Below are positions 1-64,000 of a stretch of 64,000 bases of DNA, piece after piece; within the stretch, counting starts at the first letter, position 1; the number at the start of each line of letters is the position of its first letter. The stretch is taken from positions 1,054,001 through 1,118,000 of the forward strand of contig NZ_SJRW01000002.1 in the NCBI RefSeq assembly GCF_004352825.1. The letters run 5' to 3'. The notes under the pieces were generated by a model. The model was not told the DNA's origin. It saw only the letters and a list, made by a program, of their open reading frames with translations, and ran no database searches. The translations under genes and the position numbers were made by a program. The stretch comes from Luteimonas arsenica. Lineage in GTDB: Bacteria > Pseudomonadota > Gammaproteobacteria > Xanthomonadales > Xanthomonadaceae.

Positions 1-293
1 CGCGGGTGGCGCTGACCGAAGCCAGCGAGGAGAGCGGCCTGCCGGGCCTGCGCGTGGAAGGCGGCATCTTCGACCTCGACCGCCACTGGATCCCGGAGCG
101 CAAGGGCGTGCCGGGGCACTGGCACCACGACGTGCGCTACATCGTGCGCGCCGGCGACGACGAACGCTTCGTGGTCGGCGAGGAGTCGCACGACCTCGCC
201 TGGCTCGAAGTCGAAACAGTCGCCGCCGATGCCACCATCGACCCCTCCCTGCGTCGCATGGCCCGCAAGTGGCTTGGCCGTGCTGCTCCGTAG
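1..293 (+). CDS. NUDIX hydrolase, C-terminal part (5' end outside window)
   Basis: The frame is open from the window edge to TAG at 291-293, so the gene begins upstream. The first residues, RVALTEASEESGL, match the second half of a NUDIX box (consensus GX5EX7REUXEEXGU), including the paired metal-binding glutamates. After it come a His-rich stretch (HWHHDVRYI) and an acidic segment typical of small NUDIX pyrophosphohydrolases. NUDIX enzymes hydrolyse nucleoside diphosphates linked to another group, but the substrate cannot be read from this fragment. The GTG at position 6 lies inside the NUDIX box and is not a believable start. Confidence 0.8.
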   Translation, partial: RVALTEASEESGLPGLRVEGGIFDLDRHWIPERKGVPGHWHHDVRYIVRAGDDERFVVGEESHDLAWLEVETVAADATIDPSLRRMARKWLGRAAP

Positions 294-311
294 GAGGGCA
301 GGTTCAAAAGC

Positions 312-481
312 TTTGCCACGGATCACGCGGATTACGCGGATTTACACGGATAGAGCAGAAGCCTCTTACTGCGAACAGCCGTGCTGCGATGCGCGCGCGG
401 TCATCCGACAAGCAGCCTCAACACAGTAGTCGCCCTGCTTTATCCGTGTAAATCCGCGTAATCCGCGTAATCCGTGGCAAA
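312..481. repeat. Empty inverted-repeat element (MITE-like), copy 1
   Basis: Two 47-nt arms, 312-358 and 435-481, are inverted copies that match at 45 of 47 positions. They enclose 76 bp with no ORF. Each arm holds four heptamers of the form CRCGGAT, spaced 9, 9 and 10 bp. The left arm ends inward in GATAGAGCAG and is preceded outside by AAAAGCTTTG. The right arm ends inward in GATAAAGCAG and runs outside into eight A residues. Copy 2 at 12330-12840 has the same pair of unlike ends in the opposite orientation. The element fills most of the gap between the convergent NUDIX and serA genes and could fold into a long hairpin, perhaps acting as a two-way terminator. Confidence 0.85.
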
Positions 482-523
482 AAAAAGGCTTCCGGTTTCC
501 CGCTCGAAGCGAACCGCAGCCGT

Positions 524-1756
524 CTAGTACAGCACCCGCGTGCGCAGGGTGTCCGGGATCGCCGCCAACTCGGCCTTCAGCGCCAGGGCCTGATCCGGGG
601 TGGCGCCGACGTCGATCACCACGTAGCCGACGTTGGCGTCGGTGCGCAGGTACTGGCCGTCGATGTTGAGCCCGGCCTGGGAGAACACTTCGTTGATCTT
701 CGACAGCACGCCGGGCACGTTGCGGTGGATATGCAGGATGCGCTGGCTGCCCTCGTGGCCCGGCAGGGTGACCTCCGGGAAGTTGACCGCCGACAGCGTG
801 CTGCCGTTGTCGCTGTAGCGCACCAGCTTGGCCGCCACTTCCAGGCCGATGTTGTCCTGCGCCTCCAGCGTGCTGCCGCCCACGTGTGGCGTCAGGATCA
901 CGTTGTCGAAGCGGGTCAATGGCGATTCGAAGGCCTCGTCGTTGCCCTTGGGCTCGACCGGGAACACGTCGATGGCGGCGCCGCCGACCTGGCCGCTCTC
1001 CAGCGCCGCGGCCAGGGCATCGATGTCGACCACGGTCCCGCGCGAGGCGTTGACCAGGTGCACGCCGCGCTTCATCGCGGCGAGTTCGGCCGCGCCGATC
1101 ATCGTCTTCGTGGCCGGCGTCTCCGGCACGTGCAGGGTCACCACGTCGGCGCGCGCGAGCAGGTCGTCGAGGCCGGCGGCGGCGCGGGCATTGCCCAGCG
1201 ACAGCTTGGCCTCGACGTCGTGGAACAGCACCTGCATGCCCAGGCCCTCGGCCAGCAGTCCGACCTGGGTGCCGATGTGGCCGTAGCCGACGATGCCGAG
1301 CGTCTTGCCGCGCACCTCGTGGCTGCCGGCCGCCGATTTCAGCCAGCCGCCGCGCAGGCAGGCGGCGTGGCGCGCGGGCACCCCGCGCATCAGCATGATG
1401 ATTTCGGCGATCACCAGCTCCGCCACGCTGCGGGTGTTGGAATAGGGCGCGTTGAACACCGGCACGCCGGCGCGCGCCGCGGCCTCCAGGTCCACCTGGT
1501 TGGTGCCGATGCAGAAGCAGCCCACCGCCATCAGTCGCCGCGCCTCGGCCAGCACTTCGGCGGTGAGCTGGGTACGCGAACGGATGCCGACGATGTGCGC
1601 CTCGCGGATGCGCCGGCGCAGTTCGTCCTCCGGCAGGGATGCGGCATGGGCCTCGATGCTCGAATAGCCCGCGTCCTCGAAGATGGCCACCGCGCTGGGG
1701 CTGACGCCCTCGAGCAGCAGCACGTGGATGTCCTTGCGCGGGTAGGAGGTCTTCAT
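524..1756 (-). CDS. serA: D-3-phosphoglycerate dehydrogenase
   Basis: Catalyses the NAD-dependent oxidation of 3-phosphoglycerate, the first step of serine synthesis, in the cytoplasm. The 410-residue protein has the D-isomer 2-hydroxyacid dehydrogenase layout: substrate domain at both ends, Rossmann motif GYGHIG (158-163), and catalytic Arg239 (in NASRG), Glu268 and His291 (in TPHVGGST). A C-terminal ACT domain (about 339-410) suggests feedback by serine. The length fits the short E. coli-type SerA. The gene is divergent from the flavoprotein at 1876, which probably removes D-2-hydroxyglutarate that SerA of this type makes while recycling NADH. Confidence 0.95.
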   Translation of the reverse strand: MKTSYPRKDIHVLLLEGVSPSAVAIFEDAGYSSIEAHAASLPEDELRRRIREAHIVGIRSRTQLTAEVLAEARRLMAVGCFCIGTNQVDLEAAARAGVPVFNAPYSNTRSVAELVIAEIIMLMRGVPARHAACLRGGWLKSAAGSHEVRGKTLGIVGYGHIGTQVGLLAEGLGMQVLFHDVEAKLSLGNARAAAGLDDLLARADVVTLHVPETPATKTMIGAAELAAMKRGVHLVNASRGTVVDIDALAAALESGQVGGAAIDVFPVEPKGNDEAFESPLTRFDNVILTPHVGGSTLEAQDNIGLEVAAKLVRYSDNGSTLSAVNFPEVTLPGHEGSQRILHIHRNVPGVLSKINEVFSQAGLNIDGQYLRTDANVGYVVIDVGATPDQALALKAELAAIPDTLRTRVLY

Positions 1757-1875
1757 CGCCGGCCTGTGGATGGGTGCGGCTCAAGTGTGCCAGCGGCTGG
1801 CCGATGTTGCACTGCAGCGGTGGACGCTGGCCCGCGCCGCTGGCAGGCTGGGCCTCCCACCATGGCGGCCCGGCG

Positions 1876-3279
1876 ATGAGCGACCCCCGACTCGACACCC
1901 TGCGCGAATCCGCGCCCGGCCTGCGCCTGGCCACGACGCCCGCGGAACTGGAGTACTACGGCCGCGACTGGACCCGGCGCTGGGCGCCGGCACCGCTGGC
2001 CGTGGCCCTGCCGGGGAGCATCGAAGAGGTGCAGGCGGTGCTGCGCTGGGCCAGCGCTGAAGGCGTGCCCGTGGTGCCCTCGGGTGGCCGCACCGGGCTC
2101 TCCGGCGGCGCCGTGGCCGCCAACGGCGAACTGGTGCTGAGCCTTGAGCGCATGCGCCGCGTGCTGGGCTTCGATCCGGTCGACCGCACGCTCACCGTCG
2201 AGGCAGGTATCCCGCTGGAAGCGGTGCAGGCCGAGGCCCGCGAGCACGGCCTGCAGTACCCGGTCGACTTCGCCGCACGCGGCTCCTGCACCATCGGCGG
2301 CAACATCGCCACCAATGCCGGCGGCATCCGCGTGCTGCGCTACGGCAATACGCGAGAGTGGGTTGCGGGCCTGAAGCTGGTGACCGCCGCGGGCGAACTG
2401 CTCGACCTCAACCGTGGCCTGGTCAAGAACTCCAGCGGATACGACCTCCGCCATCTCGCCATTGCCTCCGAGGGCACGCTCGGCGTGGTGGTCGAGGCCA
2501 CCCTGAAGCTGGCGCCGCCGTCGCCGCCGGTGGCCACGCTGCTGCTGGCGCTGCCTTCGTTCGAGGTGCTGATGCAGGTGTTCCAGCTGCTGCGCGAACG
2601 CCTGGCGCTGGAAGCCTTCGAATTCTTCACCGACGTGGCGCTGCGGCATGTGCTTGCGCATGGCGCCCAGGCCCCCTTCGAGCGCGGGTATCCCTATTAC
2701 GTGGTCGCCGATGCGGCCGCGGCGGGACCGGATGACGACCGCGTGCTGGAGGCCTTCACCCACTGCGCGGAACAGGGCTGGGTCGAGGACGGCGTGGTCG
2801 CGCAGTCGCAGGCGCAGGCCGCGCAGCTGTGGCGGCTGCGCGAAGGCATCACCGAAGCCCTGGCGCCGCACCTGCCGTACAAGAACGACGTCGCCGTGCG
2901 GGTGTCGGCGATGCCGGCCTTCCTCGCCGACGCACAGGTGCTGCTGGGTGCCGAGTACCCGGAGTTCGAGGTGGCGTGGTTCGGCCACATCGGCGACGGC
3001 AACCTGCACATCAACGTGCTGAAGCCCCAAGCGCTGGCGCCGGACGCCTTCGTCGAGCGCTGCGGCGCGGTGACCGCGCACTTGGCCGAACTGGTGCAGC
3101 GCCACGGTGGCACCATCTCCGCCGAACACGGCATCGGCCTGGTCAAGAAGCCGTACCTGGGCTGTACGCGCGGCCCGGCGGAGGTCGCCGTCATGCGCGC
3201 CGTGCGCGCGGCGCTCGATCCGGCAGGTATCCTTAACCCCGGAAAGCTCTTCGATCCCCCGACTTCCCCTTCCCGATGA
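1876..3279 (+). CDS. FAD-linked oxidase, probable D-2-hydroxyglutarate dehydrogenase
   Basis: A 467-residue FAD_binding_4/FAD-oxidase_C flavoprotein of the GlcD/D-lactate dehydrogenase/D2HGDH group. The FAD-binding region includes PSGGRTGLSGGA (69-79) and the glycine-rich GGNIATNAGG (141-150). The metal-site motifs GHIGDGNLH (370-378) and EHGIG (417-421) are present. I chose ATG 1876; the open frame runs further upstream but only over sequence without protein-like character. Sequence alone does not separate glycolate, D-lactate and D-2-hydroxyglutarate enzymes. The divergent pairing with serA favours D2HGDH, since in Pseudomonas stutzeri these two enzymes work as a couple. The stop overlaps the next start (ATGA at 3276-3279). 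Confidence 0.8.
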   Translation: MSDPRLDTLRESAPGLRLATTPAELEYYGRDWTRRWAPAPLAVALPGSIEEVQAVLRWASAEGVPVVPSGGRTGLSGGAVAANGELVLSLERMRRVLGFDPVDRTLTVEAGIPLEAVQAEAREHGLQYPVDFAARGSCTIGGNIATNAGGIRVLRYGNTREWVAGLKLVTAAGELLDLNRGLVKNSSGYDLRHLAIASEGTLGVVVEATLKLAPPSPPVATLLLALPSFEVLMQVFQLLRERLALEAFEFFTDVALRHVLAHGAQAPFERGYPYYVVADAAAAGPDDDRVLEAFTHCAEQGWVEDGVVAQSQAQAAQLWRLREGITEALAPHLPYKNDVAVRVSAMPAFLADAQVLLGAEYPEFEVAWFGHIGDGNLHINVLKPQALAPDAFVERCGAVTAHLAELVQRHGGTISAEHGIGLVKKPYLGCTRGPAEVAVMRAVRAALDPAGILNPGKLFDPPTSPSR

Positions 3280-3590
3280 ACACACACATGATCCGAATCG
3301 TTCTTGGCTGCGCGTTCGCGCTGGCCCTTGCCGCTCCCGCCCACGCGTCCAGCTTCGCCGGCACCAGCGCCGGGGCGGGCTCCGCGTCCAGCGGGGCTTC
3401 GTCCGGCTCGACTTCGGGCAACGACAAGGTCGTGCTGCAGGCGCGCGAGGATGCGGCGGGCTTCGTCGCCAGCGACGGCCGCATCCGCGGCGCGCGGCTG
3501 GAGGCGGCGCTGCGCCAGCTGCGCGCGGATTCCGCCGAAGCCCGCGCGGCCAGCGACATGGAACTGGCACGGGCGATCCTGGCTCGCTGA
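3276..3590 (+). CDS. DUF2388-family small exported protein
   Basis: A 104-residue protein with a clear Sec signal peptide (residues 5-25, cleavage near AHA-SS), then a Ser/Gly/Thr-rich segment (26-48). The conserved core contains AREDAAGFVASDGRIRGARLE. This pattern is familiar from the DUF2388 family of pseudomonads and xanthomonads, whose function is unknown. Its start overlaps the stop of the preceding flavoprotein by 4 bp, which suggests translational coupling. The next gene encodes a DUF4105 protein, a pairing also known from Pseudomonas and probably an envelope-related unit. Confidence 0.75.
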   Translation: MNTHMIRIVLGCAFALALAAPAHASSFAGTSAGAGSASSGASSGSTSGNDKVVLQAREDAAGFVASDGRIRGARLEAALRQLRADSAEARAASDMELARAILAR

Positions 3591-3602
3591 TGGCCGGGGG
3601 CG

Positions 3603-5381
3603 GTGCCGAAGCACACACTGAAGGCGTTCACGCTGGCGGCATGGCTGGCGTTCGCAGCGGACGCTGAGGCCGCGCTGCGGATCGAGGCGGAGCCGGGCCC
3701 GCCTGAGGCGGAGCTGGCGGCGACGCAGGAACTCGTGGACGAGGCGCTCTCGCGGCTGCCACCGCGTTGGCGCGCGCAGGAGCGCACGCTCCAGCTGGCC
3801 TGGCGCGATGATTTGCCCGAAGGCGTGCACGGCCGCATCCGCGGCCGGCGGATCGGGCTGTCGCGCGCGCTGCTGGACGGGGCAGGGGCGGGCATCGAGC
3901 CGGCCGTCGCGGCGCTGCTGCACGAGCTGGCCCACGCCTGGGACCGCGAGCACGGCCTGTCGCGTGATCCCCGCCTGCTGGATCTCGCCGGCTGGCAGGT
4001 GCGGCCGCTGTGGCCCGGACGCACGCGCCGCAACGACTTCAGCGCGCGCAGCCCGGACGCCTACGAGCTGCATTCACCGGCCGAATTCGTGGCGGTGAAC
4101 CTCGAGCACTTCCTGCTCGATCCCGGCTACGCCTGCCGCCGCCCGGCGCTGCACGCCTGGTTCTCGGCGCACTTCGACTGGGCGCCCCACGCGCCCGCGT
4201 GCGATGCGGCGCTGCCCTACGTGGATGCCGGCGCGCTGTCGGATGCCGGCGCTGCACCGCTGCTGGAGCTCGATCCCGCGCGCGTGTTCGCGGTCGACTA
4301 CCTGCTCGCCGGCGACGGCGACGCCATGATGAGCCGCTGGGGCCACAGCATGCTGCGGCTGGTGGTCTGCGCGCCGGGGCGTGAGCCCGGACCCGACTGC
4401 CGCCTCGACCTCGACCACCACCGCGTGCTCTCGTTCCGCGCCTTCGTCGATGACCTGCAGCTGTCGAGCTGGCGCGGGCTGACCGGCGGCTATCCCTCGC
4501 GGCTGTTCGTGCTGCCGATGCAGCAGGTGGTGGACGAGTACACGCGCGTCGAGCTTCGGCCGCTGGAATCAGTCCCGCTGCAACTGTCGGGCGATGCGAT
4601 CGCGGCCCTGCTGGAGCGCGCCGCGCACGTGCACTGGAGCTACGACGGTCGCTACCGCTTCATCGGCAACAACTGCGCGGTCGAAACCTGGAAGCTGCTG
4701 CACGACGGCGTTCCCGGTGTGGCCGATGCCGGCCTCGACAGCATCACGCCCAAGGGCCTGCTGCGACGCCTGCGCCGCGCAGGCCTGGTGGACGATGCGC
4801 AGCGACCTGCCGATCCCGTCGAGGCGCTGCGTCTGGGCTACCGCTTCGAGCCCTGGAGCGCCCACTACCAGGCGCTGTACGACACCGCGCGCGAACGGCT
4901 GGCGCTCGGCCCCGATGATGTCGAAGCCTGGCTGCGCCTGCCGCCGTCGCGGCGCGCATCCTGGCTGGAGCGCGGCGACATGCGCGCCTCGGCCGCCCTC
5001 CTGCTGCTGGAAGAGGCCGCGCTGCGACGCGAGGAGCAGCAGGCCCGCGACGTGCTGAAGCGGCACGTGAGCCTCGACGGGCTGCCGGACCTGCTCGTCG
5101 AGGCCCTGCGCGAAGGCGGCGTGCTGGCGAGCCCCGCGGAACTGCTCTCGCTGCCCGGTTACGGCCTGCCGCAGGCCGCCGAGCGCGAACAGGCCCGCGC
5201 CGGCGCCGGCGCGCGCGCGGCACGCTTGCGCGAGCTCGATGCACGCCTGCACGCCGTGGCCCGCGAATGGCTGCCGCCCGCGAACCGCGCGGCGCTGGAA
5301 CAGACCGAGGCCAACATCGCGGCCCTGGGCGACCGCCTGAGGACCCTGCACCAGGCCGAAGGCGGCCTCACGCTGCCCTAG
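3603..5381 (+). CDS. DUF4105 (Lnb-like) exported protein with HExxH site
   Basis: A 592-residue protein beginning at GTG 3603, with a short signal peptide (1-23). The first third carries HELAHAWD (HExxH at 107-111), a zinc-metallopeptidase signature, so this half may be a peptidase-like domain. The middle part (about 230-430) looks like the DUF4105/Lnb N-terminal periplasmic domain, with GHSMLRLV and NNCAVETWKLL; His and Cys there could form a papain-like site. The C-terminal quarter is helical and Arg/Glu-rich. Function is not established. It probably acts in the periplasm with the DUF2388 protein 12 bp upstream. Confidence 0.7.
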   Translation: MPKHTLKAFTLAAWLAFAADAEAALRIEAEPGPPEAELAATQELVDEALSRLPPRWRAQERTLQLAWRDDLPEGVHGRIRGRRIGLSRALLDGAGAGIEPAVAALLHELAHAWDREHGLSRDPRLLDLAGWQVRPLWPGRTRRNDFSARSPDAYELHSPAEFVAVNLEHFLLDPGYACRRPALHAWFSAHFDWAPHAPACDAALPYVDAGALSDAGAAPLLELDPARVFAVDYLLAGDGDAMMSRWGHSMLRLVVCAPGREPGPDCRLDLDHHRVLSFRAFVDDLQLSSWRGLTGGYPSRLFVLPMQQVVDEYTRVELRPLESVPLQLSGDAIAALLERAAHVHWSYDGRYRFIGNNCAVETWKLLHDGVPGVADAGLDSITPKGLLRRLRRAGLVDDAQRPADPVEALRLGYRFEPWSAHYQALYDTARERLALGPDDVEAWLRLPPSRRASWLERGDMRASAALLLLEEAALRREEQQARDVLKRHVSLDGLPDLLVEALREGGVLASPAELLSLPGYGLPQAAEREQARAGAGARAARLRELDARLHAVAREWLPPANRAALEQTEANIAALGDRLRTLHQAEGGLTLP

Positions 5382-5397
5382 CGGCCCGTGCGGAGGT

Positions 5398-5964
5398 TCA
5401 GTCGGCGCGGCCCGAGAACTCGCCGCTGGTGGTGTTCACCAGCACGCGCTCGCCGTTGACGATGTACTCCGGCACCTGGATTTCGAGGCCGGTCGACAGC
5501 CGCGCCGGCTTGGGGCGCTTGGTCGCGGTGCCGCCCTTGAGCTCCGGCGGCGTCTCCACGACTTCCAGCGCCACGGTCTGCGGCAGCTGCACCGCCACCG
5601 GCATGTCGTCGATGACCTGCACGTAGCAGCCGGTCAGGCCGTCGGTGATGTAGCCGGCGGATTCGCCGACCACATCGGCGTCCAGCGTGTAGGGGGTGAA
5701 GTCCTCGTCGTCCATGAACACGAAGGCCTCGCCGTCCTTGTAGGAGAAGCTGGCCTGGCGGCGCAGCAGCTCGACTTCCTTCAGCTCGTCGTCGCCGTCG
5801 AACGAGGCGTCGGTCTTGTTGCCGCCGGGCACGCTGTACATGGTGAAGCGGAAGCGCACGTTGCCGCCGCGACCCTGCGGCGAGCTGCGCTCGATGTCGC
5901 GCACCTGGTACACGGTGCCGTTGTGCTCGACCACGTTTCCTTTCTTGACGTCGTAAGCCTTCAT
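5398..5964 (-). CDS. efpL: Elongation factor P-like protein EfpL (YeiP)
   Basis: A 188-residue protein with the three-domain EF-P fold: KOW-like N domain, OB domain, and C-terminal domain ending in [17 protein letters not shown]. The loop that enters the peptidyl-transferase centre reads [10 protein letters not shown] with Arg32 near the tip. This is the longer EfpL (YeiP) loop, not the modified-lysine loop of canonical EF-P. EfpL relieves ribosome stalling at polyproline and related motifs. I chose ATG 5964 because a longer frame upstream adds only non-conserved residues. It lies 10 bp downstream of the SDR gene on the same strand, so the two may be co-transcribed. Confidence 0.88.
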
Positions 5965-5974
5965 CGCGTGTTCC

Positions 5975-6745
5975 TTACTTCGATGCCAGGCGCACGGCGC
6001 CATCGAGGCGGATGGTCTCGCCGTTGATGTAGCGGTTGCCGGCGATGTACGCCACCAGGTCCGCGAACTCCTCCGGGCGGCCGAGGCGCGAGGGGAAGGG
6101 AATCGAGGCCGACAGCGACCGCTGCACGTCCTCGGGCATGCCGTCGACCATCGGCGTCCAGAAGATGCCCGGGGCGATGGTGTTGACGCGGATGCCGAAG
6201 CGCGAGAGTTCGCGCGCCATCGGCAGGGTCATGCCGACCACGCCGCCCTTCGAGGCCGAGTACGCGGCCTGGCCGATCTGGCCCTCGTAGGCCGCGACCG
6301 AGGCGGTGTTGACGATCACGCCGCGCTCGCCGTCCTCGCCCGCGTCGTTGTGCTGCATCAGCTCCGCGCCTGCCTTGGCGACGTTGAAGCTGCCGACCAG
6401 GTTGACCATCACCGTCGACTGGAAGCGGCCCAGCGGCATCGAGCCCTCGCGGCCGAGCACGCGGCCGGCGCCGAGGATGCCGGCGCAGTTGACCACCGTG
6501 TTCAAGCCGCCCAGGAACTCCTTCGCGGCGGCGACGTTGGCGGCCACGGCGGCCTCGTCGGTGACGTCGGTGGCGAAGTAGCGCGCACTGGCTTCGCCGA
6601 GCGCCGCGACCGCGGCGGCGCCCTTGTCTTCGTTGACGTCGAACAGGGCGACCTTGCCGCCGTCGGCGACGATGCGGGTGGCAACGGCGAGGCCGAGGCC
6701 GGAGACGCCGCCGGTGACGACGGCGCGGATGGAATCAGCTTGCAT
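5975..6745 (-). CDS. Short-chain dehydrogenase, probable 3-hydroxyacyl-CoA dehydrogenase (HSD17B10 type)
   Basis: A 256-residue classical SDR. It has TGGVSGLG (cofactor glycine motif), DVTD, NCAG, a Ser in the TASVAAYEG segment, and the YSASKGG catalytic Tyr/Lys. The pattern of [26 protein letters not shown] and [12 protein letters not shown] followed by FADLVAYI is that of type II/HSD17B10 enzymes, which oxidise 3-hydroxy-2-methylbutyryl-CoA in isoleucine breakdown. The location next to leucine/isovalerate catabolic genes supports this. Substrate preference is inferred. A REP-like palindrome follows upstream of its start. Confidence 0.8.
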
Positions 6746-6792
6746 GGCAGTCCCGTGCAGGAGGGAAAGCGGGAATTTTACCGGACTCCGAC

Positions 6793-6838
6793 TGTGGGAG
6801 CCGCTATAGCGGCGATCGCGGCCATGGCCGCTCCCACA
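6793..6838. repeat. REP/BIME-like palindrome
   Basis: Inward-facing TGTGGGAGC ends enclose two short hairpins (CCGCTATAGCGG and GCGGCCATGGCCGC), giving a doublet of REP type. It lies in the 120-bp gap upstream of the SDR start and downstream of the GGDEF-EAL stop. The TGTGGGAGC head resembles the REP heads of pseudomonads and xanthomonads. It may stop or attenuate read-through between the two genes. It is the only copy in this window. Confidence 0.75.
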
Positions 6839-6865
6839 ACAGGGAGGGGCGCCCGCCGCAGGCAG

Positions 6866-9418
6866 CTACAGCCGCGATGCGAACTCGTCCGGCGACAGTC
6901 CCGGGGCGAACAGGAAGCCCTGGCCCACCGGCACGCCCAGCTCCAGCAGGAACCGGCGCTGGCCTTCGTTCTCGATGCCTTCGGCCACCAGGCCCAGGCC
7001 GAGGCTGCGCGCGATGCCGGCCACGGCCTGGCAGACCGCCACGTCGGACTGGTTCCCGGGCACTCCGGCCACGAACAGCTGGCTCAGCTTCAGGCCCTGG
7101 ATCGGCAGCCGGCGCAGGTAGTTGAGCGCGCTGTAGCCCTCGCCGAAGTCGTCGATGGCCAGGCTCACGCCCAGCTCGCGCAGCGCGGCGAAATTGCCCA
7201 GGGTCTCGGGCGCGTCCTCGATCAGGACCCGCTCGGTGAACTCCAGCTCCAGCGCCTCCCCGGGCAGGTCGAACTCCCGCAGCAGCCCGCGCACCAGGGC
7301 GGTCAGGTCGCTGCCCAGCAGCTGGCGGTAGGACACGTTCACCGCCACCCGGACGATGCCCAGGCCCTGGTCGCGCCAGGCGGCGGCCTGGCGGCAGGCA
7401 TCGCGCAGCACCCATTCGCCGATGCGCACGATGTCGCCGGTGCCCTCGGCCTGGGCGATGAAGTGATCGGGGCGCATCTCGCCCAGGCGCTCGTTGCGCC
7501 AGCGGATCAGCGCTTCGGCACCGATGATCCCGCCGCTGACCAGGTCCACCTGCGGCTGGTAGACGAGGTGGAACTCGTCGTTGTCGGCGGCGTGGCGCAG
7601 CTGGGTCTCGAACTGCAGGCGCTCGCGCTGCGACTGCGCGAGCGCCGGGGTGTAGACCAGGCGGCCGTTGCGGGTGCGCCGCTTGCTCTCGTACATCGCC
7701 GCGTCGGCGTGCTGGATCAGCGTCTGTGCATCCACGCCGTCTTCCGGTGAACGCGCGATGCCGATACTGGCGGTGACCACGAACTCGTCCTTGTCGAAGC
7801 CGAAGCCCACCGCGAAGGCGTCGAGGATGGCGTCGGCCAGTCGTTCGGGGCGGCGCGCGTCGTCGCCGCAGTGGCAAGACACCAGGAATTCGTCGCCGCC
7901 GAAGCGCGCGATCAGGCCCTCGTCGCCGACGGCCCGGCGCAAGCGGTCGGCGGCGGCGGTGAGCAGGCTGTCGCCGGCGGCGTGGCCGAGCACGTCGTTG
8001 ATGAGCTTGAAGCGGTCCAGGTCGATGTACAGCACCGCGACCGGTCCCGGGCGTGGCCCGCCCAGGCGCTCGCCGAGTTCGGCGAGCATCGCATCGCGGT
8101 TGAGCAGGCCGGTGAGCGGGTCGCTGCGCGCGAGCACGCGCAGGTTCTGCTCGCCCTGCTTGCTCACGGTGATGTCCTGCAGGGTGCCGGTGACGCGCGT
8201 GGCGCCGGCCACCCCGCTGCCGCTTTCACCGATGACCCGCACCCAGAAGGCCTGGCCGTCGCTGCCCGCGCCCTGCAGGTCCAGTTCGAAGCCGCTGCCT
8301 TCGCTGGCCGCGGCCAGGGCCTTGCGCAGGCGCTGCCCGTCGCCGGGCTGCAGGCAGGCCAGCACCGCCTCCATCGAGCGCGGGTGCTGGGCCTGGGCGA
8401 GGATCAGCGCGGCCTCGCGGGTGAGGTAGAGCCGGTCGCTGGCGCGGTCCCATTCCCAGCCGCCGATGCTGGCCAGCGACTGCACGCGGTCGAACAGGGC
8501 GCTGTCGCGCTTGAGGTCGGTGACGTCGGAGAACATCGACAGCACCTGGTCGGGGCTGTCGCCACCGGCCGCGTAGTGCGGGATCGCGGTCACCGACAGC
8601 CACAGCAGCCGGCGTCGCAGGCGGTGGTAGAGGCCAAGGAGGACGCTGCCGATGATCCGACCCTCGCGCAGCGCACGCATCGCCGGGAACTCGGACATCG
8701 GCATTTCGCTGCCGTCGGCACGGACCAGCATCCAGTGCTCGGGCAGGCTGCCGTCCCGTGGCACGTGCGCTCCCTCGCGGACGCCGAGCATGCGCAGCGC
8801 CGCGGAATTGGCGTGCACCAGGGCGCCGTTCGCCGACTGGATGACGATGCCCTTGTCGATCACCTCCATCAGATCGTGGTAGCGCGATTCGGCCTCGCGA
8901 CGGCGGCTGAGGTCGCGGGCCACCGCCACCACGCAGCGCTGGCCGTCGAGGTCGAAGCCGGCCGAATGCACCTCCACAGGGAAGCGGGTGCCGTCCGCGC
9001 GCATGTTGCTGACCTCGATGACATAGGTCTCGCCGCGGTCGAGCGCTTCCATCACCGGGATCATGTGGTCCTCGGGCAGGTCGGGATTGAGCACGTGGAT
9101 CGGCTGGCCCACGACTTCTTGGCGCGGGCGGCGGTAGGCGGCCATGCCGGCCTTGTTGAGGTCGAGCACGGTGCCGTCGGCGGCGATCACGCTGACCGGG
9201 TCGGGCACGGCGTGGAACAGCGCGCGGTAGCGCATCTGTGCGTGGTGGATGTCGAGGCTGGCCGCATGCAGGGCGTCCAGCGCTTCGCGCAGGAGGACGC
9301 GGGTGGCGTCGGGGAGGGTGGGGTCGCTGACGGCGGCCTCGAGTGCCGCCAGGGTCCGCGCGTTGCCGCCATCGCCTGGAGGCGTCATCGGCGGGTCCGG
9401 CGGCAGCGACAGGGTCAC
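6866..9418 (-). CDS. PAS-PAS-PAS-GGDEF-EAL cyclic-di-GMP enzyme
   Basis: An 850-residue soluble sensor without obvious membrane segments. Three PAS-like regions (about 60-180, 185-300, 305-410) precede a GGDEF domain with an intact ARFGGDEF site (near residue 506) and an EAL domain with EALIRW (near 635) and DDFGEGYS. Both catalytic signatures are kept, so the protein may both make and degrade c-di-GMP. The GTG at 9418 overlaps the HMG-CoA lyase stop by 4 bp (GTGA); an ATG at 9388 is an alternative start. Position as the last gene of the leucine catabolic run is unusual and suggests co-expression with it. Confidence 0.92.
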   Translation of the reverse strand: MTLSLPPDPPMTPPGDGGNARTLAALEAAVSDPTLPDATRVLLREALDALHAASLDIHHAQMRYRALFHAVPDPVSVIAADGTVLDLNKAGMAAYRRPRQEVVGQPIHVLNPDLPEDHMIPVMEALDRGETYVIEVSNMRADGTRFPVEVHSAGFDLDGQRCVVAVARDLSRRREAESRYHDLMEVIDKGIVIQSANGALVHANSAALRMLGVREGAHVPRDGSLPEHWMLVRADGSEMPMSEFPAMRALREGRIIGSVLLGLYHRLRRRLLWLSVTAIPHYAAGGDSPDQVLSMFSDVTDLKRDSALFDRVQSLASIGGWEWDRASDRLYLTREAALILAQAQHPRSMEAVLACLQPGDGQRLRKALAAASEGSGFELDLQGAGSDGQAFWVRVIGESGSGVAGATRVTGTLQDITVSKQGEQNLRVLARSDPLTGLLNRDAMLAELGERLGGPRPGPVAVLYIDLDRFKLINDVLGHAAGDSLLTAAADRLRRAVGDEGLIARFGGDEFLVSCHCGDDARRPERLADAILDAFAVGFGFDKDEFVVTASIGIARSPEDGVDAQTLIQHADAAMYESKRRTRNGRLVYTPALAQSQRERLQFETQLRHAADNDEFHLVYQPQVDLVSGGIIGAEALIRWRNERLGEMRPDHFIAQAEGTGDIVRIGEWVLRDACRQAAAWRDQGLGIVRVAVNVSYRQLLGSDLTALVRGLLREFDLPGEALELEFTERVLIEDAPETLGNFAALRELGVSLAIDDFGEGYSALNYLRRLPIQGLKLSQLFVAGVPGNQSDVAVCQAVAGIARSLGLGLVAEGIENEGQRRFLLELGVPVGQGFLFAPGLSPDEFASRL

Positions 9419-10311
9419 CCGGCCCGTGCCCTGGTGACCCTGCTGCCGGTGTCGCGGCCGAGGATCCCCGACAGCCAGGCCCCGGTGTCGACCAGGGCAT
9501 CGAGGTCCACGCCGGTCGCGACGCCCAGGCCGTGCAGCATGTAGACCAGGTCCTCGGTGGCGAGGTTGCCGCTGGCGCCCTTCGCATACGGGCAGCCGCC
9601 GGTGCCGGAGACCGCGGCGTCGACCACCGTCACGCCGTCATCCAGGCAGGCCAGCACGTTGGCCAGGGCCTGGCCGTAGGTGTCGTGGAAATGGATGGCC
9701 AGCGCCGGCATCGGCACGTCCGCGGCGACCGCGCGCAGCATGGCGCGCGCCTTCGCCGGCGTGCCCACGCCGATGGTGTCGCCCAGCGAGACCTCGTAGC
9801 AGCCCATCGCATGCAGCGCGCGCGCGACGCGGACCACGTCGGCCAAGGGCACCTCGCCCTGGTAGGGGCAGCCGAGCACGGTGGAGACGTAGCCGCGCAC
9901 CTTCACTCCGTCGGCCTGTGCGCGTTCGAGCACGGGCGCGAAGCGCTCCAGCGATTCATCGATGCCGGCGTTGGTGTTGCGGCGGTTGAAGGCCTCCGAG
10001 GCCGCGGTGAACACCGCCACTTCTTCGGCACCCACCGCGCGCGCGCGCTCGTAGCCCTGCAGGTTGGGCACCAGCACGGGGTAGGCCACGCCGTCACGGC
10101 GGTGGATGCCCGCGAAGACTTCGGCGGCGTCGGCCAGCTGCGGCACCCATTTCGGGCTGACGAAGCTGGTGGCCTCCACGGTCTGCAGCCCGGTGGCGGA
10201 CAGGCGGTCGACCAGTTCGATCTTGGCCGCGGTGGCGACCATCGCGGATTCGTTCTGGAGCCCGTCGCGGGGCCCCACTTCAACGATGCGGACGTGTCCC
10301 GGAAGCGCCAC
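9415..10311 (-). CDS. liuE: Hydroxymethylglutaryl-CoA lyase
   Basis: Cleaves HMG-CoA to acetoacetate and acetyl-CoA, the last step of leucine breakdown. The 298-residue TIM-barrel protein has VGPRDGLQNE near the N-terminus (catalytic Arg/Asp), HFHDTYGQ (metal-binding His) and the GCPYAKGASGN loop with the catalytic Cys of the HMGL family. It starts at GTG 10311, one base after the liuD stop, and overlaps the GGDEF-EAL gene by 4 bp, so it sits in the middle of a tight operon. Also called mvaB or hmgL. Confidence 0.95.
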   Translation of the reverse strand: MALPGHVRIVEVGPRDGLQNESAMVATAAKIELVDRLSATGLQTVEATSFVSPKWVPQLADAAEVFAGIHRRDGVAYPVLVPNLQGYERARAVGAEEVAVFTAASEAFNRRNTNAGIDESLERFAPVLERAQADGVKVRGYVSTVLGCPYQGEVPLADVVRVARALHAMGCYEVSLGDTIGVGTPAKARAMLRAVAADVPMPALAIHFHDTYGQALANVLACLDDGVTVVDAAVSGTGGCPYAKGASGNLATEDLVYMLHGLGVATGVDLDALVDTGAWLSGILGRDTGSRVTRARAG

Positions 10312-10312
10312 C

Positions 10313-12322
<2,010 letters not shown>

Positions 12323-12329
12323 TTTTTTG

Positions 12330-12840
12330 GCCACGGATGAACGCGGATGGACGCGGATTTACACGGATAAAGCAGGGAGAGTCTAAGAGAAAACGCGGCG
12401 GCGGAACTCCGGGCGAGGGCCGAAGTTGAGGAGAAGCCCGAGGTGGACACGGGTCGCCTTGAGGTAATTCAGGAGCTGGGCTTCGTGGGCGGGGGCGATC
12501 TGGACGGCTGCCTTGATCTCGATGAGCAGCCGACGCTCGACCAGCATGTCCGCGCGAAACTGGCCGACGACATGGCCGTGGAAGCGGACGTCGATGGGCA
12601 CCTGCTGCTCCACCCGTAACCCGCATTCGCGCAGCCGGACGGCCAGCGCCGCCTCATACACGCTCTCCAGGAAGCCGTGCCCCAACTCGTTGTAGGTATC
12701 GAAAAACGCCCCGATCACCCGATCACTCAGTCGCCGAAGCACCAGTGAACCACGATCCGCATCCATGCGAAGCCCTCATCCATCAATCCAGCTTTTGCTC
12801 TATCCGTGTAAATCCGCGTCCATCCGCGTTCATCCGTGGC
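12330..12840 (-). mobile_element. Inverted-repeat element carrying a GxxExxY nuclease gene, copy 2
   Basis: Arms 12330-12374 and 12796-12840 are inverted copies matching at 44 of 45 positions. Each contains four CRCGGAT heptamers at exact 10-bp spacing. They enclose one gene (12383-12766). The right arm ends inward in GATAGAGCA and is followed outside by the AAGAGCTTTT complement of copy 1's left outer end. The left arm has GATAAAGCAG inside and a T-run outside. The two unlike ends therefore match those of copy 1 (312-481) in reverse orientation. No clear target-site duplication is visible. It separates liuC from liuD within an otherwise continuous operon. The mobile nature is inferred. Confidence 0.7.
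12383..12766 (-). CDS. GxxExxY family protein (PD-(D/E)XK nuclease fold)
   Basis: A 127-residue protein with the defining GxxExxY motif in GHGFLESVYEAAL (residues 29-41). It then shows a PD-(D/E)XK-like core: Asp in FRADMLV, EIK in LLIEIKAA, and the later QLLNYLKAT helix. The N-terminus (LSDRVIGAFFDTYNELG) is typical of the family. Family members often occur as scattered near-identical genes and their role is unknown. Here the gene is enclosed by long inverted repeats and reads in the same direction as the leucine operon. I infer that the protein acts on the repeats or on nucleic acid containing them, which is not shown by sequence. Confidence 0.85.
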   Translation of the reverse strand: MDADRGSLVLRRLSDRVIGAFFDTYNELGHGFLESVYEAALAVRLRECGLRVEQQVPIDVRFHGHVVGQFRADMLVERRLLIEIKAAVQIAPAHEAQLLNYLKATRVHLGLLLNFGPRPEFRRRVFS

Positions 12841-12856
12841 AAAGAGCTTTTCGCTT

Positions 12857-13639
12857 CTATTCAGCCCACGAAGCGGAACGCTTGTCGAGGAAGGCGCCCA
12901 GGCCCTCCTGGCCTTCGGGGGAGACGCGCAGGGCGGCGATGAGGGCGGCGTTGTCGTGGTCGAGGCGGTCGCGGTCGGGGGCGGCGGCGACTTCGCGGAC
13001 CAAGCGCTTGGCGTCCGCGGAGGCGAAGGGCGCGGCCTTCAGCAGCAGGGCGATCTGGCGGTCGACGGCGGCGTCCAGCTCGTCCGCGGCCACCACGTCG
13101 TGCAGCAGTCCGATGCGCTGCGCTTCGGCGGCGTCGAAGATCTCGGCCGTGGCGAAATAGCGCCGGGCGTGGCGCGCGCCGATCGCGGCGATGACGTAGG
13201 GCGAGATCACCGCCGGAAGCAGGCCCAGGCGGCTCTCGGTCAGGCCGAACTTCGCCGCGGGCACGCCGATGGCGATGTCGCAGCAGGCCACCAGGCCGAC
13301 GCCGCCGCCGAAGGCCGCGCCGTGGACGCGGGCGATGGTCGGCTTCGGCAACTCGTCCAGGGTGCGCATCAGCTTCGCCAGGCGCAGCGAGTCCTCGCGG
13401 TTGGCCTCCTCGCTGGCGGCGGCCATGCCGCGCATCCAGTTCAGGTCGGCGCCGGCCGAGAACGAGGCGCCGGCGCCCTCCAGCACCACCGCGCGCACGC
13501 CGGGGTCGCGACCCAGCCCTTCGAAGGCTTCCGTCAGGGCGGCGATCAGGCCGTCGTCGAAGGCGTTGTGCAGGGCCGGGCGGTCCATGCGCACGCGCGC
13601 GATCCGGTCCTGGCGTTCGATCCTCAGCGGTTCGGTCAT
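12857..13639 (-). CDS. liuC: Methylglutaconyl-CoA hydratase (enoyl-CoA hydratase family)
   Basis: A 260-residue crotonase-fold protein. It has the oxyanion-hole segments SFSAGADLNWM (about 59-69) and HGAAFGGGVGLVACCDIAIG, and the FGLTESRLGLLPAVISPYV region typical of AtuE/LiuC-type hydratases. It hydrates 3-methylglutaconyl-CoA to HMG-CoA between the carboxylase and the lyase. It is the first gene of the liuC-liuD-liuE run, separated from liuD by the inserted inverted-repeat element. The start is ATG 13639, upstream of which lies the divergent efe promoter region. Confidence 0.88.
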   Translation of the reverse strand: MTEPLRIERQDRIARVRMDRPALHNAFDDGLIAALTEAFEGLGRDPGVRAVVLEGAGASFSAGADLNWMRGMAAASEEANREDSLRLAKLMRTLDELPKPTIARVHGAAFGGGVGLVACCDIAIGVPAAKFGLTESRLGLLPAVISPYVIAAIGARHARRYFATAEIFDAAEAQRIGLLHDVVAADELDAAVDRQIALLLKAAPFASADAKRLVREVAAAPDRDRLDHDNAALIAALRVSPEGQEGLGAFLDKRSASWAE

Positions 13640-13706
13640 GGCGGGCTCCTGGCGGGCCCGGAATCATACCGTTCCGCTTCCGCCGTCCCGGGGGCGGGCG
13701 GAGTAC

Positions 13707-13730
13707 AATTGAGAAGCGTTCTCGTTCTCA
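13707..13730 (+). promoter_or_regulatory. Probable Fur box upstream of efeU
   Basis: The sequence AATTGAGAAGCGTTCTCGTT and the following CTCA contain the inverted GAGAA/TTCTC core of Fur boxes, with a second TTCTC repeat directly after. It ends about 21 bp before the efeU ATG, a position suited to repression by Fe-Fur. Efe systems are iron-regulated in other gammaproteobacteria. Binding is inferred. Confidence 0.65.
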
Positions 13731-13751
13731 CCCTTTCCCGCCCGGCCATCC

Positions 13752-14588
13752 ATGCTCACCCCCAGCTTCGTCGCCCCCTTCCTGATCATGCTGCGCGAGG
13801 GCATTGAAGCCGCGCTGATCGTCGGCATCATCGCCAGCTACCTGAAGCAGACCGGACGCGGCGACGCCATGCGCTGGGTCTGGCTGGGGATCGCGCTGGC
13901 GGTCGCCGTGTGCGTGGCGGTGGCCATGGCGATCCAGCACGGCGGCCACGAATACCCGCAGAAGCAGCAGGAGCTGATCGAGGCCGTGGTCGCGATCATC
14001 GCCGTGGTGGTGCTGACCGGCATGGTGTTCTGGATGAAGAAGGCCGGCCGCGGCATGAAGGCCGAACTGCAGCAGTCCATTGACCGCGCGATGGCGCGTG
14101 GGGACCGCTGGACCTGGGCCCTGGTCGGCATGGCCTTCCTCGCGGTCGCGCGCGAAGGCCTGGAATCGCTGTTCTTCCTGCTCGCCATCGTGCAGCAGGA
14201 CACCACCGGCACCGCGATCACCGGCGCCGCGCTCGGGCTGCTGGTCGCGATCGCCCTGGGCGTGGGCCTGTACCACGGCTCGGTGCGCATGAACCTGCAG
14301 GTCTTCTTCCGCTGGACCGGGGTGCTGATCATCCTGGTCGCCGCGGGCCTGGCCGCCGGTGCGCTGAAGTCGCTGCACGAGGCCGGCATCTGGAACCAGC
14401 TGCAGGCGCTGGCCTTCGACTGGACGCAGGTGCTGCCGGTGTACAGCCTGGCCGGCAGCCTGCTGGCGGCCGTGTTCGGCTACAACGACCACCCCACGGT
14501 CGGCGAGGTGGCGGTGTACCTGCTCTACCTCGTGCCGGTGCTGTTCCTCTATTTCCGGGCAGACCGCCAGGCCGCGCGCGCCCGCTGA
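13752..14588 (+). CDS. efeU: Ferrous iron permease EfeU
   Basis: A 278-residue Ftr1/EfeU-family permease with seven predicted membrane helices. Both iron-handling REGxE motifs are present: REGIEAAL near residue 16 and REGLESLF near 135. It imports iron across the inner membrane together with the EfeO/EfeB proteins encoded downstream. The gene follows a probable Fur box and is the first of four tightly spaced plus-strand genes. The ATG at 13752 places REGIE in the first helix, as in the family. Confidence 0.93.
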   Translation: MLTPSFVAPFLIMLREGIEAALIVGIIASYLKQTGRGDAMRWVWLGIALAVAVCVAVAMAIQHGGHEYPQKQQELIEAVVAIIAVVVLTGMVFWMKKAGRGMKAELQQSIDRAMARGDRWTWALVGMAFLAVAREGLESLFFLLAIVQQDTTGTAITGAALGLLVAIALGVGLYHGSVRMNLQVFFRWTGVLIILVAAGLAAGALKSLHEAGIWNQLQALAFDWTQVLPVYSLAGSLLAAVFGYNDHPTVGEVAVYLLYLVPVLFLYFRADRQAARAR

Positions 14589-14626
14589 CCCCGTCACCCG
14601 AATTTTCCACTTCGCAAGGACTACCG

Positions 14627-15520
14627 ATGAAGACGATTGAACGCGCATGCTCCCTGCCGCTGGCCCTGGCCGGCCTGCTGGCGCTTGCCGCGTGCGGCGG
14701 GCAGTCGCCGCAAGGTGCCGCCGCCGCGGACGCGGGCGATGCCGCGGCGACCGCCGCCGCCGGCACCACGATCGATCCGGCCGAGCTGGTCGAGCCGATC
14801 GCGATGTACAAGCTCTACGTCAGCGAGCAGACGGAGCAGCTGGTGGCCGATACCCGGCGCTTCGTCGAAGTGGTCAAGGCCGGCGACAACGAGACCGCGG
14901 CCCAGCTGTACGCGCCGGGCCGCCAGTCCTGGGAGCGGATCGAACCGATCGCCGAGCTGTTCTCCGACCTGGACGCGTCGATGGACGCGCGCGCCGACGA
15001 CTACAAGGGCGGCGAGTCCGATCCCGGCTTCACCGGCTGGCACCGCCTGGAATACGCGATCTTCAGCGAGAAGAGCCTGGAGGGCATGGATGAGATCGCC
15101 GACCGGCTGCTCGCCGACACCCTTGACCTGCAGGCGCGCATCGCCGACCTGCCGCTGGAGCCGCGCGCGGTCGTGGGCGGGCCGGCGGTGCTGATCGAGG
15201 AGGTCGCGGCCACCAAGATCAGCGGCGAGGAGAACCGCTACAGCGGCACCGACCTGTGGGACTTCCGCGCCAACGTCGACGGGTCGCAGAAGATCGTCGA
15301 GCTGTTCCGTCCGCTGATCGAGCGCGCCAACCCCGCGCTGCTGGCCGATATCGACGCCAACTTCGCCACCGTCGACCAGGCGCTGGAGACCTACCGCCGC
15401 GGCGACGGCTGGGCGCACTACGGTGAAGTGACCGACGCCGACCGCAACACGCTGAAGGGCGCGATCACCGCGCTGGCCGAGCAGCTGGCACAGCTGCGCG
15501 GCACGCTCGGGGTGGACTGA
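14627..15520 (+). CDS. efeM: EfeM-like imelysin lipoprotein of the Efe system
   Basis: A 297-residue protein with a lipoprotein signal (LLALAACGG, Cys at about residue 24), followed directly by an M75 imelysin-type helical domain. The conserved HxxE metal motif is visible as GWHRLEYAIF. The cupredoxin domain of full-length EfeO is absent, which is the EfeM form. It is expected to bind iron in the periplasm and hand it to EfeU. It starts 38 bp after efeU, with AGGA before ATG 14627, and ends 2 bp before efeO. Confidence 0.85.
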   Translation: MKTIERACSLPLALAGLLALAACGGQSPQGAAAADAGDAAATAAAGTTIDPAELVEPIAMYKLYVSEQTEQLVADTRRFVEVVKAGDNETAAQLYAPGRQSWERIEPIAELFSDLDASMDARADDYKGGESDPGFTGWHRLEYAIFSEKSLEGMDEIADRLLADTLDLQARIADLPLEPRAVVGGPAVLIEEVAATKISGEENRYSGTDLWDFRANVDGSQKIVELFRPLIERANPALLADIDANFATVDQALETYRRGDGWAHYGEVTDADRNTLKGAITALAEQLAQLRGTLGVD

Positions 15521-15522
15521 AC

Positions 15523-16683
15523 ATGGACGAAGCCCGGGTCGAAGTGCGCGCGCCGCGTGGCGTCGCCGCCTCCGCGGCGATTGCGACCGCGACCGTCGCG
15601 CTGCCGCTGTTGCTCGCCGCCTGCGCGCCGCCACCCGGGGTCGCGGACGCCGACGGCGTGCCGGTGACGCGGATCAGCGTCACCGACACCGCCTGCGTGC
15701 CCAACGAGGTTACGGTCAAGGCCGGTCGCAACCGCTTCGTCATCACCAACCAGAGCATGCGCCCGCTGGAATGGGAGATCCTGGACGGCGTGATGGTGGT
15801 GGACGAGCGCGAGAACATCATCCCCGGCCTGGAGCAGACCCTGACCACGCCGCTCAAGCCCGGGCGCTACGTCATGACCTGCGGCCTGCTGACCAACCCG
15901 CGCGGCACCCTGGTCGTGGAAGCCGACGCCGATGCACCGAAGGCGGCGCCGACGCCGCTGGAGTTCATCGCCGGCCAGGCCGAATACAAGGTCTACGTGC
16001 ACCAGCAGGTCACCGCGATGCAGGCCGAAGTGGCGGCGCTGGCCGAAGCGCTGCGCGCCGGCGACCTGCCGCGCGCGCGTTCGCTGTACGCGGATTCGCG
16101 CCAGGGCTGGCAGCGCCTGGCGCCGGTGGCGCTGCTGGCGTCCACGCAGTACGACCGCCTCGAAGGCGCGGCAACGCTGTACGCCGGCGGCGAATCGGAT
16201 CCGGACTTCGTCGGCTGGCACCGGATCGAGGACGCGCTGTTCGACGGCGGCGATGTTTCGCCCGCGGCGCTGGCCGCGCTGGGCGATGCGCTCGAGGCCG
16301 ACAGCCGCGCCTTCGGCGATGCGATCAAGGCCGCTTCGATCGGCACGGACGCGATCTTCCGGGGCGCCGCGCAGACCGCGCGCCGGATCGCCGAACGCAA
16401 GCTCGAAGGCCTGGACCATCCCCACGCCGGCACCGACCTGTCCGATGCCGCGGCCAACGTCGCCGGCCTGCGCCGGATCGTGGTGCTGTTCGACAAGGCC
16501 CTGGCCGAGCACGCGCCGCGGCAGCGCGAAGACATGATCGCGCGTCTGGACGCCCTGCAGACGGGGCTGCCCGATGACGGCAGTCGATCCGGCCTGGAGG
16601 GCAACGGGCGAGCGGGACTGGCGGACGAGGCCACGGCGCTCGCGGACGATTTCGGCAACACCCTCGACACGCTCGGACTTTGA
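15523..16683 (+). CDS. efeO: EfeO: cupredoxin plus imelysin iron-binding lipoprotein
   Basis: A 386-residue protein with a lipobox (LLLAACAPP, Cys34), a cupredoxin-like domain (about 50-140; Cys in TACVPNEVTV and MTCGLLTNPRG) and a C-terminal M75 imelysin domain (about 145-345) with the HxxE motif in GWHRIEDALF. Cupredoxin-type EfeO is thought to oxidise or bind Fe(II) for delivery to EfeU. It lies directly after the cupredoxin-less EfeM, so the operon encodes both forms. The last 40 residues are low-complexity. efeB follows after 19 bp. Confidence 0.88.
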   Translation: MDEARVEVRAPRGVAASAAIATATVALPLLLAACAPPPGVADADGVPVTRISVTDTACVPNEVTVKAGRNRFVITNQSMRPLEWEILDGVMVVDERENIIPGLEQTLTTPLKPGRYVMTCGLLTNPRGTLVVEADADAPKAAPTPLEFIAGQAEYKVYVHQQVTAMQAEVAALAEALRAGDLPRARSLYADSRQGWQRLAPVALLASTQYDRLEGAATLYAGGESDPDFVGWHRIEDALFDGGDVSPAALAALGDALEADSRAFGDAIKAASIGTDAIFRGAAQTARRIAERKLEGLDHPHAGTDLSDAAANVAGLRRIVVLFDKALAEHAPRQREDMIARLDALQTGLPDDGSRSGLEGNGRAGLADEATALADDFGNTLDTLGL

Positions 16684-16702
16684 GACAGGCACACAGGGCA
16701 GC

Positions 16703-18067
16703 ATGAGCAGCACACACGGCAAATCCGGTGGCACCGAAGCCGACAACAGCACAGCACGCCAGGATGCAGCGGGCGTCGATGCAGCGGCCGGCCGCAATGA
16801 CATGGCGCCGGCGATCACCAGCCCCTCGCGGCGCTCGCTGCTCAAGGGCGGCCTGCTGGCCGCCGGCGGTGCCGCCGCGGCCGCGGGCCTGGCCGCATGC
16901 CGGCGCGAAGGCCCGGACGCGGGCGGCGGCAAGCGCGCCACCGACAGCACCCTGCAGTCGCAGCCCTTCCGCGGCGTCCACCAGTCGGGCATCACCACGC
17001 CCACCCAGGCGGCCGCGATCGTGGTCGCGATGGACGTGGTCGGCCGCGGCCGGCCGGTGCTGGAGCGGCTGTTCCGCAAGCTAGACGAGCGCATCGCCTT
17101 CCTGATGCAAGGCGGCGCGGTGGCCGAACGCAACCCGCAGCTGCCGCCGCTGGATTCCGGCGTGCTCGGGCCGACGGTGTTCCCGGACAACCTCACGGTC
17201 ACGTTGAGCGTCGGCGCCTCGCTGTTCGACGACCGCTTCGGGCTGGCCGCGGCGAAGCCGAAGCAACTGGTCGAGATGCCGTCCTTCCGCAACGATTCGC
17301 TCGACGCCAGCCTGTGCGACGGCGACCTGATGCTGCAGATCTGCAGCAACACCGCCGAGACCAACATCCACGCCCTGCGCGACATCATCAAGCAGTCGTC
17401 CGGCCTGGCGAACCTGCGCTGGACGCTTGACGGCTTCCTGCCGCCGCACACGGTGCAGAAGCTGGGCAAGGATTCGATCATCAACCTGCTGGGCTTCAAG
17501 GACGGCACCGCCAACCCGGACGCCGGCGACGCGCGGCTGATGGACGGCATGGTCTGGGTGCAGCCGGACTCGGGCGAACCGGCCTGGGCCATCGGCGGCA
17601 GCTACCAGGCGGTGCGCATCATCCGCAACTTCGTCGAATTCTGGGATCGCACGCCGCTGCGCGAGCAGGAGCAGATCATGGGCCGGCACAAGGCCAGCGG
17701 CGCGCCGCTGGGCATGAAGCGCGAGCACGACGAATTCGACTACGCCAACGATCCCGACGGCGAGGTCACCCCGCTCGACGCGCACATCCGCCTGGCCAAT
17801 CCGCGCACGCCGGGCAGCCGGCAGATCCTGCGCCGCAGCTACAACTACTCGCGCGGCTTCACCCGCTCGGGCCAGCTCGACCAGGGCCTGCTGTTCGTCT
17901 GCTACCAGTCCGACCTGGACGAGGGCTTCATCGCGATCCAGAAGCGCCTGGACGGGGAGCCGCTGGAGGAATACATCAAGCCCTTCGGCGGCGGCTTCTA
18001 CTTCGCGCTGCCGGGCGCGCGCGATGAAGGCGAATACCTGGGCCAGCGCCTGGTGGAAGCGGCCTGA
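16703..18067 (+). CDS. efeB: EfeB, TAT-exported DyP-type heme peroxidase
   Basis: A 454-residue protein with a twin-arginine signal (SRRSLLKGGLL then an Ala-rich hydrophobic stretch, about residues 33-60). It has the DyP-peroxidase GxxDG motif in LLGFKDGTANP, a distal Asp, and a later FTRSGQLDQGLLF segment typical of EfeB. It is exported folded with heme and acts in the periplasm on Fe(II) or heme in the Efe system. I chose ATG 16703, preceded by AGGG; a longer open frame upstream overlaps efeO and lacks conserved character. Confidence 0.92.
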   Translation: MSSTHGKSGGTEADNSTARQDAAGVDAAAGRNDMAPAITSPSRRSLLKGGLLAAGGAAAAAGLAACRREGPDAGGGKRATDSTLQSQPFRGVHQSGITTPTQAAAIVVAMDVVGRGRPVLERLFRKLDERIAFLMQGGAVAERNPQLPPLDSGVLGPTVFPDNLTVTLSVGASLFDDRFGLAAAKPKQLVEMPSFRNDSLDASLCDGDLMLQICSNTAETNIHALRDIIKQSSGLANLRWTLDGFLPPHTVQKLGKDSIINLLGFKDGTANPDAGDARLMDGMVWVQPDSGEPAWAIGGSYQAVRIIRNFVEFWDRTPLREQEQIMGRHKASGAPLGMKREHDEFDYANDPDGEVTPLDAHIRLANPRTPGSRQILRRSYNYSRGFTRSGQLDQGLLFVCYQSDLDEGFIAIQKRLDGEPLEEYIKPFGGGFYFALPGARDEGEYLGQRLVEAA

Positions 18068-18097
18068 GCCGCCGGCTTTCGCACCCGCGCCCCCGCC

Positions 18098-18472
18098 TCA
18101 GTGGCGGGAGCGGGAGTTGGGCCGCTTGGGCATGCGGCGCATGTCGTTGGTGGGCGTCAGCTCCACCGCCAGGGTGAAGGTGCGCGCGTCGCCGGGATGG
18201 ATCGCACCGACGCCGACCACCTGGTGCGAGACCTCGTTGCCTTCGTCGTCGCGGATGGTCAGCACCACCGAGTATTCCCAGGCGCCGCCTTCGGACGGAT
18301 GCCGGATCTCGCCCTCGACCTGCAGCGCGCGCGTGACCTCGGCGGCCGCTCCCTGCTCGTCGAAGCGCAGGTAGTGGCGGCACGACGGACAGCGCGTCGC
18401 GCTTTCAAGGATCACGGTCTTGCAGTGCGGGCAGGTGCGCGTGGCACCTGCCGCGCCGGGGCGTGCGCTCAC
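18098..18472 (-). CDS. Small zinc-ribbon protein next to bactofilin
   Basis: A 124-residue protein with CPHC and CPSC motifs about 15 residues apart (residues 14-32), forming a zinc ribbon. A beta-rich domain follows (ALQVEGEIRHP, YSVVLTIRDDEGNEV, GDARTFTLAVELTP) and then a basic tail. It starts at GTG 18472, overlapping the bactofilin stop by 4 bp (GTGA), so the two are probably translated together. Function unknown; the coupling suggests a role with the bactofilin polymer. A longer frame upstream runs through the bactofilin gene out of frame and is not used. Confidence 0.7.
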   Translation of the reverse strand: MSARPGAAGATRTCPHCKTVILESATRCPSCRHYLRFDEQGAAAEVTRALQVEGEIRHPSEGGAWEYSVVLTIRDDEGNEVSHQVVGVGAIHPGDARTFTLAVELTPTNDMRRMPKRPNSRSRH

Positions 18473-19041
18473 GAGACGAGGTCGAGGCCGGCCTTGTCCT
18501 TGCTGTCCTTCTGCGCCGCGTCGTCCTTGCCCTTGGCGGGTGCGGCGGCGTCGTCCCAGCCGCACTCCACGTTGCCGCGGATGCGCGAACCGGAGGCGAC
18601 GATCAGGGTGCCGGCCTTGACGTCACCGATCAGCACCGCGGAGGGCTGCAGTTCCACGCGCTCGGCGGAATCGATGTTGCCTTCCAGCTCACCGGCCACG
18701 TTCACGCGCTTGGCGCGCACGCCGCCGTTGAGGCGGGCGCCGCCGTCGATGGTGAGGTCGCCCTCGACGTTGACGTCGCCCTTGAACTTGCCGGCGATGC
18801 GGACGTGGCCGCTGCCGGAGATCTTGCCCTCGATGGTGAGGTCGGAGGCGATCACCGATTCCCGGGCCTGCGGCGCCGAAGCTGCCTGCGGGGGGCGGCT
18901 GGCGGCCTGCGGCTGGAAGGGCGTCTCGGCCGGCTCGAACGAGGCGGCTGCCGGACTCTGTTCGCGCGCTGGCTGGGGGGCATCCTTGCCGAAGGGGAGG
19001 GTGGAATCTTTCTTGGCGGAGCCTTGCGGGAAAATAGCCAT
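18469..19041 (-). CDS. Bactofilin (polymer-forming cytoskeletal protein)
   Basis: A 190-residue protein. Residues 65-160 form the bactofilin beta-helix, shown by short repeating strands such as LTIEGKISGSGHVRIAGK, FKGDVNVEGDLTI and GGVRAKRVNVAGELEGNI. Proline/alanine-rich disordered tails flank it on both sides. Bactofilins self-assemble without nucleotide and act in cell shape or envelope positioning. I chose ATG 19041 (MAIFPQGSAKK); upstream codons are not protein-like. The stop overlaps the GTG start of the zinc-ribbon gene. Confidence 0.9.
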   Translation of the reverse strand: MAIFPQGSAKKDSTLPFGKDAPQPAREQSPAAASFEPAETPFQPQAASRPPQAASAPQARESVIASDLTIEGKISGSGHVRIAGKFKGDVNVEGDLTIDGGARLNGGVRAKRVNVAGELEGNIDSAERVELQPSAVLIGDVKAGTLIVASGSRIRGNVECGWDDAAAPAKGKDDAAQKDSKDKAGLDLVS

Positions 19042-19219
19042 GGCGCGGTGGGTCCTCGGTGCGTTCGGGGGATGAGGTGGAGGCCGACCATAGCACGCGG
19101 CCGGCTTCACGCGCCTGTGACGCGGCTCACCAAATCCGAAGCCCGACAAGGACTTAGCGCGGGAAGCTCAGGCCAGGTTCCGGCAGTGTCGGCCCAGGCC
19201 GTGGCGCCGCCGGGCCCGC

Positions 19220-20827
19220 CTACATGCGGAAGACGCCGAAGCGCGCGGGTTCCACCGGCGCATTCAGCGACGCAGACACCGCCAGGCCGAGCACCCGGCG
19301 GGTGTCGGCGGGATCGATGATGCCGTCGTCCCACAGCCGCGCGCTGGCGTACCAGGGGCTGCCCTGCGACTCGTACTGCTCACGGATCGGCGCCTTGAAG
19401 GCTTCCTCGTCCCCGGCGCTCCATTCGCCGCCCCGGGCCTCGATGCCGTCGCGCTTCACGGTGGCCAGCACGCTGGCCGCCTGCTCGCCGCCCATCACGC
19501 TGATGCGCGCGTTGGGCCACATCCACAGGAAGCGGGCGCCGTAGGCGCGGCCGCACATGGCGTAGTTGCCGGCGCCGAAGCTGCCGCCGATGACCACGGT
19601 GAACTTCGGCACCGACGAGCAGGCCACCGCGGTGACCATCTTCGCCCCGTCCTTGGCGATGCCGGCATTCTCGTATTTCCTGCCGACCATGAAGCCGGTG
19701 ATGTTCTGCAGGAACACCAGCGGGATGCCGCGCTGGTTGCACAGTTCGATGAAGTGCGCGCCCTTGAGCGCCGACTCCGAGAACAGGATGCCGTTGTTGG
19801 CGACGATGCCCACCGGATAGCCGTGCAGGTGGGCGAAGCCGGTGACGAGCGTCTTGCCGTAGCGCGCCTTGAACTCCTGGAACTCGCTGCCGTCGACGAT
19901 GCGCGCGATCACCTCGCGGATGTCGAAGGGCCGGCGCGTGTCCTTCGGCACGATGCCGTACAGCTCCTCGGCCGCGAACAGCGGCTCGACCACCGGGCGC
20001 GTCGCCACCGGCAGCACCTTGTGGCGGTTGAAGCTGCCGACGATGTCGCGTGCGATCTGCAGCGCGTGGCGGTCGTCCTCGGCGAAGTGGTCGGCCACGC
20101 CCGACACGGACGTGTGCACGTCGGCACCGCCCAGGGATTCCGCATCCACCACTTCGCCGGTGGCCGCCTTCACCAGCGGCGGGCCGCCGAGGAAGATCGT
20201 GCCCTGTTCCTTCACGATCACCGACTCGTCGCACATCGCCGGCACGTAGGCGCCGCCGGCGGTGCAGCTGCCCATCACCACCGCGACCTGCGGGATGTTT
20301 TCCGCGCTCATCCGCGCCTGGTTGTAGAAGATGCGGCCGAAGTGCTCCTTGTCCGGGAACACCTCGTCCTGCAGCGGCAGGAAGGCACCGCCGGAGTCGA
20401 CCAGGTAGACGCAGGGCAGATGGTTCTCGCGCGCGACTTCCTGCGCGCGCAGGTGCTTCTTCACCGTCATCGGGAAGTAGGTGCCGCCCTTGACCGTGGC
20501 GTCATTGGCGACCACCACCACTTCCTGGCCCATCACCCGGCCGATGCCGCAGACCATGCCGGCGGCGGGCGCGGCGCCCTCGTACATGTCCTCGGCGGCC
20601 AGCGGCGCGATTTCCAGGAAGGGCGAACCCGGGTCGAGCAGGGCGGCGATGCGCTCGCGCGGCAGCAGCTTGCCGCGGGCGACGTGCTTTTCGCGCGCCT
20701 TGTCGCCGCCGCCGTCGGCGGCCCGTGCCAGGCGGGCGTCGAGTTCGTCCACCAGTGCGCGGTGGAAGGCGACGTTGTCCTGGAAGTCCTGCGAGCGCGG
20801 GTCGAGGCTGGAGGCGAGGGCGGGCAT
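19220..20827 (-). CDS. liuB: Methylcrotonyl-CoA carboxylase beta subunit (carboxyltransferase)
   Basis: A 535-residue acyl-CoA carboxyltransferase with both crotonase-like halves. It has [16 protein letters not shown], the [20 protein letters not shown] segment, [14 protein letters not shown] (acyl-CoA oxyanion site) and [16 protein letters not shown] (biotin side), all typical of MccB/LiuB. It works with LiuD, about 7 kb away across the efe operon, to carboxylate 3-methylcrotonyl-CoA. It stands alone, with a terminator upstream for the preceding gene. Confidence 0.95.
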
Positions 20828-20895
20828 GCGGCGATCAGCGTGGTGGAAAGGCGCAACAGCATACCGGGAGCGCCGGCGGCGAGTGGCCGCGCACG

Positions 20896-20922
20896 AAAAA
20901 GGGCCCGCCGGAGCGGGCCCTT
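20896..20922 (-). terminator. Intrinsic terminator after the first Ala-rich lipoprotein gene
   Basis: On the minus strand, AAGGGCCCGC and GCGGGCCCTT pair around a short loop and are followed by a TTTTT run (20896-20900). It lies just downstream of the gene ending at 20942 and separates it from liuB. Confidence 0.85.
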
Positions 20923-20941
20923 CGGGTACTGCAGGCCGGGA

Positions 20942-21331
20942 TCAGTTGTCGACCTTCTCGGCGGCGTTGTCGGCAGCCTCGGACGCCTTTTCCAGGGCGT
21001 TGGCGGCGGCTTCGCGGGCGCGGGCTTCGGCGTCGGCGGCAGCGGCGCTGGCCTCGTCGGCAGCGTCCTGCGCGGCGGCTTCGGCGTTGGCGGCAGCCTC
21101 GTCGGCGGCGGCGCCGGCCTCGTCAGCCGCTTCCTGGGTGGCGGCGGCAGCGGCGTCCCAACCGGCTTCGGCGGCATCACCGGCGGCCGTGGCGGCGTCC
21201 TGGGCGGCTTCGCCCGCACGCTCCATCGCGGCCTCGGCCTCGGCGGCCTGCTGCTCGGCGCTGGACTGGTTCTGGCAGGCGGCCAGGGCGAAAACACAGG
21301 CGGTGGCCAGCAGGGCAGTCTTGATCTTCAT
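20942..21331 (-). CDS. Alanine-rich coiled-coil lipoprotein A
   Basis: A 129-residue protein with a lipoprotein signal (FALAACQNQ, Cys at residue 19). The rest is almost entirely Ala with regularly placed Glu/Asp and Gln and no Pro. It would form a long alanine-rich helix or coiled coil, as in Lpp-like or LEA-like proteins. It is a paralogue of the gene at 21452-21787; each has its own terminator. It probably sits in the outer or inner membrane facing the periplasm. The function is not recognisable, because low complexity makes homology weak. Confidence 0.7.
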   Translation of the reverse strand: MKIKTALLATACVFALAACQNQSSAEQQAAEAEAAMERAGEAAQDAATAAGDAAEAGWDAAAAATQEAADEAGAAADEAAANAEAAAQDAADEASAAAADAEARAREAAANALEKASEAADNAAEKVDN

Positions 21332-21384
21332 GAGGGTGTCCTTGTCATGGAAGGGCCCGGCGGCGCGGCCCGTGGTGGATACGG

Positions 21385-21409
21385 AAAAGCCGCTGGAATT
21401 CCAGCGGCT
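21385..21409 (-). terminator. Intrinsic terminator after the second Ala-rich lipoprotein gene
   Basis: A perfect 9-bp stem (AGCCGCTGG / CCAGCGGCT) with an AATT loop at 21388-21409, followed on the minus strand by TTTTCC. It lies between the genes ending at 21452 and beginning at 21331. Confidence 0.8.
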
Positions 21410-21451
21410 CTCCGGTATTGCGTGTTGCTTTCGAGTGCTGCGAGCAGTTGA

Positions 21452-21787
21452 TTACTGCTCGACGGCCTCGTCGGCAGCCTCTTCGGCGGCGTCGGCAGCC
21501 GATTCGGCGGCGTCGGCGGCGTCCTGCGCCACGTCGGCGGCAGCGGCTTCGGCCGAGCCTTCCAGGGCGGCAGCGTCGGCAGCGGCGTCGGCGGCGGCGT
21601 CGGCAGCAGCAGAGGCGCTGTCGGCGGCCGACTCGGCGGCGGTGGTACCGGCCAGCGCGGCGTCCGCGGCGGCCTGGTCAGCGGCCTCGGCGGCGTCGGC
21701 AGCGGCGTTGGTGGCCTGATCCTGGTTCGAGCAGGCGGCCAGGCCCAGGCCCAGCACCAGCGCGATCAGCAGCTTGTTCATGCTCAT
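21452..21787 (-). CDS. Alanine-rich coiled-coil lipoprotein B
   Basis: A 111-residue protein beginning MSMNKLLIALVLGLGLAACSN, a clear lipoprotein signal with Cys19. An Ala/Asp/Glu repeat region follows (AADAAADAA-type units) with no Pro and few aromatic residues, predicted as a continuous helix. ATG 21787 has AGGA 9 bp upstream; ATG 21781 is an alternative. It is paralogous to the neighbouring gene at 20942-21331, so the pair looks like a local duplication with divergence. Function unknown. Confidence 0.7.
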   Translation of the reverse strand: MSMNKLLIALVLGLGLAACSNQDQATNAAADAAEAADQAAADAALAGTTAAESAADSASAAADAAADAAADAAALEGSAEAAAADVAQDAADAAESAADAAEEAADEAVEQ

Positions 21788-21924
21788 TGTTACGTTTCCT
21801 CGTCGTGGATAGTGTCGAACGCACGCAAGTGCGCCGGATATCATGATGACAAGCCTTGTACGACTGTCAAGCGCAAGTTTGAATTCGCAGGTGTAAAGAA
21901 TCCGTCAACCCGCGCGGCGTCCGT

Positions 21925-23100
21925 TCAGGCAAGCTCGACCGCGATCGCGGTGGCCTCGCCGCCGCCGATGCACAGCGAAGCCACGCCCCGCTTGCCGCCG
22001 CGGGCCTTGAGGGCATGCAGCAGGGTCACCACCAGGCGGGCGCCGCTGGCGCCGATGGGGTGGCCCAGCGCGCAGGCGCCACCGTTGACGTTGAGCCGGT
22101 CGTGGGGGATGCCGAGGTCCTTCATCGGCGCCATGGCCACGCAGGCGAAGGCTTCGTTGACCTCGAACAGGTCCACGTCCTCCACCTTCCAGCCGGCCTT
22201 CTCCAGCACGTTGGAGATCGCCTGCACCGGCGCGGTGGTGAACCACTCCGGGGCCTGGGCATGGTTGGCATGGGCGACCACGCGGGCCAGCGGCTGCAGA
22301 CCGCGGGCCTGGGCCTCGTCGGCGGACATCAGCACCGCGGCGGCGGCGCCGTCGGAGATCTTCGACGAGGAGGCGGCGGTCAGCACGCCGTCCTTGCCGA
22401 AGGCCGCGCGCAGGGTGGGGATCCTGTCGAGCGCGATCTTGCCCGGTTCTTCGTCGGTGTCGAACTGCGCCTCGCCCTTGCGGGTCTTGACGGTCACCGG
22501 GACGATCTCGTCCTTGAAGGCGCCATCGGCGATCGCCTGCTGCGCGCGGCGCGCGCTCTCGGCCGAGAACGCGTCCACGGCCTCGCGGTCGAAGCCGTAC
22601 TTCGCGCAGGCGGCATCGCCGAACACGCCCATGGCCTGGCCGTCGTAGGGGTTGGTCAGGCCGTCCCAGGCCATGTGGTCGAGGAAGTCCGCGGTGCCGT
22701 AGCGGATGCCGGTGCGCGAGCCGTTGAGCAGGTGCGGGGCGTTGGTCATCGACTCCATGCCGCCGGCCACGACCACCTTGGCCGAGCCGGCCTTGATGAT
22801 GTCGGTGGCGAGCATGATCGCCTTCATGCCCGAGCCGCAGACCTTGTTGATGGTGGTGCAGCCCGCGGCGTCCGGGATGCCGGCCGCGCGCGAGGCCTGG
22901 CGCGCCGGGGCCTGGCCGAGGCCGGCGGGGAGCACGCAGCCCATGATGACTTCGTCGACCTGGTCGGCGGCCACGCCACCGTGGCCGAGCGCGCCTTCGA
23001 TCGCTGCGGCGCCGAGGGTGGGGGTCGGGACGCCGGTGAACTGGCCGAGCATGGAACCGATGGCGGTGCGCTTGGCACCGACGATGACGACGTCGGTCAT
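21925..23100 (-). CDS. Acetyl-CoA acetyltransferase (thiolase)
   Basis: A 391-residue thiolase with the N-terminal catalytic Cys in NKVCGSGMKA (about residue 88), NEAFA, the His motif GGACALGHPIGASGARL and the final Cys in LCIGGGEATA. It would split acetoacetyl-CoA or a related 3-ketoacyl-CoA, using acetoacetate from HMG-CoA lyase once it is activated. It follows isovaleryl-CoA dehydrogenase on the same strand after 77 bp, which fits the liu cluster of xanthomonads. Chain-length specificity is not certain. Confidence 0.92.
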   Translation of the reverse strand: MTDVVIVGAKRTAIGSMLGQFTGVPTPTLGAAAIEGALGHGGVAADQVDEVIMGCVLPAGLGQAPARQASRAAGIPDAAGCTTINKVCGSGMKAIMLATDIIKAGSAKVVVAGGMESMTNAPHLLNGSRTGIRYGTADFLDHMAWDGLTNPYDGQAMGVFGDAACAKYGFDREAVDAFSAESARRAQQAIADGAFKDEIVPVTVKTRKGEAQFDTDEEPGKIALDRIPTLRAAFGKDGVLTAASSSKISDGAAAAVLMSADEAQARGLQPLARVVAHANHAQAPEWFTTAPVQAISNVLEKAGWKVEDVDLFEVNEAFACVAMAPMKDLGIPHDRLNVNGGACALGHPIGASGARLVVTLLHALKARGGKRGVASLCIGGGEATAIAVELA

Positions 23101-23177
23101 GGGGAAGGACTCCAGTGGATATGTCCGCCCATTATCGCACCGCAGCATGGCTGCGCTACCGGCCGTTGGGCGGGGGG

Positions 23178-24335
23178 TCAGTTCCGCCCTTCGAACAGCT
23201 CCCGCCCGATCAGCATCCGCCGGATCTCGTTGGTGCCGGCGCCGATCTCGTAGAGCTTGGCGTCGCGCAGGATGCGGCCGGTGGCGAATTCGTTGATGTA
23301 ACCGTTTCCGCCCAGGGCCTGGATCGCCTCCAGCGCCACCTTCACCGCCGACTCGCTGGCGTGCAGCAGGCAGCTGGCGGGGTCGATCCGCGACTTGTGG
23401 CCGGCGTCGTAGTCGCGCGCGACCTGGTAGGCGTAGGCGCGCGAAGACTGCAGTGCGGTGTACATGTCGGCGACCTTGCCCTGCATCAGGCCGAAAGTGC
23501 CGATGGCGGCGTCGAACTGGCGGCGCTCGCGCACATAGGGCAGGGCGATGTCGATCGCGGCCTGCATCAGGCCCAGCGGCCCGCCGCTGAGCACCAGGCG
23601 CTCGGTGTTGAGCCCCGACATCAGCACCTTGACGCCGTTGTGGACCTCGCCCAGCACGTTCTCCTGCGGGATCTCGCAGTTGTCGAACACCAGCTCGCAG
23701 GTGTTGCTGCCACGCATGCCGAGCTTGTCGAGCTTCTGCGCGGTGGAGAAGCCCTTCATGCCGCGCTCGACGATGAAGGCGGTCATGCACTTCGAACCCG
23801 CATCCTTGCCGGCCGTGCGCATGTACACGATCAGCACGTCGGCCTCGGGGCCGTTGGTGATCCACATCTTGTTGCCGTTGGCGATCCAGGTGCCGTCGCG
23901 CAGCTCGGCCCGGCAGCTCATCGAGCCGACCACGTCGGAGCCCGCGCCCGGCTCGCTCATCGCCAGCGCGCCCTTCCACTCGCCGCTGCACAGCTTGGGC
24001 AGGTACTTCTCGCGCTGCGCCTGGTTGCCGTTGGCATACAGGTTGGACACGCAGAGGTTGGAGTGCGCGCCGTAGCTCAGGCCGATCGAGCCGGAAGCCC
24101 GCGAGATCTCCTCCATCGCCACCAGGTGGGCCAGGTAGCCCATCTCGCTGCCGCCGAACTCGCCGGGCACGGTCATGCCGAGCAGGCCCATCTCGCCCAG
24201 CTTCGGCCACAGGGCCTGCGGGAAGGCGTTGTCGTGGTCGACGGACTCGGCGATCGGCGCGATCTCGGCCTCGGCGAAGCGGCGCACGGCGTCGCGCAGC
24301 GCGTCGAGCTCTTCGCCCAGCGGGAAGGTACGCAT
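23178..24335 (-). CDS. liuA: Isovaleryl-CoA dehydrogenase
   Basis: A 385-residue acyl-CoA dehydrogenase. It has the [17 protein letters not shown] flavin motif, [18 protein letters not shown], and the C-terminal GGNGYINEF and [16 protein letters not shown] segments. Within IVDs the catalytic Glu lies in the [11 protein letters not shown] helix region or earlier; the general pattern is IVD-like, not short-chain ACAD. It oxidises isovaleryl-CoA to 3-methylcrotonyl-CoA. ATG 24335 has AGGAGA upstream; the longer open frame covers unrelated sequence. Confidence 0.92.
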
Positions 24336-24390
24336 GTCGGTCTCTCCTGGTTCGTTGCTGCCGGCGCGTCCTGCCCGGCGGGAGATGCTG

Positions 24391-24420
24391 AAACAACGAC
24401 GGGGCACCTGGCCCCGTCGT
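24391..24420 (-). terminator. Probable terminator after leucine dehydrogenase
   Basis: ACGACGGGGC (24396-24405) pairs with GCCCCGTCGT (24411-24420) around a 5-nt loop. On the minus strand it is followed by TTGTTTC, a short imperfect T tract. It may reduce, without abolishing, read-through into liuA. Confidence 0.65.
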
Positions 24421-24439
24421 CTATCGGAACGCGCGCGGC

Positions 24440-25543
24440 TTACGCGCCGCCGCGGATGCGGCCGTGGAAGCGCGGTGCGGTGCGGCCCATCGGCAGCTTG
24501 AGCTTGCCCATCACGTCGATGCGCTCTTCGGCCATGCGGTCGGCGGCCCGGTAGGTCGGGATGCCGTCGCGCTGGGCGATCTCGAAGATGCGGCTGACGT
24601 TGTGGTAGATCGTGCGCATCTGGCGCATCGCGCGCTCGCGGTTGTAGCCGGTCATTTCCAGCGCCACGTTCATCACGCCGCCGGCGTTCACCGCGTAGTC
24701 GGGCGCGTACAGGATGCCGCGCTTCTCCACCTCGTCGCCGATGGCGTTGGTGGCCAGCTGGTTGTTGGCCGAGCCGCAGATGACCTTGGCCTTCAGGCGC
24801 GGCAGGGTCTCCTCGTTGACGGTGCCGCCCAGCGCGCAGGGCGAGTACACGTCGACGTCGACGTCGTAGATCTCGTCCAGGCCCACGGCCTCGGCGCCGT
24901 ACTCGGTCACGGCCTTGTCCACCAGGTCCTGGTTGATGTCGGTGACGAAGATCTTCGCGCCGCGCTCCTTGAGCAGCTTGACGTACTCCATGCCGACATG
25001 GCCCAGGCCCTGCACGGCGTAGCTGTACTTGCCGACTTCCTCGTCGCCGAACTTGGCGTTGAGGGCGGCCATCAGGCCCTGCAGCGAGCCGTAGGCGGTG
25101 AACGGCGACGGATCGCCCGAGCCGCCGTGGACCTGGTGTACGCCGGTGACGTATTCGGTCTCCTTGTAGACGTGCTCCATGTCGTTGACGTCGATGCCGA
25201 CGTCCTCGGCGGTGATGTAGCGGCCGCCCAGCGACTGCACGGCCTTGCCGAAGGCGCGGAACAGGGCCTCGGACTTGTCGGTGGCCGGGTTGCCGATGAT
25301 CACGGCCTTGCCGCCGCCGATGTCGAGGCCGGCCACGGCGTTCTTGTACGTCATGCCGCGCGACAGGCGCAGCACGTCGTTCAGCGCGTCCTGCTCGGTC
25401 TTGTACGGCCACATGCGCGTGCCGCCCAGGGCCGGGCCCAGCACGGTGTTGTGGATCGCGATGATGGCCTTCAGGCCCGCGTCCTTGTTGTGGCAGAACA
25501 CGACCTGCTCGTGGCCGTAGGTGTCGAGGTGCTCGAAGATCAT
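24440..25543 (-). CDS. Leucine (Glu/Leu/Phe/Val-family) dehydrogenase
   Basis: A 367-residue amino-acid dehydrogenase. The glycine-rich catalytic segment [13 protein letters not shown] contains the active-site Lys (about residue 80). The dinucleotide motif GLGHVG follows near residue 177, then a Rossmann strand ending in VTDIN, which suggests NAD. The [10 protein letters not shown] and [14 protein letters not shown] segments are those of leucine/valine dehydrogenases. It deaminates branched-chain amino acids to 2-oxo acids, feeding the isovaleryl-CoA genes that follow on the same strand. Confidence 0.92.
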
Positions 25544-25740
25544 TCCGGACTCCGCAGCCGGCTTGCCTCGGGGACGCGCAGGGCGCCCGGGCTGCCGGTG
25601 GTTTGGGTAAGTGGCTGTTTTGACAGTCGCCTGTGCCGTCGGGGGTCACGAGGGCGGGGGCGACAGGCGCGGCATTCTACGCCGCCCGGGTTTCGATTTC
25701 CCGTGCCCGTGGGTATGGCGGCGATGCCGCAATGCAGCAA

Positions 25741-27399
25741 TCAGAGCTGGGATTCGAGGGGAAGCCAGCGGAAGGCCCAGGCCTGGATCCGGCGCCAGCG
25801 ACCGGCTTCGGGTTCGCTGCGCAGCAGCCGGGGTTCCGGCCCGGCCGCGTCCAGCCAGTACAGGTCGCCGCGGGCATCCAGGCCCACGTACCAGCTCAGG
25901 TCCGGGCCGGCCAGGTACAGGTATTCGGCGCGCAGGTCGGCGGCCAGGCCGGGGTCGTCGAAGAACACGCCCATCTCGGTGTTCAGGTAGGCCGAACGCG
26001 GGTCGAGGTTGTAGGAGCCGATGAAGCCGTGGCCGGCGTCCACCAGGAAGGCCTTGGTATGCAGGCTGGCGCCGCTGCTGCCGGTGCTGGAGCCGCTGCC
26101 GCTGCCGGAGCCGGAACCGCCGCCGCGGCGCGCGGGGGCGCGGTCGTCGCCGGATCCGCCCGCATCGCCATCGCCCGTCCCTGCGTCCGCGGCCTCGGCG
26201 CCGGCCGCCTCGGGGCGCAGCTCATACAGGTGCACGCCGCCGGTCAGCAGGCGCTCGCGGTACTTGCCGTAGCCGCCGTGCACCGCCGCCACGTCGTTGG
26301 CGGCCAGCGAATTGGTGACCACGCCCACGTGCCGGCCCTCCGCCGCCTGTTCGACCAGCAGCTCCGTGGTGTCGTCGCCGGGGACGAAGTAGGGCGACAC
26401 CAGCAGCACCGCCTCGCGCGCACCGCGCAGGCTGGCGTCGATCTTCGCCACCAGCCAGTGTGAGGCGTCGTCGCCCGGCCGCTTCACCGGCGGATCGGAA
26501 ACGATGCGGATACGGTCGCTCCAGTGCGGCGACAGCGACTGCTGCAGGTAGGCGCGCACGCTTGGCGAGCCCTCCACCCGCTCGAGGTAGCGCTGCGCGG
26601 CGGCGGTGCGGGCGTCATCGCCGATGTCTTCGACGATGGCGCGGATGTCGGCCAGCGACAGTTCGCCCAGGTCCGACAGCGGCGCGACCGCCTCGCTGTT
26701 CCAGAACTGGTCGAAGATGCGGCTGGCCTGCGCCACCTCGGGGCCGAACAGCAGCAGGTCGAGGTCGTGGAAGTTGCTCTCCTCCGAGGCGCTGAAGTAC
26801 TCCAGCCCCACGTTGCGCCCGCCCACGATCGCCACCCGGCCGTCGGCGATCCAGGCCTTGTTGTGCATGCGGTGGTTGAGGCTGAAGCCGCGCTGCAGCA
26901 TCTCCAGCAGTCGCGCGATGCCGCTGCGGTTGCGGAAGGGGTTGTACAGGCGCACTTCGATGTTGGGGTGGCCGTCGAGCACCAGCAGCGGGGTGTCCTT
27001 GCCGCCGGCGTTGATGTCGTCGAGCAGCAGGCGCACGCGCACGCCGCGCTCGGCGGCCAGCCAGGCCTCGCGCGCGAGCAGGCGGCCGGTGAGGTCGTCG
27101 TGCCAGATGTAGTACTGCAGGTCCAGGCTGCGCCCGGCCTGGCGCGCCGACATCGCGCGCGCGGCGAAGGCGTCGATGCCGTCGACGAGGGTGATCGCCC
27201 CGGTCTTGCCGGGATTGCGCGCCAGCAGCGGCGCCAGCTCGCGGTCGAGCGCGGTGTGATCGGCGGCCAGGGGCAGGGCGTGCGAGGGTTCGCCGGTATT
27301 GGGAGGGCTCAGATGGTCGGCCAGCAGCAGGCCGCTGCCGACCAGCACCAGCAGCGTGAACGTGCCCCACAGCATGATGCGCTTCGCCCGGCTGACCAC
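25741..27399 (-). CDS. Phospholipase D-family cardiolipin synthase (ClsC-like)
   Basis: A 552-residue protein with an N-terminal membrane anchor (8-28) and two HKD motifs: H179-K181-D186 in HNKAWIADG and H447-K449-D454 in HTKAFLVDA, each followed by a GGRN/GSYN segment. This is the layout of ClsC-type cardiolipin synthases, which join two phospholipids at the membrane. Residues 399-444, between the domains and just before HKD2, are a Gly/Ser/Ala linker with GSGSGSGS, longer than usual. Whether it makes cardiolipin or acts on another phospholipid is not shown. Confidence 0.85.
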   Translation of the reverse strand: MVSRAKRIMLWGTFTLLVLVGSGLLLADHLSPPNTGEPSHALPLAADHTALDRELAPLLARNPGKTGAITLVDGIDAFAARAMSARQAGRSLDLQYYIWHDDLTGRLLAREAWLAAERGVRVRLLLDDINAGGKDTPLLVLDGHPNIEVRLYNPFRNRSGIARLLEMLQRGFSLNHRMHNKAWIADGRVAIVGGRNVGLEYFSASEESNFHDLDLLLFGPEVAQASRIFDQFWNSEAVAPLSDLGELSLADIRAIVEDIGDDARTAAAQRYLERVEGSPSVRAYLQQSLSPHWSDRIRIVSDPPVKRPGDDASHWLVAKIDASLRGAREAVLLVSPYFVPGDDTTELLVEQAAEGRHVGVVTNSLAANDVAAVHGGYGKYRERLLTGGVHLYELRPEAAGAEAADAGTGDGDAGGSGDDRAPARRGGGSGSGSGSGSSTGSSGASLHTKAFLVDAGHGFIGSYNLDPRSAYLNTEMGVFFDDPGLAADLRAEYLYLAGPDLSWYVGLDARGDLYWLDAAGPEPRLLRSEPEAGRWRRIQAWAFRWLPLESQL

Positions 27400-27609
27400 G
27401 CTTGCCCCGCATATGGATGAAGGTGAGGCGCGACTTTAGAGGAAAACCGGCACCGGATGCCGGCGCCGGCTTGCCCGCTTTGCCGGCTGCGTCGCGGTTC
27501 CTGCGCCGCGGCTGGGCGATGCTCGGGCTGTCGCGCCGCTGCTCGTGGGCCGCTGTCCCGCGGCATCGCGGCGTCGCGTTCTTCCAGTGATCCCAAGGAG
27601 AATCCCGGC

Positions 27610-29709
27610 ATGGCCGCTGTCCCCACCGCACCGCCGCCGGCGATCGCCGGCTTCGCCGGCGGCACCCGCCGCCTGTTCGACGCCCGTCCCGACACCGCGG
27701 ATTTCCGCGACCGCATGTTCGAACCGACCCTGGTCGACGTGCCCACCGAAGTCCCGCTGGAGCGCTTCCAGTCGCTGGGCGTGCCCGTGCTCGACCAGGG
27801 CAGCGACGGCGCCTGCACCGCCTTCGGCCTGGCCACCGTGGCCCACGCCCTGCTGCGCCGCCGCCGTCCCGAGCCCGACGCCGGCCGGGTCAGCACGCGC
27901 ATGCTCTACGACATGGCCCGCCGCTATGACGAATGGGAAGGCGAGGGCTATTCCGGTTCCAGCTGCCGTGGTGCGATGAAGGCATGGCACCGCCACGGCG
28001 TGTGTTCCGAGGATCTCTGGCCCTACACACCGGGCATGCAGATCGAGCCCTACACCGAGGAGCGCGCCCGCGACGCCCTGCGCAACCCGCTGGGCGCCTA
28101 TGCGCGCGTGAACCACAAGGATCTCGTGGCGATGCACGCGGCCTTCGCCGAAACCGGCGTGCTCTACGCCTCGTCGGCCGTGCACGCCGGCTGGGACGCG
28201 CCCGCCGCCAGCGGCCGCATCCGCTGGACGCAGCAGCCGACGATCGGCTGGCATGCCTACGCCATCGTCGGCTATGACCGCGGCGGCTTCTGGCTGCAGA
28301 ACTCCTGGGGCGAAGGCTGGGGCCACGGCGGCTACGGCTGGATGAGCTACGACGAATGGCTTGAGCGCGGCACCGACGTCTGGGCCGCGCGCCTGGCGGT
28401 GCCGGTGGAGCTGGCCAACGCCGAATCCGCCGCCACCAGCAACTCGCCGCTGGGCCGGCAGTCGGTGGGCTATTCGCAGGCCGACCTGCGACCGCACGTC
28501 ATCAGTCTCGGCAACAACGGTGCCCTGCGCTGCGAAGGCCGTTTCGCCTGTACGAAGGACGACGTGCGCAACATCGTCCGCCGCGACATGCGCGCGATCA
28601 CGAAGGGCTGGAAGAAGAAGCGCGTGCTGCTGTACGCCCACGGCGGCCTGGTGTCCGAGGACGCGGCGATCCAGCGCGTGGCCGACTTCCGCCAGACCAT
28701 GCTGGCGCAGCAGATCTACCCGCTGTGCTTCGTCTGGAAGACCGACCTCTGGACCACGCTCGGCAACATCCTCAAGGACGCCGCGCGCCCGCGCACCGAG
28801 GGCGTGGTCGAGAAGGCGAAGGACCTGCTGCTCGATCGCATCGACGACACCATCGAGCCGCTCGCCCGCGCCATCGGCGGCAAGGCGCTGTGGGACGAGA
28901 TGAAGGAGAACGCCACGCTGGCCACCACCGCGGTGTCGGCGGCGGTCGGCGGTGGCCTCGTCGAGAACGGCGGCGCGGCCCAGGTCGCGCGCCTGGTCGA
29001 CGAATGGCGGCGAGAGGACCCCGACGTCGAGATCCACCTCGCCGCGCACAGCGCCGGCTCGATCCTGATGGCGCCGCTGCTGCAGCTGCTGACGCGCCCC
29101 GGCCAGGTCATCGGCGGCCCGGCGCACGGCATGCTCGGCATGGGCGGCCGCGTGGCGAGCCTGAGCCTGTGGGCGCCGGCCATCGACATGGACACCTTCA
29201 TACAGGCCTGCATGCCGGCGATCGAATCGCGCGCGGTCGAGCGCGCCGCGCTGTTCACGCTCACCGACGCCGCCGAGCAGGACGACCACTGCCTGCGCAT
29301 CTACAACAAGTCCCTGCTGTACCTGGTGGCGCGCGCGTTCGAACGGCAGCCGCGCAACTGGATCGACCGCCGCCTGCGCCAGGGCACGCCACTGGCCGGC
29401 ATGGCGCGCTTCATCCAGGCCGCCGACCCCGCCGACCAGGCATGGGGATACGAGCGTGTGCACAAGGCGATCGCCAACGGCCGCCTGGACTGGGTGCAGT
29501 CGCCCAATGACCGTCCACTGGGCGATGCCGGCGCCGCCCGCGCGAGCACGCATGGCGGCTTCGACGATGACCCCGCGACGATTGCCGCACTGGTCGCCAC
29601 GGTGCTCGGCAAGCGCCGCAGCGGCGCGCGCATCGGACTGCACGCCACGGCGGCATCGCGCGGGCAGCGTCGCGACCGCCTCCTGGCCGGGCTCGACGAA
29701 AGAACATGA
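27610..29709 (+). CDS. Papain-like (C1) protease fused to alpha/beta-hydrolase
   Basis: A 699-residue two-domain protein. Residues 40-270 are papain-like: DQGSDGACTAFG gives Gln63 and Cys69, GWHAYAIVGYD gives His215, and LQNSWGEGWG gives Asn231. All four catalytic positions are intact. Residues 330-560 look like an alpha/beta-hydrolase, with an AHGG oxyanion segment and LAAHSAGS with the candidate nucleophile Ser481. No signal peptide or pro-domain is seen. ATG 27610 follows AAGGAG. The substrate is unknown. The combination could be an effector, a defence protein or a peptide/lipid processing enzyme. Confidence 0.75.
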   Translation: MAAVPTAPPPAIAGFAGGTRRLFDARPDTADFRDRMFEPTLVDVPTEVPLERFQSLGVPVLDQGSDGACTAFGLATVAHALLRRRRPEPDAGRVSTRMLYDMARRYDEWEGEGYSGSSCRGAMKAWHRHGVCSEDLWPYTPGMQIEPYTEERARDALRNPLGAYARVNHKDLVAMHAAFAETGVLYASSAVHAGWDAPAASGRIRWTQQPTIGWHAYAIVGYDRGGFWLQNSWGEGWGHGGYGWMSYDEWLERGTDVWAARLAVPVELANAESAATSNSPLGRQSVGYSQADLRPHVISLGNNGALRCEGRFACTKDDVRNIVRRDMRAITKGWKKKRVLLYAHGGLVSEDAAIQRVADFRQTMLAQQIYPLCFVWKTDLWTTLGNILKDAARPRTEGVVEKAKDLLLDRIDDTIEPLARAIGGKALWDEMKENATLATTAVSAAVGGGLVENGGAAQVARLVDEWRREDPDVEIHLAAHSAGSILMAPLLQLLTRPGQVIGGPAHGMLGMGGRVASLSLWAPAIDMDTFIQACMPAIESRAVERAALFTLTDAAEQDDHCLRIYNKSLLYLVARAFERQPRNWIDRRLRQGTPLAGMARFIQAADPADQAWGYERVHKAIANGRLDWVQSPNDRPLGDAGAARASTHGGFDDDPATIAALVATVLGKRRSGARIGLHATAASRGQRRDRLLAGLDERT

Positions 29710-29797
29710 ACGGGTTCAGCCGGGGGGCGGTGGTGCGCGCTGGCCGGGGATGTTTGAATGCGGGTTCGCAGGCGGCCGTCGCCGCCATTGGATCCCG

Positions 29798-30391
29798 ATG
29801 CCGACACGCACATCACCTGCCGCCAATGGCGCCGCGGACCGGGGCGTGCTCGCCCAGGTCCGCCTCGCCACGCGCGGCACGCACGACGCCCTGGATGCGC
29901 TGTTGCCGGTGGGCCTGCGTGACCTGCAGGACTATCGCCGCTACCTGGGCGCGCTGCTGCCGCTGGCCGAGTGGCTCGCGCACGGCGATCGTCCCGACTG
30001 GCCCCGTGCGAAGACCGACTGGGACGACGGCCAGCGCCTCGACTGCCTGCGCGCGGACTGCGCCGCGCTCGACATCGACACCACGCCCGCCATCGCGCCG
30101 TCCCCGCCCAGCTGGCCGCACTGGCTCGGCGGCTGCTACGTGATCGAAGGCTCTGCGCTCGGCGCGCGGCTGCTGTCCCGCCATGCCGCCGGCCTGGCGG
30201 AGGAACACGCCGAAGTGCGCGGCGCCCGCCGCTTCCTCGGCCACATCACGTCCGACCCCCCTCGCTGGGGGCGCTTCGTCCGCCTGCTCGACGCGCTGCC
30301 GGAAGGCGACGCGGAGGCAGCGACTTCCGGCGCGCGCGACGGCTTCGCCATCGTGCATTCGCGCCTTGCCCCTGGAGGAGCCCCGGCATGA
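29798..30391 (+). CDS. bphO: Biliverdin-producing heme oxygenase
   Basis: A 197-residue bacterial heme oxygenase. RLATRGTHDALDALLP provides the proximal heme ligand His29, and WLGGCYVIEGSALGARLL is the family's distal-helix motif. It opens heme to biliverdin, iron and CO. The stop overlaps the phytochrome start by 4 bp (ATGA at 30388-30391), so the chromophore enzyme and its client are translationally coupled, as in Xanthomonas and Pseudomonas. I chose ATG 29798; the longer open frame overlaps the upstream gene. Confidence 0.9.
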   Translation: MPTRTSPAANGAADRGVLAQVRLATRGTHDALDALLPVGLRDLQDYRRYLGALLPLAEWLAHGDRPDWPRAKTDWDDGQRLDCLRADCAALDIDTTPAIAPSPPSWPHWLGGCYVIEGSALGARLLSRHAAGLAEEHAEVRGARRFLGHITSDPPRWGRFVRLLDALPEGDAEAATSGARDGFAIVHSRLAPGGAPA

Positions 30392-32088
30392 AGCCAGACC
30401 CCGCCCTGTTCGAACACGCCCTCGCCGCCTGCGCGCGCGAGCCGATCCACGTCATCGGCGCGGTGCAGCCGCCGGGCGTGCTGATGGTCTACCACGCCCG
30501 CGACCTGCGCATCGTCGCCGCCTCCGCGAACGCCGTGGCGCTGTTCGACACCGGCGACATGGACGCGCTGCTGCACCAGCCGGTCGAGTCGCTGCTGGAC
30601 CGTGCGTCGCTGGCCGCGATCAACCGCGTGCTCGCGCGCGGCGAGCACGGCGCCTCGCAGTTCGCCTGCGCCACCAATGTCGGTCCGATGGGCACGCTGT
30701 ACGACATCTCCACGCACGCGTCCGGCGACCTGGTCCACGTCGAGCTGGAGCCCTCCGGCCTCGGCCAGCCGCTGGAAGGCGGCCACGCCATGGTCGCCGG
30801 CCTCGACGCCGCGGCCGACGGCGCCGACTTCCTGCCCAGCATCGCCCGCCAGGTGCAGCGCATCTCCGGCTACGACCGGGTGATGGTCTACCGCTTCCTG
30901 GCCGACTACAGCGGCGAGGTGGTGGCTGAGGCCCTGGCTGGCGACCTGGCCTCGTACGATGGCCTGCGCTATCCCGCCTCCGACATCCCGCCGCAGGCGC
31001 GCGCGCTGTACCTGCGCAACCGCGTGCGCGTGATCGCCGACGTCGACGCCGAGCCGCAGCCCCTGATGCAGTCGCCCGAACTCGACGGCCCGATCGACAT
31101 GAGCTTCGACGCGCTGCGCGCGGTGTCGCCGGTGCACCTGCAGTACCTGCGCAACATGGGCGTGGCCGCGTCGATGTCGATCTCGCTGGTGGTCGACGGC
31201 CACCTGTGGGGCCTGGTGGCCTGCCACCACGGCACGCCGCGCCCCGTCGACGCCCGCCAGCGCACCGCGCTGGAGATGGTCGGCCGGCACGCGTCGATGA
31301 TCCTCGACGCGCACGAGCTTCGCGGCCGCGCCCGCGCCGAGGCCTCGCGCCGCGGCCAGCGCGACGCGCTGGAAGGCCACCTGCACCGCGACTCCGATCC
31401 GCTGGCGCGGCTGCCGGAGCTGATGGACCTGGCGCTGGGCTCGGTGGACGCCGATGGCCTGGCGCTTTGCCTGGACGGCGCCTGGCACGTGCACGGCCAC
31501 ACCCCGGACAGCCAGAGCCTCGCCAACGCCATCGCCTGGGCCGGCACCCAGGGCCATCGCGGCACCGCGGCCACCGCGCGCGGCGGCGACTGGCAAGCGG
31601 ACGCCCCGCAGGACGCCTGCGGCCTGCTGGCCGCGCCGCTGGGGCAGGGCGCCGGCGACTGGCTGCTGCTGTTCCGCCGCGAGCAGCGCGAAACCGTGCG
31701 CTGGGCGGGCCGGCCGGACGCGCCGTTCCAGATCGACGCCGACGGCACGCGCATCGGCCCCCGCGCCAGCTTCGAGGCCTGGGAAGAGGACGTGCGCGCG
31801 ACCTCGCTGCCGTGGAGCGGCCGCGACTTCGAACTGGCACGGCGCCTGCGCATGGTGCTGGAGCGCTATCTCTCCGGCGCGGCCCGTCTGCGCGCGCCCG
31901 GCCAGCCAGTCGCCGAGCCGGACATGCCGATGCTGCGCTGGGACGCGCGCGAACAGGCCGAGCGCCTGCGCCGGCTGGCGCAGCTGCTCGACGGCGCCTC
32001 GCCCGACCGCGAGCGCCTGCGGCGCATCCATGGGCTGCTGGAGCAGATGGAAGAGGAACTGGGCGCGCTGGCCGACGCCCTGGACTGA
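30388..32088 (+). CDS. bphP: Bacteriophytochrome photosensory core without kinase
   Basis: A 566-residue protein with PAS (about 15-120), GAF (about 140-300) and PHY (about 310-500) domains. The biliverdin-binding Cys15 lies in CAREPIH. The GAF domain has PASDIP and SPVHLQYLRNMGVAASMSISL, and the PHY tongue carries PRASF, all hallmarks of a working photosensor. After PHY there is only a short charged helical tail (about 510-566) with no HisKA/HATPase, PAS9 or GGDEF output domain. It could signal by protein contact or regulate a separate partner. Confidence 0.9.
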   Translation: MKPDPALFEHALAACAREPIHVIGAVQPPGVLMVYHARDLRIVAASANAVALFDTGDMDALLHQPVESLLDRASLAAINRVLARGEHGASQFACATNVGPMGTLYDISTHASGDLVHVELEPSGLGQPLEGGHAMVAGLDAAADGADFLPSIARQVQRISGYDRVMVYRFLADYSGEVVAEALAGDLASYDGLRYPASDIPPQARALYLRNRVRVIADVDAEPQPLMQSPELDGPIDMSFDALRAVSPVHLQYLRNMGVAASMSISLVVDGHLWGLVACHHGTPRPVDARQRTALEMVGRHASMILDAHELRGRARAEASRRGQRDALEGHLHRDSDPLARLPELMDLALGSVDADGLALCLDGAWHVHGHTPDSQSLANAIAWAGTQGHRGTAATARGGDWQADAPQDACGLLAAPLGQGAGDWLLLFRREQRETVRWAGRPDAPFQIDADGTRIGPRASFEAWEEDVRATSLPWSGRDFELARRLRMVLERYLSGAARLRAPGQPVAEPDMPMLRWDAREQAERLRRLAQLLDGASPDRERLRRIHGLLEQMEEELGALADALD

Positions 32089-32102
32089 CGCCTTGGACTG
32101 AG

Positions 32103-33440
32103 ATGAAACCGGTACGCCGATGCGCGCTGGTCCTGTCGCTGCTGCTTCCGGCCTTCGCCCACGCGCAGGCGCCGGTGACCGCAACCGAGGCGGAACTCCT
32201 GTTCCGCGACGTCCGCGTGCTCGACACCGCGCGCGGCACGCTGGGCGCGCCGACCGATGTCCTGGTCCGCGGCAACCGCATCGCCGCCATCGGTGAGGGC
32301 GCGCGGGCCAATGCGGCGGCCCGCGTGATCGAAGGCCGCGGCCGCACCCTGATGCCCGGCCTGATCGACGTGCACTGGCACAGCACCTTCACCGCGCTGT
32401 CGCAGGCCGACCTGCTGGCGCCGGACGCATCGCCGGACACCCTGGCCGCCACCGTCGCCGCCGAATCCCGGCGTACCCTGTTGCGCGGCTTCACCAGCGT
32501 GCGCGACGCGGGTGGGCCGATCTTCGAGCTCAAGGCCGCCATCGATGCCGGCCAGCTGCAGGGCCCGCGTATCTGGCCCTCGGGCGCCTTCGTCAGCCAG
32601 ACCGCCGGCCACGGCGACCTGCGCCAGCCGCACGAGCGCTCGCGGCGCTTCTTCGGCAAGCCGTCCCTGGCCGAGGAAATGGGCGCGACCTTCATCGCCG
32701 ACGGCCGCGACGAAGTGCTGACCGCCGTGCGCGAGAACCTGCGCATGGGCGCCAGCCAGATCAAGCTGATGGCCGGCGGCGGTACCTCCTCGGCCTACGA
32801 CCCGGTCGACGTCACCCAGTACACGCTGGGCGAGATGCGCGCGGCGGTCGAAGCCGCGGAGGACTGGGGCACCTACGTCACGGTGCACGCGTACACCACG
32901 CGCGCGGTACGGCGTGCGATCGAGGCCGGCGTGAAGTGCATCGAGCACGGCCAGTTGCTGGACGAGGACACGCTGCGGCTGATGGCAGGGAAGGGCGTGT
33001 GGCTGTCCACCCAGACCCTGCGCCCGAGCACCGAGGCCATGGACCCGCTGCGCCGCGAGAAGCGCAAGCCGGTGATCGAAGGCCAGGCGCGGACCATCGC
33101 CGCGGCGAAGCGCGCCGGCGTGCGCATCGCCTGGGGCACCGATTTCCTGTTCGAACCCGGGCTCAACGTGGAGCAGAACGCCTTCATCCTCGGCCTGCGC
33201 GAGTGGTTCACCCCCGCCGAGATCCTGAAGATGGTGACCCACGACAACGCCGCACTGCTGGCGCTGTCCGGCCTGCGCAGCCCCTACCAGGGCCGCCTGG
33301 GCGTGGTCGAGGAGGGTGCCCTGGCCGACCTGCTGCTGGTCGACGGCGACCCGCTGGCGGACCTCGACGTGCTCGCCGACCCGGAGCGGAACTTCCTTGT
33401 GATCGTCAAGGACGGACGCGTGGTCAAGGGTCCGGAGTGA
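32103..33440 (+). CDS. Exported amidohydrolase (imidazolonepropionase/prolidase-like)
   Basis: A 445-residue metal-dependent hydrolase with a signal peptide (1-22, AHA-QA). The first metal motif is LIDVHWHS (HxH), then KLMAGGG with a likely bridging Lys, VHAYTTRAVRRAIEAGVKCIEHG with two His, and WGTDFLF with the catalytic Asp. It ends in the composite beta-domain typical of the amidohydrolase superfamily (GRLGVVEEGALADLLLVDGDP). It probably cleaves peptides, carbamates or cyclic amides outside the cytoplasm. It ends 17 bp inside the convergent serine hydrolase gene. Confidence 0.85.
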   Translation: MKPVRRCALVLSLLLPAFAHAQAPVTATEAELLFRDVRVLDTARGTLGAPTDVLVRGNRIAAIGEGARANAAARVIEGRGRTLMPGLIDVHWHSTFTALSQADLLAPDASPDTLAATVAAESRRTLLRGFTSVRDAGGPIFELKAAIDAGQLQGPRIWPSGAFVSQTAGHGDLRQPHERSRRFFGKPSLAEEMGATFIADGRDEVLTAVRENLRMGASQIKLMAGGGTSSAYDPVDVTQYTLGEMRAAVEAAEDWGTYVTVHAYTTRAVRRAIEAGVKCIEHGQLLDEDTLRLMAGKGVWLSTQTLRPSTEAMDPLRREKRKPVIEGQARTIAAAKRAGVRIAWGTDFLFEPGLNVEQNAFILGLREWFTPAEILKMVTHDNAALLALSGLRSPYQGRLGVVEEGALADLLLVDGDPLADLDVLADPERNFLVIVKDGRVVKGPE

Positions 33441-34671
33441 CGGCGGGAAGCGCCTGCGCCAGCGTGACCACGTCACGCGAGAAGCGGGCGTAGTCGCTGT
33501 CGGGCGGATGCGTGCCTTCGTCTTCGCGGCTGCGGATCTGGCGCACCGCCACCACGCGCTGCTCCGGGACCACCACGATGTACTGGCCGAGGTAGCCGTT
33601 GGCTTCGTAGGCCACCACCGGGCCGCGCGCCTCGTCGAACAGGTCGGCGCGCTTCAGGCCGCGGGCGGCCACCTCGTTGGTGTAGCGCAGGCCATAGTCC
33701 TCGCCCAGGGCCTCGCGCAGCGCCTCCAGCACGCTGTCGAAGCTGCGCCCTGCCAGCGACTCCAGGGCGGTGATGGTGTCCTTGTCCACGCCCTGCGCGG
33801 CCAGGCGCGCGGCGGCGTCGTCGCGCAGCGTGACGCGCTCCCATGCGGGCGCGCGCCACCACAGCAGACCGACGCGTTCGGAGCGGGCAGACGCCGTGAA
33901 CAGCGCATCCACGAAGCCTTCCGGCAGCAGTCGCGCGCCGTCGGGGCCGCGGCCGTCGTCGAGCAGCAGCTGGCCGAGCTTCGCGGCATCGCGTGCGGTC
34001 AGCGGCAGGCCGGCCATGGCGTGCGGGTTTCCCGCGCTGTCGTGATGCCACTCGCCGGCCTCGATGCCCAGCGGCGTGAACAGCCGCGCGCCCAGGTACT
34101 CGTCCATCGGCTTGCCGGACGCCTTGTGGATGATCCCGGCCAGCAGGTTGGTGGCCTTGTTGTTGTAGGAGAACTCCTCGCCCGGCGCGCTGTCGAGCTC
34201 GGCGGCCAGCGCGAGCTGCACTACGTCCGGGGCCGGATAGATCTCGGCGCCGGCGTTGGGCGTGTTCTGCAGGCCCGAGGTGTGGTCGAGCAGCATGCGC
34301 ACGGTGATATCGGCCTTGCGGCCCTGGCGCCACTCCGGATACCAGGTGGACACCGGCGCATCGAGCGAGTCCAGTTGCCCGTCGGCGAGCAGCAGGCCGA
34401 TGCCGAGCGCGACCACGGACTTGGTGGCCGACATCAGCTCGATCGGGCCGGGTTCGTCATCGCCATGGCGCTCGAGCAGGACCTCGCCGTCGCGCATCAC
34501 CAGCAGGGCATCGCTGTGGCTGTCGCGGCCCGCGCGTTCGATCGCGGCGAGCGCCTCGGCGGCGGGGGCGGGCAGCGCCGCCGATTGCGCGAGAGCAGCC
34601 GGGGCCGCAAGGCAGGAGGCCGCGAACAAGGACGCCGCAGCGGTGGCGGCCAGCAGGGGGCGGAACGTCAT
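33424..34671 (-). CDS. Exported class C beta-lactamase-like serine hydrolase
   Basis: A 415-residue protein with a signal peptide (1-28) and the SxxK motif SATK (about residue 85), a YNN motif (YSYNNKAT-type context around EFSYNNKATNLLAG), and a C-terminal domain. These fit the penicillin-binding-like serine hydrolases (S12, beta-lactamase superfamily). Family members include esterases, D-amino-acid peptidases and beta-lactamases; the substrate cannot be assigned. I chose ATG 34671. The 3' end overlaps the convergent amidohydrolase gene by 17 bp. Confidence 0.82.
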   Translation of the reverse strand: MTFRPLLAATAAASLFAASCLAAPAALAQSAALPAPAAEALAAIERAGRDSHSDALLVMRDGEVLLERHGDDEPGPIELMSATKSVVALGIGLLLADGQLDSLDAPVSTWYPEWRQGRKADITVRMLLDHTSGLQNTPNAGAEIYPAPDVVQLALAAELDSAPGEEFSYNNKATNLLAGIIHKASGKPMDEYLGARLFTPLGIEAGEWHHDSAGNPHAMAGLPLTARDAAKLGQLLLDDGRGPDGARLLPEGFVDALFTASARSERVGLLWWRAPAWERVTLRDDAAARLAAQGVDKDTITALESLAGRSFDSVLEALREALGEDYGLRYTNEVAARGLKRADLFDEARGPVVAYEANGYLGQYIVVVPEQRVVAVRQIRSREDEGTHPPDSDYARFSRDVVTLAQALPAVTPDP

Positions 34672-34838
34672 CGTCGACCTCGGGTTTCCAGGTGAGGCCT
34701 GGACTGTAGGGCGTCGACGGATCGTGGTCCCGGGCCGATGGTCACCGGGCAACAAGGCATGCCCCGGCGGGGCGGCGGGCCCCCGCGGATGGCCGGGGTA
34801 CAATCGAGGAGATTCCGTTTTCGCCCCTGGAAAGCCCG

Positions 34839-37800
34839 ATGAGCGTCCCCGCCAGCCACCCGATCGACACCGCCCGCGCCGAGGCCACCCCGCTGCGCTT
34901 CGTCACCGCTGCCAGCCTGTTCGACGGCCACGACGCCGCGATCAACATCATGCGCCGGCTGATCCAGTCGCAGGGCGCCGAGGTCATCCACCTCGGACAC
35001 AACCGCTCGGTGGAGGACGTGGTGCGCGCCGCGCTGCAGGAGGACGCCGACGGCATCGCGCTGTCGAGCTACCAGGGCGGGCACGTGGAGTACATGAAGT
35101 ACATGGTCGACATGCTGCGCGAGCGCGGCGCCGGCCACATCCGCGTGGTCGGCGGCGGCGGCGGCACGATCACCCCGGAGGAGATCCGCGAACTCGAGGC
35201 CTACGGCGTCGAGCGCATCTACCACCCCAACGACGGCATGAAGCTGGGCCTGGTGGAGATGATCGAGGACGTGGTGAAGCGCGTCTCCGGCGCCCGCGAC
35301 GCCCAGGCCGCCGAAGCGCGCGAGCCCGCCAGCACCCGCCCCGCGCTGGAGGACGAGATCGCCATCGGTCGCGTGCTGTCGGCGATCGAGGACGGCGTGT
35401 ACTCCGATGCCGAGCTGGCCATGCTGCGCAAGCAGTGGGCGTCCGGCGCGGCCGGGCACGAAGGCACCACGCCGGTCATCGGCATCACCGGCACCGGCGG
35501 CGCCGGCAAGAGCTCGGTGACCGACGAACTGCTGAACCGCTTCCTCGCCAGCTTCCCGCAGATGCGCATCGCCGTGATCTCGGTCGACCCCACCCGCCGC
35601 CGCACCGGCGGCGCGCTGCTGGGCGACCGCATCCGCATGAATTCGCTGCGCAGCCATCGCGTGTACATGCGCTCGATGGCGACGCGCCGCCAGAACGTGG
35701 CCACCAACGCCGTGCTGAAGGACTGCATCGGCTTCCTGAAGGGCCTGGGCTACGACCTGGTGATCGTGGAGACCGCCGGCATCGGCCAGTCGGACTCGGA
35801 GATCGTGGATCTGGTCGACTTCCCGATGTACGTGATGACGTCCGACTACGGCGCCGCCAGCCAGCTTGAGAAGATCGACATGATCGACTTCGCCGAGCTG
35901 ATCGTGCTCAACAAGTACGACAAGCGCGGCGCCGAGGACGCCCTGCGTGATATCCGCAAGCAGTGGAAGCGCAACCGCGTCGCCTTCCAGGTGAAGGACG
36001 AGGACGTGCCCGTCTACCCGACGATTGCTTCCCAGTTCAACGACCCCGGCATCAGCTGGATGTTCGCCAACCTCTGCCGCCTGCTGCGCGAGAAGGTGGG
36101 CGTGGACTTTGATCCGGACATCGACACCTCGCTGCGCGAACCGCGCGCCACCGTGCTGATCCCTGGCAGCCGCGTGCGCTACCTGGCCGAAATCGCAGAG
36201 CAGGGCAGGGCGATCAACGCCGGCATCGAGAAGCAGGCCGAGGCCGCCGACCGCGCCCAGTCGTTCTGGCAGTCCCTGCAGGAACTCGGCGACGACAGGC
36301 TGCCCAAGGCCCTGGACCTCTACAACGGCGAAGACCTGCACGTGGAGGGCGACCGCTCGCTGTCGACCCTCCGCCAGCGCTACAACGACGCCGTCCAGTC
36401 CCTGACCAGCGAGAACCTGCGCAACCTGCGCGAGTGGCCCGCCCGCCTGAAGTCGATCACCGACGATGTCAACGAGTACCAGGTGCGCGGCAAGACCATC
36501 CGCGTCGAGAACTACCGGGAATCCCTCAGCCACCAGCCGATCCCCAAGATCGCCGCCCCCACCTACAAGAGCTGGGGCGAATTGCTGGTGTTCCTGGGCA
36601 AGGAAAACCTCCCGGGCAGCTACCCCTACACCGGCGGCGTGTACCCCTACCGCCGCACCGGCGAGGACCCGATCCGCATGTTCGCCGGCGAAGGCACGCC
36701 CGAGCGCACCAACCGCCGCTTCCATTACCTCAGCGTCGGCCAGCCCGCCGCGCGCCTGTCCACCGCCTTCGACAGCGTCACCCTGTACGGCGAAGACCCA
36801 GCGCCGCGCCCGGACATCTACGGCAAGATCGGCAACTCCGGCGTCAACATCCCCACGCTGGACGACATGAAGAAGCTGTACTCCGGCTTCGACCTGTGCG
36901 CGCCGACCACCAGCGTCTCGATGACCATCAACGGCCCCGCGCCGATCATCCTCGCGCTGTTCATGAACACCGCCATCGACCAGCAGGTGGAGAAGTACCT
37001 GAAGGAAGACGACGCGCGCTGGGCGGAAGCGCAGAAGACGATCGACGCCTTCTTCGAAGGCCGCGAGCGTCCGCAGTACCACGGCGACCTGCCGCCCACC
37101 AACGACGGCCTCGGCCTGGCCTTCCTCGGCATGACCGGCGACCAGCTGGTGGACGCCGACACCTACGCCCGCATCAAGGCCGAGACGCTCGCCACCGTGC
37201 GCGGCACCGTGCAGGCCGACATCCTCAAGGAAGACCAGGCCCAGAACACCTGCATCTTCAGCACCGAGTTCGCCCTGCGCATGATGGGCGACATCCAGCA
37301 GTACTTCGTCGACAACAAGGTCCGCAACTTCTACTCGGTGTCGATTTCCGGTTACCACATCGCCGAGGCCGGCGCGAACCCGATCAGCCAGCTGGCTTTC
37401 ACACTCAGCAACGGCTTCACCATCGTCGAGTACTACCTGGCGCGCGGCATGAAGATCGACGACTTCGCGCCCAACCTGTCGTTCTTCTTCTCCAACGGCA
37501 TGGACCCCGAGTACACCGTCATCGGCCGCGTGGCCCGCCGCATCTGGGCGCGCGCCATGCGCGAGCGCTACGGCGCCAACGAACGCAGCCAGATGATGAA
37601 GTACCACATCCAGACCAGCGGCCGCTCACTGCACGCGCAGGAGATCCAGTTCAACGACATCCGCACCACCTTGCAGGCCCTGTACGCCCTGTTCGACAAC
37701 TGCAACAGCCTGCACACCAACGCCTACGACGAAGCCATCACCACGCCGACCGAAGAGAGCGTGCGCCGCGCCGTGGCGATCCAGATGATCATCAACAAGG

Positions 37801-38372
37801 AAATGGGGCTCAACTTCATCGAGAACCCCTGGCAGGGCAGCTTTGCCGTGGACTACCTGACCGACCTGGTGGAAGAGGCCGTGTACAAGGAGTTCGAAGC
37901 CATCAGCGAGCGCGGCGGCGTGCTGGGCGCGATGGACACCATGTACCAGCGCGGCAAGATCCAGGAAGAGAGCCTGTACTACGAGCACAAAAAGCACGAC
38001 GGCAGCCTGCCGCTGGTGGGCGTGAACATGTTCCTGCCGAAGGAGCACGCCGGCGAGATCGCGACCGAGATCGAGCTGATCCGCTCGACGGAGGAAGAGA
38101 AGGGTCAGCAGATCGAGAACGTGCGCGGGTGGCAGCAGTCACGCAACGTGCTGGCGCCGGTCGGGGAGACCGGGCATGGGCACGTGGTGGAGGACCAGGC
38201 CGCGGCGGCGACCGAGCCGCATGACGGGCATGGGCTGGACTACCTGCAGAAGACGGCGCGGGAGCGCAGGAATGTGTTCGAGGCGCTGGTGGAGGCGGTG
38301 AAGACGCATAGCCTGGGGCAGATCAGCCATGCGCTTTATGATGTGGGTGGGGAGTATCGGCGGAATATGTAA
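34839..38372 (+). CDS. icmF: Fused isobutyryl-CoA mutase IcmF
   Basis: A 1177-residue adenosylcobalamin mutase with its own G-protein chaperone. The N-terminal B12-binding domain (about 18-155) has [10 protein letters not shown] (His31, cobalt ligand). The MeaI-type GTPase follows (about 210-400), with the P-loop [12 protein letters not shown] and NKYD. The substrate-binding TIM-barrel mutase domain occupies about 530-1177. IcmF interconverts isobutyryl-CoA and n-butyryl-CoA, and can act on isovaleryl-/pivalyl-CoA. This fits with the branched-chain catabolic genes upstream. No terminator is clear after it. Confidence 0.95.
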
Positions 38373-38757
38373 GGAGTCTTAATGTTCGGAGAATCGCAGA
38401 TTCAGTGGACATGAGCTTCGTCGAAGCGGCGGATAACGACTTTGGAGCTGGGTTGCGCCTCAGTCATGCACAGTGCTTGAACTGGCCCCAGCAGACACAA
38501 TGGAGCTTGGCCTTAACGCGTGCCTTGGGGCTTCGCCCCTCGGGGCGCATGGTGAGGTGATCTGGTCCATGCAGACTGACTGTGAGGATAGCGAGTCTGG
38601 CTCATGACGAAGCTGTCGGCCAATGTCTGTACTTGGCATACGAGGCGTGGGTATCCCTTCTTTCTAGCCTCGCAAAGCCGCTAGAATCAGCTGCTGCTCT
38701 TGCAGCCGCGCGGATCGTGCGCAGCCGCTTCTTTCTGGTACCGGACGCTTATCGATC
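38373..38757. other. 385-bp junction into the accessory island
   Basis: No gene is supported here. GC falls compared with icmF, marking the left border of the island. There is a GGGGCTTCGCCCCTCGGGGC hairpin near 38528 and an AT-richer stretch before the methyltransferase start. I saw no tRNA, attachment repeat or integrase remnant, so the insertion mechanism is not evident. Confidence 0.5.
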
Positions 38758-39819
38758 ATGAAACAGAGTCTTCCCGTCGCGTGTGTAGATTTGTTCTGTG
38801 GGGCCGGTGGTCTCACGCATGGATTGCGCAAGAAAGGTATTGATGTCAAGGCTGGCGTGGATCTTGACCCTGCGTGCCGATTTGCTTACGAAGCCAACAA
38901 TAGAGGTGCCAAGTTCCTTGAGCGCGATGTCGAGTCGTTGACGGCTGAGGAGATTTCCGGGCTGTTCCCGAAGGGCAAGTACAGTTTGTTGGCTGGATGC
39001 GCGCCATGTCAGCCGTTCTCTACCTACGCTAAGGGCAAAGACACCAGCAGCGACGCGAAATGGCGTCTGCTACGTTCGTTTGCAAAGATGGTACGCAGGG
39101 TCCAGCCAGATCTGGTGACTATGGAGAACGTGCCCCAGTTGCCGAAGCACGCCATCTTCGATGAATTCCTCCGCGCGTTCGATGGTTACGAGACCTGGAT
39201 GGGCGTGGTGGAGTGCGAGGCCTACGGTGTTCCGCAGCGTCGTCGCCGATTGGTATTCCTCGCCTCGCGACTGGGACCGATCTCGCTCATTTCACCTACG
39301 CACAAAGACCGTCATCCGACCGTCGCCGACACGATTTCCTATCTACCCAACATCGCGGCGGGCGATTCGCACTGGAACGACCCGCTGCATGCAGCCGCAG
39401 GGATGAGTGAACTCAACTTGGAGCGGATTCGCCAGTCCCGGCCAGGGGGCTCTTGGGAGGACTGGGACAAGGAGTTAGTGGCCGAGTGTCATCGCCGTGA
39501 CACGGGCAAGACCTTCAGCTCCGTCTACGGACGCATGCGTTGGGACGAGCCAGCGCCCACCATGACCACGCTCTGTTATGGATTCGGCAATGGTCGGTTT
39601 GGCCACCCCGAGCAGGACCGTGCGATTAGTTTGCGCGAGGCAGCGCTGTTCCAAACTTTCCCGAAGAGCTATAAGTTCGTTCCACAGGGCGAATGCGTGA
39701 ACTTCCGAGTGGTTGGTCGCCTCATTGGCAACGCGGTACCTGTGAGGCTTGGCGAGGTGATCGCGTTGAGCATCAAGGAGCACCTTAAGCAAGTCGAGAC
39801 TCGCGGGTGCCTAAACTAG
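38758..39819 (+). CDS. dcm: DNA cytosine-5 methyltransferase
   Basis: A 353-residue m5C methyltransferase with ordered motifs: DLFCGAGGLTHG (I, AdoMet), GCAPCQPFS (IV, catalytic Cys), MENVPQ (VI), QRRRRLVF (VIII) and GRLIGNAVPV (X). The target-recognition region between VIII and IX is short (about 190-260). It would protect host DNA at a sequence not readable from the protein. It is divergent from a decayed vsr gene and the ATPase-nuclease gene. Base composition is lower in GC than the flanking genes, which fits horizontal transfer. Confidence 0.93.
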   Translation: MKQSLPVACVDLFCGAGGLTHGLRKKGIDVKAGVDLDPACRFAYEANNRGAKFLERDVESLTAEEISGLFPKGKYSLLAGCAPCQPFSTYAKGKDTSSDAKWRLLRSFAKMVRRVQPDLVTMENVPQLPKHAIFDEFLRAFDGYETWMGVVECEAYGVPQRRRRLVFLASRLGPISLISPTHKDRHPTVADTISYLPNIAAGDSHWNDPLHAAAGMSELNLERIRQSRPGGSWEDWDKELVAECHRRDTGKTFSSVYGRMRWDEPAPTMTTLCYGFGNGRFGHPEQDRAISLREAALFQTFPKSYKFVPQGECVNFRVVGRLIGNAVPVRLGEVIALSIKEHLKQVETRGCLN

Positions 39820-39850
39820 TGGGAAAAGTAGGGGGCGTAAGCGCGCTCAG

Positions 39851-40220
39851 TCATGACGGCGCTTTTGTCTCGCATTCCCACACGGTCTCGACATTCCAGT
39901 CGGCTGCTCGGAGTTCGGACTCCTTGCGTTCGTCGCGCTCATCATTACGGGCGAACTTCTCTTGCCAGAGCTCGGCGTTGGAGGGGGCGCACTGCCCGAG
40001 TCACAGCCGGGGTGGCGGTGCCAGAATCATTTATGGACGAAGATGCAGAGATGGTGTCGTGAGAAGACAAGATCGGGCTGCCTGGAAGATCCCTTTGATG
40101 TAGCCGGTAGCGGACGCCCATCAAGTGCGCGATGCGGCGTACGACCAATTCGGCTCTGGTGTCTCTCTGCTTAACGGAGCGCATGAAGGTACTCCGTTGC
40201 GCTGGATCAGGACGCGGCAC
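39851..40220 (-). pseudogene. vsr: vsr (very short patch repair endonuclease), broken by two frameshifts and a stop
   Basis: Reading from GTG 40220 gives DPAQRSTFMRSVKQRDTRAEL and RYRLHQRDLPGSP, typical Vsr N-terminal sequence. A frame change is then needed to continue DLVFSRHHLCIFVH, where a TGA interrupts the conserved GCFWH site, leaving FWHRHPGC. A second frame change before NAELWQEKFARNDERD leads to DWNVETVWECE and the stop at 39851. Vsr nicks at T:G mismatches left by m5C deamination. The gene overlaps the 3' end of the ATPase gene by 14 bp, so it belonged to the same operon. Confidence 0.85.
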
Positions 40221-42246
40221 CGATGCTGTCCACGAGCTTGGCGAGTTCACCGAGGCGCTTCGTTCTCGCCAGGTACTCCGAATAGGAATTAAGAGCGTTG
40301 GTTGTTAGCTCGTCATATGTGCAGATTCTTGAGCCTGGAGAAATCGAATTCATCTGGAACTTATACCTGTCTGGGTTTGAATATTGTTCCGAGACGCGAT
40401 CCCCGAGAACAAAGATCACTTCCACGTCGATTTTTTCGGGATCCTCTGCTTCGCCGTGCTTGACGAGCAGTCGCTTTAACTCGTCAACATATTTGTTGCC
40501 TTGCTCGGCAAGCTCCAAAAGCGACACTTGTCTCTTGGCTCTCTTCAGCTCAACGATTACATGTTTTCCTGGAATGGTTCGATAGGTAATATCGAATCTG
40601 CCTTTTGAATGGTCTTTTGACTCGTCGTCCCCATCACTCGATTCGGGTGGGAAAATGGATTTAAACTGCTTCTCTATCTCCTCGGTTCCTGTTGCTCGTT
40701 CCCATGACGGATCCAGCAGCCAGAGTCTGTCGAACAGGATTTTTTGAAGGACCTTCTCCTTGTCGTTGCGACTGACGGCATTCTTAAGAAGCTGAATAGA
40801 ATTCAATCGCCCTTTGACTATGTCGCGATAGACAGTAGCTTCTAGATCATCTTGATCCATAAACAGCTTGACCATCTCGGCATCGCCCATTTCTATGGCG
40901 TGAACTAGCTCCTCAGTCAGGCCTCTCAGCCTCATGCGTTCGAAGCCGAAGATTGCGTGCTTGAGGAGCTCTTCCTTATCCTTGCCCTCGATTTCCATTC
41001 GTTCAACGGCACCCACAAGCTTTTCCGCGTGCTTTCTGTGGGCTGCATCGGGCATGGCTTGAATCCATTCCTGAACTTGCGGGTACTGGATCTGAACCTT
41101 CTTGGGATCGTCAATCGCGCGGTTCTTGCTCCAGCCAGCCTCAAGAATGCCTAGCACTTTTTGTAGATAAGCGTTTAGCTGAACGTAACGCGGGTCGTCC
41201 TCAATCAGGCGTTGACGGTCACTTGTGGCAATGTCATTCGGCCCCTCGTCGAGAAAGTCCGCCTCAATCTGGCCGGTCAGATACTTCGTGTAATGCCTGC
41301 CGTCGTTGAATTCGGCAAGAATGTTCTCTTGAAAGAGTCGGCCGCGTGCAATTACCACAATTCCATTGAGGTTCCCGGCAACGCTGGCGAGATCCTTGGG
41401 CTTATGTGAAGTGCCGATCCATCCTCTGATGGCCCAACCATCCTCCCAGCCATCAAGGCGGTCTTGGAGCGTGAACTCTCTCGTTGGAGTGCACCAGTCC
41501 GGTTTTTCCCAACCGCCGATCGTCCAGATGTACTGGAGCTTTTCCAAGTCGCCGCGATCGCGTGACGTGACTTCCTTCTCGTCAATCGTGACAGCGAACT
41601 GGTCGGTTCCAATTATGGAGAACCTCCTGGCGAGTCGGCTTCTCAGGTTTGCCCTTTTGACACGCTCATTTTTCAGCTTTCTTAGGACTATCTTTGTTCC
41701 TCTTTCAGGGGTTTCAGTTGATCCGTCCAATACCTCTGGATGGTACTTTTTATCGGTCTTGTTTGACTGTGCCTGTCTAATACCGTCGATCGTCATGCGT
41801 AGCCCGCTCTTCTCGCCGTCCTTCACAGAGAAGACTTCCACTTGATCGGCGATGGAGAAGGGAGCCAGTTTTCCTACCCCTTTCCTGCCCATCACTGGAC
41901 GGCCCGAAGGACTTCTGCCACCCGCGGAGGCTTCCTCTCGACGTCGATAACCGACTGTCAGGAACTTCTTGTTGATCTCCTCGGCTGTCATGCCGATCCC
42001 ATTGTCGGTTACGGTGATGATGTCCGCATTGGTGTCGACGGTGATGTTGACCTCGGTAGCGTCAGCGTCCCAAGCGTTGGCCACCATCTCTGTCATTACA
42101 GCCGGGACGTTGCTGTAAAGATTGATTCCGAGATGATCAAGGACGCTCAAGTCAATCTGTAGTTCGTACTTTTGCGGGTGGCTTGGGATCAGCTTTGACT
42201 TGCGCAACACCGCTGGAATTTTCTTATCTCTTCCCTTTTTACCCAT
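40207..42246 (-). CDS. GHKL ATPase fused to PD-(D/E)XK nuclease, probable restriction component
   Basis: A 679-residue protein. Its N-terminal third is an Hsp90/MutL-type ATPase with Glu53/Asn57 in TEMVANAWDADA, DNGIGM (81-86) and GRKGVGKL (120-127). The middle is helical and charged. The C-terminus has a PD-(D/E)XK-like site: Asp552 and E566-L-K568 in GRFDITYRTIPGKHVIVELK. From memory this layout matches the BbrUII/HgiDII restriction family; I hold that loosely. With the adjacent methyltransferase and vsr remnant it forms a restriction-modification locus. An AAGGAA sequence precedes the ATG. GC is clearly lower than the chromosome. Confidence 0.8.
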   Translation of the reverse strand: MGKKGRDKKIPAVLRKSKLIPSHPQKYELQIDLSVLDHLGINLYSNVPAVMTEMVANAWDADATEVNITVDTNADIITVTDNGIGMTAEEINKKFLTVGYRRREEASAGGRSPSGRPVMGRKGVGKLAPFSIADQVEVFSVKDGEKSGLRMTIDGIRQAQSNKTDKKYHPEVLDGSTETPERGTKIVLRKLKNERVKRANLRSRLARRFSIIGTDQFAVTIDEKEVTSRDRGDLEKLQYIWTIGGWEKPDWCTPTREFTLQDRLDGWEDGWAIRGWIGTSHKPKDLASVAGNLNGIVVIARGRLFQENILAEFNDGRHYTKYLTGQIEADFLDEGPNDIATSDRQRLIEDDPRYVQLNAYLQKVLGILEAGWSKNRAIDDPKKVQIQYPQVQEWIQAMPDAAHRKHAEKLVGAVERMEIEGKDKEELLKHAIFGFERMRLRGLTEELVHAIEMGDAEMVKLFMDQDDLEATVYRDIVKGRLNSIQLLKNAVSRNDKEKVLQKILFDRLWLLDPSWERATGTEEIEKQFKSIFPPESSDGDDESKDHSKGRFDITYRTIPGKHVIVELKRAKRQVSLLELAEQGNKYVDELKRLLVKHGEAEDPEKIDVEVIFVLGDRVSEQYSNPDRYKFQMNSISPGSRICTYDELTTNALNSYSEYLARTKRLGELAKLVDSIGAAS

Positions 42247-42288
42247 GGTGCCGTTCCTTGTTTTCCCCAGTGAGATAATATAACGAGA

Positions 42289-42627
42289 TTAATGGTCTTT
42301 GCGGGGGGGGCGACGCCCCCGCCTGCAATAGCGTTTGGCTTTGGAGTCAGGGGTTAGGTTATCCGAGCTGGTCAAGACTTTGGCATAGGCTTCTGGGGTC
42401 AGCCCGCCGAGTGCATTCTTTGGCAGCTCTTCGTTGTACTCGCGGCGCCAGGTCTCAATGACCGTGCAGGCATGCAGCAGGCTGATGAACCAGTGCTCGT
42501 TGAGGTACTCGTCGCGCAGCCGGCCATTGAAGCTCTCGACGTAGGCGTTCTGATTGGACTTTCTCGGCTCAATCAGGTGCAAGGCGACTCCGCGAGCGTG
42601 CGCCCAGGCTAGCAGGTCAGGGCGGCT
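42289..42627 (-). mobile_element. IS3-family transposase (OrfB) C-terminal remnant
   Basis: About 112 residues ending in this frame match the end of an IS3-type integrase core: LLAWAHARGVALHLIEP, then QNAYVESFNGRLRDEYLNEHWF with the catalytic Glu of the DDE triad, and WRREYNEELPKNALGGLTPEAY. Upstream residues in the frame have no transposase character, so the rest of the gene is missing. A GC-rich inverted repeat around 42303-42322 may be part of the element's end. This is a dead fragment. Confidence 0.85.
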
Positions 42628-42697
42628 CCCGAACCCTCGCAGGCTATGAGACTGACGGTCCTTAGGATGACTCTCCGATAGCCAGCTAGGACAGAAC

Positions 42698-42979
42698 ATG
42701 AAAGAGGGATTCACGGTCTTTGAGTACATGTACCGCGACGGCGGTAACTTCAAAACAGGTGGCTGCCTGCTTTTATCAGGGCACGACCAGAGCGCTGAGG
42801 CCGTGATCCGACGCTTCTTCGGATCTGGATCATGCACTTCATGAGTTTGTAGGCCTCCGTCCGGCCGAAACCGGAGATATGGCGCTGCCGGTATGGGGCA
42901 CGCTTGGAGCAATGCTGGGGCGGATGCAAAAGGCCGCGGGAAGTGGGACGTCACTCTGTCACCCAGCTGCGACCTGTGA
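42698..42979 (+). pseudogene. Decayed small gene of unknown function
   Basis: ATG 42698 follows TAGGAC and encodes KEGFTVFEYMYRDGGNFKTGG, then a stop at 42842-42844. After frame shifts a protein-like text continues as DLDHALHEFVGLRPA, GDMALPVWGTLGAMLGRMQ and WDVTLSPSCDL with a stop at 42979. The pieces read like one small cytosolic protein of about 100 residues that lost internal sequence. I do not recognise a function. It lies between the IS3 remnant and the HNH gene. Confidence 0.5.
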
Positions 42980-42985
42980 CGACGC

Positions 42986-43870
42986 TCAGTCCTTGAAGCA
43001 GTTCTCGCGGTGCCAGCGGAGATAGGTCGGGTGCGGTCGCAGCTCGACTTCATTCGGGACGATGAGCTCTCGCTCTGGCCGGATGAGCTTGTCCAGGTCT
43101 GCCGGTACACCGTGGGGCGAGAGAATGATCTTGTAGTCGTCGCCAAAGGTCATAAGTCCGCGGTCGAAGAGCCAGTGCGCAGTCCCGGTCAGGGCGATCC
43201 CATTGCGAACAGCATCGGGACCATCGGCCTCCACTGAGCGTATATGTGCTGCCTGAACCTCAGGTCGGCCGCCGCCGTTAATCAGCCGTAATCCGGTCAC
43301 GGCACAGGTGTTGGAGTAGGCATTCCGCACTTGCCGCCTAAACGCGGCGTCACGCACCTTGCGGGCTGTCACGGTCTCGATGATCGAGCGGACGACGTAC
43401 TCCGGAACATCTTCCGCGACCCTAGATAGCTGTTCCCACGGCTCGGCCTGCAGGCTGACGCCGCGGCGGACGATGTCTTCGAATTCTCCCCGCGGCAGCG
43501 CGCGGACAGATCTTCCGAAGGCGCCCTTGTTGGTTTGCCCGTCCTCACGAAGCAGCCTGCTTTCGCGGTAGCCGGAAATGTCACGAAAGGAAACAGCGGT
43601 ATCGAATGCCAAGTAATCGCGTATCAGGGCATAGAAATGGTCAGGGCGCTGCGGATCCGGGATCACGCCGGCCACCCGCGCCATGGCGAAATAGGCTTGC
43701 CGCCCTGTGGCGCTATTCGGACCGGTAGTTCGCCGAGGTTCGTAGTAGATGATCCAGTCGCCAACTGCCGCTTCGACTTGCCTCAGATACGTGCGCGGGA
43801 AGTGGTAACGCTCCTCGATCAGGTCGTCGTAAATCGAACTCTCGGAAGCGGTGAATACGGCGTTTGTCAT
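42986..43870 (-). CDS. HNH endonuclease with EVE/PUA-like N-terminal domain
   Basis: A 294-residue protein. The N-terminal part (RYHFPRTYLRQVEAAVGDWIIYY to about 110) looks like an EVE/PUA-like or related reader domain. The C-terminal third has an HNH-type site: NTCAVTGL, QAAHIRSVEADGPDAVRNGIAL and HWLFDRGLMT. This layout occurs in modification-dependent restriction enzymes and in HNH restriction proteins. It ends the accessory island and may be independent of the methyltransferase system. ATG 43870 begins MTNAVFTASESS; the reader assignment is tentative. Confidence 0.75.
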   Translation of the reverse strand: MTNAVFTASESSIYDDLIEERYHFPRTYLRQVEAAVGDWIIYYEPRRTTGPNSATGRQAYFAMARVAGVIPDPQRPDHFYALIRDYLAFDTAVSFRDISGYRESRLLREDGQTNKGAFGRSVRALPRGEFEDIVRRGVSLQAEPWEQLSRVAEDVPEYVVRSIIETVTARKVRDAAFRRQVRNAYSNTCAVTGLRLINGGGRPEVQAAHIRSVEADGPDAVRNGIALTGTAHWLFDRGLMTFGDDYKIILSPHGVPADLDKLIRPERELIVPNEVELRPHPTYLRWHRENCFKD

Positions 43871-44018
43871 GACGTCCCCTGGCGCTGCGCCAGGTTAGCA
43901 GGGGCCTGGAGGACTCACCAGGCCTCGCTGCTCGCCACGGTTCTTCGCCGCGATGTCACCCGGCAAAGGGTGCCGGCACGACGGCTTTGGCGGTGCCGCA
44001 CCGCGCTACCCGTCAGCG

Positions 44019-44627
44019 CTACCTGTCAATCAACCGGTGCACGGCCACGGCCGCATCCACGGCCCTGCGATTGGTCATGGGCTTGCCTTCGTCGATCTCG
44101 TTGACCAGCATCATCCCGGTCTGGCTCACGCTGACGCTGGTCTTGCCGACGGTCACATTGGGACCGACTACACGTAGTTGCTTGTCGAAGTCCATGCGGC
44201 CGGACGGAAACACGAGGAATCCACCCACGTCCTCTACCGAGGGATCGTCCACGATCCAGCCGATGCTGCGTACCTCGGCCTCCGTCTGCATGTGGGCATG
44301 CACGTTGATGATGACGCCGAATGCCATGGCCTGGATGATCTCGTGCGGGTTGCCGGACTGCGCCCGCGGCGAGATCCAGCTGCATTCCACGCCGTAATTG
44401 TCGGCATCGTGATGGAAGGGGCCGCTGTCCTTGGCCAGGGCCCAGCCATCCACGAAACCGTTGGTGGTCGCTGCGATGCTGGCGCAGTCGGGCAGGGCGG
44501 ATGCGGGCGGCATCCTGTCGTTCTGCGCGGCAGCGGCGACCGGGGTGGCATCGTCGCCGCAGCTGGCCAGGAGCAGTGCGATGGCCATCGGGGCCAGCGC
44601 GCGGGCGCAATGGGTCTTCCGGGACAT
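44019..44627 (-). CDS. Lipoprotein of unknown function
   Basis: A 202-residue protein with a lipobox (LLLASCGDD, Cys about residue 23) and a mature part with CASIAATTNGFVDGW, ECSWISP and SGRMDFDKQLRVVGPNVTVGKT, which reads like a folded periplasmic domain. ATG 44627 has AAGGA at a good distance; ATG 44636 is possible. I do not recognise the family. The neighbouring fragment at 44681-44890 lies on the same strand just upstream and may once have belonged with it. Confidence 0.65.
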   Translation of the reverse strand: MSRKTHCARALAPMAIALLLASCGDDATPVAAAAQNDRMPPASALPDCASIAATTNGFVDGWALAKDSGPFHHDADNYGVECSWISPRAQSGNPHEIIQAMAFGVIINVHAHMQTEAEVRSIGWIVDDPSVEDVGGFLVFPSGRMDFDKQLRVVGPNVTVGKTSVSVSQTGMMLVNEIDEGKPMTNRRAVDAAVAVHRLIDR

Positions 44628-44680
44628 GGGCGTCATTCCTTTGAGATCGGCGCGGATACTACCGGTCGCATCCCTGGCTG

Positions 44681-44890
44681 TCATGCCTGATTCTTCCAGT
44701 CACCGGTGACCAGCAGGTCGCCGCTGCGTGCGTCGAAGATCTTGATCGCTACGGAATGCAGGTACATCACGATGTCCCAGCGCCAGACATCCACGTAGCT
44801 CACAATGCCGTCCACGTCGCTGGACTGCCGGCGTGACCCTGCGGCGTAGTCGGTCGCCGCTTTGCCCTCCCGCAGGGAGGATTGCGGTCG
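44681..44890 (-). pseudogene. C-terminal fragment of an exported protein gene
   Basis: On the minus strand the text YAAGSRRQSSDVDGIVSYVD, then WRWDIVMYLHSVAIKIFDARSGDLLVTGDWKNQA, ends at TGA 44681. It is clearly coding in style and resembles the end of small lipoproteins of the DUF4136 kind. No start codon with an N-terminal signal peptide exists upstream; the frame meets the promoter region of the divergent gene at 44945. It is therefore a truncated remnant. The left boundary is approximate. Confidence 0.55.
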
Positions 44891-44944
44891 TTTAACGCGC
44901 TGCTTGTTAGCGTCCGTGCGGAAAAATCAGTCGCGGAGGACACC

Positions 44945-45304
44945 ATGGGCCGTTCGAACGTCTCAGTTTCACGCAGGTGGATGGCCGTCCTGCTGATGTC
45001 TGCCTGCGCCGCCTTGCCCGCACTGGCCTCACATGCGCAGGAGGCAGCCCCGCAGCAGCCGGTACCGCAGTCGGGCACCGGGCCCGCCCCGCAGGCCCTC
45101 GACGAGGCCACGATAAAGGCCGAAATGAAGCGCATGGTCGAACAGCGCAAGCGGGAGCTGCGGCCGGAGTACGAGCGCCGCGTGCGCGAAGACGGAAAGC
45201 CGAGCGCGGACCGCTGGTTGCGCGAGACCGCTGCCGAGATGGGACGCCGCGACGGCGCCGCGATGCGGGCCAAGTACGGGGGGATGGCTGGGACGGCGGA
45301 CTGA
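44945..45304 (+). CDS. Small exported protein of unknown function
   Basis: A 119-residue protein beginning MGRSNVSVSRRWMAVLLMSACAAL, with a signal peptide cleaved near SHA-QE. A proline/glutamine-rich segment (30-50) and a charged helical region (EMKRMVEQRKRELRPEYERRV) follow. ATG 44945 is preceded by GGAGG. The helical part could be a coiled coil. The following frame at 45327 is a separate truncated gene. Function unknown. Confidence 0.6.
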   Translation: MGRSNVSVSRRWMAVLLMSACAALPALASHAQEAAPQQPVPQSGTGPAPQALDEATIKAEMKRMVEQRKRELRPEYERRVREDGKPSADRWLRETAAEMGRRDGAAMRAKYGGMAGTAD

Positions 45305-45326
45305 CGAGAGCGGGATCGGCCGCTTC

Positions 45327-45689
45327 GTGCTCGAAGCCAAGGGGCGCGGCGCGTCGAAACGCTACGACATGCAGTTCGGCTGTCCGGTCTGGCCCTGCAT
45401 GGGCACCGACAACGACGCCGATTTCTCGCGCGGACAGGCGCCGAAGCAGCGCGGTGGCGGGTTCGCAGTGGCGATGCCCGAGGGCGACTACATCATCGTG
45501 GGCTGGCGCGTGGAGCAGGGGCAGATGGTCTCGCGCTCGACCCAGGCCATCGGCATCCCGTTCCGGGTCGAAAGCGGCAAGGCCCTGTACCTGGGCAACC
45601 TGCATTTCGACGCGCACTGGGAAGACGTCCGGCTCCGAGACCGCGCCGACCGCGACCTGCCGCGCCTGAGGCATAGACGGGCACGCTAG
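45327..45689 (+). CDS. Probably 5'-truncated hypothetical protein
   Basis: The 120-residue frame starts at GTG 45327, but its first residues (LEAKGRGASKRYDMQFGCPVWP) read like the inside of a folded domain. No signal peptide or ribosome site is obvious, and in-frame residues just upstream (ESGIGRF) look coding too. Later parts (MPEGDYIIVGWRVEQGQ, IPFRVESGKALYLGNLHF) suggest a beta-rich exported protein. The N-terminal part was probably lost at the junction with the preceding gene. Function unknown. Confidence 0.5.
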   Translation: MLEAKGRGASKRYDMQFGCPVWPCMGTDNDADFSRGQAPKQRGGGFAVAMPEGDYIIVGWRVEQGQMVSRSTQAIGIPFRVESGKALYLGNLHFDAHWEDVRLRDRADRDLPRLRHRRAR

Positions 45690-46246
45690 CGCTCTGGCGA
45701 CACGCGCGGAGTCCATGCATCCGGCTTCGCGCCCATGCGGAGCATGTGCTTGCGGAACACGAGCACGCTGTCCGACAAGGCATCGGTGCGCACGAACGCG
45801 ATGGGAAGCCCCGGTTCGGCGTCGTGGATGGAGGCTGCCTGGAATCCACGGTGCTGCAGCTGTTGCGCGACCTGGCGCGCGGTGGCATCCGGATCGTCGA
45901 CGACGAATCCCAGCGCCGCGCCGTGCGGGCCCAGCAGCTCGAACATGCGCGGATCGGGCTGGTTGATGATGGTGCCGCTGGCGAAGATGGTGCGCTGCAC
46001 GTTGGGCGAGTCGGCACGGAAGCGCGGGCGTTGGCCCAGCGATTGCATCACGTCCTCGATCGCCACCAACGCCTCGGCGGAGCTGGCGCTGAACACCTGG
46101 TAGTCGCGATCCGGGAACGGCAGCGGGTTGCGATCATAGGCGAGCGCAAGCGTCCACAGGCCAAGCAGCAGGGTCGCCAGCGGTACGAGGATCACGAGGA
46201 ACAGGGGCACCTGGACGCTGCGGTTCTTCCTGCGGGTGGCGGCCAT
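45686..46246 (-). CDS. Membrane-anchored protein of unknown function
   Basis: A 186-residue protein with a basic N-terminus (AATRRKNRSVQVP) and a single membrane helix (about 13-34). A soluble domain then has repeated predicted alpha-beta units (FSASSAEALVAIEDVMQSLG, PDATARQVAQQLQHRGFQA, VLVFRKHMLRMG). ATG 46246 has GGAGA upstream. The soluble part is probably periplasmic. No family is recognised. It converges on the truncated gene ending at 45689 with a 4-bp overlap. Confidence 0.6.
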   Translation of the reverse strand: MAATRRKNRSVQVPLFLVILVPLATLLLGLWTLALAYDRNPLPFPDRDYQVFSASSAEALVAIEDVMQSLGQRPRFRADSPNVQRTIFASGTIINQPDPRMFELLGPHGAALGFVVDDPDATARQVAQQLQHRGFQAASIHDAEPGLPIAFVRTDALSDSVLVFRKHMLRMGAKPDAWTPRVSPER

Positions 46247-46491
46247 GGTCTTGTCTCCGTGCGAAACGCAGGTCAGGGGGGCGTGCGGACCGGCAATGCG
46301 ACGAGTGCGATGGCCCGCCAACGTCGTGGCTTGCGCATGCGGGGTCCCCGGCGGGTCTCTCGTGGCGAACGGCGGAGCGTGGCGCTGGCGGCCAGCGGCG
46401 GCACCGGCAACGATCGCGTGCTGCGACCGGCTTGATCGGCAAAAGGCCCTCGGCCATCCGACCGGCAAGCCCGACGCCACGTGGCTCTGCG

Positions 46492-46968
46492 TCAGTTGCC
46501 CTGCATCGCCCAGTCCACCAGCCCCTGGAGGCACTCCAGCCGCTCATAGCGGGGGCCATCGGTGGGAAGTGCGCGCAGGCAGGTGCTTGCGGCGTCCATC
46601 GCCCTGGTCCGCTGCGTGATGTGTTCGATCCGGCACGAAATGCCGTGGACGCTTGGCCAGGCACCTCCGGCACCCGTCAGCGCGCCAGCGAGTTCGCAGT
46701 CGGCGTTCCGGTAGGCAAGCCAGCTTTCGTGCTGGGACGTGACGGCGCGGGCCAGTGGCGAGGGTTCATCGGCATCACCGTCCAGGGCGGTGAGCAGCCG
46801 GCCGCGGGCCTCGGCAAGTGCCGCCCGGGCGGCGTCCAGCTCATCGCCCACCACGTACAGCGTGTGCATCGCGCTGCCTTCGGGCCACTCGTCCCGTCCG
46901 TCCTGTGCATGCGCGCAGGCCGCCAGCGTGACCAGCGCCGTGGCGGCGAGGGTCGGAAGGGTCTTCAT
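46492..46968 (-). CDS. LprI/DUF1311-like exported protein
   Basis: A 158-residue protein with a signal peptide (AATALVTLAACAHA-QD). The mature part has QHESWLAYRNADCELAGAL, a Trp/Tyr/Cys pattern typical of LprI-like (DUF1311) domains, with paired Cys later (SCRIEHI, STCLRAL, LECLQGL). Such proteins include periplasmic lysozyme inhibitors. ATG 46968 was chosen over longer frames. The match to the family is by motif and is moderate. Confidence 0.6.
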   Translation of the reverse strand: MKTLPTLAATALVTLAACAHAQDGRDEWPEGSAMHTLYVVGDELDAARAALAEARGRLLTALDGDADEPSPLARAVTSQHESWLAYRNADCELAGALTGAGGAWPSVHGISCRIEHITQRTRAMDAASTCLRALPTDGPRYERLECLQGLVDWAMQGN

Positions 46969-47112
46969 GCGGCTCAGGGTGCCTCGCCCGGGATGGGCGC
47001 GGCCATCAGGCTGGCTGCGAGCGCCAGGTGGATGGGAGGAAGTTTCAGGGCCACGGCGGTGCTCCATGCGGGTGGTGAAGGGGGAGGATATCCGCTGACG
47101 CAGCCCTGGCGG

Positions 47113-47589
47113 CTACTTCCGCCGCGCCACCCAGGTGTCCAGTGCCTTGGCGAACGCCTGCCTGTCCCGCGCACCGAAGGCCGCCGGTCCGCCCGTCTGC
47201 ACGCCCGCGCCGCGCAGTTCTTCCATGAAGTTCCGCACCGACAGGCGCTCGGCGATGTTGTCCCTGGTGAACCGCTCGCCGCGCGGATTCACGGCGTCCG
47301 CCCCCTTGGCCAGCACGCGCGAGGCGAGGGGGATGTCCTGGGTGACGACCAGGTCGCCCGGTCCGGCGCGTTCGGCGATCAGGTCGTCCGCCGCGTCGAA
47401 GCCGCCCTGCACCTGCAGCGCGCGCACGAAGCGCGAGCCCGGCGTGCGCAGCCACTGGTTGGCGACCAGGGTCACCGGCACCTGCGCGCGCTCGGCGGCG
47501 CGGAACAGCATGTCCTTCACCGGGCCGGGACAGGCGTCGGCATCGACCCAGATCTGCGGCGTGGCGGGCGGGGGCATGGCATCGGTCAT
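47113..47589 (-). CDS. yaiI: YaiI/YqxD family protein (UPF0178)
   Basis: A 158-residue protein that matches the YaiI/YqxD (DUF188) family. It has [16 protein letters not shown] (acidic residues of a PIN/NYN-like active site), [24 protein letters not shown] and the C-terminal [15 protein letters not shown]. Family members are PIN-like putative ribonucleases whose cellular role is not established. It stands alone, divergent from the amidohydrolase at 47664. Confidence 0.88.
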
Positions 47590-47663
47590 GGCGGTAGAGC
47601 CTACTCGCGCTTCCGGGCTGGCGGGGGCGCCTTCGGTTACAGTTCCGCGTCCGTCGCCTGAGA

Positions 47664-48509
47664 ATGCCCGTGCCCAGACTGCTGCTGTTCCTCATGATGC
47701 TGGTTGCCGGCGGCGCTGCGGCTTCAGGCCCGGTCTTCGACGTCCATGTGCATCTCCGCGAAGGCGAGATGTCGCTGCGGGAATACATGGCCGACGTGGA
47801 GGCATCGGGGGTGGAGCTCTCCGGCCTGGGCGCCATGTGGTTCGGCGGCCCACACCAGGCCCGCCAGGGCGATCCCGATGCGATCCGCGCCGGCAACGAC
47901 CGCGTCATCGCACTGGCCAAGACACATGCGCAGGTGGTGCCCATCGCCACCGTCCATCCCTACGACGAAGCCGCGGCGATCGCCGAGCTGGAACGTGTCG
48001 CCGCAGCGGGCGTGCGGGTGCTGAAGCTGCATGCGCACACGCAGCGCTTCGATATCTCCGATCCGCGGGTGGAGGCGCTGGTACGGCGTGCCGGGGAACT
48101 GGAGATGGTCGTGCTGACGGACAACGCCCACATCCTGCCCGGTGACAGCGAGAAGCTGTTCAACCTGGTGGTGCGGGTGCCGGGCACGAAGTTCATCCTC
48201 GCCCACATCGGCGGCATGAACTTCCGCTACTGGAACATCGTGGCGCTGGCGCGGACCGCCGACGGATTCGCGATGGACAACCTGTATTTCGACATCTCCG
48301 GGCCGGTGCTGCTGGCGCCGGGTTCGCCGATCGAGGACGAGTTCGTCTGGACGCTCCGCAACGTGGGCATCGACCACGTCCTGCTGGGCTCCGACTACCC
48401 GCAGATGGGCCTGGGTGCCGCGGTGGATGCGCTGGAGCGGCTGGATCTGACCGACGCGGAGAAGGAAAAGATCCGCCACGGCAACGCGGCCCGCCTGTTC
48501 GGGCGGTGA
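47664..48509 (+). CDS. Exported amidohydrolase-2 family hydrolase
   Basis: A 281-residue TIM-barrel hydrolase with a signal peptide (1-20). The metal motif [12 protein letters not shown] (HxH) is followed by [20 protein letters not shown] and the closing [13 protein letters not shown] with the catalytic Asp. This fits the amidohydrolase-related (PF04909) group, which includes decarboxylases and lactonases. Export is unusual but not unique. The cupin gene begins 27 bp later on the same strand, so the two may be co-expressed. Confidence 0.8.
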
Positions 48510-48536
48510 ACCGCGATCTGGACCGGAGGACGACGC

Positions 48537-48932
48537 ATGGCACGCAATGATTTCGACCCCGCCACGGTCAAGCCGGACGGGCGCCCGCCGACGCAGGAGC
48601 AGCTGTTCGATCCGGCCGTCGACGGGCCCTGGCGCGGATCCGTCGAGGGCATCGCCCTTGGAGGGGCGGTCACCGTGCTCGCCTACGGGACCGACACGCC
48701 CGGCGAAGGCCCGCGCCTCCACGTGCATCCGTATGACGAGACATTCATCGTGGTCGCGGGGCGGGCCAGGTTCTTCATCGGGGACACGACCATCGACGCC
48801 GCCGCCGGCGACGTCCTCCTCGGCCCCGCGGGGGTTCCTCATCGATTCGAGAATCTCGGGCCCGGCCGCCTGCAGACGGTCGACATCCACCATTCGCCGC
48901 GGTGGATCCAGACCGACCTGGAGCAGGACTGA
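48537..48932 (+). CDS. Cupin-domain protein
   Basis: A 131-residue single-domain cupin. Motif 1 is GPRLHVHPYDETFIVVAGRA (two His and a Glu for metal) and motif 2 is GDVLLGPAGVPHRFENLG (His). No signal peptide. Small cupins of this type serve as metal-binding isomerases, dioxygenases or sensors; the substrate is unknown. The AGGACGACGC region before ATG 48537 gives a ribosome site. Confidence 0.82.
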   Translation: MARNDFDPATVKPDGRPPTQEQLFDPAVDGPWRGSVEGIALGGAVTVLAYGTDTPGEGPRLHVHPYDETFIVVAGRARFFIGDTTIDAAAGDVLLGPAGVPHRFENLGPGRLQTVDIHHSPRWIQTDLEQD

Positions 48933-48965
48933 CGGGCCCGAGCCAGTCCCTGTGCGCGGGCCCGG

Positions 48966-49382
48966 TCAGGCGTCAGGCGCCTGCTCGCAGTTCACCATCC
49001 ACGACACGCCGAAGCGGTCGGTGCACATGCCGAAGCGCTCGGCCCAGAACGTCTTCTCCAGCGGCATCGTCACCCTGCCGCCTTCGGAGATGCCGGCGAA
49101 CAGGCGTTCGGCTTCGGCCACATCCTTCGCGTTGAGCGACAGCGAGAAGCCGCCGAACGGCGTGGCGTAGTCCGGCGGGCAGTCCGATCCCATCAGGATG
49201 GAGCCGTCGGGGAAGCGCAGCGTGGCGTGCATGATCTTGCTGCCGTCGCCGCCGGGCGCCTCGTCGGCCATCGGCGACTCCGCCCAGGTGTGGGTGAACA
49301 GGCAGTCGGCGCCCAGGGCCTGCTGGTAGAAATCGAAGGCGGCCTTGCAGTCGCCGTCGGGGAAGCTGAGGTAGGGGTTCAT
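48966..49382 (-). CDS. VOC-superfamily (PhnB-like) protein
   Basis: A 138-residue protein with the two beta-alpha-beta-beta units of the VOC fold. It begins MNPYLSFPDGDCKAAFDFYQ, has HATLRFPDGSILMGSD in the middle and FWAERFGMCTDRFGVSWMVN at the end. This matches the PhnB/YjdN 3-demethylubiquinone-9-methyltransferase-like group, whose members bind small metabolites. I chose ATG 49382; the longer frame upstream is not conserved in character. Function unknown. Confidence 0.85.
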   Translation of the reverse strand: MNPYLSFPDGDCKAAFDFYQQALGADCLFTHTWAESPMADEAPGGDGSKIMHATLRFPDGSILMGSDCPPDYATPFGGFSLSLNAKDVAEAERLFAGISEGGRVTMPLEKTFWAERFGMCTDRFGVSWMVNCEQAPDA

Positions 49383-49670
49383 GGCGGTGGTGCCCGCGGC
49401 TGGTGGGTGGAGATGGGTTCTAGTCGTGTCTCCGGCGCCGGATCGTCCACGGTCCACAGGACGGGCGCACGCCGAAGTCGACCGCATCCGGCGGGCCTGC
49501 TGCGATGCAAAATGAACACTTGTCTATTTTGTGTACAGTTGTCCTCGAGCTCACCGCAGGTCCCTTGGGGGACGCCAGACCGGGGACATGTCGAAGGAGC
49601 TCTTGAGTCGCGTTGCTGCTTGCTGTTCCGCAGTCCAGTAGTCCAACCACACACTCTTGGGGATACACAC

Positions 49671-51125
49671 ATGATTCGCATGGGCAAGATCGCAGTCTGC
49701 ATTGCGTTGGCCACGGGCCTGGCCTTGGCCGGTCCCGTCGCCGCCCGCTCCGGCGGTACGGGGGGCGCCGCCGGCATCGACGCCACCGCCGTCGCGGAGG
49801 GGAACGTCACCTTCTTCGTCGCGGACCCGGAACTGGGCCTGGCCGGCGTCTACAGCGCCAATGGCACCGACCTCTACTTCGAAGCCCGCCGGGCGCTGGA
49901 TCCGGCCACTGGCGCGCCCGGCGCGCTCAGCGTCCGCGTCATCGATGCCGAAGCGCGCACGCTCGCGCTGGGCGGCGAGCCCTACGCGAAACACTGGGTG
50001 CCGCAGCCTGGCGAGTTCGGGAAGGGGGAGGGGGCGGAACAGGCGCGGATGCTCGCGAGTCTGGGCGAGGCGCTGGGAGCCGCCAGGCTGCATCCGTCGC
50101 TGTCGGCCGAGAAGTCGGCGCTGGCGGCACTGGCCAGGCAGGCCGCGGGCACGTCCGCGGGATTCCCGCTGCGCACGGGCGCGGACGCCACCACGTACGC
50201 GGCGCCGGCTGCGGCCCAGGTGTCCGACTTCTACCTGCAGTCGGCCCGCGACCTGAAGCTCGAGCGCAAACCCGACGGCACGCTGGTCGCCGATCTCGGT
50301 GGGGGCATCGCGCTGGAGGCCTCGCAGCGCTTCATCGCGGACGAGCCCGACGAGGACGGCCGCATGGGCCGCTTCGACACCTATTCGATGGTGAGGGCGG
50401 CCGACGGCTATGTCCTGGCGACCGAACTGGGCGGCGACGAGCTTCCCGAGGGCTGGGACGAGGCGATGGATCGGGTGAACGAGCGGGAGCACCACGCGCT
50501 GGCGGCGGACTTCGGCCGCGCGGCCACGGCCCTGAACTCGCTCGCCTATGGGGTCCGGAGCGCGGGCGCGGCCCTCAGCCCGGACAATGAGCAGGCCTCG
50601 TTGCAGCGGCTGGCGCAGACCCTGGCCACCCACCTGCTGCCGGTGCGCGACGAAAAGATCGACGACGGCAAGTCCGGGGACGAGCGGCTCACCCGCGCCG
50701 CCGGCCTGTACCAGACCTACATCCAGGTGTGGCGCAAGCCCTTCGTCGTGATCGCGGAGCACTCCGGCACGCGCGTGGGCAAGTGGAAGTTCAGGAGTAC
50801 CTCGACGTCGAGCACCAAGGTCCACCAGGGCTGGGTCAGCTACTGCAACCACGGCACCTGCGCGGCGGGTTCGAAAATGACCCACAAGTGCACGTTCACC
50901 GGCCCACGGTTGACCTGGTACCGGTTGCCGTCGCGGCGCTCGGATGCCGGTGGCCATACCTGCAGCACGCCGTACTGGGCGATCGCGCGCGGCGGGCACC
51001 ACAACTGCCATGACGATTCTTCGGTCCAGGTCAGGGCGGTGCGGGGGCAGTCCTACTCCGTCACGGGCGGCCGCTGTGGCGATTCGTGGTTCTCGGCGTA
51101 CGCGCCGACCTGCGGCGCGCAGTAA
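49671..51125 (+). CDS. Large exported protein with Cys-rich C-terminus, unknown
   Basis: A 484-residue protein with a signal peptide (1-25, VAA-RS). The body is Ala-rich and mostly helical. The last 100 residues differ in style: they hold seven Cys (SYC, GTC, HKC, HTC, HNC, GRC, PTC) with many aromatic and basic residues, like a disulfide-stabilised binding domain. ATG 49671 follows TTGGGGA. I recognise no family. It is likely secreted or periplasmic; the C-terminal domain could bind carbohydrate or a cell surface (inference). Confidence 0.65.
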   Translation: MIRMGKIAVCIALATGLALAGPVAARSGGTGGAAGIDATAVAEGNVTFFVADPELGLAGVYSANGTDLYFEARRALDPATGAPGALSVRVIDAEARTLALGGEPYAKHWVPQPGEFGKGEGAEQARMLASLGEALGAARLHPSLSAEKSALAALARQAAGTSAGFPLRTGADATTYAAPAAAQVSDFYLQSARDLKLERKPDGTLVADLGGGIALEASQRFIADEPDEDGRMGRFDTYSMVRAADGYVLATELGGDELPEGWDEAMDRVNEREHHALAADFGRAATALNSLAYGVRSAGAALSPDNEQASLQRLAQTLATHLLPVRDEKIDDGKSGDERLTRAAGLYQTYIQVWRKPFVVIAEHSGTRVGKWKFRSTSTSSTKVHQGWVSYCNHGTCAAGSKMTHKCTFTGPRLTWYRLPSRRSDAGGHTCSTPYWAIARGGHHNCHDDSSVQVRAVRGQSYSVTGGRCGDSWFSAYAPTCGAQ

Positions 51126-51186
51126 GCGCCGGTAGCGATGTGGCACGGCGACGCCGGACGCTGGTCCGGCGTCGTCGCATCCGGGG

Positions 51187-51879
51187 TCAGGCGGGTCGGG
51201 ACGTGGCGGAGGCTTTCGCGCTGATGCCGCGTGCACCGATGACGATCATCTTGACCATCGTGGTCAGTTCGTCGATCTGTCCGGCATCGCGTTCGGGCGG
51301 CAGGTCCATCGCGCTGGCGCCGACCGCGAACACCAGTCGCGTGATGGCACGGGCCACCAGGTCCGGTGCATGCAGGGGGATGCCGGTGGTCTCGGCGAGC
51401 CGGACCAGGTCCTCGCGCAGTTCTTCCTCGAAGAAGCGCAGCTGTGCGTCCACCGCATGCTTGTAGGCGTCCGACCCGGCCAGGCCCTCGCGCAGGAGAA
51501 GGTGCAGGAACTTGTCGTCGGCGCGCAGCCGGTCGAAGAACGCTTCCACCGAACTGCGCACCACGCTGTGTCCGGAGGTCGCGCGATGGCGGGCCTGGCC
51601 GATGACCGTGCGCAGCGAGGCGCCGGCGCGTTCGATGAGGGTGACGGCCAACTCGTCGATGTCGCGGAAGTGGCGGTAGAAGCTGTTGGGCGCGATCCCG
51701 GCCTCGCGCGTGACTTCGCGCAGGCCCAGGGTGGAGACGCTGCGGTTGGGGCCGAGCAGGGCCATCGCCGCCGCGATCAGGTCCTCGCGCGTGATCGAAG
51801 GCCTGCGGCCGAGGCCGCGGCGGGGGAGCGGTTTGGAATCGGGCACGGATGGAGTGATCGGAGGGTCTGCCGTCATCAT
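51187..51879 (-). CDS. fabR: TetR-family regulator, FabR-like
   Basis: A 230-residue regulator. Its helix-turn-helix reads LREVTREAGIAPNSFYRHFRDIDEL, very close to FabR/DesT, and the ligand domain (SGHSVVRSSVEAFFDRLRADDKFLHLLLREG) also follows FabR. FabR represses unsaturated fatty-acid genes in response to acyl-thioesters. Start ATG 51879 (or 51876) was chosen; the frame is open much further upstream, over sequence without protein character. The divergent neighbour is a candidate effector gene and not a lipid gene, so the target is elsewhere or unknown. Confidence 0.82.
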   Translation of the reverse strand: MMTADPPITPSVPDSKPLPRRGLGRRPSITREDLIAAAMALLGPNRSVSTLGLREVTREAGIAPNSFYRHFRDIDELAVTLIERAGASLRTVIGQARHRATSGHSVVRSSVEAFFDRLRADDKFLHLLLREGLAGSDAYKHAVDAQLRFFEEELREDLVRLAETTGIPLHAPDLVARAITRLVFAVGASAMDLPPERDAGQIDELTTMVKMIVIGARGISAKASATSRPA

Positions 51880-52163
51880 CGCGCAAACCGGGGTGGGGTG
51901 CCGCCGGCGTTGACCGGTTGCCGTCGCTGCAGTCCCGGTCGCGCTGGTAGGCGCTGCTCCCCGACCCGGCATCGACTTGGGCGGCCACGTCGCTTCGCGC
52001 GTTGCGAAAGGACTTGATGCGATGCGGCACGGATGACGGTTTGGCGTGGGTATCGCGCATTCATCCTGGCCGCGTGCTTCGAAGCACGGGTTTTCCCCAG
52101 TAGGTGGGTATCGGGTGCTCCGGAAAAATGGACGAGTTCCCTTCCGCCCCCACGGAGCCCCGA

Positions 52164-54704
52164 ATGCACCCCACCATAGACGGTTCGTCCACGCTGCACG
52201 TCGTACCCCTCCGCCACGAACCTGCACCTGCGGACGGCACCGTGATGCCGGTGGACCACGGATCGAAGCCCGCGGATGCTGCCGGCGACCCCGGCACCGC
52301 GGAACACACCGACCAGGCGCATGCCGAATGGCAGGAGGCCGAGCAGGCCGCGGCCGATGCGCCACCCCATGACTACACGGCGGTGTCCAGCGCGCGCGAG
52401 AAGCGCGAGGCCTTCGAAACCGCGGTGCGCGCGGAGATCGAGGCGCTGCCGGATTTTGTCGGCCCGGTCGCGGGTGGCACCGGCCGCATCGAGGCCAAGT
52501 CCGGCCCGGTGCTGCAGCGCTATGCGGACGATCCGGCCGCGCTGGACGCGGTCAATGGGGTGGTGGCGGAACTCGAAGCGCTGCAGCCGCTTGCGCAGCG
52601 CCCCGCGGTCGAGCGCCTGCTGAACGAGGCGAAGGCGCAGCCGGATGCGGAATCGGTGGTCGAAACGCTCGCAGAAGGCCTGGATGGGCTGTCGGAAAGC
52701 GATCGCGCGTACCTCACCACCAGTCCCGAGCTCGCGACCCTGATCCGCGAAAACGTCGAACCCTGGGTGTCCGGGCCGTATTCGGGCCTGCAGGGCGATG
52801 CGCTGCTGACCGCGACCGCGGCTGCGAACGAGTCCTCGCGTCGGCTGCAGGCGCTGACCGAGGGCCTGCCCCCGGATCTCGCCTACGGCGTGGTGCTCGG
52901 CAACCTCGATACGATCCAGAACATCGCGCAGCTGAAACCGATGTATCTGGGCAATCCGTCGGCCTTCGGCGGCGAGGCCTTCGGGCGCCTGTCCGACGCG
53001 GTGGCCGCGCTGGGCGATACGCCGGAAGGCAATGCGCTGCGCGCGGACATCGCAACGCTGTTCGTGGCCGGCGGCATCGACCGGGGGCAGGGCGGTCCGC
53101 TCGCCACGGTCATGGCCGATGCGGTGCGAAACGGATCCAGCCCGGGGCTTGCGCTTGAGATCATCGAGCAGCTGCCGGACGTCGGCGAGGGCGATCTTGC
53201 CGAGGTTGCGACCACGAAGCTGGTGGAGGCCGGCGAGTCGCTGGCCGACGACATCGCCGGTGACCTCGAGGACTACAACGAGATGCTGGCGGAGCTGGGC
53301 ATCCTGCTGAAGCGCAACGAGGGCCTGCCCGCCGAGGCCACCGATGCCGCGATCCAGGCTTGGCTGGACGGGCAGGATCCGGAGTGGCAGTCGGACTTCG
53401 AAGCGTTGGAGGGCCGCCTGATCGAACGCGCGGAAACGATGCGCGAGCTGCTGGCCGGCGTGGCCGCGCTGCCTGACGACGCGAAGGGCGACATCGAGGG
53501 GGAGCTGAAGGACCTGTTCAATCGCGAAGACGTGCTGGACGCGGTGAACCTGGCCGCCAGCCGCGATCGCAGCTTCCTGACCGGCCCCGAGGCCGACCTG
53601 ATGATCGCACTGGCCGACCCGGCGCGCGCCGGTGCGGCGGGTGCGGACACGCTGCGTCAGATCGGCAACCACGCGATCCAGCAGCAGGCCTCGCTGATCT
53701 TCGCCGACCTCGAGCATGGCAACCCGGCCAGCGCGACCGCCGCGAAGGCGGAGCTGCGGGCGCTGGGCGATCGCGTGGCGGTGCTGTTCGGCGGGGACGC
53801 CGACGCGTACCGCCAGGCGATCGGCGCGCTGGACGGTTTCGCCGACCTGCCGGCGAACGCCACTGCGGCGCAGGTGGAGGCGGCGGCGACGCGCCTGGAT
53901 TCGGCGCTCGGCCGCATCGAAGGCTTCGGCCGCGACAGCGCTCCGGGCGTGCTGTTGCGTTCGCTGGGCGTGGCCGCGGGCGTGCTGGCGCTCAACAAGT
54001 ACGCCAGCCAGGCGGTCGACGATCCCACGCTGCGCGACCAGGTCGCCACGCTCGGCGCGGCCTCCGGGCTCGGCAGCGCCACCATCGCGCTGCTGCAGAA
54101 GCCGGGCAGCGTCGATGTGTCCGGCGTCGGCGCACTCGACGACGCGCGCGGGCGCCTCGGGCCGCTGGGGCTGGCCAACTGGGGCAAGGCGCTGGGCGTG
54201 TTCTCGGCGGTGGGCGACCTCGCCTACATGGTCGACGCGATCCGCGAGGGCGAAGGGGTGGAGGCCGGGCTCCACGCCCTGGCAGGCGCCGGCACGGTGG
54301 TGCTGAGCGTGGCATCGGGCCCGGTCGGCTGGATCGTGGGCGGAAGCATGATCGCGCTTTCGATGTTCGGGCAGGCCAGCCTGGCCGGCTTCCACGAAGG
54401 CCAGGAGGCCCGCGAGGCCTCGATCGACTACCTGGTGGCCGCCGGCCTTGAGCGCGACGTCGCCGAGCTGCTGGCCGACACTGGCGAGACCCAGGGAGGC
54501 CCGGCGGTGCCGGCCGTGCCGTTGATCCTGGAGACGGCGCGGTTCGGCGGTCTGGTGGGCCACGAAGGCAAGCGGATGACCGCGGAGGAGACGATCGAGG
54601 CGCTCAACGCCATGAGCGGCGATGCGGACCAGCTCAACGCGCTGCAGGCGCAGGTCAACCAGCTGCGCTACGCCAACCAGCACCTGCTGCTCGGGGGAGG
54701 CTAA
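52164..54704 (+). CDS. Large modular protein, candidate secreted effector
   Basis: An 846-residue protein with a disordered Pro/His-rich start, a long alpha-helical, acidic middle, and a C-terminal region with hydrophobic Gly/Ala-rich segments: LLRSLGVAAGVLALNKY (about 595) and VVLSVASGPVGWIVGGSMIAL (about 711-731). These could insert into a membrane. The region is homologous to the gene at 62637-64000. No signal peptide. ATG 52164 has GGAG 6 bp upstream; ATG 52128 is possible. Family unknown to me. A secreted pore-forming or adaptor role is inferred only. Confidence 0.65.
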   Translation: MHPTIDGSSTLHVVPLRHEPAPADGTVMPVDHGSKPADAAGDPGTAEHTDQAHAEWQEAEQAAADAPPHDYTAVSSAREKREAFETAVRAEIEALPDFVGPVAGGTGRIEAKSGPVLQRYADDPAALDAVNGVVAELEALQPLAQRPAVERLLNEAKAQPDAESVVETLAEGLDGLSESDRAYLTTSPELATLIRENVEPWVSGPYSGLQGDALLTATAAANESSRRLQALTEGLPPDLAYGVVLGNLDTIQNIAQLKPMYLGNPSAFGGEAFGRLSDAVAALGDTPEGNALRADIATLFVAGGIDRGQGGPLATVMADAVRNGSSPGLALEIIEQLPDVGEGDLAEVATTKLVEAGESLADDIAGDLEDYNEMLAELGILLKRNEGLPAEATDAAIQAWLDGQDPEWQSDFEALEGRLIERAETMRELLAGVAALPDDAKGDIEGELKDLFNREDVLDAVNLAASRDRSFLTGPEADLMIALADPARAGAAGADTLRQIGNHAIQQQASLIFADLEHGNPASATAAKAELRALGDRVAVLFGGDADAYRQAIGALDGFADLPANATAAQVEAAATRLDSALGRIEGFGRDSAPGVLLRSLGVAAGVLALNKYASQAVDDPTLRDQVATLGAASGLGSATIALLQKPGSVDVSGVGALDDARGRLGPLGLANWGKALGVFSAVGDLAYMVDAIREGEGVEAGLHALAGAGTVVLSVASGPVGWIVGGSMIALSMFGQASLAGFHEGQEAREASIDYLVAAGLERDVAELLADTGETQGGPAVPAVPLILETARFGGLVGHEGKRMTAEETIEALNAMSGDADQLNALQAQVNQLRYANQHLLLGGG

Positions 54705-54723
54705 CCCCGCCGGGCGGCCTCGA

Positions 54724-54990
54724 TCAGGGTCCGGACGCGGGAAACCATCGACGTCCTGCGCAATGCGGATCGAGCGTGATGTTCGGGTGCGCGGCGATGA
54801 TCTCCAGCACGGTGTCGAAGAACGTCTGGCCGGTGCCGGCTTCCAGCGCATCCAGTTCGCGCCGGATGCGCGCGAGGTCGTAACGTCCGGGCAGGGCGAG
54901 CTTGGCCTGCAGGAAGGCGCGGTTGATCTCGTCGTAGAAGGATGGAATGTCGTGTATGCGGCTGCCGTCGAGGGTGATGCGAGGACTCAA
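54724..54990 (-). CDS. Barstar-like small protein (possible immunity protein)
   Basis: An 88-residue protein starting at TTG 54990, 5 bp after the upstream gene's stop. It begins with ITLDGSRIHDIPSFYDEINRAF and continues with LARIRRELDALEAG and FFDTVLEIIAAHPNITLDPH, which resembles the barstar fold (beta, helix, helix, beta). Barstars inhibit ribonucleases; distant homologues serve as immunity proteins. The tight link to the 512-residue gene suggests a pair. The barstar assignment is tentative, and an unrelated small partner is possible. Confidence 0.5.
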   Translation of the reverse strand: MSPRITLDGSRIHDIPSFYDEINRAFLQAKLALPGRYDLARIRRELDALEAGTGQTFFDTVLEIIAAHPNITLDPHCAGRRWFPASGP

Positions 54991-54995
54991 CGGTG

Positions 54996-56534
54996 TCAGT
55001 CCGGATCGTAGTAAAGCTCGACGCGGAGGTCGAATGCGTTCAACAGTGAGGCGTCACCTTCGGACATCGCGTCGCGGAAAATGCGGGCGAGGTCCAGGGT
55101 TCCACCGGTGACCTCGTCGCCTCGGGCGATCTCGCCCGATGCCATCCAGTCGGTGATGCCCTCCCAGATCGCGTCCACGAAGCCATTCGCCGCAGCGGTT
55201 CCGCCGGTGCGTACGTCTCCCTCTGGCAACTTGCTGGCGCCATGGCTGATCAGCTTGTCAGTCAGTTTGTCGGTGAAGAAGCGGATGAACTCGGTCTTGG
55301 CTGCTGCATCCCCCTTGGCGTTGGCGATGAAGTCCGCGGTGGCCCACTGCAGCGAGCCCATGATGGTGCCCAGCGTGCTGGCGGCGTTTTCGCGCGTTTC
55401 GGCGGGGAGGTCGGTGTTTCCGATCACCAGCGCGAGGTCGCGCATTTCCGCGGCGATCGCTTCGTTGGTCTCGTCGATGCGGCCGTACTGCTCGTCGAGG
55501 AGCACATGGCGGCTGAAGTCCTTGAACAGGCCGTGGTGGAAGTCACCGGTGTTGTCCTTGCGCCAGTCGGTTTCGGCCAGACGTGAGAGGTTGTCCTCGA
55601 AGTACTTGCCAAGTTCGTCGAGGGCTGCGCCGCGTTCGCCGCCCTGGTCGATGCCTCCGACGTAGCTGTCGTCGGCCGAGCGCACCAGCGCGGCGAACAG
55701 GCGGTCCTGGGCGTCCTGGTTGCCTGCGGTCGAACTGCTGGAGTTGAGCAGGGTGGAAAGAGCATGGAAGCCGTCGCGCTCGGGAAGCAGGCCCGGGCTG
55801 CCGAGGCTGGTAGCCATCATCGCCTGCACAAGCGTCATGTCGCCCGCCACCGGGCCGGACTTCATGACGCGGTCGATCTCGGCGAGCACGGCATCGGCGG
55901 CTCGGCTGTCACCCTGTGCCGCGGCCATGTTCGCGATATCGGCAGCCGCGGTCAGCAACTGCGGCCCGGACTCGTAACGGTTGATGTCGTAACCTTCGCG
56001 GCGGGCATCGTCGACCAGGCGCTGGGACACTTCGGACAGCAGGTTGCCGTCGCCGATCCCGGTCAGCAGCTGCCGTGCACCGGCGGTGCCGGGCTTGCTG
56101 ACCAGCCCGTAGATCTGGTCGGCGCCCAAGGCTCCGCTGTCGACACTGCGCGCGATCGAATCGGTGACCTGCTGCCGCAGCTCCTGCGTGTTCTCACCGC
56201 TGTAGGCATTGCCGATCTCGTTGAAGGCGCCGTTGATGGCATCCGCCTGCTCCGGCGACAGGGTGTCGCAGCCGGTTCCGCCGTTCGCCATGCCCAGCAG
56301 TGCGGCGATGTACGCGTCCTTCTGCTCCTGCGTGAGCGTCGGGTCGCTCATCGTCTGGCTGATCTGGTAAGCGATGGCGCTTCTCGGTTCGGGGCCGAAC
56401 CTGGACGCCTCGATCGTGCGGTCGATCGCTTCCTGGACCTGCGGGTCATTGCTGGTGCAAGTACCGATTCCGTTGGTCGAGGTACCGTCCATAGGGGCCG
56501 GCTGCACCGAGAACGAGGTGGGGAAAATGGACAT
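54996..56534 (-). CDS. Helical modular protein, candidate effector linked to barstar-like gene
   Basis: A 512-residue, mostly alpha-helical protein without a signal peptide. It starts MSIFPTSFSVQPAPMDG and has repeated Ala/Asp-rich helices, a DNTGDFHHGLFKDFSRHVLLDEQYG segment with several His, and an acidic end. ATG 56534 has GGGA upstream. The style (helical middle, weakly repeated LLTGIGDGNLLSEVSQRL-type units) resembles the 846-residue protein nearby, although a true relation needs alignment. I do not recognise a catalytic motif. Operon with the barstar-like gene 5 bp downstream. Confidence 0.6.
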   Translation of the reverse strand: MSIFPTSFSVQPAPMDGTSTNGIGTCTSNDPQVQEAIDRTIEASRFGPEPRSAIAYQISQTMSDPTLTQEQKDAYIAALLGMANGGTGCDTLSPEQADAINGAFNEIGNAYSGENTQELRQQVTDSIARSVDSGALGADQIYGLVSKPGTAGARQLLTGIGDGNLLSEVSQRLVDDARREGYDINRYESGPQLLTAAADIANMAAAQGDSRAADAVLAEIDRVMKSGPVAGDMTLVQAMMATSLGSPGLLPERDGFHALSTLLNSSSSTAGNQDAQDRLFAALVRSADDSYVGGIDQGGERGAALDELGKYFEDNLSRLAETDWRKDNTGDFHHGLFKDFSRHVLLDEQYGRIDETNEAIAAEMRDLALVIGNTDLPAETRENAASTLGTIMGSLQWATADFIANAKGDAAAKTEFIRFFTDKLTDKLISHGASKLPEGDVRTGGTAAANGFVDAIWEGITDWMASGEIARGDEVTGGTLDLARIFRDAMSEGDASLLNAFDLRVELYYDPD

Positions 56535-56702
56535 CGAGGATCCCTGGCATCCGTGGACGTTGTCCCATTTTGACGCTGGGCCGTGTTCGCTACCATCAGG
56601 GAAAACCCCTGCCCCGATCTTCCAGTGGCCGGCGGTCGCGCCAGATGGACGTCGCCGCGGTTCGCAGCGGTGCATCTCCGTGCCCGGCGTATCATGCTCG
56701 CC

Positions 56703-57398
56703 ATGCAGCCCGACGAACTCGTTTCCCTCTTCGACAGGCAGGCGCCCGGCTACGACCAGCAGTGGGCGCGGACCTCGGCCATCCGCGACTGCCTGTACCT
56801 GCTGCTCCGGCCCGTGCTTTCGAGGCTGCCGGACGATGCGCGGATCCTGTGCGTGGGCGTGGGGACCGGGACGGAAACGGCGTATCTGGCACAGGCGTTC
56901 CCGGGGTGGCGGTTCACCGCAGTGGATCCGTCGCCGGCGATGATCGAAGCCTGTCGCGCGCGTGCCGAAGCGGAGGGGTTCGCTGGTCGCTGCAGCTTCC
57001 ACGCGGGCTTCCTCGATACGCTGCCCGAAGGCCCGCCGCACGATGCGGCCACCTGCTTCCTGGTGTCGCAGTTCCTGCTCGATCGTGGGCAGCGCGCGGC
57101 GTTCTTCGGCGGGATCGCCGCGCGGCTGCGTGAGGGCGGACTGCTGGCGAGTTCCGACCTGGCGAGCGACGTGGAGTCCGTCGCGTACGAGGTGCTCCTG
57201 CCGGCCTGGATGCGGATGATGGCCGCGGCCGAGGTGCCGCCCGCTGATATCGAACGCATGCGTGCCGCGTATGCGCGGGATGTGGCGATCCTGCCGCCGG
57301 CGGAGGTCGCTTCGATCATCGCCGACGGAGGCTTCGATGCGCCCGTGCAGTTCTTCCAGGCGGGCCTGATCCATGCCTGGGTTTCGCGGCGGGCGTAA
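56703..57398 (+). CDS. Class I SAM-dependent methyltransferase
   Basis: A 231-residue Rossmann-fold methyltransferase. AdoMet motif I is ILCVGVGTGTETAYLA, then an acidic residue ends strand 2 (FTAVDPS), and GGLLASSDLA lies at the motif for strand 5. It begins ELVSLFDRQAPGYDQQW, the pattern of UbiE/Methyltransf_25-type small-molecule methyltransferases. Substrate unknown. ATG 56703 was chosen; ATG 56694 is a close alternative. Confidence 0.82.
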   Translation: MQPDELVSLFDRQAPGYDQQWARTSAIRDCLYLLLRPVLSRLPDDARILCVGVGTGTETAYLAQAFPGWRFTAVDPSPAMIEACRARAEAEGFAGRCSFHAGFLDTLPEGPPHDAATCFLVSQFLLDRGQRAAFFGGIAARLREGGLLASSDLASDVESVAYEVLLPAWMRMMAAAEVPPADIERMRAAYARDVAILPPAEVASIIADGGFDAPVQFFQAGLIHAWVSRRA

Positions 57399-57428
57399 GC
57401 CCGGACACGCCTTCGCCGCCTGCGGGTT

Positions 57429-59264
57429 TCAGCGCCTGAACCAGCCGTGCAGCCGCGCCAGCAGCAGCTCCACGTCGGTCAGTGCGGCCCGCTCATCCCG
57501 GACCCGTACCGCCACCGCCGGCACGTCGGTCGTGATGTCGTCCACGCCCATGTCCATGTAGCGCGCCATGCGTTCCGGGTCGTTGACCGTCCAGGCCTGC
57601 AGGCGATAGCCGCGGCGGCGCGCGTCGGCCAGCGCCGTCTTGTCGATCAGGTGGTGGTTGAGTCCCAGCATGTCGAAGTCGGTCCGGCGCGCCGTGCCGG
57701 GCAGCGAGGCGTTCGCGAGCAGGGCGAGCCGCGCCTGCGGTGCGGCGGCGCGCGCGGCGCGCACCAGGTCGGGCGAAAGCGAAGCGAGGATGACCGCGTC
57801 CCCGTGACCGCCGCGCTCGACTTCGCGCAGGGTGGCGGCGAGCAGTTCGCCTGAGTTGTGCGCATCCGGCTTCAGCTCCACCAGCGCGGTTGCGCGCCGG
57901 TCGATGAAGGCCAGCGCCTCGCCCAGGGTGGCGATGCGTTCGCCCGAGAACGCGGGATCGAACCAGCTGCCGATGTCGATGTCGCGCATGTCCTGCAACG
58001 GTGTGTGCACGACCCGCCGCGGATCGCTGGCGATGCGGCGGAAGTCGATGTCGTGGAACACGACCACGGCACCGTCGGCGCTCAGGCGGACGTCGAACTC
58101 GATCGCATCGGTCCCGGCGTCGATGGCTGCCTGGAACGCGGCGAGCGTGTTCTCCGGTGCCAGCGTGGTCGCGCCACGGTGTGCAGTCACGCCGACGTCG
58201 GTGCGCAGGTCCATGCGGCCGACGGCGAAGGCCGCCTGCAGCAGCGCCCAGGCCAGGAACACTGCTTCGGCCCCCCAGACAAAGCGGGCCGGACGGGGCG
58301 GGGTGGCTTCCACCTCGCGCGCGCCGCTGGCGCCGCCCAGGCGCAGGAACAGGGCGCGGACCAGCAGGGTGTTCAGGGCGGTGCCGAGCAGCAGCACGCC
58401 CAGCACGGTGGCGGCGTAGAGCGTGAGATACACGACCATGCCGGCGCCGACCAGCAGGCGGTGCGGCGGCAGTCCGTCCAGCAGCGGCGTGGCCGCGCGG
58501 TCGTAGAGTTCGGTCACCAGCAGCGGCATGGTCGCGACCAGGAGCGCGACGCCGGTCACCAGCGCCGCGATGCGCAGGTGGCGACCGCGGGTGAGCGTCC
58601 GGCTGCGGCGCAGGGCGGCCACCGGCGACAGTCCCTCGAGCACCAGCGCGGGCGTGGCGAGCAGCCAGCGGAAATAGAGCGTCGCGTGCAGCAGCAGGCC
58701 GACCGCGATCACCGGCAGGAAGCCGGCGAGGAACCAGTCGAACTCGGGCGGCCGTGCGACCAGCACGTAGTAGGGGTCGTAGCCGCCAAGGAGTCGACGG
58801 TAGAGCAGGCCGCCCGCCAGCAGCCACGGCACCGCCAGCAGCGCATGGGCCAGCACCTGTCCGGCGGCGAGCACGGCCAGCGGCCCCGCGCGCCGCAGCA
58901 TGCCCAGCAGGGCCGCGGCGGCGGTGCGGTAGCGGCAGCCGCGGCTGGCCGAAACCAGCAGCATGCCGGCCTGCTGCAGCATGACCACGAACCAGGCGAA
59001 GGCGCCGGCCAGCATCAGCCACGCGAACGCCAGCGGGATGTCGAGCGCCCGCGCGAAATCGCCGGCGAGCGGGCGCTCGATCCAGTGCAGCACCGCGGCC
59101 AGCGACCAGGTGGTCAGCGGCGCGGCGGCCACCGTCGCGAAGGCGGTGAACAGCAGGTACCAGGCCAGCATCGGCCGCAGGTGCCGGCGCAGGTCGCGGC
59201 GGATGTCGTGGACGAGGATGCCGCGCAGGAGGTGGCGGTCGTCCATGGCGGGGTCGGTGGGCAT
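57429..59264 (-). CDS. Membrane glycerophosphodiester phosphodiesterase
   Basis: A 611-residue protein. The N-terminal half has about eight hydrophobic segments of a GlpQ-associated membrane domain (glycerophosphoryl diester phosphodiesterase membrane type). The C-terminal half (about 360-600) is the GDPD TIM barrel, with TAHRGATTLAPENTLAAFQ, EFDVRLSADG, VFHDIDF and VELKP; the catalytic His, Glu and Asp residues are intact. It would hydrolyse glycerophosphodiesters to glycerol 3-phosphate at the membrane. ATG 59264 was used; ATG 59246 is possible. Confidence 0.9.
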   Translation of the reverse strand: MPTDPAMDDRHLLRGILVHDIRRDLRRHLRPMLAWYLLFTAFATVAAAPLTTWSLAAVLHWIERPLAGDFARALDIPLAFAWLMLAGAFAWFVVMLQQAGMLLVSASRGCRYRTAAAALLGMLRRAGPLAVLAAGQVLAHALLAVPWLLAGGLLYRRLLGGYDPYYVLVARPPEFDWFLAGFLPVIAVGLLLHATLYFRWLLATPALVLEGLSPVAALRRSRTLTRGRHLRIAALVTGVALLVATMPLLVTELYDRAATPLLDGLPPHRLLVGAGMVVYLTLYAATVLGVLLLGTALNTLLVRALFLRLGGASGAREVEATPPRPARFVWGAEAVFLAWALLQAAFAVGRMDLRTDVGVTAHRGATTLAPENTLAAFQAAIDAGTDAIEFDVRLSADGAVVVFHDIDFRRIASDPRRVVHTPLQDMRDIDIGSWFDPAFSGERIATLGEALAFIDRRATALVELKPDAHNSGELLAATLREVERGGHGDAVILASLSPDLVRAARAAAPQARLALLANASLPGTARRTDFDMLGLNHHLIDKTALADARRRGYRLQAWTVNDPERMARYMDMGVDDITTDVPAVAVRVRDERAALTDVELLLARLHGWFRR

Positions 59265-59409
59265 CCCGGGAGTTTAGGGTTCATGGAGCCTGGCACGGGG
59301 CAGTGGGGACCTGGCTAGTCCGTGCACGGCGATGACGGTGCCCACGGCCCGCAGTCCGTCTCCGGTTCGCCCGCTAGAATCGAGAGGTTCGTCCGAATCC
59401 GGGAACACG

Positions 59410-60303
59410 ATGCACGAAAGCGCGCAGATCCCCTGCCGGGTTGCCGGATACACTGCCTCGCGCCTGCAGCTGCCGCCCGGTCCCTGGACGACGGTGTTCG
59501 AAGCGCTGTGCGCGCACTTCCCGCGGATCGATGCCGCCACCTGGCGCGGCCGCTTCGCGCGCGGGCGCGTGCTGGATGCGGAGGGGCGGGCGCTCGGCAT
59601 CGATGCCGCGTACCGCGTGGGCGCGGAGGTCCGGTATTTCCGCGAAGTCGCCGACGAGCCGCGCATCCCCTTCGCCGAGACCGTGGTCCATGCCGACGCG
59701 CACCTGCTGGTGGCTTGCAAGCCGCATTTCCTGCCCGTGGCCCCGACCGGCGCCTGGGTGCGCGAAACCCTGCTGACCCGCCTGGTGCAGCGCTTCGACA
59801 ACCCGGCGCTGGTGCCGCTGCACCGCATCGACCGCGACACTGCCGGGCTGGTGCTGTTCTCGGCCGATCCCGCCAGCCGCGGGCGCTACCAGGCGCTGTT
59901 CCGCGAGCGCCGCATCCGCAAGGAGTACGAGGCCGTCGCGCCGCCGCTGCCGGGCCTCGCGTTCCCGTACGTGCACCGCAGCCGGCTGGAGCGCGGCGAG
60001 CCGTTCTTCCGCATGCGCGAGGCGCCGGGCGAGGCCAACAGCGAGACGGTGATCGACGTGATCGCGCGTGGCGACGATACCTGGCGCTACCGCCTGCAGC
60101 CGGTGACCGGCCGCAAGCACCAGCTGCGCATGCACATGGCGGCGCTGGGCGCGCCGATCCTGCACGACCGCTGTTATCCGGTGCTGCAGGATCCACAGCC
60201 GGACGATCCCGGGCGCCCCCTGCAGCTGTTCGCCACCGCGCTGGCCTTCGAGGATCCGCTCACCGGCGAACTTCGCCGATTCCGGACGGGTGCGGCGGAA
60301 TAG
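59410..60303 (+). CDS. RluA-family pseudouridine synthase
   Basis: A 297-residue pseudouridine synthase. The catalytic Asp141 lies in LHRIDRDTAG. Other family segments are VACKPHFLPV, RIRKEYEAVAP and PVTGRKHQLRMHM. An S4-like region may cover the first 90 residues. It isomerises uridine in rRNA or tRNA; which position is modified cannot be read. ATG 59410 was chosen by the position of the conserved start; the longer frame upstream is not conserved. Confidence 0.88.
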   Translation: MHESAQIPCRVAGYTASRLQLPPGPWTTVFEALCAHFPRIDAATWRGRFARGRVLDAEGRALGIDAAYRVGAEVRYFREVADEPRIPFAETVVHADAHLLVACKPHFLPVAPTGAWVRETLLTRLVQRFDNPALVPLHRIDRDTAGLVLFSADPASRGRYQALFRERRIRKEYEAVAPPLPGLAFPYVHRSRLERGEPFFRMREAPGEANSETVIDVIARGDDTWRYRLQPVTGRKHQLRMHMAALGAPILHDRCYPVLQDPQPDDPGRPLQLFATALAFEDPLTGELRRFRTGAAE

Positions 60304-60474
60304 AGATCGACCCGCCGTCCGACGTCAGTTCCTGTCACAAAGTGGTCATGCGCCCGCGATCCACCGGAATCGACCGCGGCCTTGGCGTTGGCACGCGGCG
60401 TGCTTGGGTATGGGCGCTCGCACGGAAGGCTGGTTTGGCCAGGCGCGCGGCTCGCATCCACTGAAGGGGAAGAC

Positions 60475-61284
60475 ATGAAGTACACCAAGCCGAAGGCCAC
60501 GATGGCCGCCGTTTTCGCCGTGGCCGCCGTTGCGGCTTCCGCCACCGCCCAGGCCCAGACCAAGCCGGTCCAGGGCTGGACGCCGCCGCAGCGGCAGGAA
60601 CTGGATCCGGCCAAGCGCGTGCCGGTGGCGACGCAGCCGGCGTCTGTCGCCACGCAGCAGGGCGCGGCGGGGGACAGCGTCCAGGCACAGCCCGTTGCGC
60701 AGCCTGTCACCCAGCCCGCGCCCGCGTCGTACCAGGCGCCGCCGCCCTACGGCACGCAGGCGTACGAGCCGACGGAGGAGCGCGCGACCTACGAAGAGGG
60801 CCGTGGCGGCTTCTTCCTGGGCGTGAAGGGCGGCAAGGGCTGGGTCTACGACGATGTCGACCAGTCCGCGCGCGAGATCAATGCCGGTTACCGCTGGCAG
60901 GCCGGCGCGGTGGCGCTGGTGGGCATCGAGGTGGCGGGTGGGAAGCTGGAGAAGACCACCGAACGCGGCGTGCCGTACAACGATGTCGACTACGGCAGCA
61001 TCGGCGTGAACGCCCGCTTCAATTTCGGGCGCAACAGCCCCGTGTATGGCCTGGTCCGTGCCGGCTACATGTCGGCCGAGATGGACGATCCCTATGGAAG
61101 CGTCGATGTCGATGGCGGCTATTTCGGCCTGGGCCTGGGCGTGGACATCAACCGCCACTTCAACCTGAGCCTGACCTACACCAACTACGTGTACTTCAAC
61201 GAGCTGTACTGGGAAGAAGGCACCCTGTACTACGACGCGGATCGTGCCGATACCCTGATGCTGGGCGCCGAAGTCCGCTTCTGA
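60475..61284 (+). CDS. Outer-membrane beta-barrel protein
   Basis: A 269-residue protein with a signal peptide (1-28, AQA-QT). A Pro/Gln/Ala-rich linker follows (30-95), then an eight-strand-like barrel (about 108-269) with alternating aromatic residues and a C-terminal Phe (LMLGAEVRF), the typical outer-membrane insertion signal. It resembles OmpW/OmpA-like small barrels without a known ligand. AAGGGGAAG before ATG 60475 is a good ribosome site. The proline-rich linker before the barrel is unusual. Confidence 0.82.
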   Translation: MKYTKPKATMAAVFAVAAVAASATAQAQTKPVQGWTPPQRQELDPAKRVPVATQPASVATQQGAAGDSVQAQPVAQPVTQPAPASYQAPPPYGTQAYEPTEERATYEEGRGGFFLGVKGGKGWVYDDVDQSAREINAGYRWQAGAVALVGIEVAGGKLEKTTERGVPYNDVDYGSIGVNARFNFGRNSPVYGLVRAGYMSAEMDDPYGSVDVDGGYFGLGLGVDINRHFNLSLTYTNYVYFNELYWEEGTLYYDADRADTLMLGAEVRF

Positions 61285-61363
61285 CCAGCGACGGCGGGAT
61301 CGGCGCGTCCGGTCCCGCCCGCTCCCGGGGGGACGTGGACGCCGCGCGTCCCGCGCCCTGGCC

Positions 61364-62545
61364 TCAGGCCGCGGTCAGGCGCGCCAGGAACACCAGCATC
61401 GTCGCGAACAGCAGCAACATGAAATAGATGTTGCCGACGACCAGGTACTTGATGATCGTCAGCCACCAGGCCTGGCCGTAGACGCGCTTCTGCATCAGCA
61501 GCAGGTACACCGGCATCCACACCAGCACGGCCGCGAAACACAGGCTCAGCAGGATGCCCGGGATGCCCGACACCCAGCTGCCGGCCGCCGAGAGCAGGAA
61601 GGCCAGGGTCAGCATGATCAGCAGGAAGGCGTGGCTGTACAGCGCCACCACCAGGTGCTCGAGGTACACCCGGCGGGTGAAGAAGTAGGCGATCTTCAGC
61701 AGGATCGCGAACACCGGCACCAGCAGGAACAGCGCGGACGGCGCCGAGGCCATCATCGCCTGCACCCAGTTGTCGGCGCTGGCGCCGTCCAGCGACTGCA
61801 TGTTCTTCTCGACGTTGCCGAGCTTGCGGTTGAGCCAGTCGTTGGCGAACTTCGGCCACCAGCCGACGATGAAGGGATTGTCCTTCGGGTGCCACTCGCC
61901 CTTGTGCCCGAGCATGTTGAGCTGCAGGCGCCGTGGATCGCTGCCGCGGGGTTTCCCGGCATCGACGCCTGCGGCATCCGTATCGCCCGCGGCGCCATCG
62001 GCCCGTCCGCCCAGTTCGACGATGCGGTTGGCCGCGGCGGCGCGGACGCGGATCTCGGCCGCCACCAGGGCGGGATCGACGCCCGGGGTATTGCCGGCCG
62101 CCGCACGGGCTTCCTCGATCGAGGCGATGCTGGCGTCGAGGATGCGATCGACCTCCTCGACGCTGGCGGCATTCTCGATCTCCGGCATGCCTTCGACCGA
62201 AATCGAACCTTCCTCGACGTGGATCGACGCGGCGCCGATGAAGAACGTGAGCACCGACAGGATGACGAACAGCCGCAGCGGCGCGATGTAGCGCGCGCGG
62301 TGGCCGGCCAGGTAGTTGTTGGCCACCCGGCCGGGGAACATCAGGTCGCGCAGGGTGCGGAAGACGCGCCCGTCGAGGTGCCAGAAAGCCTCGAAGAACT
62401 CCTCGACCGCGTGGCCGAGGTGGCGGATGGGGTTGTGCACGGACTGCCCGCAGGCGTGGCAGAACTCGCCCTGCAGGGCGGTGGAGCAGTTCTCGCAGTG
62501 GGCGGGTGCGTCGTGGGCGCCGGTATCGACGGACTGTCTGCTCAC
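61364..62545 (-). CDS. DUF3667-type membrane protein with zinc ribbon
   Basis: A 393-residue protein. It begins with a zinc ribbon (CENC and CHAC, residues 17-32), then a DUF3667-like segment (HLGHAVEEFFEAFWHLDGRVFRTLRDLMFPGR), one membrane helix near 90-110, a long charged, probably periplasmic loop (115-250), and four further helices to the end. Members of this family are inner-membrane proteins of unknown role. No operon partners are apparent. Confidence 0.82.
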   Translation of the reverse strand: MSRQSVDTGAHDAPAHCENCSTALQGEFCHACGQSVHNPIRHLGHAVEEFFEAFWHLDGRVFRTLRDLMFPGRVANNYLAGHRARYIAPLRLFVILSVLTFFIGAASIHVEEGSISVEGMPEIENAASVEEVDRILDASIASIEEARAAAGNTPGVDPALVAAEIRVRAAAANRIVELGGRADGAAGDTDAAGVDAGKPRGSDPRRLQLNMLGHKGEWHPKDNPFIVGWWPKFANDWLNRKLGNVEKNMQSLDGASADNWVQAMMASAPSALFLLVPVFAILLKIAYFFTRRVYLEHLVVALYSHAFLLIMLTLAFLLSAAGSWVSGIPGILLSLCFAAVLVWMPVYLLLMQKRVYGQAWWLTIIKYLVVGNIYFMLLLFATMLVFLARLTAA

Positions 62546-62636
62546 GCTGGATGGTTCCCCGGTTCGCGGCCGCCAAGGTTACGGGCGGCCGGGCTCGGGC
62601 ACCAGTGCGCGCTGCCTGCAGCGGGCCCTGTCTTCG

Positions 62637-64000
62637 CTATCTCTCGGCCAGGATGCTGCCGCCGGCGTAGTGGCCACGCTGGTACAGGAAGGCATCGATC
62701 TCGCCCACCGTGTTTGGCTCGTAGACGGTCTTGACCGGAGTGGCCGCGCCGGTGCTCGGGTTCACGTAGTACTCCGTGGGCGGCCGGGTGGTGTCGCTGC
62801 CCAGCTTGCCGGGATCACCTTCGTAGCCGTCGATGACCTTTTGGAGGTTGTTGTTCAGGTCTTCCAGCGTGCCCCGGGGGAGGCCGTTGATCCAGTCCAC
62901 GAAGGCCTCGCCATCTTCCGGCTTGTCGAGGTCGTAGCCCTTGTGCGTCGCGTACTCCTGCAGCAGCAGCATCGAACTGTAGCCATCGCCGCTGAAGTCG
63001 GAGAGCACCTCGGCGGCGTCGGCATCGAAGCCCATCGATGCCAGGAAGCCGCGGCTGGCATCCTCCAGTTCGCCCTCCGCGGCCTTCGCGCGGTGGACGT
63101 TGAGTCCGAAGCTGGCCGCGGCGGCGATCAGGCCGATGCCCACGCCCACCGGGCCGGCCCAGGAGCTGGTGCCGAGCAGCGCGAGCGCGCCGCCGCCCAC
63201 GCCGGCAAGGCCGATGCCGGCCTGCGCCAGGTCGCCCTCGGACAGGCTGTCGGCCACGCCCACCAGGCCAAGCCCGATGCCGACGCCGCCAAGCACCTTG
63301 CCCAGCGTGCTGCTGGCCGAGAAGCGGCTCCACGGGCTGGACTCGGGAATCGCGCCCAGGCCGGTGGCGAGGTCGCCAGTGGCGACCGCCAGGCCTGCGG
63401 AATCGGCCAGCACCCTGACACCGGACTCCAGCGAGGGATCGTCGATGAGGCCGGTCGTGGATCCCCACAGCGACGCCACGCCCGCCGCCACGCCGATGCC
63501 GCGGAACACCTGGCCCAGCGGCTGCGTGCGATCGAAGGCATCGAGTTTGTCGAGGCTGTCGTTGAGCTGGCGCAGCCGGGTGTCGACATCGGCCTGCGAC
63601 AGGGTTTCCCCGTTCTGCGGCAGGATGCGCTGCAGTTCGTTCACCGCCGCGTCGAGGTCGCCGAGCTGCGATGGATCCAGGCCCAGTGCGGTGGCGATCG
63701 CGGGATTGCGCAGGGTGGATATCTGCGAACGCGCGTTGGCCAGGGCCTCGGGATCGGCGGGATCGATATTGGCCAGCGTGCCCAGCACGTTGTTCTGTAC
63801 ATGGGCGGAGGCGAGCGCCTTGACCACCTTCTGGCCGCTGTTGCCCAGCTTCAGGGCGTCGGCGAAGCCCACCATTTCCGGCAGGTCGAGGCCCTGGATG
63901 GCTTCGGGATCGGTGCTGGCGGCGGTGGCGATGGCGTAGCCCGTCTCCGGGTCCTCGAGCAGCGACTTGATGCGCGCGCTGGCGTCGTCGCCGTACGCGT
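62637..64000 (-). CDS. Large modular protein, 5' end outside window; paralogue of the 52164 gene
   Basis: The frame is open from the right window edge to the stop at 62637, so at least 450 residues are visible. The region FRGIGVAAGVASLW, DDPSLESGVRVLADSAGL, KVLGGVGIGLGLVGVADSLSEGD and VGVGIGLIAAAASFG aligns in order with the hydrophobic C-terminal part of the gene at 52164-54704. FLASMGFDADAAEVLSDF and a 120-residue extension follow. These Gly-rich hydrophobic pairs could form a membrane-inserting hairpin. Family unknown to me; an effector role is inferred. Confidence 0.65.
   Translation of the reverse strand, partial: AYGDDASARIKSLLEDPETGYAIATAASTDPEAIQGLDLPEMVGFADALKLGNSGQKVVKALASAHVQNNVLGTLANIDPADPEALANARSQISTLRNPAIATALGLDPSQLGDLDAAVNELQRILPQNGETLSQADVDTRLRQLNDSLDKLDAFDRTQPLGQVFRGIGVAAGVASLWGSTTGLIDDPSLESGVRVLADSAGLAVATGDLATGLGAIPESSPWSRFSASSTLGKVLGGVGIGLGLVGVADSLSEGDLAQAGIGLAGVGGGALALLGTSSWAGPVGVGIGLIAAAASFGLNVHRAKAAEGELEDASRGFLASMGFDADAAEVLSDFSGDGYSSMLLLQEYATHKGYDLDKPEDGEAFVDWINGLPRGTLEDLNNNLQKVIDGYEGDPGKLGSDTTRPPTEYYVNPSTGAATPVKTVYEPNTVGEIDAFLYQRGHYAGGSILAER

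Follow-up and report, generated by a model that had tools for sequence, protein, structure and literature searches.

The window, by which we mean the whole 64,000-nt stretch of Luteimonas arsenica DNA that was analysed, carries two copies of an inverted-repeat structure, the features of which are collected in Table 1. The two co-directional genes neighbouring the GxxExxY gene of copy 2 were read from their translations as enoyl-CoA hydratase (ech) and the biotin subunit of an acyl-CoA carboxylase (accC). The arms of copy 2 are 45 nt long with one mismatch (48 nt at 96% in the inverted-repeat listing, which adds three outer bases), those of copy 1 are 47 nt long with a 96% match, and both consist of rows of CGGAT units at a spacing of 9 or 10 nt. 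When the 25 longest of the 72 inverted-repeat pairs in the window were ranked, copies 2 and 1 took the first two places, bearing out the near-perfect inverted arms claimed in a preliminary description of this DNA, and the third-ranked pair had arms which were 72% complementary and 41 kb apart. Copy 1 folded as single-stranded DNA gave -64.7 kcal/mol (z -11.5 against shuffled sequences). Across the L. arsenica genome (2.97 Mb in seven contigs) a search for the arm core that tolerated 2 mismatches gave 44 forward and 35 reverse matches, and none for the pattern read backwards. Because of this recurrence and of the folding of copy 1, the arms in the window are not a product of chance.

Table 1. 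Features of the two inverted-repeat copies (positions are those of the window).
Feature	Position	Strand	Remarks
Left arm, geneless copy 1	312..358	+	Inner end GATAGAGCAG
Interior, copy 1	359..434	.	76 nt, without gene
Right arm, geneless copy 1	435..481	-	From the inverted-repeat listing
Outer flank, left arm of copy 2	12322..12329	.	Seven T and G, abutting the accC start codon; sequence read directly
Left arm, gene-bearing copy 2	12330..12374	+	GCC, then CGGAT units every 10 nt; inner end GATAAAGCA
GxxExxY gene	12383..12766	-	127 aa, predicted PD-(D/E)XK fold; between the arms of copy 2
Right arm, gene-bearing copy 2	12796..12840	-	Inner end GATAGAGC, reading inward
Outer flank, right arm of copy 2	12841..12852	.	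AAAGAGCTTTTC; sequence read directly

The open reading frame between the arms of copy 2 exceeds the cut-offs of both family profiles, at 129 bits for TIGR04256 (35 required) and 134 bits for PF13366 (22 required), which confirms that the copy encloses a GxxExxY gene. A structure model of the protein was obtained with a pLDDT of 94.4 and its fold matches were to PD-(D/E)XK proteins; both the core fold and the catalytic D ... ExK are present, and residues E34, D73, E83 and K85 are invariant across 11 sequences. The PD-(D/E)XK fold which the preliminary description had ascribed to GxxExxY proteins agrees with the model, its fold matches and the intact catalytic residues. The Luteimonas protein is thus a predicted PD-(D/E)XK nuclease, presumably capable of cutting. 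A sequence search at E 1 returned no relative of solved structure. Identity as a defence system was rejected, PADLOC giving just a weak Cas4 likeness (E 0.03), and a PHROGs search with the protein gave nothing firm. Its relatives included no phage record, eight plasmid records and one viral contig, and the nearest named genome among the matches listed was that of Luteimonas padinae, at 99% protein identity. In 21 pairwise comparisons among the carrier Luteimonas species dN/dS ranged from 0.02 to 0.30, and many dS values approached or exceeded 1, from which we conclude that the protein is maintained by purifying selection. Elsewhere (G332:C130:29586-30347) one 289-aa open frame with two PF13366 matches was observed, a tandem fusion.

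The L. arsenica genome contains a single PF13366 gene. Arms were present at all 36 of its places with arm-core matches which were read in detail, the doublets being ordered plus then minus. The two unlike inner ends noted previously (GATAGAGC and GATAAAGC) also hold in further arm pairs of this genome: AAAGC or AGAGC stood at both ends in 9 of 13 parsed pairs, and 8 of these 9 had one of each. The accompanying claim that each inner end is tied to a fixed outer flank failed as a general rule and was rejected, since on our reading five of the eight asymmetric pairs agree with it, two (L074 and L082) show the reverse arrangement and one (L064) is ambiguous. Two arm classes could be distinguished, class B, which resembles the copies of the window, and class A, which has three units and CTGGCCGAGG on the inner side. 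Class A is often nested within class B (L052, L062, L064, L072, L075, L076, L081, L082), as would be seen if insertion favoured the interiors of B or if copying involved a composite unit. Eighteen class A copies measure 137-148 or 163-166 nt, and identity between their interiors, whichever way round they are compared, reaches 88% (median 0.43, against a median of 0.33 and a maximum of 0.49 after shuffling). With respect to the proposal that copy 1 is a non-autonomous form of the element, gene-free copies do abound; no trace of the GxxExxY gene was found in 35 geneless loci of this genome, copy 1 included, however, and they are therefore not visible deletion derivatives.

A 2-kb query of the gene site matched all 52 genomes of the genus, and the site was examined in 30 of these. 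The gene occupies the accC/ech site in seven Luteimonas species (G000, G309, G300, G325, G329, G324 and G307), which indicates that the gene copy has not moved recently here. Short arm-like remnants were present at the site in G322 and G319, in G304 the site is 687 nt long, starts like an arm and lacks the gene, and in G316, G317, G314, G311, G310 and G305 only 12-57 nt lie between the aligned gene ends. The arms of the carriers are strongly unlike between species, and left and right agree within each species; in G329 and G324 the same-site gene is enclosed by class A arms. Synteny was then compared among three species, with 228 kb of G000 aligned to G309 and 178 kb to G300. Geneless copies stand at many sites common to the three, their arms changed, and the site of copy 1 is also filled in the two nearest species read. 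At six sites within the syntenic stretch one species has a copy where another has a short site; two or more of these short sites retain an AAAAGC/GCTTTT tract, and the short sites may be either unfilled or the product of excision. The search for empty sites suggested in the preliminary description accordingly had a divided outcome, the six filled or short sites speaking for movement, whereas the gene site is constant in the genus and that of copy 1 is also filled in two species.

PF13366 was present in 17 of 297 genomes of the bacterial family, where most of the genes lie between arms, several of them with other units (CACAGATTT, CGCAAAGGA, CGCCAAGAA). To count enclosure we used an inverted match scoring at least 16 between 250-nt flanks, in two sets of loci. 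Set 1 comprised the best 80 of 573 confirmed relatives plus one viral locus, and is biased toward the clade of the query; set 2 was drawn from 20 genomes, selected because each holds a set 1 locus, took in 70 of their 96 PF13366 matches, and omits broken pieces, contig edges and some copies. In set 1, which spans many phyla, 57 of 81 loci were enclosed compared with 5 of 59 displaced windows. Flanks paired across different set 1 loci reached a score of at least 16 in 148 of 957 cases, because the motif is common to the loci. In set 2 the corresponding figures were 60/70 for genes and 5/207 for pseudo-genes, and other ORFs drawn from both locus sets were enclosed in 5 of 134 cases. How often GxxExxY genes are enclosed by arms had been put forward as a check on the original idea, and the frequency lies far above the controls across phyla. 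Arms were not detectable at 10/70 genes of set 2 and 21/81 of set 1, where a further 3/81 had a downstream flank of less than 20 nt. The best period per copy was 8-10 nt in 50 of the 60 enclosed set 2 copies. An armed GxxExxY copy was also present on an IMG/VR viral contig (L222, score 19). On a plasmid of Sphingomonas parapaucimobilis (L138, NZ_CP155749.1) a GxxExxY gene lies between fabD and fabG without detectable arms, and this is perhaps a tamed copy. A unit fixed by lineage was considered and rejected, as units vary among copies within one genome.

Arms were classified by the last base of the unit core as CRCNRAT (GAT) or CRCNRAG (RAG), the labels and score thresholds having been set after the data were seen. 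Set 1, whose members were selected by likeness to GAT-arm proteins, gave 46 GAT and 0 RAG loci, together with 11 of other class, 21 without arms and 3 with short flanks; set 2 gave 23 GAT, 24 RAG, 13 other and 10 none, and the GxxExxY copies on two plasmids (L140 and L141) have RAG-class arms. For the family set, 15 of the 17 gene-positive genomes were labelled and G084 and G099, in which the gene is in two pieces, were omitted. In both classes the unit cores point inward from the two ends (336 vs 72 for GAT, 138 vs 19 for RAG). On a quick protein tree of 166 distinct proteins built from few columns, with 105 rows counted and the 61 other or none rows left out, the class label required 3 changes, whereas shuffled labels required 25.6 on average and never, in 500 trials, so low a number. 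The nearest protein in another genome had the same arm class in 101 of 105 cases, and in 47 of 49 within the 13 genomes which hold both classes. Arm class therefore follows protein clade and not genome. Within the GAT class arm likeness also rises with protein likeness (Mantel rho 0.31, permutation maximum 0.22). The bond between gene and arms is well supported by these observations, and the small number of independent switches argues for a stable bond between gene and arm type rather than for many parallel co-adaptations. This bond persists despite the scrambling of the spacer bases between unit cores and the turnover of arms within one genus.

The left and right arms of a copy evolve in concert. 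For 53 of 64 left arms the best match within the genome was the right arm of the same copy (14 expected by chance), and this held for 44 of 70 when the whole set was searched. An example is given by L365 and L366, copies which share a genome with locus L171 (a Planctomycetota MAG): their arm-to-arm identity is 82%, the flanks outside are unrelated, and each carries its own variants in both of its arms, including a 5-nt indel. These were the only copies for which homology ended cleanly at both arms; that between L330 and L347 extends past the upstream arm. Such a pattern is compatible with DNA strands that pair and are then corrected, or with a single template from which both arms are copied.

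The best reading of copy 2 is that of a single-gene element of a widespread class, in which arms of about 3-5 units of 8-10 nt surround one GxxExxY gene. We regard it as highly probable that gene and arms are one functional unit, and give a probability of roughly 0.55 to the reading that doublets are spread or maintained through action of the nuclease on the arms. The protein would recognise arms of its own class, most likely paired as a hairpin or cruciform, and would cut at these folded arms. Were the cut form then repaired or copied, short doublets could spread in trans with the gene copy staying put, and pairing with mismatch repair, or template switching, may keep the two arms alike. The preliminary description had the nuclease driving or maintaining its element; enclosure, class tracking and dispersed copies agree with this, whereas the drive itself, like cutting and movement by the element, is something which we infer.

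Alternatively, another agent (a RAYT, some other transposase, or slippage or template switching by the host) may multiply the arms, with GxxExxY as a passenger or a gene useful to the host. The distribution of arms in the family, tallied by hand from the result tables as was the number of arm-rich genomes with RAYT, bears on this in both directions. At least 10 matches to one arm pattern were found in 10 of 17 gene-positive genomes compared with 18 of 280 gene-negative genomes (p 1.3e-7), and in at least five of the seven other gene-positive genomes (G004, G036, G054, G151, G084) the arm units are invisible to the search pattern. Four genomes without a PF13366 gene (G255, G020, G160, G212) nevertheless have 63-74 matches to the arm pattern. 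When 30 loci from six arm-rich gene-negative genomes were read with a view to another cargo gene, just short geneless arms were seen near the matches; a few wide arm pairs (482-1592 nt), which may hold further ORFs, occurred in these loci or in 18 stretches from five genomes, and the one GxxExxY match in such stretches was weak, covering 33 residues at the L440 end with E 0.026. The 18 arm-rich gene-negative genomes indicate that arms can outlast the gene or do without it. The preliminary description had named arms unrelated to the gene as evidence against itself, and these genomes show that in part. The excess of arms among gene-positive genomes speaks for the link to the gene. The plentiful arms of gene-negative genomes, the geneless state of most arm copies and the static gene within the genus all favour another agent. 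Against it, arm class tracks protein clade even within one genome. RAYT was in addition rejected as the driver, since Y1 transposase (PF01797), the transposase type searched, had 0 matches in the L. arsenica genome and RAYT presence was unrelated to arm number (21/28 vs 187/269, p 0.67). Multiplication by another agent is on balance unlikely.

Action of the nuclease on the arms could also take a form in which nothing is spread, GxxExxY being a clean-up enzyme or resolvase which cuts the cruciforms or hairpins of repeats and so protects the host, with breakage and repair keeping the arms alike; we consider this distinctly unlikely. An RNA element resembling the intervening sequences (IVS) of 23S rRNA, whose arms would form a long RNA stem removable by RNase III and whose protein would bind its own transcript, DNA mobility being incidental, shares the IVS layout of inverted stem, short repeats and one small gene, as given in the accessible text of PMC4990558, and the gene of the window does lie between two co-directional genes, but arm mismatches on the coding strand show no G.U bias (118 G.U vs 120 A.C in 57 loci, 252 vs 281 in 116 loci), so that RNA stem selection is rejected as the likely force keeping the arms alike, and no Rfam match was found in positions 1-20000 of the window, which leaves this reading very unlikely.

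Returning to a nuclease which acts on its arms, the nearest parallels are the REPtrons and TIRtrons. In the portions of PMC3116915 available to us, RAYT is thought to spread REPINs in trans. As far as those portions and the corresponding ones of PMC3733652 go, REPtrons and TIRtrons likewise combine one gene with inverted repeats, many geneless hairpin-capable doublets and a repeat type matched to the protein; hairpin-capable inverted doublets are present here, in plus-then-minus order and with the folding of copy 1 described above. The enzyme of those systems is a Y1 (HUH) transposase, in contrast to the PD-(D/E)XK nuclease here in a genome without Y1. REPtron repeats also bear a terminal GTAG or CGTC tag, whereas the arms described here are tandem 8-10-nt arrays with neither tag at any end: those of the window have no GTAG, and CGTC occurs inside one arm. 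Lacking the Y1 enzyme and the terminal tags, the element would work like a REPtron or TIRtron without being one. By this analogy its logic is best read as REPIN/RAYT-like and run by a PD-(D/E)XK nuclease. The class A copies, at the lengths given above, with terminal inverted repeats and no gene, and dispersed, also resemble MITEs, which the accessible part of PMC3733652 describes as short, intergenic and non-coding with terminal inverted repeats. They differ in that no known IS parent was found and that their arms consist of internal units which change in concert; the empty sites do not fix the ends of the copies sharply enough for a target duplication to be read.

The IVS of 23S rRNA, in the sections of PMC4990558 at hand, have an inverted stem, short tandem units (heptamers in Coxiella) and one small S23p ORF. 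The likeness to copy 2 extends to the inverted terminal stem, the short tandem units and the single small ORF; IVS differ in lying within 23S rRNA and encoding S23p (PF05635), whereas the elements here are intergenic, encode PF13366 and have units of 8-10 nt. Similar packaging of PF05635 genes was predicted ahead of its test. Outside rRNA, PF05635 (23S_rRNA_IVP) genes (L263-L292, L393-L422) were indeed found between inverted arms of tandem heptamers, which is the layout of IVS. Within the same bacterial family 28 of 30 loci scored at least 16 compared with 1 of 30 displaced controls, and in genomes across phyla 25/29 did so (29 of 30 loci) against 3/203 controls. The arms have a strict period of 7 nt, with autocorrelations of 0.53, 0.52 and 0.49 at 7, 14 and 21 and a best period of 7 in 20 of 25. 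The L. arsenica genome has no PF05635 gene. The Xanthomonas GGGAATC heptamers, for which the available text of PMC4692102 gives 70 and 75 cases of convergent short tandem arrays between genes, share with the arms described here the arrangement in convergent intergenic pairs. Being heptamers, and in that text without a linked gene, they resemble the PF05635 arms and not those of GxxExxY; they have the look of PF05635-type doublets without the gene.

A different gene was found at the accC/ech site itself in other Luteimonas species. In G255, which has no GxxExxY gene, the site is taken by a DUF559 gene flanked on both sides by CCCTCCCCTTCAAGGGGAGGG-type inverted arms (L423, G255:C11:970600-971500, at about 250-730). 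Judged from coordinates, DUF559 is also at the site in G208, G306, G308 and G326, with a remnant in G297. We take DUF559 to be a Vsr-like PD-(D/E)XK family. Across the genus, at a score threshold of 18, inverted flanks were found for 25 of 30 DUF559 loci compared with 4 of 201 controls, and at a threshold of 16 for 25/30 compared with 15/201; the arms of these loci are CCCTCTCCC hairpins with a GGGGTGAGG-type tail. We see an even chance that three kinds of unrelated small protein, GxxExxY, DUF559 and the four-helix-bundle PF05635, belong to one unrecognised superclass of bacterial single-gene elements, each wrapped in, keeping and spreading arms with a grammar of their own. The grammars proposed, on which we are equally divided, would be arrays of 8-10-nt CRCNRAK units for GxxExxY, CCCTCTCCC hairpins for DUF559 and exact heptamers for PF05635.

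Searches of the open-access literature, with subscription papers and preprints outside their scope, for GxxExxY/PDDEXK_3, for the arm sequences, for repeats of four helix bundle proteins and for DUF559 repeats returned no prior description. These data suggest an overlooked class of tiny mobile elements. They give the GxxExxY proteins, and by extension the PF05635 and DUF559 proteins, a testable job, and they give abundant families of intergenic repeats a candidate cognate protein. Should the nuclease act on its arms, miniature repeats would have in a lone PD-(D/E)XK enzyme a new means of spreading beside the HUH and DDE transposases, and arm class would reveal which enzyme made which repeat. 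If the superclass is true, a lone PD-(D/E)XK nuclease would serve its doublets as RAYT serves REPINs.
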